64,000 nucleotides of DNA from assembly GCA_003194525.1 (NCBI GenBank), contig NBIV01000019.1:124001-188000 (forward strand), read 5' to 3'. Below are positions 1-64,000 of this stretch, in pieces; the stretch's first letter is position 1; each line of letters starts with the position of its first letter. Under the pieces are notes generated by a model. That model was not told the DNA's origin. It did no database searches and was given only the letters and a program-made list of their open reading frames with translations. Position numbers and translations under genes: made by a program. This DNA is from Gracilariopsis chorda (Eukaryota; Rhodophyta; Florideophyceae; Gracilariales; Gracilariaceae).

Positions 1-748
1 ATTGCTCTACGTACTTGGGCGCCCTACCTTCGTGGTCGCCAATTTATACTACGCACTGACCATGATCCTATTCGATACATAATGCCGCACGCATTTGCGC
101 GGATACAGCAGGCGTTGCGCATTTGAACCGACGCTTTCATGAAAGCGCGCAATTAATGGCCGTAATATTCAACAAACATATTATATCACGACAAGTCTCT
201 CCTATTGCATGGTGCTAACGGGGCGGCACATAAGTGATAGAAAGCAGCATGTTATCTCCCCTTATGCTATCATTGCCTGCCAGGAAGTGCGCATTTTTCT
301 ACAGGCCTCTCCGAGCACTAAATGTATTGACTGTCGTTTAAATTAGCATCTTGATTTCAGCAGAGTCAATGAGGCTATAAAGCTTCAGGTACAAACAACC
401 ATACTTGATACAGACCCTATTCTGCACATCAACAGAATACTATTGCAACCTTTGTTTGGGTTATATACATCTGTCTCTCATGCCCACAGTCACACCCTGT
501 CAGTGCGTTTGTAATCCTATGTCTTGCAGCGAACCGGACTTATTGACTTTGAACAGGCCTCTGGTTCTTCCAGGTTCTATTCAAAACAGGCCAAACGAAA
601 GTGTGAAGTTCAAAGAAGCGTTTAAAAAATCATTGTTTCACTATAGACATGAAGTTTTAAAGCACTCAGAAGAGATGAACGACTACACCTTTTCTATTGG
701 GGGGTGCAATCATTATACAATTCCACCGGTTTACGTGATTAGAAACGG
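1..748. other. no gene recognised
   Basis: I see no protein family, RNA gene or clear repeat in this stretch. A plus-strand open frame spans part of it, but it runs on as the antisense of the second exon of the neighbouring repeat-protein gene and has no recognisable domain. The first 300 bases are mixed-composition DNA without long open frames. Confidence 0.5.
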
Positions 749-3174
749 TTATTGGACGCTAAGATCGGGGCATACGTTGAGTATATCATCGGTTTTGGAG
801 TCGATGTCATCGTTCAACGGTAACTGCTTGAACAGTGTACAAGCATTACTCAAAGTAGGATCATTGCTTCGACGGTTGTCGCATGGCTGACCGCAATTTC
901 GTGAGCATACAAATGAAACCTCCAAAGTTTTTTGATTCAAATCTAATCGGGATGGAATAACAACGGACTTGCATAGTGAGTTCGGCGGACAGCTACATAG
1001 AAGAGAATTGGAGTCAGTTAACAAAAGCAGTTAAAACAGAATTGAAACAAAAGCTGCACATACCATTTGAATTCATTAGGAAGTCCATTTTCTTCGCATA
1101 ACTTGTCGCCACCATTCTCACATGGGTTACAGTCTGCATCATTAGTCGTAATATCGGGCTCACAGTTGGGGACTCCATTATCAGTTATTCCCATGCATAT
1201 GAAGCATTTGGGACAGACACATGATGACGGAGACGGTGAGCTTGACATAGACGGGATTGGAGAATTTGAAATTGACGGGACTGAAGAACTTGACATGGAT
1301 GGGATTGGAGAGCTTGACATCGACGGAACGGGAGAAATCGACATGGACGGGATTGGGGAACTCGACATGGACGGGATTGGAGAGCTTGGCATCGACGGAA
1401 CGGGAGAAATCGACATGGACGGGATTGGTGAACTCGACATGGACGGGATTGGAGAGCTTGACATCGACGGAACGGGAGAAATCGACATGGACGGGATTGG
1501 GGAACTCGACATGGACGGGATTGGGGAACTCGACATGGACGGGATTGGAGAGCTTGGCATCGACGGAACGGGAGAAATCGACATGGACGGGATTGGGGAA
1601 CTCGACATGGACGGGATTGGAGAGCTTGGCATCGACGGAACGGGAGAAATCGACATGGACGGGATTGGGGAACTCGACATGGACGGGATTGGAGAGCTTG
1701 GCATCGACGGAACGGGAGAAATCGACATGGACGGGATTGGGAACTCGACATGGACGGGATTGGAGAGCTTGCATCGACGGAACGGGAGAAATCGACATGG
1801 ACGGGATTGGGGAACTCGACATGGACGAGAAATCGACATGGACGGGATTGGAGAGCTTGGCATCGACGGAACGGGAGAAATCGACATGGACGGGATTGGG
1901 GAACTCGACATGGACGGGATTGGAGAGCTTGGCATCGACGGAACGGGAGAAATCGACATGGACGGGATTGGGGAACTCGACATGGACGGGATTGGAGAGC
2001 TTGACATAGACGGAGTAGAAGAGCCAGACAAGGAAAAGACTGGAGAGCTTGAAGCTGACGGAATAGGAGAATCAGACTTCGCCGGAATGGAGGAAGTCGA
2101 CGGAGATGGGGTCGCGGATATCGACGAAATCGGAGAATTAGATATCGGCGGCGTTGGTGAATTAAACATGGAAGGAAGCAAAGAAGTAAACGGAATGGCG
2201 ATTTGAGGCATCGATGGCTTCGAGGACTTCGAATGTGACGGAATTATGGAGCTTGTTGTCGAAGGGGTTGGGGTGCCAAACATCGAAGGCGCAGGGGAGG
2301 CTGATATTGATGGGATAGGAGAGCTCGACATTGACGGGATAGGAGAGCTCGACATTGACGCAATTGGGGAGCTGGACATTTTAGGATTTGGTGAGTTTGA
2401 CATGAGAAGGATGGGGATAGTAGGGATCGACGGTATCAGGAAGCTCGGTTTAGATGTGATTGAAGAACTTTTCATAGATGGGACTGGAGAACTTGACGGC
2501 GTTGTCCTCGCGGGCGGGACTGGAAGAGGATTCGAACAGTCACATTTTCGGTCACATGCGCACTGTCGTGGACAAGACGGTTTAACGGTGATAACACTGC
2601 AGGTCCCTTTTCTTCTCGTTCTGCTCTGCTCCAAACTCCTTCTTCTGTGCAGAGACACACCGCGTGAACATGACGGAGCTCCACCGTAGGTGTCGATTTT
2701 CTTCCGTCCACACTTCAAGCTCGCATGAGCGTACACAAAGAAGTCCATGCAACAGGGAACGTCTGGAAAAAGCTTGAGAGGACAAACGAGGGTGAGCCTT
2801 CGTTTACCCCGGAATAGCTTTCTTCGACAACCAAAGTAGCGTGGAATGGGGTTGTACGTCATTTGCTTTACGACGTCAACATGTGCTTCTGTCATTTGGC
2901 ACCAGTTCAGAGAGTATGTAAGTCGAACCTTGTTTCCCGAAATGTCAAGGAAAACTGTTCCCACGCGGAGTCTTCCCGGTGCGAAAAGCCCATATGCATT
3001 TTGGAAAGGGTAGTACTGACATCCCCGAGACTTGAAACTGTGTGGAATGATATAGTGCTTTTTATATCTCGATGGAGGGGGAGCCCGCCCGATAGAGTAG
3101 CTTGTGTTGCTTGCTGCTACTTTGACGGTGAGTAGAGTGACAACTAAGAAGGGAAAGATGTAGAAAAGCTTCAT
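749..3174 (-). CDS. secreted Cys-rich Ser/Pro-repeat protein (two exons)
   Basis: The minus-strand gene has exon 1 at 3174-1064 and exon 2 at 992-749, 784 codons before the stop. Residues 1-21 are a hydrophobic signal peptide, so the product is probably secreted, perhaps to the wall or matrix (inference). Residues about 50-170 hold an eight-Cys module with landmarks YPFxxxYGLF, FGCRRK, VCPL, CCxDFFVYAHAS and PSC. A short cluster (CPRQCACDRKCDC) follows, then a long tract of 8-residue units such as SMSSSPIP, SMSISPVP and SMPSSPIP, then a Cys module around CVCPKCFICMGI, and finally the exon-2 module with FVCSRNC and LPLNDD. The start is the ATG before the signal peptide. The intron is supported because its removal keeps frame, and the paralogue at 58814-60919 has an intron at the same codon and phase. 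A short block inside the repeats is read out of register. I do not recognise the family. Confidence 0.85.
993..1063 (-). other. 71-bp phase-2 spliceosomal intron
   Basis: On the minus strand the donor is TG/GTATGT after the codon for Lys in NEFK, and the acceptor is CTATGTAG/CT. A plausible branch site (TTAACTGAC) lies upstream of a pyrimidine-rich tract. Splicing joins TG and C into a Cys codon and runs directly into CCPPNSLCK, which aligns with CCPPTSNCK in the paralogue. This is predicted from sequence and homology only. Confidence 0.85.
1228..2010 (-). repeat. 24-bp/72-bp coding minisatellite
   Basis: Near-identical 24-bp units encode 8-residue Ser/Pro motifs and are grouped into a 72-bp higher-order unit of three motifs. 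Further diverged copies extend to about 2,470. Near 1737-1830 the register slips: a GGGG becomes GGG, one G is lost after GAGCTT, and a longer piece is lost near 1826. The net effect restores the frame after about 30 altered residues rich in Arg, Phe and Cys. Confidence 0.85.
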
Positions 3175-3972
3175 AATGTAGCTGACTCCGGCAAACTGAA
3201 CAGGCAGATCCCTCCGATCTGAATGAGGAGCACGAGCACTTAAGGAGGGTGTGGTGTGGTTTGGAAAATCTGAGCACTTGCGAAGCGATTCGATATGGGG
3301 GTTGGCGTACGCTTTTCAGATGATGATGCTCACAGCATCCAAGTCAAAGGGCAACACAATAGTTGCTGTTGTACCGCTCAAGGTCCCCCTATAGCATTGT
3401 GTACGATACTGATTGCCCTCTGTCGGCCGAATAAGATGATCACGTTCCCTTTGCGCATTGTGAACAATTCGTCCGACATATCTGGTGTCCCTTACCTATC
3501 ACAAGAGCGACGAGGAGTCAATGGAAGTGTCATAATATTTCGGTACTTGGAAATGGGCACAGTAACCAGGACGCCCGGCAAAGGTTCTGATATACTCAGC
3601 ATAGGCCCCTGTTCCATTAACTTTACGACGGTACTCTCGGATGTTTCGGGTTGCGCGCGGATGACCATACATATGTCAGTCCAACTGCACGGGCAACCCC
3701 AAAGGTGCGTTACAGTACACCTGTGGGCTAAGAGAATTGTTTGCTTTTTTGATAGAACGTAACTTTGCAGTATTCTGTCTTGGGACCAGGAGTGTACATT
3801 GAGGATATAAGAACACGAATACACACGGATATTGCAAGCAATACTGACCAACGTAATCAAGGCACCGTGGGCTTTTCCTAAGAGATTCTTCAAATGTGGT
3901 CACCACAGATGGCTTCAAATCATTGGGACTGAGATTCGTGATATTGGAATAGAAGGTCTCAAAGGGGGAGGC
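3175..3972. other. upstream region of repeat-protein gene, no gene recognised
   Basis: This stretch holds the promoter side of the minus-strand repeat-protein gene. I see no clear TATAAA at the expected distance. The open frames on both strands show no recognisable domain. Confidence 0.4.
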
Positions 3973-4333
3973 AGATCAGTTGCAAATTGCAAATTGTAAT
4001 GGTTATCCTCGATACAACTTGTACAACTATAACCGTTACAAGTTGTATGTAACAGAGACGTACCTGTAGGGCCACGGAGCTCAGTCGAAGACAGACTACA
4101 AGCTCTGTCTCCGACGTGAGTGTCTCGTAGTGTAGTGTCAGGGTCTTCTAGATGTATCGATAGTACCACTAGAGTCTATTAAAGGAGATGAAGTCTGGTG
4201 TTCTCTCCTCAGAAGCAGCCAGACCTACCATCGTACCGCCTCTGCGGTTTCAGTGTTACATCGCAATTTTCAACTGATCGAAGGTATGCAATTGTGTCGA
4301 AGATAACCGCTACAAGTTGCAATTTCCAGTAAT
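3973..4333. mobile_element. candidate MITE with ~40-bp terminal inverted repeats
   Basis: The left end (3973-4016) and the reverse complement of the right end (about 4290-4333) align over about 40 bp with scattered mismatches, sharing TTGCAATTT, ACAA, GGTTATC and TCGA blocks. A 19-bp motif with core ATAACCG-TACAAGTTG is also repeated directly at 4029 and 4303. There is no coding capacity. I could not identify a target-site duplication, so the ends are approximate and the superfamily is unknown. Confidence 0.45.
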
Positions 4334-5252
4334 CAGGGTTTGTAAACAAAGGAAAGGCATCTAAAAAGGTTGTGGTCTAACCCTTAACCGTTCAACACGT
4401 TCTTAAAGCAAGGCATTAGTGTCGCAATCTTTGCGAAACTCTCAAAACACGCAAGCCTGCCAAACACGCTGTACAGTGAAGTACTAAACTCATATCACTG
4501 CTGACCAGCGGACAGACAGAATCATACAGGACGCCGACGGGCATAAGAGCGTTCCGTTTCCGCTTCCAGTAAATTGAGATACTTCATGTGAGACACTTGG
4601 ACCCCTTCGCAGGGCGAATTCCCGCTTAATTTGATGCAATCTGCAACCGATACAACCACCATCTTTGAGTACGCTTTCTGCATCAGTTTTGCTCACATTC
4701 AAGCCAGTGTCGCGAGCTGTTGAACATTATGTCGCCGTCCACGCTTCAAGGCGACACGAAAGTTGTGAGGTTCAGGCCGTTAGATGAGGAATTTATTCCG
4801 GTACATTTCTAAAGGTTTCCGCTGACCGCGCTGTGATGCGCTATGCCCACAACGAAACGAAATGTATGGTGACCCCCCAGATAGGGGATAAAATCCGTAC
4901 AAATTTGTTTCAAGATCGTGAATACGGCGCATTAGACCATGTCACAAATCGCATTCAACTCAAAGCGTCTCTCTCTGACAGTGGCGAATAATGTGTGCAA
5001 TGACTGCAGATATGTAGTTCGTAATCTCGAAGCCTCAGAGCTTAAATAGAGTGTATGATACGTATGAGAAATGAATAGTATACCGTTTTGTTTATTGTGC
5101 AAAGTTTTGCATGCTGCTCCAAGGACATGTGTTACTACAACGTGACTAGTCTGATTGATTTGCGTTGAATATTGGTGACTGGCGACTAGGAAGAAGTGTT
5201 AAAGGGCTAGAGTCACAAAATGCGGCTCTGATTCTAGCACAATATGACTTCA
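4334..5252. other. no gene recognised
   Basis: I found no supportable coding region, RNA gene or repeat here. The open frames are short and have no recognisable motifs. Confidence 0.4.
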
Positions 5253-5260
5253 CTTAAATA

Positions 5261-5712
5261 CAGGGGCGTATTTCTCACTACCTTTCTTCTGGACTGAAAG
5301 TCATCTAGTCAGCCAATACTATGGCTAAACAGTCAGATTTAGTCATAATTGCAGTCATTAGAACAACATCAGACAAATTAACAACTACTACCCTTGCTTT
5401 TACTATATTTGGTGTTTGTACAACTACCTTGTCCCTATTTGAGAACTAAAGAAAAACATGGGCTGTTGCAGAGCATAGCGACCAAAGTTGCACTTTCTTT
5501 TAAATATTCAAAAGTTTACATTTCAAATTCAAGTCTCAGGGCGCATGGTCATTTATTGAAACAGCGCCTTTCCAAATTTATCAAAAATTAAGCATTTGGT
5601 CTTCAATATTCTCCACTGACTACTTTTGATGACTACGTTTCTAAAACTGAAGTCAGTCAGTCAAAAGTCACCATACTCTGGCTGTAGTCAGTCAGTTAAG
5701 AATACGGCCTTG
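5261..5712. mobile_element. hAT-type MITE, 452 bp
   Basis: The ends are inverted repeats: the left begins CAGGGGCGTATTTCTCACT and the reverse complement of the right begins CAAGGCCGTATTCTTAACT. The element is flanked by a perfect 8-bp direct repeat, CTTAAATA, at 5253-5260 and 5713-5720. An 8-bp duplication with ends beginning CA-GG is typical of the hAT superfamily. The interior is AT-rich, contains repeated AGTCAGTCAG-like motifs near both ends, and encodes no transposase, so it is non-autonomous. Confidence 0.85.
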
Positions 5713-5720
5713 CTTAAATA

Positions 5721-6930
5721 TGCACTTCGCCACAACAAATGATCAAACGGTACGAATGAGGATGCATGTACTTGAGTAAAGCACACGTACTTATCTCCAA
5801 TTGAAACACGCGTCCGTCTGTAGATTCTAGTGCTTTGTTTTGGTCCGCAGCATTAGGGGCCATAAGCTGCTTACCACAATATCAATATTCTCTTTCAAGC
5901 GGAGCGAGTTCATAACGCTTCACAGTGTGGGCCCTTGCGCTTTGGGTGGATTTGATAATGCACTTGGAGCGCGTCATGTCCCACAGTCGCCCGTAGTCAG
6001 TGTTGAGCAGTGTCAGGCGAGTCACAGCATTATCAGCACGACAGTGACTTGTTGAAACCGTGAACTTGACAAGTGCACCATGTCATGCACTGTTCTAATC
6101 GCATGAACGCAGTGAAGAGACGCTACTGACCTTTCATGTAAGTTCTAGTTGGGCCATACAACCGAGCTCTCTCTCTCCCAGTAAACGTAATGAGGGGCCA
6201 TCACCTATTTTGTAAGAGAAGTTCGGCGGAAGGTCGTGTTCGACCAGCGTCCTCTCTGGAGATCTGCTGGACAGCTAAACTTTTGCTTGTCAAGTTGTAC
6301 AGTAGCACTGTTCGTCAGGGCAGAAATCGGCTGAGAACGGAGACACATGTACGTGGGCAGGAACGAAGCCACCTCTACTAGGCTAGGAACGAAGATACGT
6401 GTCTCAATCTATGTTCTATTACATTCTTCATCGTAACATTGTCACAACTTGCCTCTTAGTTGACTCATAGTCCTACTGGGCCTGTGACGCGTTAAGAAAG
6501 AAAAGCGACGGCGCCAGCGGAGTTCCAGGAGCGAAATGTAATGGGAATCGTGTTGTGCCATGAGGCTCGTAAGTCTCACATATATATCTCGCGTTAGATA
6601 TATCACGTGATATGGATTATTGTGGAATCAGCAGTAATTAGTCTCGTTAATGGCTGACTTCAGCAGTATCGTAGATTGTGAATCCTGTGGTTCCCTGCAA
6701 AGCAACCACCGGCGTACCATAGGCGTCTCTGATTTTCGCAGGGTCTTGCACAGATGCCGTAACTGTTCGGCACAAATCTGTCGGTTTAACTGTAATTCAT
6801 CGTTTCATATCAACACCGTAATCGACCTTTTGCAGAAAAAGAACGTTCGGAGCCCAGTCTCTGAACGTTCAAAAGCCCACCATTCCAAGAATTTGTTATC
6901 AGTCTCCTCTAAACTTCGTTAACAAGACCC
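5721..6930. other. intergenic, with a weak minus-strand exon-like segment
   Basis: Most of this stretch shows nothing. On the minus strand about 46 codons ending at a TAA near 6650 stay open and read like protein (KPTDLCRTVT, then IRDAYGTPVVALQGTTGF), preceded by an acceptor-like ATTACAG. It might be the last exon of a gene whose upstream part was separated by the copia insertion at 6936, but I cannot name it and the frame is short. A 14-bp palindrome centred on CACGTG lies at 6600-6613. Confidence 0.25.
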
Positions 6931-6935
6931 TTCAT

Positions 6936-7091
6936 TGTAGCTGTGTCTAGCTTTGTGTCTTTCCCACTGTCTCCCTCCTCCCATCATGCTGGTGAAGGCA
7001 GATCAGCGAGGTCATTTATTTGGTGCCTCCAGTCGGGACGAGTGGACTGTAAACCACGTCCCAACTGGTGGCCAGCGTGTCTCCATTCACA
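6936..7091 (-). repeat. 3-prime LTR of copia element 1
   Basis: This is a 156-bp direct repeat of 12178-12333, starting TGTAGCTG and ending TTCACA on the plus strand. It abuts the TTCAT target duplication on its outer side. Confidence 0.92.
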
Positions 7092-7358
7092 CCGTCCCTC
7101 GCAAGCAAGTCATTCGGCGCAGATTGCGACTAATCTACTCTATGATTATGAAGCATAGTAACCACCATTATAAACCTTTACCACAGCAATACCTTATAGG
7201 AAAAAATCCGCAGTCTAGGAAAAGGTATGATACTCTTGCTACATCCAATACTAATCACCATGAAATATAAGAATCTACTTTCAAAACAAAACTTGGAAGT
7301 ATAGAAGCAAGGTTAGTTAGAAATCAACATATTCAGATAATACTTACAAGTAGCAATA

Positions 7359-10300
7359 CTACTTTGTCAAGCCACAAATTAATGTCAGTCTTCTGAGCTT
7401 GTCAAAGACAACAGGCTTAGTAAATATGTCGGCAGCTTGCACATCAGTCCTTATTGACTTCACGTCAATTATCTTGGTCTCCAGCAGCTCTTTTATGTAG
7501 TGATGTTTTAGAGCAATATGCTTGTTCCTTTCCGAGACCTTCGGACTCTTCACGATCGACAAAGCAGTCGAACTGTCCGTTGCTATGGATATAGGGTACA
7601 TTTGAGGTTCATCCTCCAGGACTGATTCGTTGCGTAGTTCCCAGAATATTCTACGCAACCACATTAGTGTTTTTCCACAATATGACAGTGCAATGTACTC
7701 CGCCTCTCCAGACGACAGAGCAACAAGAGTTTGCTTCTTGGTCGTCCACATTACAGGTGCTTCATTCACCTTTATTAATAATCCTGTCGTAGACTTTCTC
7801 GTCTCACGACAACCGGCCCAATCTGAGTCACAGTATGCCTCCATTGGTGCTGTGTTATTAGCGGGAAAGAACAAGCAAAGACCCTTTGTACCCTTCAAGT
7901 ATCTCAGTACTCTTTTTGCATGCCCAACATGCCTCATGCATGGATCATGGACCTGCCTTGCCAGCATTGAAGCGGCAAACATGATGTCTGGCCTCGATGA
8001 GACGGCTAAGTACATCAAACGTCCTACCAGTTTCCGGTAGCGGTCATGTACGCCTGATGGAATACGCCGTTCGTCCTCTCGACGAGCTGTGATGTCGCAT
8101 TGTGACGGCAATGGAGTTCGAACAACGTTGGAGTTAACCAGACCATTTTCCAGCAGTATCTTGTCAATATACCTGCTCTGTTGTACCTTTATTCCGTTCT
8201 TGTCCCTCGTTATGTCAAATCCAACGAAACGTTTCGCCTCTCCAAGGACCTTAACCTTAAAGAGGTTCTGCATCTCTGTCTTAAAGTCTTCCAGAAGAGA
8301 CCGGGAGTTACAAGATGTCAGTAAGTCATCAACGACCACTACGATGGCCAAGGTTCCGCTGTTGGACTTGTATATATATAGTCGGCTATCGGTGCTCGAC
8401 TGCTTGAATCCCAAGCGCAATAGCTCATTGTGCATGAGAGATCCCCATATTTGACCGGCTTGTTTTGCGCCGTATATTGACTTTAGAAGCAAGCATACCT
8501 TTCCAGGAATAAATGAGGAACCAGATGCGTTTTGGGGTTGTTCCATGATTAGAGGCTCGTCTAGATCACCGTACAGGTATGCATTGCTAATATCCATAGT
8601 CTCTAGTATCAGGCCCTGAGATGCGGCCTTTGCCAACAAAAGACGAATGGTTTCAAGACGGGCAACCGGGGCGTACAAGTTGTCTGGGTCGTAATCCAAG
8701 TACGGGCGTTGCAGGTCGCCCCGTGCTACGCAACGCGCTTTTGGAAGGATACGCGGAGGGTCGGAGCTTAATAATTTTGCTAAGAACCTCCATAAGAATG
8801 GCAATGGTTTCATGCCAGGTTCTCTATCGATCAGCTTCCAAGTTCCTCTTTCCACCAACGCATCGTACTCTCTGTCGATTGCTTCTGCCCATCCTGGCAT
8901 CACTCTGGCTTCTTCAAAGCTCTTGGGGACTCTGCCATCATCCCCGAGGTCTTTGGAGCGTGAGTGTGCGATAAGGCAATGAGCAAAAGAAGCGTCTAGA
9001 TGGTCTTCATCTTCTTCACCCATAATTTTCTCGGCTTCGTATCGTCTGAGAGACGAGAAGTCCATAAGGTCTTTGATTGAAGGGAGGGACTCCTTGGTAA
9101 CCTTGAAATCTGCCTCGCGGCACTTTATTACCTTTCCCATGGATGGGATGTATATCCTATACAGTGTCCGCGGGCTTTGCATCCCCACGAAGTGTCCAGG
9201 AATAGCGCGTGGTAGGAACTTCTTATTTGTGACGGTTTCAGGCCTGTATATGAACGCGTGGCCTTCTTGCCCGAACTTCCGTAAGTTTGTGAAGTCCGGT
9301 TTTCGTCCGAACCATAAGGTGTAAGGAACCTTCATTCCTGCTCGATGATTTGGTAGGCGATTTCTCAAGTAGTTTGCGTGTGAAATGGCTTCTTCCCATA
9401 GCTCATGCGGTAGCTTGGAGGCGAACAGGAATGTTCTAGCCATCTTCCACAAGTCTTGGATGACTTTCTCTGCTACACCGTTCGATTGGTGTGCGTACGG
9501 TGGGGTGAACTCTAGTACTATACCATTTTCCATCGCGTATGAGACGAAATCGTCTGACCTATTCTCACCCGCTCCGTCAAGGCGAACGCGGTACATTAGG
9601 TTGGGAGGTAGTTCGGTTTCCGCGCGAGCCTTGTACCAGCGGACAGATTCAAAGAATTGTTTCTTCTTACTTAGAAAGTATATTGAGCTTGCCCTTGTGT
9701 TGTCGTCAATGAGGACTTGCATATACTTCGATCCTTGTAAAGAGGTTGGGGTTATGGGTCCAGTGAGGTCAGTGTGCGTTAACTCCAAAGGTCTCTGCAC
9801 TACCGAGTTTGATCGTTGAAGTGGAGCACGCTTCGTGCCGGCGTCAATGCACGGAGTGCATATGACGTTGTCGACTTCATATGGGGAGAGTTTAGGTACC
9901 CCTTGACATAAATCAATGCATGTCAAGAGTTTCTCTCTTCCAGGGTGTCCGAGTTTCTCGTGCCAATCTTTGGCTCTGTTGTCAGGTGCATGTGTTGCAG
10001 CTTGTACCTGTGGTGGTGATACGGGGCTCGGTAGGGGATAGAGTCCGTCCTTCGGGGTGGAGTGTTGTATGACTTGGCCCGTTGTGCGGTCTTTAATTAC
10101 GAATCCGTTTGAGTATTGCACCTCGACGTAATTCACCAGGACAGATAAGGATACCAAGTTAGAGTCGAAGGTTGGGGTATGTTTGGCGGGTAACATGAGT
10201 CCGGTTCCTAAGGGTAGCTTTATTTTTCCACAGCCTACGATCTCTGACTGGTGGTCGCAAGTGTTTACGGTTTGCGGAGGTGATTGGTGATATTCCCAGA

Positions 10301-10691
10301 ACAACGATTTGTCCTTGATGAAAACATGACTAGCCCCAGAGTCCAGCCATGTTGGGGTTATGTTGTCCTGGTGGAGACTGGCATTAGCTAATGCTATGAA
10401 TCCGCGGTAGTGGTTCCTTTCCCTGTCTCCGTGGTGGCGGTTAGCGTTTGGTCGCCCTTGGTTTTGGCCGTTGGTGAAGTTGTTAGAGTCCCAAGCTCGA
10501 TTGTTATTGCGTCCTTCGCCTTTGTTATGTTTATTATTATTGGAGTTTTTATTGTTGGGCTGTTGTTGGTTTTTATTTTTCTTGCGCCAACATTCGGCCC
10601 TGATGTGGCCTATGCGGCCCGTCCAAGTTCTGCACAATCCAGAACGAGGGTGCGTGCAACCTACGGAATGTCCAGGAGAGGTTACTAACAA
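7359..10691 (-). CDS. pol: copia-type pol polyprotein
   Basis: This frame of about 1,110 codons encodes the enzymes of a copia retrotransposon. Near the N-terminus lies the end of a nucleocapsid-like zinc knuckle (GHIRAEC) followed by an Asn/Lys-rich linker. The aspartic protease motif is TWLDSGASHVF (about residue 112). The pre-integrase HxxxGH-like motif DWHEKLGHPG is near residue 243. The integrase core includes HTDLTGP, a D near VLIDDNTRA, and HQSNGVAEK. The RT has the MDISNAYLYGDL and VVVVDDLL motifs, and RNase H has YCDSDWAGCRETRKSTTG. The order protease-integrase-RT-RNase H identifies Ty1/copia rather than gypsy. The true start is uncertain, because the frame opens without an obvious ATG and probably continues a gag that is not visible. 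Confidence 0.92.
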   Translation of the reverse strand: MLVTSPGHSVGCTHPRSGLCRTWTGRIGHIRAECWRKKNKNQQQPNNKNSNNNKHNKGEGRNNNRAWDSNNFTNGQNQGRPNANRHHGDRERNHYRGFIALANASLHQDNITPTWLDSGASHVFIKDKSLFWEYHQSPPQTVNTCDHQSEIVGCGKIKLPLGTGLMLPAKHTPTFDSNLVSLSVLVNYVEVQYSNGFVIKDRTTGQVIQHSTPKDGLYPLPSPVSPPQVQAATHAPDNRAKDWHEKLGHPGREKLLTCIDLCQGVPKLSPYEVDNVICTPCIDAGTKRAPLQRSNSVVQRPLELTHTDLTGPITPTSLQGSKYMQVLIDDNTRASSIYFLSKKKQFFESVRWYKARAETELPPNLMYRVRLDGAGENRSDDFVSYAMENGIVLEFTPPYAHQSNGVAEKVIQDLWKMARTFLFASKLPHELWEEAISHANYLRNRLPNHRAGMKVPYTLWFGRKPDFTNLRKFGQEGHAFIYRPETVTNKKFLPRAIPGHFVGMQSPRTLYRIYIPSMGKVIKCREADFKVTKESLPSIKDLMDFSSLRRYEAEKIMGEEDEDHLDASFAHCLIAHSRSKDLGDDGRVPKSFEEARVMPGWAEAIDREYDALVERGTWKLIDREPGMKPLPFLWRFLAKLLSSDPPRILPKARCVARGDLQRPYLDYDPDNLYAPVARLETIRLLLAKAASQGLILETMDISNAYLYGDLDEPLIMEQPQNASGSSFIPGKVCLLLKSIYGAKQAGQIWGSLMHNELLRLGFKQSSTDSRLYIYKSNSGTLAIVVVVDDLLTSCNSRSLLEDFKTEMQNLFKVKVLGEAKRFVGFDITRDKNGIKVQQSRYIDKILLENGLVNSNVVRTPLPSQCDITARREDERRIPSGVHDRYRKLVGRLMYLAVSSRPDIMFAASMLARQVHDPCMRHVGHAKRVLRYLKGTKGLCLFFPANNTAPMEAYCDSDWAGCRETRKSTTGLLIKVNEAPVMWTTKKQTLVALSSGEAEYIALSYCGKTLMWLRRIFWELRNESVLEDEPQMYPISIATDSSTALSIVKSPKVSERNKHIALKHHYIKELLETKIIDVKSIRTDVQAADIFTKPVVFDKLRRLTLICGLTK

Positions 10692-11159
10692 CGTGATATG
10701 TGTTCACCAGTTGGCCTCCTCTGATTCCTTACGGCTACTTGCGCGGCGATCTTGCTCCTTGAAACGTCCTTGTCTTCACTAAGGTCCGGGCCGAACGACG
10801 AGACACCCTGTCCCCTTACGAACAGCTACACTCACCCCAGCTGAGCCAGTTATACGGCAAGTGCGCTATCCGCAGGCTTAGTTCAAGTCCCCAGTCGATT
10901 CCCAACCGGTATACGGCTTGCGAACCTTAGCTCAGCCAAGTGCTAACTTCCCTGAAGGGTTAATAGCGGCGGAGGCCTTATTCAGGACTTTATATAATAG
11001 TTCCGGTTCACCGTCTGTGTTCGTGGTCCAATGATGAAGGCGGTTATGCGGAGCGTGCAGTAACTGCGATGTGTCGCCACTAGAAGCTTCAGGTGATCGG
11101 TCCAGACCACAAGCCAGGGGCAAGGGTTGTGCAACGACACGGTGGCTTTCAAGAAGCTT

Positions 11160-11985
11160 CTAGTGCGCACGCTCTAACGCAACGCCGGATCCGGGGGGGG
11201 GGTTTGGCAGCGACTCAACAATGGGCGCAGGCGGGGGAAGGTTGTCCGACGTGTAGATGGCGGAGTGTGCACGGGCTGCCGGGGGGGGGAGATTGTTTGA
11301 GAGCGCCACACCAGTAGGCCCAAGTCTTGCGCGGGGAACGCGGAATGTGCACGGGCTGCCGTGGGGGGGGGAAGTTGTTTGAGAGCGCCACACCAGTAGG
11401 CCCAAGTCTTGCGCGGAGAACGCGGAATGTGCACGGGCTGCCCGGGGGGAGAAGGTTGTTCGGTGGAGAACGTTGTTCGCAGTGTGTGTGGTTGTCCGGA
11501 GTGTGCAAGGGCTGCCGGGGGGCGGAAGACGGTTTGGGAGCGCAACACGAGTAGGCGCAAGTCCAGCGCGGAGAGGGCGGAGTGTTCACACGAGTAGGTG
11601 CAAGTCCAGCGCTGAGAATGCGGAGTGTTCACAAGTGTAGGCGCAAGTCCAGCGCGGAGAGGGCGGAGTGTTCACGAGTGTAGGCGCAAGTCCAGCGCGG
11701 AGAGGGCGGAGTGTTCACACGAGTAGGTGCAAGTCCAGCGCTGAGAGGGCGGAGTGTTCACAAGTGTAGGCGCAAGTCCAGCGCGGAGAGGGCGGATTGT
11801 TCACGAGTGTAGGCGCAAGTCCAGCGCGGAGAGGGCGGAGTGTTCACGGGCTGCAGGGGGGGCGCAAGACGGTTTGGCAGCGCAACACGAGAGGCGGGAG
11901 ATGGTCTGGGGGCGCAAAACGAGTATGCGCAATTCCGGGAAACGTTGGGTGGGCGCAAGGCGCGCCGAAGGCGCAAGTGCTATAG
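11160..11985. repeat. GC-rich minisatellite in the copia 1 leader
   Basis: Two related tandem arrays lie side by side. From about 11262 to 11520, units of about 70-80 bp contain GTGCACGGGCTGCCG, a G-run, and GCGCCACACCAGTAGGCCC. From about 11545 to 11860, about seven units of 43-45 bp contain GCGCAAGTCCAGCGCGGAGA and GGCGGAGTGTTCAC. The arrays sit between the 5-prime LTR and pol, where gag would be expected. Confidence 0.85.
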
Positions 11986-12177
11986 AGAGTGGAGAACGTT
12001 GGCGTTTCTCAATGTTTTGTGCAGATAAGCCTTTCGTTTGAGAGAAGCCTAAAGCAGGGTTTATTCAGTGTCGGCTTTTGCGCCGGCGGTTGCTGTGTCC
12101 CTTACGTTTTCGATATTGTTCTCGATACGTCTTTCTCACGTCGACGGTGTTATCGATAACCGCATGCGATGCTACAA

Positions 12178-12333
12178 TGTAGCTGTGTCTAGCTTTGTGT
12201 CTTTCCCACTGTCTTCCTCCTCCCATCATGCTGGTGAAGGCAGATCAGCGAGGTCATTTATTTGGTGCCTCCAGTCGGGACGAGTGGACTGTAAACCACG
12301 TCCCAACTGGTGGCCAGCGTGTCTCCATTCACA
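12178..12333 (-). repeat. 5-prime LTR of copia element 1
   Basis: This 156-bp LTR matches 6936-7091 with one visible difference. The TTCAT duplication follows immediately at 12334-12338. Confidence 0.92.
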
Positions 12334-12338
12334 TTCAT

Positions 12339-12940
12339 GAGCTCCGTAAAATCTCACAAGCTTTCAGCGTAATCAAATGATGGGAACTAAGTTTACCAAG
12401 CACACAAACAATAAGTTTCCCGCAAAACGCCCGATAAAGACACCAAAGCTCCAAGACAGTCAACGCAAGCGCTATTTCACATAAATTGGGTGTTAGCTAC
12501 TCAGGGTACACATTCACGCACGGTTGTGGTCGTTTAAAGCATATGACCTCAACTTGGCGGCAGTGATGTAGATCTTTGATTGATTTTGAAGCTGTTGGCA
12601 CGCCGCCAACGCGCGCGACGAATTTCATTGATATTGGAAAACGGCCTCGTCTGACGATGTGCATTGTTCCTGTTCTCCCTTTTGAAGCACTTTGCCGTCC
12701 GCTATGAAACTTTCATACCTTGTATTCTGCTCAAAGAGCGATTTTACAAAGCTTTCAAACCGGTACTTTGACAACAAGCTGAGTTATGGATTCTGAGATT
12801 CGTGCGTGCAACAAAATGGAGTTCATCCGACGAATTTCATGTTGAACAGTTATCTATAAAAGCTTGGAAACGACTCCACCGTTAAGGGGAAGGAGGTATC
12901 CGAACAAGAACCCAAGACGAAAGGGCGTTCAGGTGCGGTC
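12339..12940. other. no gene recognised
   Basis: I see no supportable feature here. Open frames are short on both strands. Confidence 0.4.
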
Positions 12941-12949
12941 GTTCGGTGG

Positions 12950-13450
12950 GGTCGTCGCCGATGGTGACGATAGCACTGGCTGAGTTGCGCCTGAACCTGC
13001 ACATAAATCCTTTTCCGCGTACCTCCAAATATTATCGCTGCTCGTGCTTGGAGCGACAGTCAGCGTAGGACAAAACGCGCACACCTTGCGCATCTGTTCT
13101 CTTTGTAGTGAACGATAGGACCGCAGATGAGTTCTGCTGTGTCGACGTTCCACACGCGAACCGTGCGATTGGCTGATCCAGGTACAAGTCATTTGGCATT
13201 GGCACTCCATGTTACCGGCACCTCACCCAATCTGTATGACTGTGAAGCGGCGGTGCAATGTCCGAGCACGTGGCCGCTTCCCGGATACGAACGTTGTCTG
13301 CTCCGCCGGATGAAACACGAGTGCCATCGCTGCTCCTTGCGCAGTACTGTACAATACGTGGTTAGTGTGGCCCCTGAGGGCCTTTTCACACCAGAGACAC
13401 ACCGACAATGCCAAAGAGACGCAACGTGTACCAATTATTTTGGCCATGAG
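12950..13450 (-). pseudogene. decayed WD40-repeat gene
   Basis: Minus-strand reading, spread over more than one frame, gives degenerate WD40 blades. The clearest is PGSANRTVRVWNVDTAELIC (about 13,190-13,120), the end of a blade with its WN (WD-type) dipeptide. It is preceded by a TDWV and VTWSANAK segment separated by a stop. Upstream is GHTNHV with ALVFHPAEQTTFVSG, and downstream VCAFCPTLTV with STSSDNIWRYAEK. WD40 proteins are beta-propeller scaffolds. With at least two stops or frame changes inside 500 bp, this is a fossil of a host gene or gene fragment. An alternative is an unmodelled spliced gene, but the stop inside a blade argues against it. Confidence 0.6.
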
Positions 13451-13459
13451 ACATTCTGA

Positions 13460-14400
13460 AGGGGAACGGCAGTAGATAAGTTGTGTCCGTGCCGCGGACG
13501 GTCTGGACAGATCAGTGATGTTCTCCTGAGGAGTACAGCAACTTACGCTTCTTGACGCCAATCCAAAACAACTCTTTAATTCTGTAGTCAGACTTTGTTC
13601 TTGCTCTAAATTGCCAATGTGTTGATGGAGCGAGCAATTCCCCGAATTGGAAACAGGTGTTTCCCGATAAGGAAGAACAATTCCATTTGAATCACTCTGA
13701 ATTGCGCGGCAGGTAGCGCAGCGCACACGCAACCCATATGGAACGGTGCGCAGTAGAAATGGAATATAAAAGCCGACTCTCAGAGGAAGAACTCTGGGAG
13801 AAGGAGGCAACCTCAGTAGGACTTCTGAGGTCTTCGTTCCTTTTTTTTTCCTTGCGAGAATACCAAACACAGTCGATTTTCGCCTGTGTAGCGTACCCGA
13901 GCAACACAATGGTAGTTTCTTGGATGCTTGCGCACACCACGAAGACGTACCGTTCTCTAACAAAATTTGATAGGGGTTGGAGATAAAAGGCTGTAGTGTA
14001 TTTCAATGAAGAGGATATCAAAAGATTGTGTATTTAACGGAGAAGATCCTCGCCATGAGTTAGAGAAGAAAGGCCATCGACCTGTCAGTAGAAAAGTTTC
14101 ACTAAAGAGATCCCAGTCATTGCATAGACCTACACACGAAAGTAAACGTAACATAGTGTGACCTGCTTTGAGCTAATTCTACTACTGAAATAAAGTATAA
14201 GGTATTAATCCTTAAGCTTGCCTTGGGTTCCTCGTCGTCAAGCAACGTCTGGCGCATATTATATTCCTTGCGCCCGGCATTCTTACAAATTCCTGCTGGT
14301 AGAAGAGAAGGGCGTGCTGCGAGAACTCGGGCAACGCGTCACGGAGGCAATTGGCAGCCAAAAAAGGAGTGCAATGCGCCTAGGAACGCGAGCAATACAA
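13460..14400. other. no gene recognised
   Basis: The minus strand stays open for long stretches but shows no recognisable domain. It may contain more of the decayed WD40 gene. The plus strand shows nothing. Confidence 0.35.
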
Positions 14401-14608
14401 CTAGTGTCTATCTGACCAGCGACCTCATATGAGGTCAATCTTAATTACTCTAGAACTTTATCAAAACCTTAAAACTTTTCCAAAAACTTTTTCGCTTTGA
14501 TCTTCTCATCATGTCTTCTACGCCGGCAGCGCTGAACCATGTCCACGACACATCACCAACAGTCGTAGCTGTCACATCAAGCACTATCGTCAACAACTTT
14601 CGTAGACA

Positions 14609-15790
14609 ATGGCCCCGTCCACAGATCTTCGCAGAACTGTTGGAACAACTGTCAACAGTCGTGCTCGTCTGGTTACAAATGACGCTGAATGCAAACGTTA
14701 TTACGGATCTCTATGGAAGTCAACAACGGTACACGGTTCTGTCCTCAATGTTGACATACGTAAGATCAACAATCGAAATCTCACTTTTCTGACTGTGAAG
14801 TTTCGTCTACCGAACCGAGAAAAAGAAGTAACTCTACCTTTATCTAGTGTCAAGCTAGGTACCGGTGTTGACGAAGCCGTGAATGCTGCAGAAGAGCCTA
14901 TTACCGAGGTTGAACCCATTAATACGCAAAATATCGAGGAAGATGCTCTTGTCACACCATCTCAGATGCAAGTTTTGCAGCCGCAAACAAGTTTATTAAG
15001 CGAAAATGCACCTGTCCAATCAACTGTGATTCACGGTCGTGTGTGGGAAACCTGTACGACGTTGAGTCCTCTGAATGGTTGTATGCAAATGCATCAGTGG
15101 AAAGTGGTTGGCCCAGCTGGAGATTTTATCTCACCGCGTCACGTTCTTCCAAACATGAGTGCATTAGATTTCTTTCTTTAGATGTTCCCTATGCAGCATT
15201 TGCAGTTCATAGTGAACAGAATAAATGTTCGGTTAGAAAGCAAAGACGTTCGGAGGACTTCAGGGGGAGAATTGCTCAAATTCTTTGGAATTCTTATCCT
15301 CATGACTCGCATTGAGTTCTCTAACAGACGGGATCTTTGGAGCCTCGAGCCTTTTTCTAAGTTTATTCCTCAGCCAAATATTGGTCTTGCGATGTCACGG
15401 AACAGATTTGAAATGCTTAGAAGTTCAATATGCTTCAGCGGAAATGGTGTGACTGAAGAGCAGGGAATCGCGCGTTGGTCCTTCGTAACAGATTTTGTGA
15501 AGGCAATCAATGACCATCGTCGGTCTTTTGTCACGCCATCACATGCCTTATGTGTTGACGAAGGAATGTCACGATGGTACGGATTAGGCGGTAATTGGAT
15601 TGATGTCGGGCTTCCGCACTATACTGCATTAGACAGAAAGCCGGAAAATGGTCTTGAAATGAAGGCCGTATGTTGTGCACGAAGTGGCATAATGCTGAAC
15701 ATTGAGCTCAATATGGGTGCAAATATTCCGGAACAAGTTTTTGATTCTGATAACGCCCATGGAACGGCAGTCTTACTTCGCTTAGTGTAG
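14609..15790 (+). pseudogene. piggyBac transposase, N-terminal and central part
   Basis: The frame reads as a DDE_Tnp_1_7 (piggyBac) transposase: SALDFFL, FVNRIN-type segment, LLKFFGILILMTRIEF, LAMSRNRFEMLRSSICF, then the first catalytic Asp region HALCVDEGMSRWYGLGGNW, then LDRKPENGLEMKAVC. An in-frame TAG at 15179-15181 interrupts it between DFFL and MFPMQHL, where the family has a sense codon. The gypsy element enters after AHGTAVLLRLV. The N-terminus is uncertain: an overlapping frame opens at the ATG at 14511, and I cannot tell which is used. The copy is dead as an autonomous transposase. Confidence 0.85.
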
Positions 15791-16592
15791 TGCAACGCCC
15801 TCAGGGAGGGATTCTTGGTACTTGAACGCTTTCCCGATATTATCGGTTGTGTAGTGTGTATATGAACTACGCCCCACAATGGTGGGTATGGACACGTGGG
15901 ACACGGTTTTGGGTCAATTGGCGGTTGGCCACAGTAGTGGATGTTGCCACGAAATGTGGAGTATTTTAGTTAATATTATTTATTATTTTCACACCCATTT
16001 CTGGGAAGCTAGTACTTAGTGCGACGGCGCACTGCCGTCGCACCAGTAAACCTTCCCCAACAAGGGACCCCAACCTGGGGAATTGGCTCTGAGCTTTACC
16101 GCCTCCGCGTGTTCTCAACTCCTCCTTGGAGGGAAGCACCGTAGTGTACGGAAGTTCACCCCCCTTGCACATCTAGAGGAGACCCATCATTGGGAGTACT
16201 AATTGTTCCAATCATATTGGTGTTTCGCCCTGTATAGGGAGTCCTGTCCACCGGCATTGCCGTATCTACTCGTCGCTCTCGCGACCCACTCGTCCTTCCT
16301 CTTTCCCCTTTTTAGGGTAGCACCTCCCGCTATCCGCGGCCCTCGTGTGCGCATCCGCTCACACACCCCCACTTACGTGGAAACATACCTCTACTGAGGA
16401 TCACACCCCGCTCACGCGGATACCGATTCTTCGCCTTCACCTCCCTGCGCGAGTCGCGACAGGTGTCCCTGGTCTTACAAACCGGCTTCGCCGTGACACC
16501 TCTGGGAGGGCTCTACCCAACTGGGTTCACCTCGTGAGAGGAAGATCCCGGACGTCTTTCGGTGTTCTTCCCCTTTGGGGCATTGCACCACA
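15786..16592 (+). repeat. 5-prime LTR of the gypsy element
   Basis: This 807-bp LTR contains many tiny inverted repeats, including a 10-bp stem with a 5-nt loop at 16019-16043 (GTGCGACGGC arm). That hairpin is present in all three LTR copies in the window. Confidence 0.95.
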
Positions 16593-16698
16593 AAGTGGTC
16601 TCCTGACTTAGAATCGGTTTTTTTTTTTCCCTCTTACGAGGTTTGTTTTCATTCACCGGAAGTTCCGTGATCGTTTCCCGTCGTAACGGTATTTTCTC

Positions 16699-18873
16699 AT
16701 GTCGAGAAATCCCTCCGACGCGGAGCCAGTGGTTACGCGTAGTCGCTCCCGCGACAACGCGGACACTTCCGAAGTTCGGTTCGTACCCCGTATCCCTATA
16801 CGGACAAGTTCCAGCCGTGCTGGCGCCGCTTCATCGCGGAATGATACCCCCGACTGGGAACCCCGGAACCTCCTTTTGCCCTTGTTATCACCCCCGCAGG
16901 GGAATGCAGAATCGACTCCGGCTGTTGCCGCAGTGCCCCAGGCACCCCGGTCTGCTCCCGCTGTCGCGGCTTCAAGCCCCCGTGGAACGGGCGATAACAC
17001 CCCCCAGGGGACTCCCCTGGAATCCCAGGTCCGCGCTCTGTGGACCGCCCATGACACCCTTGTAGGGGAACTAAAATCCCTCCAAGAGGTGGTCTCGGCA
17101 ACCCCCGTAGAGGAGGTCGCCGAGGAACTCCGTATTTTACGGTCTGACGTCAACTCCGTGTTGGAGAGTTTGGGACAACCCGCCGCCTTCATCGAAGGAG
17201 TTGAAGCCCGATTTGATCGGATTGGTGCCCGCCTGGAGACGCTGGAGCAGTTCGTCCTCATGGACAAACCATCCCCGGGTGATCCGGTAAACGAGGCATC
17301 GCACAACGACCAGCTTGCTGGGAAGAAGAAACGCCGTCACCGACGGAAACACCACCGAAAATATTCGGACTCCGATTCTTCGACATCGTCGGACTCATCC
17401 CGAAACCATTCGGTTAGCTCGAGCTCCTCGGACTCCGACTCGGAGGACGAGAAGCGAGGCTACTCCTCCCGCTCGAAGCGGTCATCGGCCACTGAAGGTG
17501 TGGTCCGAACCCGCCAGAAGGGGAGAAGACACCCCGGTCTCCGGGAATTGAAACCGACAAACCCGGATTACCGGAAGCTTTTATCATACCGGTACTACCG
17601 GCTTGAAGATTCGTCACTTGGACGTACGCCCCGTGGTACGGGAAAGGTGCGAGAATGCACTAAGCGAATGCAGCTCTCGCTCCGCAACCAGTATTTTACT
17701 GGAAAGGACCCAGTCCTAGTACTGGATTTCCTATCCCGCTTTGTAGCGGAGGCCGATATCCTCGGTATGAATGAGGGACAAGCCTATTTGGCTTTACCGT
17801 ATTTCTTACGGGGAGTGGCCGAGGACCAATACACCTCTGTCCGAGGATCTTCTCGCGCCTCCGAGGGAGGAGTTACTTGCTGGCCGGAGGCTGTGCAGTA
17901 TCTTCTGCGCTCCTACGCCACCAACACCGCTATTCAGCAGGCTATCCTCGTTTTGCGAGATACACGCCAGCGTGCTGGAGAGACCGAGACCGATTACTCG
18001 GTGCGCCTTAACAAGGCTTTCCACAGATGTGGTAACGTATACCCCGCTGGGGAGCGCAGTACCATGTTCATTGATGGTCTTGACCCGGCAATCCGGAGTT
18101 TAGTTACCCGTTATCGGGAGGACAAGCGAAGGATCACCTACCTCGAGCTGGTCCAACACGCTCGAGCGGAAGGGGATGCACTTCGTGCAAGAACTCCGAA
18201 CAATCGGTCTAAATCCGCCAAGGCGTTGTTGCTGGAAAGCGAAGCTTCCTCTCTCCCGCTCACCGCGGATGGGAACCCTGAACAGGGATTTGATACCGTG
18301 CATTTAGCGCAGGGGGATGGTGTGTCGATACCCACCAGTGAGTTACCGTCAACGACGGAGATGACCCATGATACGGGAACAGAAGATCCCGTTCTATACG
18401 GTGGTAACAGTCGGGTTCAACCCCAACGACTCCCGTTTTCAAACGGTCAATCCCGTTATCAACGGCCTGGATGGACTGACACCCGCCCTGCGGTTCGCTT
18501 CTCCGATACTCGGAATAATAATCCGCGTGTCGCGGTGCTGGCTCTCATTTGCCACCTGTGCTATGCCCATGGCCATACCTCTCCTCAGTGTATTTGTTCA
18601 CTGAAGGATATGGCCAAGGTGGTGGCAAATTATGAGGCCCTCACTCCAGAGGAGAAACGTTCCGTCCCGACGGCTTCCTACCTCCGTGCTAAAACGGACT
18701 TTTCTCACGCCCTACCACAGACCCCGCGTGCGCGGCAAGCTTCATACACCCCGATTCGGGAGATCACGCAACCATCCGTTGCAACCCCCGCTTATGCGGA
18801 TAGAAACCCCCGTCAACGGGATGAAGCACTCGTTGTCGAGGAAACCAACCCACCGCCGAAGGCGGAAAACTAA
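16699..18873 (+). CDS. gag: gypsy Gag protein
   Basis: This 724-residue frame begins at an ATG shortly after the LTR. Residues about 1-110 are low-complexity. Residues about 110-185 look like a coiled coil (repeated Leu/Val in EELRILRSDVNSVLESLG and RIGARLETLEQF). A basic then Ser/Asp-rich stretch follows (KKKRRHRRKHHRK, then SDSDSSTSSDSS). The capsid-like retrotrans_gag domain spans about 330-500 (FTGKDPVLVLDFLSRF to MFIDGLDPAIRSLV). A CCHC zinc knuckle (CHLCYAHGHTSPQC) lies near residue 617. The protein would form the particle shell and bind RNA. Confidence 0.9.
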   Translation: MSRNPSDAEPVVTRSRSRDNADTSEVRFVPRIPIRTSSSRAGAASSRNDTPDWEPRNLLLPLLSPPQGNAESTPAVAAVPQAPRSAPAVAASSPRGTGDNTPQGTPLESQVRALWTAHDTLVGELKSLQEVVSATPVEEVAEELRILRSDVNSVLESLGQPAAFIEGVEARFDRIGARLETLEQFVLMDKPSPGDPVNEASHNDQLAGKKKRRHRRKHHRKYSDSDSSTSSDSSRNHSVSSSSSDSDSEDEKRGYSSRSKRSSATEGVVRTRQKGRRHPGLRELKPTNPDYRKLLSYRYYRLEDSSLGRTPRGTGKVRECTKRMQLSLRNQYFTGKDPVLVLDFLSRFVAEADILGMNEGQAYLALPYFLRGVAEDQYTSVRGSSRASEGGVTCWPEAVQYLLRSYATNTAIQQAILVLRDTRQRAGETETDYSVRLNKAFHRCGNVYPAGERSTMFIDGLDPAIRSLVTRYREDKRRITYLELVQHARAEGDALRARTPNNRSKSAKALLLESEASSLPLTADGNPEQGFDTVHLAQGDGVSIPTSELPSTTEMTHDTGTEDPVLYGGNSRVQPQRLPFSNGQSRYQRPGWTDTRPAVRFSDTRNNNPRVAVLALICHLCYAHGHTSPQCICSLKDMAKVVANYEALTPEEKRSVPTASYLRAKTDFSHALPQTPRARQASYTPIREITQPSVATPAYADRNPRQRDEALVVEETNPPPKAEN

Positions 18874-18890
18874 CTGAGGGAGTCTCCCCT

Positions 18891-21800
18891 TTGGGAGAGG
18901 CGTCCTCAAAAACGAGGCTGTTGGCGCCCGAGGCGTCCTCGCCTCGCTCCCCGGTGAACGTCCTCTCGAGGAAAGACACCGCTGACGCGGACTCTGCGCA
19001 CCTCGGTGTGTTGCGTCGCCCGTGGATACGGAGTAAAAATCCCCGGATTCCCGGTAGAGTCTTGGTCTTGGCCAAGCGCAATTATAAGGTCTATGCCGAC
19101 CTTGGCCTTGACCCCCAGTTTATCGTGAGGTTTCTCACCGTCCTGGATACACGTGCAGGCCCCAACTTTGTCGTGGAATCATTGTTACCCCCGCTTGTGC
19201 GGTCGCGTATCCGCTCTGACGCGGTCCCCGACATTTCGGATGCGAACAACAATCCGTTACAAACGGTGGGCACAGTGGACCTCGTCGTGAGACTTGGTAC
19301 CTCTGTGGTGAAGTTGGACTTCATCGTTTGCCGTTCATTGGCAGCACCAGTCATACTGGGATGTGATTACTGCGACAGATTTGTCGACGCAATCAGGCCC
19401 CGCCTCAGGCGTGTAGAACTTGACGACGGATCGTCGGTTCCGATTCTTCGCCGCCCGCTAAAGCAGTCCTCTCGGAAACAAGTTCCGCTCCCTGCTGCGC
19501 AGGAACCACCGCCCGCGTCCCGCGAGTCCACCAAGCTCCGCGTCGCTGCCTCGGTTTCTATACCGGCTGAGTCCCAAGTCTGGGTACAGGTAAATTCCCG
19601 TCAACACGGTCTTCGGGTTATACAACCCCTCGCCTCGTTGTACGAGAAATCCCAGCTGGCGCTGGCTAATGGAATTGTCTCCATTTCCCCGGATGTTCCT
19701 TTCCGGATATTGGTTGCCAACCCTGGCAAACACCCCCAGTATCTGGTCAAACACCAAGTAATTGGGAGTGTAACCCCCCATCCTATGGGAATGCTGCCAA
19801 CGAAGATGACAGCCGCCGATGTACTCGGAGTTACCACCTCTTCTGAGGAGTTCGCCCCGCCGTCCGAAGACGTCAAGTCTAAGGAGGGGGAGGAAACCGC
19901 TACTTCAGCGTCGAACATACCGAGTAACTCGGAATTGCGAACCACACCTGTTCCACAGGACAATGCTCCATCGAGCAATGACCGGATTGATCCGGAAAAA
20001 GCACTTGAAGCGCTGGACTTCAGCCACGTGCCAGAGTTGCACCGCGACAAACTCCGTACTATGTTACGGGAATTCACCACAATGTGGGATGGCTCGCTTG
20101 GCGAGATTGATGCAACGGAACACCGGATCGATTTAATCCCCGGTGCGCGACCGGTTGCACAACCCCCTTACATGGCAGGTCCGAAAGCTCGGGAAGAGGA
20201 GCAGTCCCAGGTGGACAAGATGCTCCGCGCAGGTGTGATTGAGCCCGCTCAATCGCCCTGGGCATCCCCAGTTGTACTGGCTTTAAAGGCCGACGGAACC
20301 TGGAGGTTCTGTGTCGACTACCGCCGGCTCAATGCCGTGACTGTTAGGGACACGTACCCCATCCCTCGTATGGACGAGTGCATTGACTCCCTTGGAGACG
20401 CCACCGTGTTCACGGCCCTTGATGCCAATTGGGGATATTGGCAAGTACCTGTCAGACAGGAGGATCGCGACAAAACCGCATTCACCTGCCATGCAGGAAC
20501 GTACCGCTTCAAGCGGATGCCATTTGGGTTAACCAACGCCCCCGCCACCTTTCAGCGTGCAGTAGATATTCTACTCAACCGCTTTAAGTGGCGGAGTTGT
20601 CTGGTCTACCTTGATGATATTATCATCTTCTCCAACTCGTTGGACGACCATCTCACTCACGTCCGAGACGTGCTGACCGTACTCCGCGATGCGGGAATTA
20701 CCCTCAAGTTGAGGAAATGCGAGTTTTTCACAGATACTGTGAAGTATCTGGGTCACATTATCCGTCCTGGACGGTTAGCGATCGAGAAAGCTCGAGTCAA
20801 ATCCCTCGTTGAGGCGAAAGAACCCCGTACTCAAACGGAACTGCGCTCCTTTCTGGGGCTGGTCAACGTCTATCGACGGTTTATCCCGAACTTTTTGGAT
20901 ACTGCAGCGCCCCTGAACGCGTTGTTGCGAAAGGGGAACCCCCCAAAACTGGGAACATTTACGCCCGAGCAATCGGAAGCTTTTAACTCCTTAAAGGAGG
21001 CTGTCACATCAGCACCAATCCTACATCTCCCAAAACTTGGGTTGCCATACTCCGTAGATACGGACTCGAGCGACTACCAAGTCGGGTGTGCTCTTTTTCA
21101 AACCACCCCCGAGGGGGAACGACATCCAATTGGTTATTGGTCACGTTCGCTCAATGTTCATGAGCGGAACTACTCCGTATCGGAGAAAGAGTGCCTCGCC
21201 GTCGTATGGGCGATGACCACTCTGCGCCCCTACCTTATGGGAATTCACTTCACCGTGTACACGGATCATTCCTCATTGAGGTGGTTGATGAATATCTCCG
21301 ACCCGTCGGGACGCCTCATGCGCTGGAGACTCCGCCTCGCGGAATATGACTTTCAAGTCATTTATAAAAAGGGTGCGCAGAACACCCAGGCCGACGCTTT
21401 ATCGCGGTTACCCACAAGTGGGGAAGCACTCCCAACAGAGGATGATGAAGTCCCATGCTTCATGGCTATAGACCCGGATGATCCGGAATATGCCGTCGAG
21501 GCTAGGCCAGAAACCTGGGACGAGGATGCTGATTTTGACGAACTACTCGCATCGCGAGATAAATCTGAGAACCCGTTACCGGGAAACTTTGTACCGGTAT
21601 CGCCGGAAGAAATGATCCGAGAACAATTCGGCGACCCATTCTGTACGAGAATTCGTGCCCGTATCAACGGTGGTGAAGATCTCCCTTTCGGGGTAAACGA
21701 CAAAGGCTACCTCGTAAGAAAGGTCGAAGCCCGCCCACAGATTGTGGTACCACATTCCCTGCAATCGCGGGTGTTACATCTATCACACTACGCCCCCATT

Positions 21801-24452
21801 GGAGGTCACCCAGGTGGGAGGAAACTCTACCTAACCCTGCGAAGGGATTTCTATTGGCCCGCAATGGCGGTGGATTGCTACGCAACTGTGCGGTTTTGTA
21901 GCGAATGCGTGAAGAATCGCGTCAAACTCCGCAAAAATGCGAAGAAGATGAAACTATTCCCCGCAAGGGCGCCGCTCGAGTTTATCGCGATCGATATTCT
22001 CGGACCATTACTCACCACGAAACGTGGAAACAAGTTTCTACTTGTCATTACCGACCGCTTTTCTAAGCTGGTACGGACTGTCCCTCTTCGGAGGATAACC
22101 GCTCTCACGGTGGCCCAGGCTCTGGTGACGCACTGGATTTTTGTCTACGGTCCCCCTGTAGAGGTGCTCTCTGACAACGGGAAGCAGTTCGTGAGCAAGT
22201 TCTTCCAGGATGTTTGTCGCATCCTGGATGTCAAGAACTTGTTCACGGCTACCTACCACCCCCAGTGTAATGGGCAAGTTGAACGGTTTAACCGGACGTT
22301 ACTCGCGGCGTTACGTTCCTACGTCGCTGACCACCCAACGAATTGGGATCTCTACGCTGATGCGGTAACCTACGCGTACAATACGCAGGTACACCGGACT
22401 ACCGGAGTTTCGCCATTCGAGTTAGTTCTATCTAGAACACCCCCGCCTGTGGCGCTGGAACCCCAAGCTACCTTGGACAATTTCCCATCTGTGGGTATCT
22501 ACCGGCAGCAATGGAAGCGATGGCTTTCCAAGCTGGTCCCCGCTGCGCGGAAGTCTATGGCACGGGCCCAAGCCGCTTACAAGCGGGATTTTGACGCTCG
22601 CGTGCGAGGAAAACCATCCCCGATTCGGGCAAATAACTACGTCTTCATCAGGAAGGAATACTACAACCCGGAACGGGAGAAGCGTCACAAACTCTCGCCT
22701 GTGGCGGATGGACCCTTCAAGGTGATCTCTGTTAACACCGACACTGTCGTGGTAGAGATGGGGGACACGCACGAACGGATTTCCCATGATCGTGTTGTCC
22801 TCGCCCCTCCTCCCTCGTCAGAGGTAGTCCTGGATCTAGGCAACCCCGTTTCTACGGACTCCGCTACACCGGAACAATCCGGGAGTACTAGACCTACGGT
22901 ACTACCACACCCCAGCCGGGGACTCTCAGACCTACCGACTCTGTCGGACTCACCGGCTCAGCCGGGTAATTCGGGCCCCTCAGCGCCCGCCCCTACCACG
23001 TCTGCCCCACTTGCGCGCATCTATACCCGCCAGGCGGGGAATGTTATCCCTTATCCCGCCGCTCCGTCTAAGGAGGGGGAGGAGAACACTCGTTTTCGAG
23101 GAACGATATCACCGTCGCAACGGGAAACACACCGTAACATACGGAACACTGACCGTGGAGCACGGAGTATGTCACGCGACACTAATCCCCCGTTCCCGGG
23201 CAGTGCTGTGCAACAGAAACCAGACGCGCAGGCCCCGCAAAAGCGGCAAATACACCGTTTGTCACGGGAAAACGAGAAGCCTCACTCCAATACCGCAGCA
23301 GCGGAAAGGCAATCGCCCGATGCCTCGAAGCCGCCGTTGGCGGAAGTCCCCGCGGAAGCGGTTCAATCAGGTCGATCAGACCCGCGCCCTGCGGAGAAGG
23401 GGCGCCCAGATACGCCGGCCTCACAGGGGAATACCCACACCCCTCTTGGGGAAAAAGGCGGCCAAGCTGCAGTCGAAGCTTTAAGCCCTGGCTCGCAAGC
23501 ACCGGAAACGCCTCCCGTCGTTGACGGAATCAAAGCCCCCGCTACGGGGAATGATTTGCGCCAACCCCCGCATCGCTGCGGCGAAGAACCGAGGAACTCG
23601 GGAATAACGCGCGCCATCGCACGCTCGAAACCGGTCGTACCGGACGCTGCTCCTCCTCACGGAGATGGTGCACTGCGCTCAGCGGCAATTCCCCTGAAAA
23701 GGGTGTCATCGGCACCTGCCCGGAACCCCCCAGAGGGGAATTTTGACCAAAATACCGGTGTACCGGAGTTAGCCCCAGGCAACCCGTCAGTAGCCGGGGA
23801 CACCACGGCATCACCGGAACGTATGGTGCAGAGCGCTCGTGCGCCTGGCAGGGAGGCGGTTTGCCACCCAATCACCGTGTCGCACGGGACCCCCCAGGGG
23901 ATTGTGGAAATGCCGATCCCGCAGGAGCGGTCATCTTCCCGCAAACTCGCGGTTCGTGCGCTCAACCGCGAAGGCGGAACCCAAGTCCCCCGCCGACTGG
24001 CGGTTCGCCCGGCCTACCGTGAAGACGGGAACAACAACACCCCTCTGGGGAACGACTTGCCGGTGAAAACCGTGGCACCACACACCCTCTTGAGGGATAT
24101 TTTCCCGCATGAGCAGCGGCCACTAGGACAGCGTACGGCAACGTCGGAGTTATCGCCGAACACCCTGCTAAGGGACATTATACCGCACCGCGGGCAACCC
24201 TCGCCAGGGATTACAACCCCCACCCGGCACGGCCGGCAGGTCTACGAACGAAAGTTCGTAGTAGACCGACTTGTCGGATACACCTGGGACCAGGATGGTA
24301 TTCTACAATACCGCGTCCGCTGGTACGGGTACGACCCCAATGGGGATACGTGGGAGCCAATGGAACACCTCCCACGGTCGCAGGTCGTGCGATACCACCG
24401 TCAAACGGGAACTGCAGCTCCAGCCACGCTGGTAAATGCCCAAGTTGGGTAA
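18891..24452 (+). CDS. pol: gypsy Pol polyprotein with chromodomain
   Basis: About 1,850 codons encode a retropepsin-like protease (TVLDTRAGPN), reverse transcriptase (FCVDYRRLNAVT, then VYLDDIIIFSNS), RNase H (VDTDSSDYQVGCALF), and an integrase with an HHCC zinc finger (LSHYAPIGGHPGGRK to CSECVKNR) and DDE core (FIAIDILGP, VLSDNGKQF, CNGQVERFNRTL). A proline/arginine-rich disordered stretch of several hundred residues follows. The C-terminus is a chromodomain (ERKFVVDRLVGY, YRVRWYGYDPNGDTWEPMEHL). The order places it in Ty3/gypsy, and the chromodomain makes it a chromovirus. The chromodomain is expected to read histone marks during integration. The frame differs from gag's. Programmed frameshifting or read-through is common in the group, but I cannot say which applies. 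Confidence 0.95.
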   Translation: MGEASSKTRLLAPEASSPRSPVNVLSRKDTADADSAHLGVLRRPWIRSKNPRIPGRVLVLAKRNYKVYADLGLDPQFIVRFLTVLDTRAGPNFVVESLLPPLVRSRIRSDAVPDISDANNNPLQTVGTVDLVVRLGTSVVKLDFIVCRSLAAPVILGCDYCDRFVDAIRPRLRRVELDDGSSVPILRRPLKQSSRKQVPLPAAQEPPPASRESTKLRVAASVSIPAESQVWVQVNSRQHGLRVIQPLASLYEKSQLALANGIVSISPDVPFRILVANPGKHPQYLVKHQVIGSVTPHPMGMLPTKMTAADVLGVTTSSEEFAPPSEDVKSKEGEETATSASNIPSNSELRTTPVPQDNAPSSNDRIDPEKALEALDFSHVPELHRDKLRTMLREFTTMWDGSLGEIDATEHRIDLIPGARPVAQPPYMAGPKAREEEQSQVDKMLRAGVIEPAQSPWASPVVLALKADGTWRFCVDYRRLNAVTVRDTYPIPRMDECIDSLGDATVFTALDANWGYWQVPVRQEDRDKTAFTCHAGTYRFKRMPFGLTNAPATFQRAVDILLNRFKWRSCLVYLDDIIIFSNSLDDHLTHVRDVLTVLRDAGITLKLRKCEFFTDTVKYLGHIIRPGRLAIEKARVKSLVEAKEPRTQTELRSFLGLVNVYRRFIPNFLDTAAPLNALLRKGNPPKLGTFTPEQSEAFNSLKEAVTSAPILHLPKLGLPYSVDTDSSDYQVGCALFQTTPEGERHPIGYWSRSLNVHERNYSVSEKECLAVVWAMTTLRPYLMGIHFTVYTDHSSLRWLMNISDPSGRLMRWRLRLAEYDFQVIYKKGAQNTQADALSRLPTSGEALPTEDDEVPCFMAIDPDDPEYAVEARPETWDEDADFDELLASRDKSENPLPGNFVPVSPEEMIREQFGDPFCTRIRARINGGEDLPFGVNDKGYLVRKVEARPQIVVPHSLQSRVLHLSHYAPIGGHPGGRKLYLTLRRDFYWPAMAVDCYATVRFCSECVKNRVKLRKNAKKMKLFPARAPLEFIAIDILGPLLTTKRGNKFLLVITDRFSKLVRTVPLRRITALTVAQALVTHWIFVYGPPVEVLSDNGKQFVSKFFQDVCRILDVKNLFTATYHPQCNGQVERFNRTLLAALRSYVADHPTNWDLYADAVTYAYNTQVHRTTGVSPFELVLSRTPPPVALEPQATLDNFPSVGIYRQQWKRWLSKLVPAARKSMARAQAAYKRDFDARVRGKPSPIRANNYVFIRKEYYNPEREKRHKLSPVADGPFKVISVNTDTVVVEMGDTHERISHDRVVLAPPPSSEVVLDLGNPVSTDSATPEQSGSTRPTVLPHPSRGLSDLPTLSDSPAQPGNSGPSAPAPTTSAPLARIYTRQAGNVIPYPAAPSKEGEENTRFRGTISPSQRETHRNIRNTDRGARSMSRDTNPPFPGSAVQQKPDAQAPQKRQIHRLSRENEKPHSNTAAAERQSPDASKPPLAEVPAEAVQSGRSDPRPAEKGRPDTPASQGNTHTPLGEKGGQAAVEALSPGSQAPETPPVVDGIKAPATGNDLRQPPHRCGEEPRNSGITRAIARSKPVVPDAAPPHGDGALRSAAIPLKRVSSAPARNPPEGNFDQNTGVPELAPGNPSVAGDTTASPERMVQSARAPGREAVCHPITVSHGTPQGIVEMPIPQERSSSRKLAVRALNREGGTQVPRRLAVRPAYREDGNNNTPLGNDLPVKTVAPHTLLRDIFPHEQRPLGQRTATSELSPNTLLRDIIPHRGQPSPGITTPTRHGRQVYERKFVVDRLVGYTWDQDGILQYRVRWYGYDPNGDTWEPMEHLPRSQVVRYHRQTGTAAPATLVNAQVG

Positions 24453-24707
24453 CGTTGCCGCGCGAGCGGAGAGCGAAAGGAAAGGATAACAAGACAAGGT
24501 CCGTCGAAGACGGGGAACTCAAATGAGAATCACCGTTCAAAACGGGAAAGTTTATTCAAGGGAGCAGCTAGCTCCCCACAAAACTATACTACAATAGCCG
24601 GCTATGCCAGGAAAGAAGAACCGGAGACGGCGTACGCGCTTTTATCACCCATTTCCGTCTGGGAACCCTCCGCGTCCGCGGTCGTTTTCCCGTCTTAGGG
24701 GGGGATA

Positions 24708-25514
24708 TGTAGTGCAACGCCCTCAGGGAGGGATTCTTGGTACTTGAACGCTTTCCCGATATTATCGGTTGTGTAGTGTGTATATGAACTACGCCCCACA
24801 ATGGTGGGTATGGACACGTGGGACACGGTTTTGGGTCAATTGGCGGTTGGCCACAGTAGTGGATGTTGCCACGAAATGTGGAGTATTTTAGTTAATATTA
24901 TTTATTATTTTCACACCCATTTCTGGGAAGCTAGTACTTAGTGCGACGGCGCACTGCCGTCGCACCAGTAAACCTTCCCCAACAAGGGACCCCAACCTGG
25001 GGAATTGGCTCTGAGCTTTACCGCCTCCGCGTGTTCTCAACTCCTCCTTGGAGGGAAGCACCGTAGTGTACGGAAGTTCACCCCCCTTGCACATCTAAAG
25101 GAGACCCATCATTGGGAGTACTAATTGTTCCAATCATATTGGTGTTTCGCCCTGTATAGGGAGTCCTGTCCACCGGCATTGCCGTATCTACTCGTCGCTC
25201 TCGCGACCCACTCGTCCTTCCTCTTTCCCCTTTTTAGGGTAGCACCTCCCGCTATCCGCGGCCCTCGTGTGCGCATCCGCTCACACACCCCCACTTACGT
25301 GGAAACATACCTCTACTGAGGATCACACCCCGCTCACGCGGATACCGATTCTTCGCCTTCACCTCCCTGCGCGAGTCGCGACAGGTGTCCCTGGTCTTAC
25401 AAACCGGCTTCGCCGTGACACCTCTGGGAGGGCTCTACCCAACTGGGTTCACCTCGTGAGAGGAAGATCCCGGACGTCTTTCGGTGTTTTTCCCCTTTGG
25501 GGCATTGCACCACA
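24708..25514 (+). repeat. 3-prime LTR of the gypsy element
   Basis: This is an 807-bp copy of 15786-16592 with about two visible differences. The conserved 10-bp-stem hairpin lies at 24941-24965. CTTAG follows. Confidence 0.95.
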
Positions 25515-26445
25515 CTTAGTGCAACCATGGTTTGGATCAGGACGGTTGGTATGTGCGGATTCCTTTTTTGCGTCTGTCAGTACAGCGAAAGCATTACTGG
25601 AAAAAGGTTTAAGGTTTACTGGAGTTGTCAAAAATGCTACTCGTGAATATCCGATGACACATCTCTCCGAAACTACTTTATTAGACAGGGGAGATTTTGT
25701 ATCTATGCTATCGAAAGGAAGCATTATCAATAATGATATAATGGCTGTAATGTGGATGGACAGAGAAAGAAGGTATTTCGTATCAACCTCTGGCACGGTT
25801 AGTCCTGGCTGTCCTATTATTCGAGAAAGGTGGAGACGGGAGGGAAATATTTCTAAGAAAGTGGAAATGGAGGTCGCAATTCCCGAAGTGTGTGAAGAGT
25901 ATTACAAAAACTGTTCAATGGTCGATCGCCATAACAGATGCAGACAAGATGATCTGAATCTGGAGAAGAAAATTGAAGTGAAAGAGTGGTCATTTCGAGT
26001 GAACTGCTCTGTTTTATCGATTTGTATTGTGGACGCCTGGAAGTTGTACAAAGCCGCAAATGGAACCCGAAAAGTGAAAAGTCCGCACCACTTCTATTGC
26101 CAATTGGCTGATGAACTAATTGAGAATACATGGGATACCACAGGTCTAATGAGCAGAGATGAGCAAGAATGTGAAAATGTTCATGAGAAGCCAATGTTTG
26201 CAGGCACTGGCTTGCATTTAATGCAGACGAATAGAAGGAGAAAAAACAAGGATGGCAAGATTACAAAAGCTTTATATCAAGGACGATGCAGTTTCTGCAA
26301 AGGTAATACAAAGTCCAAGTTTTTATGTTCTGGCTGCTATATCAGAAAGGAAAAAGAAGTGTTTTTATGTCACACTGGTACTAATAGAGATTCTTTTATG
26401 AAACACATTGAAGAGTGTCACGGTATAATGAAGTTCAGAAGCTGA
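25515..26445 (+). pseudogene. piggyBac transposase, C-terminal part
   Basis: Downstream of the gypsy insertion the transposase resumes at the duplicated CTTAG with VQPWFGSGRLVCADSFFASV, which contains the second catalytic Asp region. VMWMDRERRYFVSTSG follows, with the third acidic region. NCSMVDRHNR and VDAWKLYKAAN are typical of the family. The protein ends in a cysteine-rich zinc-binding domain (CSFCKG, CSGCYIRKEKEVFLC, HIEECH) of the kind piggyBac transposases use to bind their ends. The stop is a TGA at 26443-26445. Confidence 0.85.
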
Positions 26446-26968
26446 CGAAGATGTCCACAACCTTGTCAACCTTCGTTTTTTATATTAAAAATCTATGTTT
26501 GAATGCAAAAGTTTACAATAAGTTCATTTTACCTTTAGCACCCTACTAATTCAATCCGCGTTATTTAGACTTGCTAGATTATTTAAACTCTATTACGAAA
26601 CTGCCCCTTTAACAGATGTCACCGTATTCTTTCTGCTGTTCAAGTGGGTGTTATAAACGTTCTGAGAGTTTAAAGATATTTAGAATTAGTCGAGCTCCCG
26701 AAGGAGTTTTGGAGTTTTATGAAACTCAGCGAGGTTCGAACTCATGTTTTGCTGCTCGCATGTGACCTGACGACCACTGAGCTGCTGTTATGGCTCAGTG
26801 GTCGTCTTCTACAAGTACTTATAGTTGAAAGACCACCCGGTAGGCCATGTTTCAAGTTCAAAATTTGAAATGTGGGGCCATGCGGATCAGATTTCAATTT
26901 TTTTTTAATTTTGCGTGCCGTTGCGCTGACCTCATATGAGGTCAGCGCACCGGTCCGATAGACACTAG
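26446..26968. other. piggyBac 3-prime region with tRNA-like sequence
   Basis: This non-coding region leads to the right inverted end of the piggyBac element. On the minus strand at about 26806-26730 a box-A-like GCTCAGTGG and a box-B-like GAGTTCGAACCTC are about 30 nt apart, as in tRNA genes, but no tRNA cloverleaf can be drawn. A perfect 14-bp inverted repeat (26769-26782 with 26793-26806) overlaps box A. It could be a tRNA-derived SINE fragment. Confidence 0.35.
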
Positions 26969-27402
26969 AGGTTATCCACAGCTGGGAGAAGTGTACGCAA
27001 GGTGCGGTCGCTTTGTAAACAACCGTACAAATTTGGGATATTGGCCGCAGCCCTAGACAGAATTCTGTGTGTCCTTGAAAAAGGAAATACCTCAGAACGT
27101 CACATACACTGCTTCATAATGAAGAAAACACACCCCAAAATGCGCACATTCTGCATCCAATGCCTGTTAGAATCAAAAATTCTGTTTTAAGAAAAGCTGT
27201 ACATTATTTGGGGAGTTGCACTTAATTGGACGCAGTTTAGTTCATGCGTAAACCAAAAGTTTTGCAGATACATTATGCAAACGTTCTGTCGCGGCGCAAA
27301 GTGCCGCCTGCTGCCAAAGGCTGCTTTTCCTTATAGATAAGTAACGACTGCTTTCTCAAACCCAAATATTTGAATGTGATTCAAACAAATGAACGGTTGG
27401 AG
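26969..27402. other. no gene recognised
   Basis: This is a short gap between the piggyBac end and copia element 2. It holds no supportable feature. Confidence 0.4.
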
Positions 27403-27407
27403 ACATG

Positions 27408-27516
27408 TGTCAGACCGCACAGTACAGTAGCCGCCAACGGCTGGCTGCACCGGCGATAAGCAGACGAACTCCAAGTAAAACACACCATCGCGCCTTTCGC
27501 GTTGTCGGGGCTAACA
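27408..27516 (+). repeat. 5-prime LTR of copia element 2
   Basis: This 109-bp repeat starts TGTCAGACCGC and ends GGGCTAACA. It is paired with 32660-32768. Confidence 0.8.
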
Positions 27517-28994
27517 GGTTATGGGCCCCTACCAACAACCCAGCCCTGTTCCAACCCCACAAACACTACGTGTACTCCGCCGAGACATAACCAAGCACAC
27601 CAACGAACTCACCGCTGACCTCTTCCGAAAAGGCCACCTAGCAGAGAGCGATACCTTCAACCCCCGCAATACCACACAGCACATCGAAATGCACCGCAAA
27701 ACACCACACATCTCAACTTTTAACCCAGATAACATGGCAATATGGGAAGCCAGTCTCATGCAATAAACCATAATACACGATGCAACACCACACATCTTGA
27801 CCAACCCGGCAGTACCCATCGACCTTATGGAAGCTACGGAACACAGAAAGAAGCAAGCAATACTCAAATCCATAATATTTCTTAGCCTCCCAGACAAAAT
27901 CTCGTCAATACTAACACCCGAGAACTACTCTGACACACCTTTTAATATACTTAAAGTCATACGAGAACAAATTGCATCCCAAACGGAAACAAGACATCGT
28001 TTCTTAGAAACTGAAGCCCGCACCATCATGTACACACCAGAAAAAACAATCAACGAATACCTTGAAAAACGCCAAAAACTACGCACGAAAATGATCAACG
28101 CCAAATACCCAGGTATACAACAAGAATCCACCACAATCCGTTTCCTCATTGAAGGACTACGATCCAATCCCAAATACATAACCACAGGTGAACACATGGC
28201 CATCAACCCCCCCACCACCATCAAAGCTTTCGCCACAAAAATCAAACAAACCGATCTATTCAGGCAGAACATACCCACCACACCATTCACACCACACAGA
28301 CCTCACAAACCGGAGACACGTCAAGGACCATCTTTTTGCTGCTATGGAAGACCCCACAGACGCTGCCCGTACTACCGACGCCCATTCCCACCCCAGCACC
28401 GAAGTTCGTGGTGCTCATACCACCAAAGCCCAACCAATAGTGACAACCAGTGTCTCGCCCAACGGCGATTCAAACCCAACCAACCAAGAATCCCCGCACA
28501 AGCCAAATAAACGACCTATGACCCCACGGACAGCTCTCCTCACCAAACCGAAGGACCCGTCAATATCCCAGAGTTTTCCCCACAGATAGATCCAGACAGC
28601 TCCAAACAAACCGACAATTGTATGTCTATTCTCGACTTTGCAGCGTCACGCACCCACTTATCCACCCCTTCCGAAAGTATGAAACCTGCAAAAAGGCTCA
28701 CTTCACGAACAGCCACTAACACCTATTTACCGCTATCTCACACAGGACTCTCCACTCTCACCCTTCAAAATGGCATCACTTTTCAAGCACCCGCTGTCAT
28801 AAACGGAAATATCAAACGCAACTTGATCTCGGTCCATGACGTCGCAAAAACATTTGGACGTGTCATTTTCTCACTCACCCAGACTACAATCCTGAATCAG
28901 CGCAAGAACCACCTACCGCGAACCATAGCCACAGCATCATACGTAAATGGAGCGTATCTGCCCCCTCTTAACCCCCTTCACACACGTTCACCAC

Positions 28995-29823
28995 TGTAGT
29001 GCAACGCCCTCAGGGAGGGATTCTTGGTACTTGAACGCTTTCCCGATATTATCGGTTGTGTAGTGTGTATATGAACTACGCCCCATTATGGTGGATATGG
29101 ACACGTGGGACACGGTTTTGGGTCAATTGGCGGTTGGCCACAGTAGTGGATGTTGCCACGAAATGTGGAGTATTTTAGTTGATTTTATTTATTATTTTCA
29201 CACCCATTTCCGGGAAGCTAGTACTTAGTGCGACGGCGCACTGCCGTCGCACCAGTAAACCTTCCCCAACAAGGGACCCCAACCTGGGAAATTGGCTCTA
29301 GTTTTTACCGCTTGCGCGCGTGCTCTACTCCTCCTTGGAGGGAAACGACGTGAACCACGGGACATCTAACCCCCTTGCACATCTAAAGGGTCCCATAACT
29401 GGGAGTAATATTATTCCAATTGCATTGTTGTTTCGCCCTGTATAGGGATATGGTTACCGGCATCGCCGCTCGCCCCCATCGCTCTCGCAACACACTTCGT
29501 ACTCTCTTCCTCCTTTTCTTTCACTCTCCTCCTTTCCCTCTTTCAGTGTAGTACATCCCGCTACCCGCGGCCCTTTTGTGTGCACCCGCTCACACTTCCC
29601 CACTTACGTGGAAACATACCTCTACTGAGGATCACACCCCACTCACGCGGATACCGATTCTTCGCCTTCACCTCCCTGCGCAAGTCGCGAAAGGTGTCTC
29701 TGGTCTTCCAAACCGGCTTTGCCGTGACACCTCTGGGAGGGCTCTACCCAACTGGGTTCACCTCGTGAGAGGAAGATCCTGTACGTCTTTCGGTGTTTTT
29801 CCCCTTTGGGGCATTGCACCACA
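28995..29823 (+). repeat. solo LTR of the gypsy chromovirus family
   Basis: This 829-bp sequence matches the 807-bp gypsy LTR end to end (TGTAGTGC to ACCACA) with several percent divergence and small indels. It has no internal gypsy sequence. A perfect 5-bp duplication ACCAC flanks it (28990-28994 and 29824-29828). It is therefore a genuine insertion into copia element 2 that later recombined down to one LTR. It is older than the full element at 15786. Confidence 0.93.
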
Positions 29824-32659
29824 ACCACAATCATTCACCGCAAGAGGAGTACGCGCAATCCCAATGACACGCAAACACTCCAAAACCCCGAAACCAAAAC
29901 AGAACCCTCCTGCACCTCAACCCATCCCCACCCCCCGCATCCCAAGCACCACCCTGGACAAAACAGCCCCCACCAGACCGTCAATCCCAACCACTGCTCA
30001 CACACAAACACCTCTGCGAGAAGCCTACCATAGTTGGCACCGCAAGCTGAACAGCCTTCCAACATAACACAACATGGCCCAACAGCAACTCCTTCCTGGT
30101 ATGCCGCTCGCCCTCCTTCAAAACCCCTGGCCATTACATGCGCACCATGCAAAGTCGGAAAAGCAACACCCGCACCTCACCACAAAACACACCACTCACA
30201 ACAAGTGGGTCAGCATGTCAGTAGCGATGTCTTCTGACCCCTCCCCATCACCTCCAACCACGTCAACAATCAATTTATGACCTTCCTCGACACCCGATCC
30301 CGTTTTGCGTTAATCAACTGCAACAACAGCCGAAGACATGTCCCCACATTTGTCCAACAACGAATGCAACAAGTCAAAAACTACCAAGGCCGTTTCCCTC
30401 GTTTTTTCCGCTGTGACAAAGCCAAAGAGTTCCTTTCCTCCGACATGTACCGATTTAACAACCAAAGTGGGATCACCGTTATACCTATCGTGCCTTATAC
30501 CCCGCAGATGAACTCCCTGGCTGAACGGTTGAACTGAACGCTCCCCAACGCTGCACGAGCCGCCATCACACACGCCAAGCTCAACCCTAAATACTGGGAA
30601 GACGCACTCCTGGACGCTACATTCAAATACAACCTCACACTCCACACAAACACAAACCAAATACGGTACACCACCTGGCACCAACAACCCCCCAGCCTCC
30701 CGCTCCTTTTCATTTTAGGCCAAATAGGCCAAATCATTTTCCCCACACTCAAACCGAGAACGAAACTCGACCCCAAAGCGCAACTCGCGCGCTACATGCA
30801 CGGAATGATAGACACACTCGTACGCATCCAACTCATTCCAAAACACACGTACCACACTGTACGAGCCACCAACTCCCACCCCTACGACCCCACCACAGAT
30901 CCAGCCCAGGACAACAATATCGCCTTCAGAACTTTCTGCATCCCCCACCGAACCCCTACTACTATCACATCCACCACACCCCCCCCCACCTCCCACAAAC
31001 AAGCCATCAAATACCCAGCTGCAAACAAATGGGCCAAAGCCCATAACATAGAACTCGACCCCCTCAACCAAAACCGCACCATCGACTGGATCCCCGACAA
31101 CACGCTACCACCGAAGACAAAACTCATACTATTAAAAATGACCTACCGCTACAAACGAGACACAAGTGGAAATATCACCGAATACAAAGCACGCTGCCCC
31201 GTGCGTAACGACCTCATGACGCCACACCTGCACTACAACCCCAACAAAACCACGACCACATACACCCCCGAAAAGGCACCTATAAGAGCTATCTTTGCAA
31301 TCATTGCCGCCACACAATACAACATGGAACACCTGGATATCAAGGGTGCCTACCTGCACGAAGAATACGACGCCGAACACACCGTCTACATGCGACAACC
31401 CCCTCGATTTAACGGCATATTCAAACACAAAGAAAAAGCCGGCATACTGCGAGGAAACATATACGGTACCCCACCCGCCTCCTACCTCTACTTTTCAAAA
31501 CTAGCCGAATACCTCCTGGCGTATGGTTTTCAACGATCTACAGCCGAACTTAGCCTCTTCACGAAAGAAATTCCCAACGGCCTTCTCATTTTCATCGTCA
31601 CCATCGACGATTTTCTAGTCGCAGCACCAAAAACAACACCTATCTCCCAGTTCTACGACTAACTCACAAAAAACTACACAGTGAAACGCCTCGGCACAAC
31701 CACCCAGTACGTGAACTAAAAAATAACGGTTACACAAAATGGCAGCATCCACCTTTCACAGACCCACACAATCCACGCACTCCTTCGAAAAGCCAAACTC
31801 ACCGATTGAAACCAAAAAGAAACACCCTTCAAATTCATCAACGAAAAGGACTCTACAACTCTCCCTGTAGATCAACGACAACTCTACAAAATAATTTTTG
31901 GCGACTTACGCTACATCTCCGACAGTACCAGACCAGATATTACCTTCGCCACCAATCGCCTCGCTGCCGAACTGCACAACCCAACAAACGCACACTGGGC
32001 ACAAGTCAAACGCCTACTCCGATACCTGTCCCACAACCCTAACCTCGGAATTATATACTTTCCTCACCCCACGGCTATCCTTACCACGTACTCTAATTCC
32101 GATTTTGCAAACGCTCACAACAGAAGATCCTACTCCGGAATATTACACCTCTTCAACGATTCTCTTATCCACTGGACTGCTGCAAAGCAGAAAACCGCCG
32201 CACTCAGCACGTGCGAAGCAGAGTACATTGCAGCTAAAAAGCTACCCAGGAAACCATTTGGCTCCAACAACTATTATCAGACCTCCACTATGCTCAATCT
32301 TTGCCAACAAAACACTTCATTGACAACCAAGCAGCAAGCAAGGTGGCGCTGAACACAGCTTTAACCAAATTACGCAGGTTTATAGATGTCTGCCATCACT
32401 ACCTCCACCAACACCACAACACTGGAGTTATCAAGAAAATCCACGTACCATCGCATCAAATAAAAGCCGATATACTTGCCAAGACGCTTACACGACCAAC
32501 ATTTCTGATTGCTATCAACCACCTAAACATGACTGCAGCTCCATCACATCCACAACCACAACACGGCTCGCAACACCCGGGACTGTCAGACCGCACAAAA
32601 AACGACTCCTGTTGCTCACCACGTACTGCCCTTGTAACGCCACACCAACCGTCAGACCG

Positions 32660-32768
32660 CGTCAGACCGCGCAGTACAGTAGCCGCCGACGGCTGTCTGC
32701 ACCAGTGATACGCAGACGAACTCCACGTAAATCACACCCTCGCGCCTTCCGCGTTGTCAGGGCTCACA
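32660..32768 (+). repeat. 3-prime LTR of copia element 2
   Basis: This is the 109-bp partner of 27408-27516. Its first base differs from the usual TG start. Confidence 0.75.
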
Positions 32769-32773
32769 ACATA

Positions 32774-35250
32774 CATACAAGAAGCCAAAGTTTCATAACA
32801 GACTGCAAAAGCAGTATGCATCGCACGCGCAGTGTGTAAACGTAAAATTTGATTGTAAGCGATTCTTCTCTGTTAGAAAAACTATGTTCAGCAGCATGTT
32901 GATCTTTTCACTACGTAGGTCCGTGCCGACAGTGTGGCGGTCTGACAGAGAAAGATGAACAGGCAGAATGACCTCAGAGGTCCTACTAAGTCTGTCTCCT
33001 CTCTTCGACGTTTCCCCTCTGACGATCGGCCTTTCTTTCTTTGTTTGAGTCGTGCTTCAACTTTTTGCTGCTAAGAAACCACTGCTGCGTATGTTACGTG
33101 CCGTTCTACGTTCAGTGATGCGAAATTCAAATCTGCGTTACCCTGGAATTGGGTTACTTCCGTTTTCCATTTTGGATAAGGTAGGTACAAACTGACCAGC
33201 TACTTCTAGATTCCCTCGGATTGTTAACAGCAGCAAGTGTTGGATCCTAAAGATGGCAGCGGCATTATGTTGGTTGAGCTCAAAGCCCCTGATGATAACT
33301 TCGCTAAGAGAGAGTGTGTATTTTACAAACTCATGTTGGTTAGAATATGGTAGTAAAATGGAGTGATTACGATTGGTTTGGATTTGCAGTGCTTGATATA
33401 TTTTGCATTAAAACTGTGTACGTGTTGATAGAAATGATAAAGAGTTTTAGTATGCTGTGCTCGAATATACTCTTGAACTATTAAAAGTATTTCCCGCATC
33501 TCCCTGTGCACACGTGAAGCTTCGAGGTCGGTTACTGTCAAAAACATTGCAGTAAAGGAACCCTTGGGTTGTCCGACAGGTACTTTGACAGAAACGGCCG
33601 ACGGTTGCGGAACAAAGACGAGTCAGAGTTTTCCTCTCACAGCTGCTCTCTGGTCTAATGTGATCTGCGTTTGTGTACGAGCCAAGTACCGTAAATTGTT
33701 TTTCTACAATGTAAACATCTGAAACGTACACAACATCATCATGAGACCATCAAATTAACAGTCTTACTGTCCCAATAGATTTTTCCACACCTACAATCTC
33801 TTTCGTCGCTCGTACTCATTGCAGATTTTCACAAGTGACGTTTTTTGCTCCTTGCTAATAGATAAAAAATACAAACACTAAACCAAAATTGCTGAATACC
33901 AATGGTATGGCAGAAATGCTTCGGACACCTCAAGAGCCGAAATGGTGCAGCTCTCAGTTCTCTCTGTTTCTTTTTAAGGGTTTTTTGCTCTGCATAGAAA
34001 AAGGACGCCAACAAAAGTTCTTCAGGAGCATCTCAGCAATTCTTGAGCCCGCACAGTGCTTTGAGAAAGATTGAAACCAAATCCATGGCGTACAGCATCA
34101 GACTTCTATCGTTTTTTCAAACGGTATAGCAGCATGGATGTACCTATGGAAGGACATACAGGATACAACCGCTTTGGATTTTTCTCATGCGCAATACTTG
34201 AAAAGTTTGGAAGGTTGCGACATTAGGATCAATGTTTCCAACTTGTCGAGCTCCGAAGTAGGATGAACGGGTGATCCCACAGGTATTTCCTGTAGGATGG
34301 ATGGGTACAAGGAAGTAAGCCTCCCACGGGCTCAGTTTGACGGAGATTTCGGCACCGTGAAATAGCCGAAAACAGATGCATTGAGGAGGATTCTGAGCCA
34401 CTTTTTAATGAACGATAGCGGCCGCCATAGCCGAGGGCTCAATTTGGGGGATGTGCCTCACTCTCGACCACCACCACTACCGGTGGTGGTGCAACCACAG
34501 CAAGGCAGACGCTGCCTCTTGCTGCAGAGCTGACCCGCGCCGAGCCCTTGGAGCCCTGGTTGGCGTTACTCTCCACCATGCGATCGGTACGTCGTCAAAC
34601 TCAACACTCTCACGTACCTTCAACAAAGCTTGCTCGTCGTTTCGTTTACTTGACCTCCATTTTCCTTTCTCTCTCTACACTCACTCATAGACCGCCGGCG
34701 CGAATTCGTCACATCGCGAGGTTGAGCGACACCGGGAACTATTCTCTCTGTCAACCATAATGCGGGCGTGCCACCTGGGTTGGCGGTCGGTTTGCCTTTG
34801 GTTGGTGTAATCACCGGTTCCGGACGCCATATAATGCTGTTCGCAGACGGGTTTTGCTGAAGCACATTCTCGACTTGGCGCAAACACTCAGCTGAGTATT
34901 CAAAGTTGCAAGCAATTGTTCGGACCTTCTCCACAATGACATTATACGCAATGTATGCGCTTCATTGGGCTGGAAGGGATATTCTTGCGATGGTCGCAGG
35001 CTCAGGTTCCAGCGCTGTAGAGGAGCTCATAATCTTTTTCGTGTCTAATGAGTACAACGCGCAATTCAAAAAGATTTTCAGCGAGCATTGTGCATCCAGG
35101 GACCCAAATGCTGAGGCCGCCAACTTTATCTTGCGGTAATGTTGGCATTAAGGTAGGCCCCAGTGTACAGAAAAATGTCCAGAACATTTCTAAGATTCTC
35201 CTTGAACATGTTTTTTACGCCATAATGGCAAGGTTGGAGAAAATGTAATG
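32774..35250. other. no gene recognised
   Basis: I found nothing I can support over about 2.5 kb. Short frames on both strands lack recognisable domains, and there are no clear terminal repeats. Confidence 0.35.
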
Positions 35251-35259
35251 TGTTCGCAG

Positions 35260-35790
35260 GAAGATGAATAACTTCAATAATCTTCACAACGGCTACATCA
35301 ATTCACTCTGTGCCCTTGCGAGAACTGTGACCGTCGATATAGAGAAGGATTCTTTCTTCCTGAGGAACAAACGTTCTTGCAAACGTGTTGAAATTTTCAA
35401 TAAGACTTGGGAGGAGTTCTTTTGTATTGTACAGTTTGTACTGCACACAATTTCAGTGCCCTTGGGAAACTATTTCTCTTCTTCTATCCACTTGTACTTC
35501 CGAGACAGCTTCTCCGTGACGTGTTTAAGTGTCGGCTTCATCCAAGTGCGGACCGGACGTTTGCTTTGTGCGATTAGGAACATGGGTGCAATGTGCCCTG
35601 CGGCACAACTGATGATTTTAGATGTGAGATGTTTCCCGTCGTCGTCATTCATTTTCATTCGATAAACTCTGTTTCTTCCGTTTGCTGCTCTAAAACCTCT
35701 GTAACGTCCTCCGTAAAAAGCCGAAATGGTCGTCTTATATGAATTCTATACCTTTATGGGATCCGTAAACATTTCCGGCATCTCTGCTTT
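35260..35790 (-). pseudogene. unidentified decayed coding segment
   Basis: The minus strand carries protein-like sequence with stops: ISAFYGGRYRGF, then YRMKMNDDDGKHLTSKI, then AAGHIAPMFLIA and WMKPTLKHVTEKLSRKYKW. The GHIAPMFLI segment faintly resembles the middle of DDE transposases that read G-x-x-x-P-M-x-x, but I cannot assign a family. It may be a relic transposon. Confidence 0.3.
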
Positions 35791-35859
35791 CACTTGCGAG
35801 ACTATGTGTGTGTGTTTATATATGAGCTCGCGTCTCTAATTCCAAGACTACGGTAGGGG

Positions 35860-36740
35860 TTACATTGAGAAGAATCCCTCTCTCTCTAGATATACCAACA
35901 GCTTTTCTGGCCATTTCCTTACTGTGGATTCGGCTTCAGAGCCCTGCCTCCCTCGGAGAGGCGGGAGCTCTTGACGCCGGGATGTTGCTCTGCGGCGGCA
36001 TCTAAGAAAGAAATGGTCTACACTATTAAGTATGTTGAGCCCACATCCGAGCGGGCGGGAACACTTCCTGTTGTTGAAAGAAGTGGAGACTGGATGTAGC
36101 GTCGGAATCTGACCTGTAAATATCTGCGACAGGGCTGTATGCGCCCTCCTTAGAGTCAATACCTTTGATAGTGTCTCTAGGACTTCGCTTACTGGCTCTG
36201 TGCTAGTAAGACGGACGCAGGTTCTCTGTTTCACTTCCAGAAAGTGGATCTTTTTCCGGAGCTGCTGCGCTAAGGCGAGACCAAGGCTCCTCTTTGCAAG
36301 TTTGTTGGCATCTTCCTTTTGTGGTAACCCGCAGTGTCCCAGTATCCAAACAATTTGACATTTACAATAGTTAGTTATCAATGTCATGCATTCAGAGATG
36401 TCCTTAGCTGGCGTTTTTGGGTTCGTTGGGACGTTTGCAAGCCTTGAAAGATTCGAAACTATGTCTACGAATATCTTTGAAGTGTTCGGTGTTCTGAGCA
36501 CTATTGCGTTTTAGAACAATTCTTTTCGTCCTGCGCATATTAAGTGGACGATTTCGGAAGCCAAAGGAGCGCAGGGCATACGCAGAGGAAACACCGGTTT
36601 TATAGATCTTTCGACCATTGTTCGCAATTTGCGCCATCATGGATCGCATTTCGTGTTCGCTCACTGTAAATGCGCGTTCAGAAGCAAAAACAACGCTGTC
36701 TACAAGCATGCCCTCTTCTGAGGAGGACAAACTAAGCTTG
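35860..36740 (-). pseudogene. LINE relic, RNase H and C-terminal region
   Basis: The minus-strand reading contains an RNase H-like end: KIFVDIVSNLSRL, then IVWILGHCGLPQKEDANKLAKRSL. This matches the WxxGHxGxxxNExADxLAK signature of RNase H domains in non-LTR retrotransposons. It is followed by the usual LINE tail RRAHTALSQIFTGQIPTLHP with a degenerate Cys/His motif ending VDHFFLRCRR. The upstream half changes frame. No endonuclease or RT is visible, so this is a truncated relic, consistent with 5-prime-truncated LINE insertion. Confidence 0.6.
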
Positions 36741-37866
36741 CCCCTGGGATCATGCTCGGTAGGGGTGAGCAGATGTTGCAGAGTTGTTTCTTGGCCATCT
36801 TGATACCTTTTTGTATGCGATACACAGTCTGTTGGCTTACGGCGGTTTCATTTGCAACTTTTGCAACCGTATTATCAGCGCAAGGTAGTTCTTCTGCTTT
36901 GCAGCGTCTTTGTTGCACATCCTGACACCTTTTGCGGTCGACTTTCAGTTTTGCGGTTTGCCAACGCATTGAAAGAGGCATGGGAGATCTGCGAGCTTAT
37001 ATCCCGTCCGTACTATTGAGCTATCCATTGATTGGAATGAAATTTGACTCTGCCAAAATGGGGCAGGTCGCCAAATTGAGCGCGTGTGAGGGTTATCTCC
37101 TTCAACCTCTGTACCGTTGCGGAGTACATTCGGCTGGGTGAAGAGAAATAGTTGAAATGTATTCTGGTCACCATTTTCGGGGCTTCTCTGGAGCTTGAGT
37201 TGTCGACGAACACGCGCGAAGAGATTTGCAACAGAAAATAGACGTACGCCTTGCAACAAATCAAAGGAATACAGTGGATCCGGATTCACGGGTTGTGAAA
37301 AGGGGAGTTGATCGACCTCTCGATGGTGAAAAGGGCCGATTGGCGTCATGGAATCGATCTTGCATTCTTATATTGAGTGAGCCACCAAAAAACGAAACTT
37401 GATGCTAGGGAAGATCACATCGCACTTTGGATGGCATTTCTCGCTTGCTTGTTTTCCATGCACTGTTCGCTGATAAAGATTTTGATACAGATTGAATGCG
37501 TTCGTGGAGCTCTTGCGTCGTTTTCCAGATAATATACTGCATTTGTGAGCTATACATTTGCGTATTGGTGACTGAGTTCATAAATTTGTGGTGGAAATGG
37601 GAGAGTGGTTTACGTGTGTATGTTTTTCTATCACTACCAACTGGGTATAGATAAGACTCACTGACTAAGCTGTCTTGGTAAAAGGAGAGTAGACTGAGAG
37701 GTTCTTCGTCCAGATTTACGACGGTGGCGGACTGAACGGTGTGACGTAGGGAATCAGACTAGCGTAATGTACATTCCACAGACAAGATTGCCTGACCTTT
37801 CCATCAAAGGGATACGTATTGATGTTTTCGATCTACTTTAACATTCAAAAATACTGCCACTCCCTC
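36741..37866. other. no gene recognised; helix-turn-helix-like fragment
   Basis: On the minus strand near 36,790-36,850 the segment VAKVANETAVSQQTVYRIQKGIK resembles a helix-turn-helix of the kind found at the N-terminus of transposases. I cannot connect it to a catalytic domain. The remainder to 37866 shows nothing. Confidence 0.3.
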
Positions 37867-39663
37867 CTAACTTGCTTGATCTGTAGCTTCTCTCGACTGG
37901 CCGTGTTGCAACCCCACCGGGTTCCCATTCATCATGCAGTGACTTGCTGTCCAGCCCCCCTCCCCATCCTCTTGCAGAGCTTCAATACCTATTGTAGGCG
38001 CCGTGCTTGGTATTTTCAAGCTTTGATAACCACTCTCTTTCTGCAATACTACCCTCCGATATACACGTTCAATGTTAATACTCGCCAACGTCTTGAATTT
38101 GAAGAAGACTACTACCGACACGAAAAACAACAGAAGAAACCCATAGAGCACTATTGCCCAAAGCTGTATGGTACCGGTCACACGCATTCCAGAGGAGATG
38201 GGAACACTTGTGTCCATTCCTCTCGTAATAGTCCGGGCGCCTTCCGACAGGTTGTGGGGAAACGACAGCAGATGCTGCAAGTCCCAGGGAGCCACAAATC
38301 CATTAGTTCTTATATCACTCTCGACATGCGCCAGCAGAATTGCCAGATCTGCATGGCTTTCGACATTCCGCGTCAACTGCATTTCAAACTCTGTTGTATA
38401 TTCATAAACTGATTGAGCCTTGCTAAGAAAATAAAACGTTCCATTCGTTTCGCTGGCACATACACCGGATAACCTGTCAACGGCACATTTCCAATCTTCG
38501 CCGACTTGCGTTAGTAGTGAGGCTTTTAATAGATTTCCAGTTTTCACCAAGGTGAGGTCGCCCTTGGCGGACACGTTGACCTCAAAATTTTCGCCCTCGA
38601 GCCATTCACCAACCTGGAACCGCAGCGGACGAATTTGGACCGATCCTATTGTTTGACAGTTGGTGGATCGCATCTGCGCATCCAGCCTCAGAGTCGAAAT
38701 CGACAAAACCGCCCGCCCATCTTCGTTGTACATACGCTCCAGCCACTCAAAGCCAGACTCGTTCAGCCTTTGCTCGAAGAGATTCTCCTCTACAGACGGG
38801 TCACCGATACTATTGGTGACCAGGCCTGCCTTAAATCGAAAGAGTTTTGCCTCCGTTTCGAATTCGGTTCTGAGAAAAAGAGAGGCTCCACGCACAGCGG
38901 TGAGGGAGTAGACCAATTGTGACACTGTGAACTGTCCGGCCATATCGTAGCACGAGAATGTGTCATTCAGCAATCCTATACATAAAGATCCGGCTTCAAA
39001 ATCGGCTACCAGCAAGCCTTTTCTCTCTGGGTTGCCAATTATAGCCTGTTGTCTCGTCCGGCTACCGACATAAAAGTGGATGCCGGTATCGCCATTTCTA
39101 GAGTGAAGAGTCATTCGTCTCCAGAGTTCGCCTTGATACTTGACTGCAAGAATTTGTTTGACATCTTCTAGGGTGACGATGCCATCCATAAATGGTGGCG
39201 TATGTTCTGTCGATTGCATAAAAACAAACTGGCCGACATCTGCCAGTCGGTCGGGATTGACGCATTCCATTCGTTCAGCAGGGTTGCTGAGGCTGAGCAA
39301 AATAAGTTCATTGGGATCATGGGTCGCTATTGCGGAAGAATGCGAACGCTGCTGCCGGGACCAGGTGAGATGGGACTCCGCACCACTGCTGTACTCGAAC
39401 GGAAGCGCGATTGCCAAGGCGAGCAGGATGGAGAAGAGCTGCAAGAGCGTGCTAGATACATGAAGGGTCTCTACCTCCTGGTGGAGAGAGATGTTGCCCA
39501 TTATGGAGGATTTGAGGCGTATGGGCTTGCCGTGGTTGACGAGGTAGGCGTTTCTCCACGCGGTGATTCGGCTCATTGCGCTCTCGGCGATTGGGGCGAG
39601 CAGAAGGGTTAGGCCAAAGTACTTGAGCACATTCCAGAGCTGGACGTTGATTCCGGTATCCAT
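37867..39663 (-). CDS. unidentified multi-pass membrane protein
   Basis: This uninterrupted 598-codon frame starts at the ATG at 39663. The frame is open a little further upstream but has no earlier ATG. Hydrophobic segments lie near residues 15-28 (FGLTLLLAPIA), 72-92 (LQLFSILLALAIALPF) and 510-535 (LWAIVLYGFLLLFFVSVVVF). Between the last two is a region of about 400 residues with several Cys and N-x-S/T sites, probably lumenal or extracellular. A hydrophilic tail of about 60 residues follows. No family is recognised. The frame is intact amid decayed DNA, which argues for a functional host gene. It is probably intronless. A TATAAG lies about 80 bp upstream. Confidence 0.75.
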   Translation of the reverse strand: MDTGINVQLWNVLKYFGLTLLLAPIAESAMSRITAWRNAYLVNHGKPIRLKSSIMGNISLHQEVETLHVSSTLLQLFSILLALAIALPFEYSSGAESHLTWSRQQRSHSSAIATHDPNELILLSLSNPAERMECVNPDRLADVGQFVFMQSTEHTPPFMDGIVTLEDVKQILAVKYQGELWRRMTLHSRNGDTGIHFYVGSRTRQQAIIGNPERKGLLVADFEAGSLCIGLLNDTFSCYDMAGQFTVSQLVYSLTAVRGASLFLRTEFETEAKLFRFKAGLVTNSIGDPSVEENLFEQRLNESGFEWLERMYNEDGRAVLSISTLRLDAQMRSTNCQTIGSVQIRPLRFQVGEWLEGENFEVNVSAKGDLTLVKTGNLLKASLLTQVGEDWKCAVDRLSGVCASETNGTFYFLSKAQSVYEYTTEFEMQLTRNVESHADLAILLAHVESDIRTNGFVAPWDLQHLLSFPHNLSEGARTITRGMDTSVPISSGMRVTGTIQLWAIVLYGFLLLFFVSVVVFFKFKTLASINIERVYRRVVLQKESGYQSLKIPSTAPTIGIEALQEDGEGGWTASHCMMNGNPVGLQHGQSREATDQAS

Positions 39664-39740
39664 TGGTGCGTGCGCAAGGCGAGTGCGGGCAGCGGAGATG
39701 ACAAACGTCGGCAAGCGGTAGAAGGGAACGCTAGTTACGC

Positions 39741-39746
39741 CTTATA
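39741..39746 (-). promoter_or_regulatory. possible TATA-like box
   Basis: TATAAG on the minus strand lies about 80 bp upstream of the ATG of the membrane-protein gene. The position is reasonable for a core promoter, but the motif is short and could be chance. Confidence 0.3.
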
Positions 39747-39888
39747 GCAAGCAGGCAGCTGCTGATTACAGTAAAGTTTTACTTGGTACCACTGATACCA
39801 TTGACCTGGGTGAACGACTCGCAGTTACGTAATGACATTGTGATACGTCCTACGCCTTACTAAGGGTGGAACTAGGGGTGTAGGATTG

Positions 39889-40261
39889 TGTCGTGAAATA
39901 ATACGTTAAAAAAAGGTGCGGCCTGTAGTGGTAGCTAGGGACGGCCCAAAAAAGGTGATTCCTTTGCTTAGAGAGGTAGAGTTGATGATAATAATGGGTT
40001 GGAGAACAGACGAGAGGCCAAGGCCGAGCTCTGTTCCCTTCTTTTATACTCAGAGAGAAAGACGCTAGTCGTCTTTCTTGGTAGTTAGAGTCCTAACACG
40101 CTCGCCTGAATGCGGCATTGTAAGCAGTCATCACACCATGTTCGGAGATGGTGAGAAGGCAGGACGCTTTCTCACCATCCCCAAGGATGGTGAGATGGTC
40201 CATTCCATCTTCTTTTTCCTCACGGTCTGAAAAGGACGGTAAGTGGAGCTTTATTCTCATA
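39889..40261 (-). repeat. 3-prime LTR of copia element 3
   Basis: This 373-bp LTR carries CTCACCATCCCCAAGGATGG-like inverted motifs and a minus-strand TATAAAAG at about 40,043-40,050. It is paired with 45981-46354. Confidence 0.88.
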
Positions 40262-40439
40262 TTTCCTTCTTTTTTCGAATTGCTTACAATTTTCGCATAA
40301 TATCACGTATAAATAGGTGACCAATATCTAAAACGCATTTAGAAGTACTTAATAATTGGGTCAAAGCATCAGAGTTCTTAACTTTGGTAAATTTATCAGC
40401 GGAATTGTTGTTGGTGGAGGTGGTATACCCAACATCATA

Positions 40440-43280
40440 AATTTAGTGGTTCGAATAGGCTACTCGAACTGCAGAAATGTCGATCATTAGTCGTTTCTCA
40501 GATGTCGATGAGCTCTTGGTTATTGCGTCCAATAAACGTTTTGAGTCAGTAAGCATAGTGATTGGAATTTGTTTTCCAATTACTGACTGTAATTCATGTT
40601 TGATAACATAAGCTATATCGAATGCATCTGCACATGCGTATAGCTCTCCTCCTAAAACGGATCTGGTAACACGCCGGCTTTGGTGACTTGAGAAATAAAG
40701 AATATTGCAGTTATCGAACTTGTCCACGAGAAGAATAATGAATCAGATTTGGGATGAAGTATCTGCATTGTTTGGCAAAAGATGAATTGGAATATACCTT
40801 GAGCAGAGTGAATTGATATCAAGTTTCACATATTTCAGATTTACATTTTGACTTTGCTGAATATGTTTTACGACTTTGTTGATGTTCTTCACATCTTCGC
40901 TTGAGAAAGATTGTTCCATAATTTGAGCAGCCATGTTGACAGCACAGCAAATTTCTAGTCGCTTTTGAGTCAACCAAGCAAGTTTGTGTCTCAATGAACG
41001 GAAATCAGAAAAGTTGCAATCTTTCAGAAGAATTTGCAATCTTTTGGCATAATGTTTCTGACTTAGTGAAAACCCGTTACTGGTGGTGCGTATTCTTACG
41101 CCTGCAAATAAAGCAGAATCCATTTCCAAGTCTTTTGATTCACATTTCTGAATGGTGAGGGTTTCCTGCTGCAGGAATTGATCGGTTCCGAATTGAAGAA
41201 GGTCATCTACGTGAACACCCGTTAATCCACTTAACTTTGACTTTTCGTGTTTCATAAATAGTGACAAATCTCCTTTTGTCGGTTTCATTCCTAGGTCTTC
41301 TTTCAAATGAGTGGCTATTGTTCTGTACCAATAGTCTCCAGAGTCTGAGAGTCCATAGAGAGGGCGGAAAAGTTCCAAGAACATGTCTGCTGGAAGATCC
41401 AATTCTTTTTGAGGATTCAAGTATACTTTACGCATGAGTTTCTGTGCGGATTGTAAGTATGCTTGGCGAACATCTGTGTTCCATACTCTATATCCAAGAA
41501 TAGCGGCAATGGTAACGAGAATTTGTGTTGAGTATTGTCTTAGATTAGGTTAATTGTGTACAAGAAGAGCTTTTTCTGGATCTTTGTGCCCTTGGGCGAC
41601 AAATCTGGCTTTGAATATTTCTTCATCAGTTTCTGGGTTTTTGATGGCGAGCACAAATCTTCCAGTGAGAATATTGGCGTCTTCTGACACTTCGCCTTGT
41701 CTAATGAGTTTCCACGTTCTGTGCGATATTAATCTTGCCAGCTCTTTTCGTTTAGCTTCACTGAATGCTGGTAGGTTCCGACGGTGATCGGAAGGACCTA
41801 ACACTTCAGTGATTTGAACATCATAGAGTTCAAAATCACCAGGAAGTATTGGTTGGAGACAAGTATGAAGATTGTTCATTAGTTCGTCACGATGGAAGGG
41901 TTTGACTTGCGCAATAGAATGTTGGACTGTTTCTCCATTGCGGTTAATGAAGACCTGCTTGTCATCAATTTTCACAATTCTGAAGGGTCCAGTCCACTTT
42001 ATTGGCTTCACGTCCTCCCGATAAACAAGAACTTCTTGTCCAATCTTCAAGGTTGTCGATACGGCAGATGGAATGCGAGCGACGATTGCACGGCGCAAAC
42101 GAAGCTCCGAAGTGATGGTTTCCATCTCAGTGCGCGCAATTTGAAGAGCTCTCATTCGCTCTTCATGATTTGGAAGTTCTGTGCTGAAGGGCGGGAAGCT
42201 GGGAAGAACTCCAAATACGAGTAGCGAAGGTACTAGTCCTTCGGGGTTCATTGTATCGTTCATAGCCTTGACAGCAAGTCGAAGGGCTAAGGCGATGGGG
42301 ACATCGGGCTCGATGTATCGAATCTTTTGGTAGATACGACGTAAGGGTTTATGGTACGTTTCACCGGTTCCAAGAGAATTATGAATTTCAACGCCTGAGA
42401 ACTGTAAGGTGATTCCAGCGATGCTTGTCAGTTCTTTCCATCGAGCGGATTTGAATTGTCTGGCTTTATCCAGTCTCATCTTGTCTGGATAGCCGGTGTA
42501 TAACGTGGCCCAACAACCGATAAATGCGTACCAGATTGCTTCAGTGGTCTGACTCTTGAAAACTGCAGAGCTGAAGTGCGTTTGTGTGTCTACAATTTGT
42601 AGAACTGGCATTTTGTCCAAGAACATAAGATGCAAAGCAATTTCAGTGTTGAATATTATTTTGCCTGGAATGGATACTTGGAAGGACTGTGGCCGGGGTG
42701 TAAAACGTTGGCACGTGGCACATGATTTTGAGATATGCTCGATGAGTTTCCTGGTCTCAACCGTGGCATTTTCTGGCTTTGCTCTTGAGATCAAGTTGAA
42801 AAGCTTGTTTGCGCTTGGATGGTAGAAGTGCATATGCATTTTTCGGAGTTCACTCTTTGTGTAAAGAATCTCAGAGAAGTCCCATTCTAAGTACATATGA
42901 CTGAATTTCCGCGTGATTGGTATCGACCAATTGAACTTCTTGCTGAGTAACATGTTGTCCACGTTGTCAGGTACAAGAGCGTGTAAGTCCAAGATATCGA
43001 GTCCAATAAGAAGAGGTACAGAGGTGTCGACGACGTCAATCTCAAGTGGAAGAAAAGTGTTGCCAGGGATTGGAATGCGTACTTGCATGCTTCCACGGCT
43101 CAAGTATATGCCATCTCCAAATTTAAAAGCTTTGTTGGAGTGATTCAGCTTAAATGGAATGCCTACAAGTTTACAGTACACTTGGGCTTGTTGTTTTCCT
43201 ACTACAGATGGTTGTGCGCCAGAATCCAGACATGCCCCTTGAAATTCGCGTTGGTTTCTCTCGAATGAGCTTGTCTTCAC
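40440..43280 (-). mobile_element. copia 3 pol region (protease, integrase, RT, RNase H)
   Basis: Recognisable parts on the minus strand are a protease-like segment (GACLDSGAQPSVVG, then LLIGLDILDLHALV), an integrase zinc-finger segment (MHFYHPSANKLFNL to CATCQRFTPR), and an integrase core with C-terminal region. RT follows (ELFRPLYGLSDSGDYWY, then VHVDDLLQFG), and then RNase H. The Ty1-like gag-pol arrangement and the FxxxxPLYGLxDSGDYW motif place it in Pseudoviridae/copia. The copy is broken. Confidence 0.85.
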
Positions 43281-44863
43281 GTTGTGAATATCAACAAGGT
43301 TCCAACGAGGTGTTCGTGAACTGTCTCTTGCTTGCTTTCGTGTACAAAAACGAATGATTCGAGGTGAGCCATTGGAGGACTTGTCTGGTTCTTTCTTGTT
43401 CTGCTGCTTGGGAGGAGCACTACGGCAGAAATCGTTAGTACTCCCAGTTGAAAATCCTCAAGGCAATTCGAGAGGGAAGGTTCGCTACTCTGCGTTCCAA
43501 AATTAGATGCAAAGATTTGTTCGGAAGGATGAGACTTTTCGTCATTCTCACTATTGTCTGCCATTTCATTGCAAGCAAAGAAGGTTTCCGTGCTTTCAAA
43601 TTCATCGGCATCACTGGACTTCTCGAGTTGTTGGCATATTTCGTACAGGACGCGTTTCAAAGCCTTGTTCTGGTCCTTATAGCCATTGCGTTGCAAATAT
43701 TGCACACGGCTGGCAGCATTATTGGTGAGTTCCTTGCGTTGCCTGCTATCGGCAATTACGTGTCCAGGTTTTCCACAATTCCAACATTGAAGGTTTCGTT
43801 TGTTCCTGGATTGACGAAAGTTTGCCCTGTTTGTGGGATGCGGGTGACGTACGTATCGGGATTGGCCAGCATAGAACGCTTCACTCGTGTCAGAGTTCTG
43901 AAAATCGTCGGTGGAAAGTGAGTCCAACTGAAGACTCTTATGATCTCGCATGCGACCGATTTTCTCTTCTTGATCCAGTTGAATTGCGGCTTCCAACTGA
44001 CCGTAAAGTTCATGATAACTAATCAGTCCCGCATTGGCCCTGCTGCAGGCACCTCGCGCCCAGGAATTACCAATTACAGCATTCTGTAAATATTCGATTC
44101 TGTTGCGCCCGGCTCGGCAGTGCATAGGGCCTTGTGGGGACAACTTCGAAATTTCTTCGTGGAGTTTCTCCAAAGCATCGCTTAATGAAGAGCTCTTTGA
44201 AACAAATTTTTGGATTCGTAAGTTACGTAAATAGGCAGCAATGCGGTTCTGACGGGAAAGAGAATTATACTCCTTTTCCATTACTGCTGAAGCTTCCGTG
44301 AAACTTCGCACTCTGTCATCAACGTTTTGTACGCAAAAACGTTTCGCGTTTCCACGCAAAAGGTGGTGTAAGTATTGGAGTCTTTGATGGTTGGATAGAT
44401 TGTAATCTAGATCGGCATACTTATAGTCGCTCAGAAATTCCTCCCAACATTCACCAAGGATTCCTGAGAATTTTGACGATTCATCTTTGAAACGAGACGC
44501 CATATAGTAAGCTATCCTGTCTCGGCTGTCTCCAGAGTCCGTTTGTGGCTCATTGGTAACGTTGTGAGCACTCCATGGCTGGCGTTGGCGATTTTGCTCA
44601 TTCATGCGTTTCGGAGGTGAGAGCTCTCGTTGTTGCTCAACTTCAGTTTCTTCTTCGACCTCTGCAAATCTATGTGGTTGTTTTCGGGTAGGCGGAGCGG
44701 GTGCCGGCGTTTGCTCGAATAAATCTATAGCAGTGAAAGCATCTTCTAAATGAGACTCCTCAAAAATTGTTTTGGCAATTCTTTTTAAGAGGTGACCGCT
44801 TTCATGTTCTGCGAGACTAATTCCACGATCTTCGAAGAACTTTGCAAACTTACGCATAAGCAA
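43277..44863 (-). mobile_element. copia 3 gag region
   Basis: This open region of about 528 codons has the order expected of a copia Gag: a capsid-like helical region in the middle (FSGILGECWEEFLSDYKYAD, LHHLLRGNAKRFC) and a nucleocapsid zinc knuckle CWNCGKPGHVIADSR near residue 360. The start is not certain. It overlaps the protease-integrase part by a few bases at its end. Confidence 0.8.
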
Positions 44864-45189
44864 CCCATTACTTAAAATTGTAAAAGTGAGTAGCTTATCT
44901 GGGGGGTATTCAGTTCTCAGAAGTTCGATTACTTGAGTAGGCTCTGCTTGGGTATTGTTTTCCTGAATATTCTTAATAAATTCGATAAATTGTCATTGTT
45001 GCTGATTTGCATACCTAACATTGGTAGTAAAATTTCCGTTAAGTGAAGGCATGATGAACTAAACAAATTACTACAGTGTTATGTATGCTAATATAATAGA
45101 GTATTGTGTTTAACTAAGCTTTACTCGTACAAAATTAGCCTATTAGTATTGGTTAGTAATCGTAGAGTAATACGCAAAAGCAAAACTTT

Positions 45190-45486
45190 TTATTTATTTA
45201 AATTTTGATTGTAGAGCACTTTGAAGTGTGCTTTGCCGTTTTTGTGGCGGTCCAAATGATAATGCACCTCAAATGAGCGCTTACAGGTAGCACAGTAAGG
45301 CGCAGTACGCTTACACTGCACGCGGTTGCGGTGTGTTTTAGACTGACAGTGATCAAAAAAGGTTTTTGCACTGTTGCACTGTATTTTGCAAAATGTGCAG
45401 AAGTGTTTGGCACGACCCACACGCGTGGTCTTCTTCTTTGTTTGAAATTGGTGAGCCAAACACTTGGCTTTTTTTCTGCGGAGCTT
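45190..45486 (-). mobile_element. accessory double zinc-finger frame inside copia 3
   Basis: This open minus-strand frame of about 98 codons lies between the 5-prime LTR and gag. It encodes two matrin/U1-type C2H2 fingers: CTFCKIQCNSAKTFFDHCQS with THRN, and CATCKRSFEVHYHLDRHKNG with KAH (each C-x2-C-x12-H-x5-H). Such fingers usually bind double-stranded RNA or DNA. No ATG opens the frame. A separate acidic, Ser/Pro-rich open frame lies just upstream (about 45487-45825) behind an acceptor-like TTCTTTTAG. An extra zinc-finger protein is not a usual copia part. Confidence 0.6.
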
Positions 45487-45980
45487 CTATATGCCACTGG
45501 TGCTCGGCTGCACTGGGACTTGTGCGTGTTGGGGGTGGCGGGGCACGGGTACCTCTTCGGCTTCAAGGTCAAAGACACTTGGCAGATTGCGGCTGGATGT
45601 AGTTGAGTGGTGGCTTGGTTCTGATTCACTATCCAATTCGGAAGGGGTCAGATGGTCCAATATGTTCGGTCGTTGCTGATTGGTTGGTGGCGCTGGTAGT
45701 ACAGCAATGTGCTGCCGATGCGGGGAGGGTGGGTACTCTACAGTTACCGTAGAATAGATTGAATTGTTAATAAAAACAGTGCCTGGCTTTCTACGAGCCA
45801 CTGTGTTTATATGCGGATTAGACACTAAAAGAATATAGATTAGAAAAAAAGTGTGGTTAGTAATTACGTCTTATACGTATTGGGGTTAACAACACGTAAT
45901 CAGTACCAACAGAATTTTTCGATTCTTTAGATGTCGAATGACTTACTTGGAAACGGTAAAAATCGACGATTATTCCGGAA

Positions 45981-46354
45981 TGTCGTGAAATAATACGTTT
46001 AAAGAAAGGGGCGGCCTGTAGTGGTAGCTAGGGACGGCCCAAAAAGGATGATTCCTTTGCTTAGAGAGGTAGAGTTGATGATAATAATGGGTTGGGGAAC
46101 AGACGAGAGGCGAAGGCCGAGCTCTGTTCCCTCCTTTTATACTCAGAGAGAAAGACGCTAGTCGTCTTTCTCGGTAGTTAGAGTCCTAATATGCTCGCAT
46201 GCATGCGGCATTGTAAGCATCCATCACACCATCTTCGGAGATGGTGAGAAGGCAGGACGCTTTCTCACCATCCCCAAGGATGGTGAGATGGTCCATTCCA
46301 TCTCCTTTTTCCTCACCGTCTGACAAGGACAGTGAGCGGAGCTTTATCCTCATA
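45981..46354 (-). repeat. 5-prime LTR of copia element 3
   Basis: This LTR of about 374 bp is paired with 39889-40261 and followed by GATTG at 46355-46359. Confidence 0.88.
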
Positions 46355-46359
46355 GATTG

Positions 46360-48699
46360 CTAGCTCGCTTAAAACGCGGAATGATTCGCCTCATAAAACG
46401 GAGCGCTGCGTGGGTTTGGAAGACTAAAGGGTTCCGTAACTCTGCAGTGTGCAAATGAACATACCGGTAAGAACTTCTTTGTTAATAAAAGCTGTTGGCG
46501 AACTACTCTTATAGATAAAATTTTCGGCGCATCCGCGGTACGATACGAGCCGAATGTGGCTCGTATCGTCGTAGCATTCGCCGTGGACATCGTGGGCGAT
46601 TTGCCGTCATTTTGGTCGATTCGCACAACCAAACAGTTCAATGAGCAAACGTGATTGCATACCTTTCTAAATTCTCTCCAAGTAACATGCGCAAAACAAA
46701 TTACGACAAACCGCTTCTTTCAGGCCAATAATTGCTGCGCCCGTCCTTTGAATGCGGAACGTGCTATAATACAGTACAAGGGTACATTGACTGACATTAA
46801 TCAACGTCGATCACAGCCGGTCAGCCCTGGCTGATGTTGTTCACATGCGGCGCCTGGCTGCTGTATGTGGACGCCATCACGAGACGGTGACGCAGGGGGC
46901 CAAAATAAATGACAAATTAGCCTAAAAAGGGTGTTCCTCGTAGCTCGAAGCCCCAACAAAATGAAACGTCACAAACAAAAGATCAAACGAACAACCAATG
47001 CAGGGACCAAACGGACTCAACCTGCAACGATAACAACAAATACAAAAGGAGAGCACAAGGCTCAATCCAAATACAAACTTCTTGATACTTCCTGAAACGC
47101 CGCACAACCCAAGAATTATTTCAAGGGTCACTAGGAGTCAGACTCCCGGCTTTCGGTAAGACACTCCAGATGTGAAGTGATTTCTGCAGCCTACACACTT
47201 CTGTACCAAACAGAAGCAGGTGGGTACAATCCTTACAGGGCTTCCAAAGGAGAGCTACTAACAGCGGGATATGCTTTCACTCTATACCCAATCTGGCCCT
47301 TTGCAGGAGAGGTTGCACGGCACGTCGCCTGCGGACAGCTTCCCGTCAAGCACCTCCGTCCGGAAACCACCGGGTCTTTCGACCGTCACCGTTATCCGAG
47401 CAAAGCTCCGGTGGGGGCTCACAGACGACAGAAGCGTCTTTGGTACACACTACCCGTCTCCCGTCCACGCCAAGGGCGCTTCAACCGGTCTCAGCGACGG
47501 TAATGCCCCGCCCCAAGTATGCAAAAAGCGGCAAACGCCTCACTAAGTGCGGTTGAGAGTTGATGGTTGATATTAAAAGTTGAGACAGTTGTGGGGGTGA
47601 GGACGGTTAGATGTGGTTCTTGAGATGAGGCCAGACCGAATTCCGGGACTCAGTTCGCCCTTTTATAGAGTCAAAAAGCATGCAAAACAACACAGAAACG
47701 CATTACTACTTTCTACTTACTCATGTGTGCGTCTAGGTTACTCCATTCGCTTCCAGAAGCCTCTGGAGCTGCACACTAACCCATAAGAATTTAGCAACTG
47801 GCGCCTACATCACCTAAATACAGTGTTAATGCTGGGCCAGTGAAGCTTAGAATGCTCCAGACACTTCTGGAGCACTCTAAACGTGTTTTCCGGCAGTGCT
47901 GGAACATTCTACCAATTTCGAGACCGACACTGTATTCAGATACAGCAGTCCTTCAATGAGCTTCAACAAAGCCACCAGCAATCTTAACCTACCATAATTC
48001 AGAGACCGAACACCGTCGGAACGACTACACATAATGGGCATATGTCCCGAACGTTTGCAGGTGGCCCACGAGACCTCCGTAAAATTAACGGTGACCATAT
48101 CCTATCCCCCTGTCACCGTTTCGTAAGATATCTAACCTCTATGAAGGAATTACAGAGCTGCATCTGCGGCATTGTCAGTGTAACAGCCTGTCCTATAAGC
48201 AGTCCTATCTCTAAGATCGCGTACTAATCAGACATAGCTCAGTGAGCTCAGCGCTGCTCTTGCTGCTGACAAAGGATACTTCCAGTACTGACTTTACTAT
48301 ACAATAAATTGGGCCGGGACCCAACCGGCTCGGGGAAAAGAAGTGAACAAGCCCACAGAGATTCAATCTCTCCTCGTTCCCCTATCTGTGCGCCCGAAAT
48401 TAAACTCTTATGGCGCATCTCTGCCTAACTCTACTCCAGTCCGCCACTGCGTACAGTAAGCGAGACGCTGTTATACACACTACCCCACAGGCTTTTATAG
48501 TAAAGATCAGCATGTTTTGGCGGTATATCGATGTAGTGCACGTTTCATTTTGGTTAGTTAATCACATTCGTAGACTCCTTTTTTCGTAGATAAGAACTAC
48601 AAAAAGCTGTCTCTACTATCATTAAAACACCTTACAAAACTTCTTCAAACCCACATTAGACCTTTAGCCAAAATATCGGGACGCAACACTACAAGCAGG
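46360..48699. other. no gene recognised
   Basis: I see no supportable gene. Around 47,655-47,670 the minus strand has a TATAAAAG motif followed by promoter-like sequence, as in an LTR, but I could not find paired ends or target duplications to support a solo LTR. Confidence 0.35.
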
Positions 48700-48734
48700 T
48701 CGATTGTTAATTGGGGCGCCCAATTAACAATCGA
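48700..48734. repeat. 35-nt perfect hairpin
   Basis: The arms TCGATTGTTAATTGGG and CCCAATTAACAATCGA (16 bp, no mismatch) flank a 3-nt loop GCG. It lies in otherwise featureless AT-rich DNA upstream of the Harbinger-type transposase. It could be an insertion scar, a MITE remnant or part of that transposon's end. Confidence 0.8.
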
Positions 48735-49224
48735 TACTGTGCATGCGTAGTAGTAGAGTTCTCTGGCCGTACCCATTATTTAGGTTAAAAAATCACATAA
48801 TGTAAATATCGTATGCAATCGTAAATTAAACGATAAATACTCCAATATGGGCCACATTTCTTTACAGCTTATTCCGTACCTAAATGATAACTTTATCACG
48901 AAAAGGGTTGGTATGCCTATCTAATTCTGAAAGAGGCTACAGCACGGCCATATTTCGCATTTCCCGCGAAGAACGCACCACTAATCACCATTCCCTGGTC
49001 CGCTACTGTCCCCGCTGCCACGATCGCCATCGTAAAAGGATTTGCGCCAGCCCAAAAACCATTTGGCGCCTAAACACAATGGCGCCTACACAATCCGAGT
49101 CACAACAGCAGTTTCCGATCACCTTTTAGGATAATAAATACCCGGCTGGGACTTGCCGCGCAGCATCCGCCCGATACACACCTCCTCACCCCTTCCGTAG
49201 CTCCTTTCCCACTCTTCCATTGAC

Positions 49225-49866
49225 ATGGAGACTCAGGAACTCAAGATCGTCCCTAAAAAGAGAGCAGAGGGCCAAAAAAGGAAGAAGTATGTCACAAACC
49301 CCGACGAGACCAAGACGGACACCGAGAATGAGGAATCTGATTGCCTATTCCTGGACCGTTTTTTTTGGACTCCGGAGGGGCAGTGCCGCGATAGAGATGA
49401 CCCACGTTTCTCTGAACGAATTTAGGGCAATCTGGAGTGCTCTGAGTGACAAGGTTCAAATCCACTGGAACAACGGTTGAGGACAAAAGGGACAACACAA
49501 GCCACAGGACATTCTGTTTATGCTTCTGTGTACTTTGAAGCATGTCGGAAATTGGGAATTCAACGGAAAGATGTTCGATATCAAGGGCCTTCTCATCGAA
49601 CACATGATACTGGGATTTGCTGACCGTGTATGTGAGACAATGTTTTAGCATGGCCGTTCAGAATAACGAGAAGAAGTACACAATGGAACGTCTGGTCAAC
49701 GACGTGTATACATTCAGGCATTACAAGTTTGCCCTTTATGCTACAGATGTAAAATTTCAACACACGAACCGCCCTGCCGGGAAACATGAAGAAGCCAAGG
49801 TTAACTTTAGCAATAAGCACAAAGTCTACGGGTATAAGTCAGAGGTCTCTGTTTTAACCAACGTTG
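49225..49866 (+). pseudogene. Harbinger-type transposase, N-terminal part
   Basis: A Lys-rich N-terminus begins at an ATG at 49225 (METQELKIVPKKRAEG). Further on, in other frames, the plus strand reads FMLLCTLKHVGNWEFNGKMF and LLIEHMILGF, then the first catalytic Asp region YATDVKFQHTNRPAGKHEEA and NFSNKHKVYGYKSEVSVLTN. This is the layout of DDE_Tnp_4 (HARBI1/PIF-Harbinger-like) transposases. Frame changes and stops separate the pieces, so the gene is dead. The domain is then cut by a 1.46-kb insertion. Confidence 0.75.
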
Positions 49867-51322
49867 TGGAGCAAAAACCGTGCGGGTTGTAGCTCTCAAG
49901 GCGTCCGAGTCCTTGCTCCCTGTGGAGGGTAGACTCAGTGGACGAGCCCTCTACTCCACACGAGTGTCGGGTGCAAATCGAATGGTGGATACTCGCTATA
50001 TCTGTAGAGGTGAATATGAAGAATCTTGAGAGCAACGAGATAAAAGAAGAGTCCAAGTGAGGGGACGTAGACAGCGTACTCAGCGAGTGTAGTGTCCCAA
50101 AGAGGGAAAAAACCCAGACAACGAGGGGGAAAGGATCGTGCTGATAGCGGCAACAGACCCGAGAACCAAGGGGTAAAATAGGAACAACAACCAACGAAAC
50201 AACCCAATACTGGGGCGGAGATCTGTCCTGTAGGAGAATGACCATTAGGCATGTGGGGTGGTGAGGTAACCAAAGGTCCGGGCTGGCAGAGTTCGGACCA
50301 TTGCTGGCCTAAATGTACCACGTGGCCAAGCTGGGTGCCGAGGCAGGGGATATTAGGGGACTGTGAGAGTGCCAAGGCACTGTGGCCTCAAGTTGTATTA
50401 TGTAGCTATTTTTATTTATTCTTTTAGGATAGTTTCCGGAGGTCAGAGCGCCTAGCCAGCTATATAGGTTGGCTCGAGTGCCACTGATCTCCGAAGAGTA
50501 AAGACAAGCACCTTCACCGTCTTCTTGCCGCCATATGCAGCCAGTAGGACTCCAAAGGCCTCCAAGCCATTGCTACCATTCTCCCGACCTGTAGGGACTT
50601 GAGATAGGGCCCGCCCATTGCGTCTCGCTCCCAGTTGGTGCCCGTGTCACTAGTAGACCCAGTGGATTTTCACCCCAGTGGCTGGCTCTGTGCCGCTACT
50701 ACCCCCCTAGTAGACTACTACCCCAGTTGGCCAAAGGACGTAGTATTCTAATACCTGTCCTGCAACAGGGTATACAAAATAAACAGAGTAATGTTAGACC
50801 CACGGTCGGTGTACTTACACAGATGTCCTGAGTGGTCCCAAGTGGGTAGCCGTACTGAGATCAAACGCGGTTACTCTCCAGATGGAGTCGTGAACCTACG
50901 AGGGCAGTTGCGACCAGAGCCCGCTCTAGTTTGTCAGACTAGAGCGATGGTTTTGAAGACCAACCTTGGTTGAGTTTACTGTGCCCTTGCGACCGCGAGG
51001 TCACTCCCACTTAAGTAAGGTTCACTAGAAACATGTAAACTAGTTAAAGAAATTAGTGCAAACCTTCCCAGGGCCGTACACGTGGAGGACCCAGTGTCAG
51101 GGGCCAATGTAAGCTAACTCACCTAATTAATTCCAAAATTTGAGCCAGAATTTCCCACGCGTGCCACGCGTTTATCCTGTACCATTCCATCTAGAATTCA
51201 CCTGAAAGGGAAAATTCACACCGAAGTTTGCCACAATTGAACCCACAATTGGGGTAAATCCGTACATCGGTAATGCCTCTAAGGAGGGTAAAAGCAACTC
51301 CCAAAGGAGATGTTTTGCTCCA
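49867..51322. mobile_element. unclassified 1.46-kb insertion within the transposase
   Basis: The insertion separates VSVLTN from GLAIGCMPHKPGSVSDIG, which are adjacent in the family. Its ends are short inverted repeats, TGGAGCAAAA at the left and TTTTGCTCCA at the right. The left flank (AACGT) and right flank (AACGG) suggest a short target duplication. It contains no convincing coding sequence. A TATA-like CTATATAGG lies near 50,460, and an 8-bp-stem hairpin lies at 50923-50945. It could be a non-autonomous DNA element or a solo long terminal repeat. Confidence 0.6.
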
Positions 51323-51973
51323 AAAACGGTTTAGCCATAGGATGTATGCCGCACAAGCCCGGTTCGGTATCGGATATCGGAATTTTCAGGAATAATTTGG
51401 TGTGGCATCAGGAAGCGCTGTCCAAGATGGAGTCCGAGGCGCACGAATTTGTTGACGTGGGGCCCATGGCAGAGGAGTACAGTGGTTTCTGGGCCGTTCT
51501 CATGGACAAAGGATACCAGGGGGCCGCAGATATGATTCGGGCAATAATGCCCAAGAAAAAGCCTAGGGGGGGGGGGGGGGGGGGGGGTTGCCGAAGATGA
51601 GCTCATAACCAACCGTAATATAAGTTCTGATCGAATCATTGTTGAAAATTACTTCGGAAGCATGTGTTGTTTATGGGCTGTAATGGCCAACAAGTAGCGC
51701 TGGGACGAGGCACAATATGACAAACTTTTCACGCTCTGCATGGCTCTGACGAACCTACACATTAAATGGCACCTGCTGAGTGACGAAGATGGCCAAGGTG
51801 CAAAGCAGTACAAGAGCCTTCTCTTGAAAACTGGCGTCACGAAGGCCGAGAAACGCAAGGCCTCGCAGAGACGTTGTCGCGCGAAACGCATGGCGCGGAT
51901 GTCTGCGGAGCTCGGCGTCGATATAGGGAATCCTGAGCCTGAGGCGGAAGTGATGCTAGAGATGCTCCGCTAG
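51323..51973 (+). pseudogene. Harbinger-type transposase, C-terminal part
   Basis: The plus strand continues with GLAIGCMPHKPGSVSDIGIF, the second Asp in WAVLMDKGYQGAADM, then a run of 22 Gs (51566-51587). After that come NRNISSDRIIVENYFGSM, which contains the catalytic Glu, and a TAG near 51696, followed by YDKLFTLCMALTNLHIKWH and a Lys/Arg-rich tail ending in TAG at 51973. The D-D-E residues are all visible. The poly-G run changes the frame and probably arose by slippage or is an assembly uncertainty. Confidence 0.75.
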
Positions 51974-52179
51974 TTATACTGATCTACGTTGCGAGCACAG
52001 TATTATTGTAGCTGTACTGTTCTCAGTTTTTCCACTATAATTGTGTAATGAGTTACCTTTTGCATAATAACTGCGTCAATTAGGTATATACAGGCCTAAT
52101 TGGTGTACACTCTGTGTTCTCTGGAGCGGCATATGCCCTCAATTGTACCTAATAATTGCATGGGAGGTCTAATATGCTA
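51974..52179. other. no gene recognised
   Basis: This is a short AT-rich spacer between two DNA transposons. It probably contains the right end of the Harbinger-type element, but I could not define it. Confidence 0.3.
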
Positions 52180-52181
52180 TA

Positions 52182-53337
52182 TGACACATGTCAAAAAAAT
52201 TGTGAATATTCAGCCAATTCGAACGTCTTGCCTGGCATTACGTAGTATGAGTCACAGTAAACACTGCCTTGCTTTTCTATCTCAAGAAAGACCCCAAATA
52301 TGGCGAGAGGAAAGTACTTGTCTCAATTTGAGAAAGAGAATGTATTCACGCTCGGTTTTGAAGGAACCTCTTTACAAAACATTTCAGAGCACGTGCAACA
52401 TTTCGTCGAGGCTGTAAAAAGCTTATTCGGCTCAGAATCGAAGCAAACTCAGCCTACAATCGCGGAAACTTTTCAAAAACTGTTTACACAGCAATATCGC
52501 GCTTTGATACGGGAAACAGGTAAAGGACACTCGATTGAATCAAATTTCAAAGATAAACCAAGCTCAGTGTATTCGTTCGCTGGATGCAGCAGCTACTCAA
52601 AGAAGACAAAATCTTTAAATATTCAAAAATGATGCACGGCCTAAAAATGACAGAAGATCATAAAATAGCACGCCTACAATCGACACGACGCAAAATATGT
52701 TAAGGAGAAGTTTTTGGAGTAATTTTGTGTTCTTAGATGAGAAGAAGTTCAACCTTGACTTTCCAGATAATCTTCCATATTACTACCATGATTTGAGAAC
52801 AAAGCTATGACGTTTACCCTCTCGTTTTGGAGGTGGTAAATAGGTCATTGTTTGGGGTGTTATATCGTTGTATGATGTCAGTAAGTTATTGGTTTTATCG
52901 GGCACTCAGGCTTCTAAACATTACTGTAATAGGCTGGACCTTGGACTATTTTCTTGGACTGCAGCAGTATTTGGATTTATGTTAACGTGGTTGTTTCAAC
53001 AGGACGGTGCATGAATTTATTGTTCTCATGTCACAAAGAACTGGCTACTCCAACATCAGATTTGGCTGCTATTTTGGCGTGCCAAGTCCGCAGATCTAAA
53101 CAAAATTGAGAATGTCTAGGGACTGATGGCTAAAAAAGTTTACGGAAATGGTAAGCAGTTGTAGAATGTCGTATAGCTTAAGGACTTTATTCTAAATGTA
53201 TGGCGCAGTCTCAATGCTAATTAAATGCAGAAACTGTTTTGATCTATTCCTAGACGCTTGTTAGCTCTGTTGAACAAGCGTGGTCATGCTAGAATGTACT
53301 AGAATAATAAAAGCGTAAAATTTTATTACATGTGTCG
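52182..53337 (+). mobile_element. decayed Tc1/mariner transposon, 1.16 kb
   Basis: The ends are inverted repeats, TGACACATGTCAAAAAAATT at the left and CGACACATGTAATAAAATTT on the opposite strand at the right, each next to a TA dinucleotide (52180-52181 and 53338-53339). TA target duplication is the rule for this superfamily. The transposase relic begins at the ATG at 52300 with the paired-type helix-turn-helix (ARGKYLSQFEKENVFTLGFE). It continues through FLDEKKFN (first Asp), FQQDGA (second Asp), and SADLNKIENV followed by a stop (the SPDLNPIEN region with the third acidic residue). Several stops and frame changes are present. Confidence 0.85.
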
Positions 53338-53339
53338 TA

Positions 53340-55900
53340 ACTTATTTTGCGTGCTTAAACCTATTTCGCTGTATGATTTTAATTTGTACTGCGTATGAAA
53401 TGGATCTGCGTTAAACACATATCACTGTCGTTTTTTGGCACCCGTTTTGCCCTTATGCAAGCGTGACTATTGTCATGCTTGCACCTTTGGAACGATTTTA
53501 TGGGCATTCGGGTCGATGTGCTTAAAGGAGTTTCGCGCACTTTATGTGTCTTGCACATCTGTGACGTGAAATGTCGACGTGTGAAAAGCTCAGGTGGATA
53601 GCAATCTAATTGCAGGAAGAGTGTATATTGGACTTTTGAATTTCATGTAGACAGTATCAACGATCACTCTTTGTGAACTACGTGAAGAAACGGATATCTA
53701 TAGAACCAAGCGTTTTGTTTATGAATTTCACAGCGCCAGACGAGCGAACTATTGCTCACGATGATGAGTTTGTGTTTTAAGAAGTAGATGATGAAAAAGT
53801 ACAGAGGAGCTATTCACTGAACCTCTCAAAGAAAAGAGCTAACTTTTATAATTTAGATTTGTATGACGGGTCCCCTTCTGCAGCCCGCCAAGATCTTAGG
53901 AGCCGTATTTTAGGTTTCGCGTCTCTGCTTCCGTTCATTTGAAATATGCATAATAGCCCAGAGAGCATACTGCTTGTTCCGAAAGTTTTATACGGAACGG
54001 TTTACAGTCTAGAACAGAAACAAGGCATAGCGTCAAACCGTTTGACAAAGTGGCAATGCTGTTATGGTAATATTTGCGTAGCGGCGAGGACCTATGGAAT
54101 GGAACGATTAAAAAATTTCAATCAGGACAAAACGGAATGGCTGTACTAACAGGCAGGGGTTTGCCCTCGCAAAAAGCGGCGTGGAGGAACATTCGGGTAA
54201 GAAAAGTAGCGATTGTGTGCGTGGAGCGGTCACATCTAGAAGGCATCACGCGTGAACTGAGAAGAAGTGAGTGTCATCACGACATAGCTGCAAGAAAGAC
54301 CTACTAAGAGACCGGAACGCCAGCTGCGGGTGGGAAAGGGCTGGGGCGTCTGCATGGCATGCTGATGGCGGCGCGAGCTTGTGGCTGGAATTGCACCGTG
54401 TTGCGTGATGGTACACACATCACTCTTCTTTCACATCTGTTCTGCGTCGTGTGGCAGAGGGCTTTTGTTCACTTTTATTGCATTCCAGCTTGATTGATTG
54501 TGGAAGTAGGTCAAGGTACGAAGGCGCTTCACGCTTGTAAAATTTGAAATGGTGCCCGCGGGGCTGGCAGGTTCGTTGACTCTGGAGAGACAGTGCAAGC
54601 CGCCAGCGGGTTCTTTGTTCATAGTCTGACCGTAAGGCTCAGTAGAACGAGTGGGCGTCCATGCACGCTCCACTGAACGGCTGGCACAGCTATTCACGAA
54701 GTGTCCTCAGTTGTGATGAATCAACTCTTGAAGAGCGCTTCAGTAACAGCCGATTTGCTTTGCACAGCAGCGTTACACCGTGTCAGCCCCAAGGAAATTG
54801 TCCCATCATGAGCAAGAAATCCTTAGGCGATAGTGATAGGTAACCTTCACGAGGGCTTAATTTGGCAGAAAAAAATGTTAAACATTAGTTGTTTCTAAGC
54901 TAAATGAGGGTGCGTCGCAAGCGCGGGTCTGGAGAGTAGTTGGGATACTGAATGCGCTCGGAGGCGACGGCGAAATATAGCGGGCACAAAGTCCCCCTCT
55001 CGCGGTTCTTCCTTGACCAAGGACGTCCAAGGACCGCTCGGGCAGAGTTTATTTGAGCAGCGCGAGCTCCGTGAGATCAGTAGCCTGCAAAGGTGGTGTG
55101 CGAAGCCAGCAATGCAAGGCCATGCACACCGGCTTTGCACAGTTTCTTCGACAGATTTGGTGGTACTCATGACGTGCATAAAACCTGAAGGGCTCAATTT
55201 TGCAGGATCATGAACGCCATCTTTCAGGGTAAGTTTTAATATTCGTCTTCTAAACAACCTATTAGGTATATTGCAATGTAAAGAGAGAAGGACATTAATT
55301 GCAATTTTGAACCAAACTATTACGAACTCACTCAAAATGATGCTATAAGTAACATTAAAGACATAGTTGAGTAGTTTAATTCCCAAGGTTGTCTAGACTT
55401 TATGAAGATGTGTTCACTGAGTTTCTGGTTTAAATTACTGATAGAATCTCTCGACAAAATTGTTTGTATTACAAACCGCCATCAATGCTTCTCACACTAG
55501 CCAAAACCGTTCGTGAAGAACATACGTACTTCAAAACATACTGTTTTGAGGGTATTCTGTATGCGCCAAAAAAGAGGCTGCTTATGAAGTTTGAAGGCGC
55601 ATCTACATAGACCAACTGTTTTGAAATAGAACTTTTGGATTGTTGGTACACAACTCAAACTACGTATTCGGGAATAAAGTTTGGTTGTGTTTGCTGTTAT
55701 TGTACGGGTTTCTACATCACTTAACTGCGGTCATGTAGTCGCTATAAAAATAAACTATGCCAACGCATGCAGTAACGGAGGAATATATGTTCTGACCCCT
55801 CCAAGAAAATACAGCTTGTAGGAGGTCAGAATAGATTCTTTGGCATTTCATGGCCTGCCAAATTGAGCCCTTCGCCAAATGGAGCCCATATGAGGATTAC
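53340..55900. other. no gene recognised
   Basis: The stretch holds only short open frames. A 163-codon minus frame (55386-54895) has no recognisable domain. A short inverted repeat with core TTCTGACC-CCT lies near 55,790-55,835. I see nothing else to report. Confidence 0.35.
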
Positions 55901-55914
55901 TGTCCGAAACTACC

Positions 55915-55978
55915 CTATCCACGTGTAAGATGCTCAATAAGATACCTCTATCCACGTGTAAAATGCTCAATAAGACAC
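55915..55978. repeat. two tandem ~32-bp repeats
   Basis: A unit with core TATCCACGTGTAA-ATGCTC followed by AATAAGA occurs twice in tandem with a few differences. Each unit contains the palindrome CACGTG. The function is unknown. Confidence 0.7.
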
Positions 55979-55979
55979 T

Positions 55980-58813
55980 CTTCTGCAATTTATTATCATA
56001 GCCGTTTTGCGCAGCTTCCTCTACCACGTAGAAAACGCTGTGTTGTTTGTTTTGTTGCTCAAAACACGACGCCGCCGCTCTGCGCAGGCAGTTAGCAAGC
56101 GCCCTCGAAGAAGCGCGCGCCGCACCACACCGCGTGTGGAGTCTTTCGGCGCCGCTCGCACCCCCCCAAAGCAGAACCACTAACCAAACCTCCTGCTGCC
56201 TCGCATCCACTATCCCAAAACTCCCTTGCACCGCGCGGTCTCTGACGTCTTTGCGCTCGCCCGGCCATGCCGCCCCCGGGCGCGCCCACGCGTCCGCCCT
56301 TTCCATGCGCATGCCCTCCCAACGCCCGCGCTCGCAGAATTTGCATTTAATGTGCGTTTTGCAAAGTTTACTAAAAATGTACAGCTAATTTGTAACTCAC
56401 GTCATACTTTGACTGCTGTAGCCCGAAAAAGTTGTTCGAATCACAGACATATCTCAAGATCCAAGCTGTTTGAATTTATGTCGCAGGTGCCGTTTACCAA
56501 CGGTAAAACGGTCCCAGAATGAGAAGATCTTTCTGTCGTACCCGGCTCCAACGCGCGTTTACAGCTGTAGTGGCCGTTATTCAACCACTTAGAACGGACA
56601 TCAAGTATTGATAGTTTAGAATGACTGCTACCCACGCAAAGCGCCAGGCGTACGTCAGCATGACAGTACTACAACGCACACAGCCGCATTTCTGGGTAGC
56701 ACTCCAAATTCGAGTAGCGCTTTAGCTTGAACGGAGCTCCGAGGGAGTTCACAACAGCGTACTTAAAGCCATCTTATAGCGCTTTCTCATTGAACAAGGG
56801 GCATCGAACTCCACATCTTCACACCTCTCCCAGCGCTTGCGACCGGAAGCGCCCAACAGCTCGCGTAAGCCTCCGGTCCCGCCGCCACCTGGCGCAGCTC
56901 CCCACGCCTCCTCGGGCGCCCAGGATCTGCAGAGCGCCCCACAATACCCTAGAAGAGACAAGTAAAAAGTCGTCGGCCTCGTTCGGCGCGGGGAGAGAGG
57001 ACAGCTGAGCAGAACGGCAATTGGGTCCCTCCTCGTCCCCCGTCCTGTGCCTGCGTCACTACACTTCGCGTACGCGAACGTCTCACATGGCCACACATCT
57101 CACACTTCCAATACAGAACCAATAGTTGCCGGTGACATGACACGAATGCGCCTGTCATATGACCTCCGAGGTCACGTGAGACCAACATTAACGTGCGAGA
57201 GCGGTGGCCCCAAGTATCGGGTGTGTAGTTAGACATATCGCGCACGCACAAGGTCCGTCAAACAGGAAAGAGATGCAGAAACATGTCCTTCCTCTTTCCT
57301 CACGGACCCCCGCACTCGGCATTAATTGCCAAGCGCGTAGGATATTTGGAGTTTATTGGAGCTGCCCCTCGGAGCTGCGCGAGCTGCACGAGCTCAGCTC
57401 TTTCGTTCTGGCAGTAAGAGTAGTGCAACACGGATGCCTGGGTACCGTGGCGGTGATGAAGCTTAGACAGTGCTGAGCACTGTATCACTACCCTTGTACA
57501 CCGTGTTGGTAGACTTCTCCCTTAGCGGGATGCGCGCCGTGGGCGCGAGAGCTGAGCAGAGACAGCCCCTACAACAATGAGCACCGTTACGCGCGTGACT
57601 CAAACAATAACCCGTATCTGCATGCGATTAAGGTAGAGGTATCTACTCAAGTTATCTTACCGTAGCAAAAGTTTCCTTAACAAGAATGCGACAGCAGAAT
57701 GGCCATACAGACACTACAGAGAGGGCGGGGGAGGGGGGTTGGGGCTTGTCGCGATATAACGCTCGATTTGTTAATGCCCACCGCCATATATTACTATCCA
57801 AAACGTTTTGGTACAATCTTGGTGGGGTTTTGAAGGGGTATCAAAGCAGAGAGTGCTTACGGCTCCTCATACTACCCACAGAAAGCTAAACCTTGTTTTA
57901 CTGAGGCTGAGAGAAAGGAATCGGGGAATTGTACTCGTCAAACTACTGGTTACTGAAATGCTTCAGTAGGTAGGACGAAAGGGCGATCGACCTTGAGATC
58001 ACTGTCATACATTAACTGAATAGCGTACACTCCGCAATAATGCCCTGCAGTGAGCCTCGTACGCCGGAAGCGCTATAACCACTGGTTAGCGAGCCACTGA
58101 ATATTTGCGGCATGCCTTCCACAACCCGTTTCGAAAGAAGCTAATATTACAAATACACATCTTTGTTTTTGGAACTACACATCACTGTCTACGTATGCAC
58201 ACCACCGTTTTAGTACACCCAGTAAATAGAAGGAACCAGTGCATAGATACGGTGGGAACAGCTTCTGAAATCGGTAACTGAAGTCGATTCTCTTCAGCAC
58301 TCTGCGGCGCGTCAATTCATGCATTGGCGCAAATCGAACCGCAGAGTTGCCCTACCTGAGCACCGTGCCTTAAGCTCTCAACATTTCAGATCCCAGTAGG
58401 GTTAGCTTTCCGCCTCGTCGTAGGGGTGCGGCGGTGTAGCAAAAGGGTAGTAGGTTGCTAACATGAGAGCTGCAGTGCTTTCTGCTACGGAGAATAATAG
58501 CAAGTAGCAAGGTCGAAGCGATGTAGAAAGAGGCATTCTTTAATCCCTGTGAAAACCGACTTTTCTGATCTCAAAGATAAACGTCACCGCTGCGCTCCCT
58601 TCCTCTCTTGATGGAAACTACACAGAAATCCTACTTCGCTGTCAACGTTTGCCAGACACAACTCTGTATACTCTGCTATCCATTTTATACTGAGTAGCGG
58701 AGACAAATAGAAAGACCTCGTGGTATGGATGATTTAACGATTTAATGTTTACTAGTTCTGGCGAGGATTATGGACAGTTCCCGTCATTACTACGACCATG
58801 TGGATATAACGGG
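55980..58813. other. GC-rich then mixed intergenic DNA, no gene recognised
   Basis: From about 56,080 to 57,100 the base composition rises in G+C and long frames appear on both strands by chance. None has a recognisable domain. The rest shows no gene. A box-A/box-B-like pair occurs on the minus strand near 58,320-58,380, but the spacing is too short for a tRNA. Confidence 0.4.
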
Positions 58814-60919
58814 TTAATCCGCAGAGACATCGGGGCACAAATTGAGCACGTCGTCCGTGTCTGCATCGCCATCATCGTTCAATGGCAGGGGTGTGAACAA
58901 CGCACAGGCATTACTTTCACCATCACTATTTCGAATGTCAGTACATGTGCTACCGCAATTCCGGGAACATACGAATGAAACTTCCAGGGAGTTTTGCGGT
59001 ACACCTAGACGGGTTGGAATTACGGTGTCCTTGCAATTGGATGTTGGTGGACAACTACGTGGTGGAAAAATTTTGGATTAGTTAGTAAGTGTGGGGGTAG
59101 CACAACATAGAGAGGACTTCAGCGTAAGCACTTACCATTGGAAGGCATTAGGAAGGCCGGCAATTTGGCAGAACCTATTTCCGTTGTTTTCACAGGGATT
59201 GCATTCGGCGTCGTTTGTATTCGGATCTGGTTCACAAATCGGCATGTTATTTGCGTCTATTCCCATGCAAATGAAACAGTTCGGGCACACGCAGGGGGTT
59301 GGTGACGGTGAGCTTGACTCTGACGGTGCGGGAGAAGGAGAGTTCGACTCAGACGGGGCGGGGGAGTTCGACTCAGACGGGGCGGGGGAGTTCGACTCAG
59401 ACGGGGCGGGGGAGTTCGACTCAGACGGGGCGGGGGAGTTCGACTCAGACGGGGCGGGGGAGTTCGACTCAGACGGGGCGGGGGAGTTCGACTCAGACGG
59501 GGCGGGGGAGTTCGACTCAGACGGGGCGGGGGAGTTCGACTCAGACGGGGCGGGGGAGTTCGACTCAGACGGGGCGGGGGAGTTCGACTCAGACGGGGCG
59601 GGGGAGTTCGACTCAGACGGGGCGGGGGAGTTCGACTCAGACGGAGCGGGAGAGTTCGACTCAGACGGAGCGGGAGAGTTCGACTCAGACGGAGCGGGAG
59701 AGTTCGACTCAGATGGGGCGGGAGAGTTCGACTCAGATGGGGCGGGAGAGTTCGACTCGGACGGGCCAGGGGAGTTCGACTCGGACGGGCCAGGGGAGTT
59801 CGACTCGGACGGGCCAGGGGAGTTCGACTCGGACGGGCCAGGGGAGTTCGACTCGGACGGGCCAGGGGAGTTCGACTCGGACGGGCCAGGGGAGTTCGAC
59901 TCAGAAGGTGCCGGGGTGCTAGATTCAGAGGGAGCTGGACTGTTCGACTCAGACGGGCCAGGGGAGTTCGACTCGGAAGGTGCCGGGCTATTCGATTCAG
60001 ATGGAGCAGGGGCGCTAGATTCAGAGGGAGCTGGAGAATTCGATTCCGACGGAGCAGGAGAGTTGGACTCAGACGGCCGTGGTTTCGGGCATGAACACTT
60101 CCTCTTGCATTCACATTCTGAAGGGCATGGTGGCTTTACGGCGATGACGTTGCACTTTTGTTCATCCTTGTCCTTGCCCTTACCTCGACCCCTGCCTGGG
60201 AAGCCGCGGAAGCCTTTATAGCTATCATTGTCCGAACTCTTGTCACGACCGGTACAAGATGGAGTTCCAGCGTAAGCGTCTGATTTCTTCTTCCTTCTCT
60301 TCCTTCCACACTGAACAGAAGCATGGGCATAGACAAAGAAGTCTTTACAGCACAGCACGTTCTTGAACGACGAAAGTGGACACACAATGGTGAATTTCTT
60401 CTTGGAGGAGGAGATCTGCTTCCGACAGCCAAAACGGGAGGGATTCGGGTGGGAAGTCTTCTTTCCGACAATGTTCACATTGGCGGCGCTGATGCGGCAC
60501 GAGTCGAGGGCGTAGGTAACTTTCAGATTCTTCGCTTTCAGGTCAAGTGTGACCGATCCCAACCGAGTTTGCTTTCCAGATTCGAACAAGCCATAAGTCT
60601 CGTAGAACGGGAAATAGTGACACCTGGGAAACTTGAAAGGCTTTGGGCCTTTAGGCGGACGAGGCTTCGTTGGGCGTGTCGGACTTTTGGTTGTCGTCTC
60701 GGGTTTGGTTGTAGACGGGGGCTTCGTTGTTGGCCTCTTGGGAATCTTCGGGAATTTCGGCTTCTTGTCATCGCTAGGGCGGTCTCTGCCGGGAAGTGGG
60801 AAATCCCGCAAACCCGGTCGAGGTTTCAAGAAGTCAGAAAGAGCGTCTCCATTACTGGGAGCAGCTTGGAGGCATAACAGGCCAACGAGCAGCGAGAAAA
60901 GAACGAACGAGCTCGTCAT
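58814..60919 (-). CDS. secreted Cys-rich Ser/Pro-repeat protein, paralogue (two exons)
   Basis: This minus-strand gene has exon 1 at 60919-59136 and exon 2 at 59054-58814, 674 codons before the TAA. It has a signal peptide (residues 1-25) and a Pro/Thr/Lys-rich linker (about 46-97). The eight-Cys module follows (FPFYETYGLF, FGCRKQ, VCPL, CCKDFFVYAHAS, PSC), then a Gly/Lys stretch and the Cys cluster CPSECECKRKCSC. About 30 copies of SNSPAPSE or SNSPGPSE come next, then CVCPNCFICMGI, and finally the exon-2 module (FVCSRNC, LPLNDD, VLNLCPD). Order, cysteines, intron site and phase all match the gene at 749-3174, so the two are paralogues. Extracellular matrix or wall location is inferred from signal peptide and repeats. 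A TATAAA lies 61 bp upstream of the ATG. The family is not recognised. Confidence 0.88.
59055..59135 (-). other. 81-bp phase-2 spliceosomal intron
   Basis: The donor is TG/GTAAGT and the acceptor ACGTAG/TT. An exact TACTAAC branch motif lies about 25 nt before the acceptor, and the acceptor is the first AG after it. Splicing completes a Cys codon (TG plus T) and joins GLPNAFQ to CCPPTSNCK in frame. The site and phase are identical to the intron of the paralogue at 993-1063. Confidence 0.92.
59330..60080 (-). repeat. 24-bp coding minisatellite
   Basis: About 30 tandem 24-bp units encode SNSPAPSE or SNSPGPSE. Units are homogenised in blocks: about twelve with GGGGCGGGG, three with GGAGCGGGA, two starting GAT, and six with GGGCCAGGG on the plus strand. 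This is the pattern left by local unit duplication. Confidence 0.9.
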
Positions 60920-60979
60920 GGCGGTTGCGGACAGACCGATGTACCTTCATTGTCGCAGCGGTTGAGGCCCGGAAGTCCA

Positions 60980-60985
60980 TTTATA
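60980..60985 (-). promoter_or_regulatory. TATA box of the repeat-protein gene
   Basis: TATAAA (in CTTTATAAATGG on the minus strand) is 61 bp upstream of the ATG at 60919, a normal core-promoter position that would give a 5-prime leader of about 30 nt. Confidence 0.6.
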
Positions 60986-60989
60986 AAGT

Positions 60990-62427
60990 GCTGTGGTGCA
61001 AACGCAGAGAGGTCTGCGTTTTCAGCCTGCGACATAAACTTCGCCTAGACTACCTAGTTGCTAAATGCGTATTAAGATATCGGAAGTCCAGAAGAGGCGT
61101 CGAGTATACAGAGCAGGTAACGCACAGATTCACAGCACTTGACGTCACGCGGCTGTAGTACCAGGAACTTTGTAACTTACAGTGAATGCTTGGCTTTGTG
61201 TACAGATTCAAGCGATTTGGGTGTGATATGAAGGCCGTGCCAGCAACCAAAGCTTCGCGCCGATGGGATCTGCAGGAGTATCGTTTAAATGCAGGCTACA
61301 ATTGAGCTTTGCAGCTGTCTGCCTGGGTCAGGCGCACGACAAACATAAACCGAATCCTGTAGTATACAATCGCAATCTGCGCCTCCTGCCTGGATTTGGG
61401 ACGAGGCGGAGGCGCTCATTAATTTGATAACCCTTACCTTACCCTCACAGATTGTGCGCTGTACATGCAAGGCTCTTACGGACTATACGCCACTGTGCAA
61501 GCGCTCTTGTTACCGAGATTGCTTCCTTTCTTTTCGTTTTGCTCCGCCTTGGCGGAAGCGCGCGCAGTTGTGGGTGCCTTTCTTGCTTTTTGAGGCGAGA
61601 TTCTTGTTTGGCCAAGGGCGAGCGTTACCTCACGATGCAGCTTGAGGAAGAGCTGTTGAGAATGCTCCCGGAAGAGTGCCCACGTTGAAAAAGTGAGCTT
61701 TGATGAAGTGAAGACATGAGCGAAAGACGACATGTCCAGCTAACAGTCATCTGTGGCCAACCCAGATCCGACGGTACAGCGCAGCGTACAGTGTTTGCGG
61801 ATTGTGCGTGCGTTGTGTCTCCCTGTGAACAGCCTTACGTCATGATGATATGACAGCTGCTGAGGGTCATAGAAAGCTTTTTCCGGCGGTGTTCGTGCGA
61901 ATCGGACGACTTCACGTGCCGCCTGACCACAAAGTGCAATGCCTGTTTGACATGTGCTCCAAACCCTTGCGACTCTGCAGTTACAATGGTTATAGGGATA
62001 ACACCACAGCTAGCTAGATACGCGGCGTAGCGTAGCCAACTAACTGCGGATTGCGCACAGCCTTCTGCTGTACGTGCACAGGTACTGTCAGAGTGAGACA
62101 TTAATCCGCTGTGCTTGCGAATAATCAACGTCCCTGCCAATCGCACCAACGGTAACACTTTACTGTACCTTCATACCCGTCCGAATATGAACTCGTCGGA
62201 TTGGCCCATTGAGCCTGTAAGCTCTGTTTCTCGCTGACCACTTGCATCCATCGCAGCCTCCAAGAAGCACGCTTAGTTCTGCGCGCGGAATGTTTTTACA
62301 ATACGCCTTGTATCTTTACTACGGAGAAAGAAAAGGCACGGCACATGGGCCAAACGATGCCCTAGTGCAACACAACTATCTTATATCTCGTCGCACGTGC
62401 TCCAAGCCGCGTTCAAAGCCCGCAAAC
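60990..62427. other. no gene recognised
   Basis: I see no supportable coding region, RNA gene or paired repeat. The open frames are short and lack known motifs. Confidence 0.4.
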
Positions 62428-62484
62428 GGTGTTTACCACGCAAGGACCATGACCATTGGTCATGGTCCTTGCGTGGTAAACACC
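62428..62484. repeat. 57-nt near-perfect palindrome
   Basis: Arms of 28 bp (62428-62455 and 62457-62484) pair without mismatch around a single central T. The arm begins GGTGTTTACCACGCAAGGAC. It would extrude as a long hairpin in DNA or RNA. No longer inverted repeat surrounds it. It may be the hairpin of a small RNA, a MITE core, or a palindromic insertion scar. Confidence 0.9.
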
Positions 62485-63611
62485 TCCGTCGCATGCGTCC
62501 AGAATCACACGATTCCCTCCTGACGGAATGCGCAATGCGCAATGCACATCATTATCCCTCTGCTGCATATTGCACCGAAGGGTTCATACGTCTATCTACA
62601 ATCCGCATGCTTCGCTTGTTGACCGTGGGCGCTGTATCACTTGAAAGCTTTAAGAATCTGCGTTGCTCTCCTCTCCGTCCAAATTCACACTCTGGCACCA
62701 AATCTCGTGCTTGCCTGTCGTGACAACGCCGTTCAAACGTTGATGTAAGCATTATTCGCACCAACGCCTGCGGACTTCGAGTGACTCCGAATTGCACGAG
62801 ATCTGCGATATAACTTGCTCATCGCACTGTTGGCAGGTGAGACACCAATCATCTGCGACGCACGAACGCCTGAGAAACGATACAAAGAAAGAAGTGATAT
62901 CGTATCTAATCAGAGTTGTGCAGAACCAAATCTCAAAATCACGTGCATCGGCGGAGCATGGTACTGTAACCGTTCACCATTCACCGCGTTGTAGTCCGCA
63001 CTCATTCGGTGCGGTGAGATGTTTTCCTCTCTGCCTCATAACTCACTTTTTTTCACATTTCACGGCGTGTAGTGCGCAAAATGGGCCCATTCATATCAAC
63101 TACCATTGATACAGTTATACAATACACATCAACAGGTCATAACTTGGGGTGCGGATTGTGAGGTCCGAGATGGCCCAAAACTGGTGCCCAGCCGCAGGCG
63201 CGGTACCGCATAATACGGTATCTACAGTTACAGTACCAATCTTCCCTGGGAGTGACCCGCAAAAGCACGAGCTCTTCCATGTGACGTGTTTGTCGCATTG
63301 TCGCACGCCAATCAACCGCATGCTACGAATGATTGAGAAAAAAAACAAGAAAAACATATCGAAATCAAAGCACTGACATCGTCATCATCACCGACGGAGT
63401 GTGAGGTAAACTTTTAAGCGTAGTCCGTCCGTCCAGTGATCCTCACTGGTTCGGTGCGATAAACAGGTGCACGTTAAACTCTTCTGCGAGACGACGACGT
63501 GCTTCATGTGTAGCTCTACAGTATGAAGTTACTTCGTAGCCCCAACTGACGCTGCAGGATCTCTTGGTGTATTACGTTAGGTTTTAATTTTAGAATCCTA
63601 TTTGGGTACCC
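62485..63611. other. no gene recognised
   Basis: I see nothing supportable in this stretch. Confidence 0.4.
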
Positions 63612-63614
63612 TTA

Positions 63615-64000
63615 GGCCCTTTCTACACTACCCCAGGACACGGTGCATTTCGTCCAAAATCCCCTTGATCCTGGGGATTTCCCATTTCTTAGGACATGCA
63701 TCGGACACAGGCTCTCCTGTCCAAAATACCCCTGATTTTGGGGTCGCTTGAAAGCGACCCCAACTCGTGACCCATGATCATAGCCTCTCCCGTCACCCAA
63801 ACATGACTACCGAACGCCGTCGACACTTGGCCATGGCCATTGCAGCCATTCTAGCAGCCGATGACGATCTCCAAGAGCCCATTGCAGCAGCAATAGTTTC
63901 GTCGACTAACTCAATCGCTCTGCGCCTTTTTTCCACTACTGACAATAGACGTAGCATGCCCGGACGGGCATGGAAGCGGTCCAGAAACACTCCTTCATGG
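63615..64000 (+). mobile_element. left end of a probable PIF/Harbinger-type transposon, cut by window edge
   Basis: The sequence GGCCCTTTCTACACTACCCC at 63615 follows a TTA trinucleotide (63612-63614). A TTA/TAA target with a GGCCC-type end suits PIF/Harbinger elements. A coding frame follows, and the right end lies outside the window. A 10-bp-stem hairpin (GGGGTCGCTT arm, loop GA) lies at 63740-63761. Confidence 0.5.
63803..64000 (+). CDS. N-terminus of a probable transposase, partial
   Basis: An ATG at 63803 opens a frame of 66 codons that is still open at the window edge. It begins MTTERRRHLAMAIAAILAAD and contains RRSMPGRAWKRSRNT. The R-S-x-PGRA-x-x-x-R pattern is seen near the N-terminus of many Harbinger-type proteins, just before the DNA-binding and DDE domains. 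With only 66 residues the family call rests on this motif and on the transposon-like end upstream. It appears intact as far as visible. Confidence 0.45.
   Translation, partial: MTTERRRHLAMAIAAILAADDDLQEPIAAAIVSSTNSIALRLFSTTDNRRSMPGRAWKRSRNTPSW

Follow-up and report, generated by a model that had tools for sequence, protein, structure and literature searches.

Perfect micro-hairpins arrayed from LTR to LTR in Ty3/Gypsy chromoviruses of the red alga Gracilariopsis chorda

A 64,000-nucleotide stretch of the Gracilariopsis chorda genome (contig NBIV01000019.1, positions 124,001 to 188,000; hereafter the window) contains a retrotransposon in which tiny perfect inverted repeats follow one another through LTRs and genes alike. 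Why does a mobile element carry such an array, and what would read it? The original prediction described stems of 4-8 bp with loops of about 1-6 nt. The dense hairpins are real, but the enriched unit is narrower: it is a hairpin of 11-14 nt (5 bp with a 3-nt loop, or 4 bp with a 4-nt loop), and loop-3 stems of at least 6 bp are hardly enriched (5 vs 2.1). All five examples quoted at the outset exist. Those at 16788, 17208 and 20613 and the 8-bp stem with a GAAA loop at 24242-24261 lie where they were placed, and CCGCTTGTGCGG is present but starts at 19191, not 19193.

Window positions 15786-25514 are a young Ty3/Gypsy chromovirus LTR retrotransposon. Like other members of this group (Metaviridae, for example yeast Ty3), it has LTRs, reverse transcriptase (RT), RNase H, a zinc-binding and a core integrase domain, a chromodomain and a Gag zinc knuckle. 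The Pol domains follow in the order RVT_1 (residues 466-624), RT_RNaseH (718-819), H2C2 (953-1010), rve (1027-1124) and Chromo (1789-1830). The two LTRs differ at 2 of 807 positions. A 1-kb piece of pol had 1250 candidate matches in the genome (91.3 Mb, 1081 contigs), and the 40 that were scored were all 99-100% identical. No Rfam family or tRNA scored above threshold in the element. Its features are as follows.

15781..15785, no strand: target-site duplication CTTAG (second copy at 25515-25519), inside an ORF that the original prediction labelled piggyBac-like
15786..16592, + strand: 5' LTR (TGTAG...CACA), 28 loop-3/4 hairpins (34.7 per kb)
15786..24707, + strand: hairpin array, 295 perfectly paired stems (minimum 4 bp, loops of 3-4 nt), 290 distinct cores
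16699..18873, + strand: gag, 724 aa, 72 loop-3/4 hairpins (33.1 per kb)
18550..18591, + strand: CCHC zinc knuckle of Gag (CX2CX4HX4C), conserved in aligned relatives
18891..24452, + strand: pol ORF, 1853 aa, 184 loop-3/4 hairpins (33.1 per kb)
20286..20762, + strand: reverse transcriptase domain (RVT_1, E 2.3e-36)
24255..24380, + strand: chromodomain (E 1.6e-8)
24697..24707, + strand: G-rich polypurine-like tract directly before the 3' LTR
24708..25514, + strand: 3' LTR, from the LTR-to-LTR comparison

The element interrupts a transposase-like ORF, the pieces of which (15182-15790 and 25267-26445) lie on either side of the target-site duplication.

In the element with both LTRs, stems of at least 4 bp numbered 118 at loop 3 against 30.9 in dinucleotide shuffles (z 14.5) and 126 against 31.2 at loop 4 (z 18.8), and loop-3 stems of at least 5 bp numbered 66 against 8.1 (z 20.9). 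When one LTR was counted, loop-3/4 stems of at least 4 bp were 295 against 77.2 (z 22.4); with 5-nt loops added, the array holds 285 non-overlapping hairpins. At loops of 7-12 nt, stems of at least 4 bp showed no excess (z -0.8 to 1.5), and those of at least 5 bp reached their maximum at loop 10 (15 vs 7.8, z 2.4). Four hairpin types in gag and pol, each under dinucleotide, codon-order and synonymous-codon shuffles, gave z 4.1-17.2, many standard deviations above the shuffles as the original prediction had expected. Its view that synonymous choices are shaped to retain stems was borne out by the excess of 4-bp/loop-3 stems over synonymous-codon shuffles in gag (42 vs 11.9, z 9.3) and pol (84 vs 25.6, z 12.5). 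In the Pol tail alone, 5-bp/loop-4 stems were not in excess (3 vs 2.4). Chance or composition, including GC-rich coding sequence and codon usage, is a negligible explanation, since z is 4-22 for element, gag and pol under the three kinds of shuffle, the element has no excess of mirror repeats or of two other partner rules, and the GC-richer relatives L065 and L067 (63% GC) have no hairpin excess (z -1.5 and -1.7).

The array is not tied to one gene or frame. Hairpins occur in all three reading frames of gag and pol, and LTR, gag and pol have similar densities; the 106-nt leader has 28.3 per kb and the 252 nt before the 3' LTR 19.8 per kb. Overall there is about one tiny hairpin per 30 nt. Within 23060-24440, where at least 35 stems had been claimed, 47 non-overlapping ones (at least 4 bp, loops 3-6) were counted against 17.7 +/- 3.3 after shuffling. 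In 400-nt steps, the excess begins and ends at the borders of the element, and the flanks there are at background.

In family A, to which the window element belongs, most units read CC-N2/3-loop3/4-N2/3-GG and have A-rich sequence on their 3' side. The hairpins of this family have their size, loop and CC/GG ends in common (171 of the 295 hairpins), features that are weaker or different in other families. Where neighbouring hairpins are present they recur with a period of about 21 nt, as measured in the window copy alone, and linker bins of other families are weaker. The mean spacing is 31 nt, linkers are most often 6-14 nt, and those of 0-2 nt are under-represented (16 vs 35.5). When stems are anchored on the CC..GG ends, inner Watson-Crick pairs are 14-21 times expectation. 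This argues against dyad sites on double-stranded DNA, for which fixed ends would be enough, yet here inner pairs of any sequence are enriched. G-U pairs are not preferred inside stems and are no commoner than other mismatches, either in anchored stems (G-U 22 vs 14.6; A-C plus C-A 32 vs 16.9) or in six families pooled (G-U 566 vs 547 expected; inner A-C 739 vs 625 expected). Such a missing wobble preference is unusual where RNA structure is under selection, and fits better with copying or with hairpins in DNA.

Two asymmetries concern the strand. At the first pair outside the stem in family A, G-U is at 1.8 times expectation, against 3.9 for A-C and 4.3 for the rest; this under-use of G-U relative to other mismatches is shared by families A, D, E and F, mixed in B and C, and opposite in the contaminant relative L072. 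The base 3' of the hairpin is A in 115 of 285 cases in the window element, against 46 for the mirrored T on the 5' side (45 vs 17 in D). Families A and D show this polarity strongly and C and F moderately, while in B, E and L072 it is slight or absent. Because of the G-U under-use just outside stems and the 3' A bias, we consider it likely, with moderate confidence, that the RNA-sense strand is the strand acted on.

How widely is the array distributed? An RVT_1 search of the genome gave 3380 candidates, 150 of which were scored; families were defined from loci picked there, and more may exist. The scored loci comprised six families that form one clade, named A-F, as well as four Gypsy families outside it, named G-J. 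Identity between families A-F is 62-73% at the nucleotide and 63-76% at the amino acid level. All 38 scored loci of families A-C were enriched (z 7.0-22.6). In a comparison of the window element and 14 of 58 loci, hairpins exceeded expectation in A (295 vs 77), B (73 vs 28), C (83 vs 28 and 46 vs 16), D (97 vs 32, 129 vs 42 and 86 vs 29), E (42 vs 19 and 43 vs 19) and F (55 vs 27). In contrast, the four other Gypsy families of the same genome have no comparable array (z -0.9 to 2.7): G has 20 vs 23, H 31 vs 36 and 25 vs 29, I 37 vs 33, and J 33 vs 20 (z 2.7). Among the families sampled, the array is a property of the whole clade. Its shape differs between families: the outer pair is CC in A and B, CC or TC in D and most commonly CG in E, and loops are most often 5 nt in B, 4-7 nt in F, and 1, 3 and 5 nt in L072.

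Eighteen further relatives were contaminant contigs in bacterial bins; the viral_contigs database held none. L072, which is 68% identical over the matched RT part and carries gag and the start of pol, has 132 hairpins with loops 3-5 against 51.4 (z 11.3). Unlike these elements, the remaining 17 of the 18 have no comparable array (4-bp stems, z -1.8 to 2.8). The nearest outgroup, L059 (52% identity), shows no enrichment of 4-bp stems in its gag-pol part (91 vs 81, z 1.0) and an excess of 5-bp stems over the whole contig (58 vs 28.5, z 5.1). In the tree, L072 adjoins A-F and L059 lies outside; the L072 node has a support of 0.65, with L072 covering 135 of 438 columns. Given this placement and the array in A-F and L072 without a comparable one in L059, the array probably arose in the A-F/L072 clade after the split from L059. 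L072 (1-4100) is contig JALZUP010000409.1 in a Robiginitomaculum bin and encodes the gag and pol start of the clade; the contig is eukaryotic contamination, probably of red-algal origin.

Between families, density and geometry are conserved and positions little: the overlap of hairpin positions is modest (z 0.3-5.7 for inter-family pairs). The original prediction expected co-varying stems, and these did not appear within families, where stems hit yet still paired numbered 0-2 against 0.6-1.5 expected. Between families the effect is weak, double changes restoring pairing in 45% against 36% of control pairs. We relied for maintenance on biallelic sites with nulls matched locally in position. Singletons of family D (700 sampled sites) break hairpins as random changes do (-0.22 vs -0.196) and are read as mostly post-insertion changes. 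Those of A (-0.148 vs -0.242), B (-0.116 vs -0.229), C (-0.13 vs -0.191) and E (-0.05 vs -0.083) harm hairpins somewhat less than the null (z 0.9-1.7), the A set including the mosaic copy L008. The effect of shared variants on hairpin number is close to neutral or favourable in A (27 sites), B (5), D (220) and E (115), and differs only weakly from the null in C (42); the counts in A, B and C are small. Variants common to several copies thus keep the array on balance, and the replicating lineage retains its hairpins. Since RT errors also become shared variants, this comparison does not separate selection from RT bias. Stem hits in D were 0.77 of expectation for shared and 1.05 for singleton variants, a contrast blurred by control values of 0.76 and 0.95. 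An earlier test that scattered differences randomly along the piece (z 1.2-7.9 for the number of hairpins present or retained) was set aside as inflated by clustered differences in copies such as L008, most of whose differences lie in its last 1.2 kb. L008 appears to be a mosaic of two subfamilies, near-identical to A and then about 20% diverged (247 of 1199 positions, last 1.2 kb), which is consistent with recombination between co-packaged RNAs. L041 is possibly another mosaic.

The array, its geometry and limits, its distribution over the families sampled and its family-specific shape were computed directly. For its reader, the Gag of the element is a candidate. Gag is predicted to have N-terminal helices, a confident alpha-helical core, the zinc knuckle and a helical extension. 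C618, C621 and C631 of the knuckle are nearly invariant across aligned relatives, and the conserved helical extension is predicted at high confidence (10-residue means 82-95 over residues 611-670). The extension follows straight after the knuckle (window 18592-18711), and L072 has a similar one. Arc, HIV/SIV, MLV and PNMA capsids were the top structure matches (probability 0.98-1.00; best E 4.6e-3, none reaching 0.001). A Pfam search of the window Gag gave no match, and PF03732 is present in 11 of 42 Gag relatives, six of which carry an organism name, in every case Agarophyton chilense. By arithmetic, a Gag shell around the long RNA of the window element would give about 33 nt per Gag. This is near the mean hairpin spacing, a coincidence and no evidence of binding.

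These features may imply the following arrangement. The genomic RNA of the clade would resemble beads on a string, a Watson-Crick hairpin of 11-14 nt and a single-stranded linker being repeated from LTR to LTR across coding and non-coding sequence. The putative reader is the element's own Gag, through its zinc knuckle and conserved helical extension; roughly one Gag would sit on each unit so that the RNA is selected, condensed and packaged, and family-specific closing pairs and loops may reflect co-evolution of Gag with its sites. A hairpin-recognising protein or a packaging role, both suggested at the outset, is the reading that we favour. We propose distributed Gag sites for packaging and give this a little less than an even chance. 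The absent wobble preference inside stems, the lack of within-family compensation and the strand signals that vary from family to family count against it.

The array may instead have a mutational origin, in which the RT of the clade switches template in small quasi-palindromes and perfects imperfect ones, so that hairpins pile up without function. Strict Watson-Crick pairing without wobble preference would fit, as would the finding that 2180 of 2780 new hairpins in D (counted over ordered copy pairs) need one base change, as correction would give; in the more diverged pair L003/L008 the figure is 24 of 65. RT-borne changes would likewise be shared rather than singleton, compatible with the shared-variant test, and template-switch mutation at quasipalindromes is reported in E. 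coli (PMC7202029). However, several features would not be expected from this origin: a 21-nt pitch in which short linkers are rare, a shortage of G-U, though not of A-C, next to stems, the preference for A on the 3' side in A and D, the stop of loop-3 stems at 5 bp, and the similar density in LTR, gag and pol. We regard it as unlikely; pitch, short-linker exclusion, stem-length stop and strand signature favour function. A further suggestion, accumulation of self-inserting mini-palindromes, fell away. Self-inserting palindromic elements of the double-hairpin type are copies of one sequence inserted as extra bases, whereas the cores here are nearly all distinct and the new D hairpins are mostly single substitutions.

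Among functional alternatives, the hairpins may defend the RNA against silencing or nucleases, by hiding targets or because small RNAs derived from either strand would fold back on themselves. The 21-nt pitch is close to small-RNA length, and perfect pairing serves both strands, matching the absent wobble preference. Yet tighter packing would protect better and the shortest linkers are avoided, closing pairs and loops would not be expected to be family-specific, strand polarity is present in A and D, and other Gypsy families of the same genome manage without an array. This makes defence quite unlikely. That the hairpins act in single-stranded cDNA during reverse transcription, for example in nucleocapsid coating or protection of minus-strand DNA, agrees with the pairing rule, since DNA would not favour wobble and inner A-C lies slightly above G-U. 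The polarity outside stems, however, indicates the RNA-sense strand in four of seven sets, and we consider this improbable.

If Gag binding holds, the array would be an extreme variant of the dispersed packaging signals of single-stranded RNA viruses (MS2, picornaviruses, the HBV pregenome), described in PMC6281560 as many short stem-loops with a common motif, proposed to bind the shell protein. The window element likewise has many above-chance stem-loops along its length. It differs in being an LTR retrotransposon and in having hundreds per genome, a 21-nt pitch and perfect pairing; binding here is putative. If Gag does not bind, the array may be a new kind. In persistent RNA viruses, genome-scale ordered RNA structure (GORS) is a pervasive genome-wide structure that costs synonymous freedom (PMC7642675, PMC3950689), and the array resembles it in both respects. 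The 11-14 nt unit dominates the window element, while the 150-nt folding energy is modest (mean z -1.29 on the + and -1.08 on the - strand of 32 element pieces; -0.35 in 38 flank pieces). GORS is defined by folding energy and is not known to have a fixed hairpin size or pitch. Among these nearest kinds we know of no precedent for such a density, fixed unit or pitch. No described retroelement with such an array was found in the open-access literature; an inverted-repeat survey whose stated scope is arms of at least 10 bp (PMC13155455) is blind to these hairpins. Against the packaging reading, yeast Ty3 itself needs no array, since the interior of its RNA (nt 429-4979) can be dispensed with if the proteins are provided in trans (PMC4974528).

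LTR elements could mark their RNA for packaging through a handful of structures in the leader or through sites spread along its whole length. A hairpin unit repeated with a 21-nt period across coding sequence, in several divergent families with different shapes, makes this question directly testable. We suggest, more tentatively than the Gag sites themselves, a second code over the protein code: a periodic, strictly Watson-Crick micro-hairpin array, with one unit per about 21 nt and near one per Gag, the shape of which would co-evolve with the binding protein of the lineage. A genome would then be shaped far by a second code while its proteins stay intact. If true, this would be a new way of marking self RNA for packaging, and no retroelement or virus known to us has a distributed array for nucleic-acid recognition that is as dense. 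The array also provides a signature with which the sequences of other elements and viruses can be scanned.

Elsewhere in the window no such density occurs, as originally predicted, although milder excesses do. The left flank of the element is at z 0.3 and the right flank has 538 hairpins against 462.5 (z 4.4); a tandem-repeat stretch at 58901-61000 is at z 3.4. The copia-like pol ORF at 7359-10691 (- strand) has 60 against 37.7 (z 3.0). In the same ORF, 5-bp stems with loops 3-5 number 27 against 9.6 (z 4.9), most with loop 5, and this is perhaps a weak independent version of the array. Two ORFs on the - strand, 1018-3174 and 59132-60919, look alike: their N-terminal parts contain cysteines, and long tandem repeats rich in Ser/Pro are present (SPIPSMS..., PAPSESNS...). 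A weak Cornifin match is below the cut-off, and the repeats also keep long ORFs open on the opposite strand.
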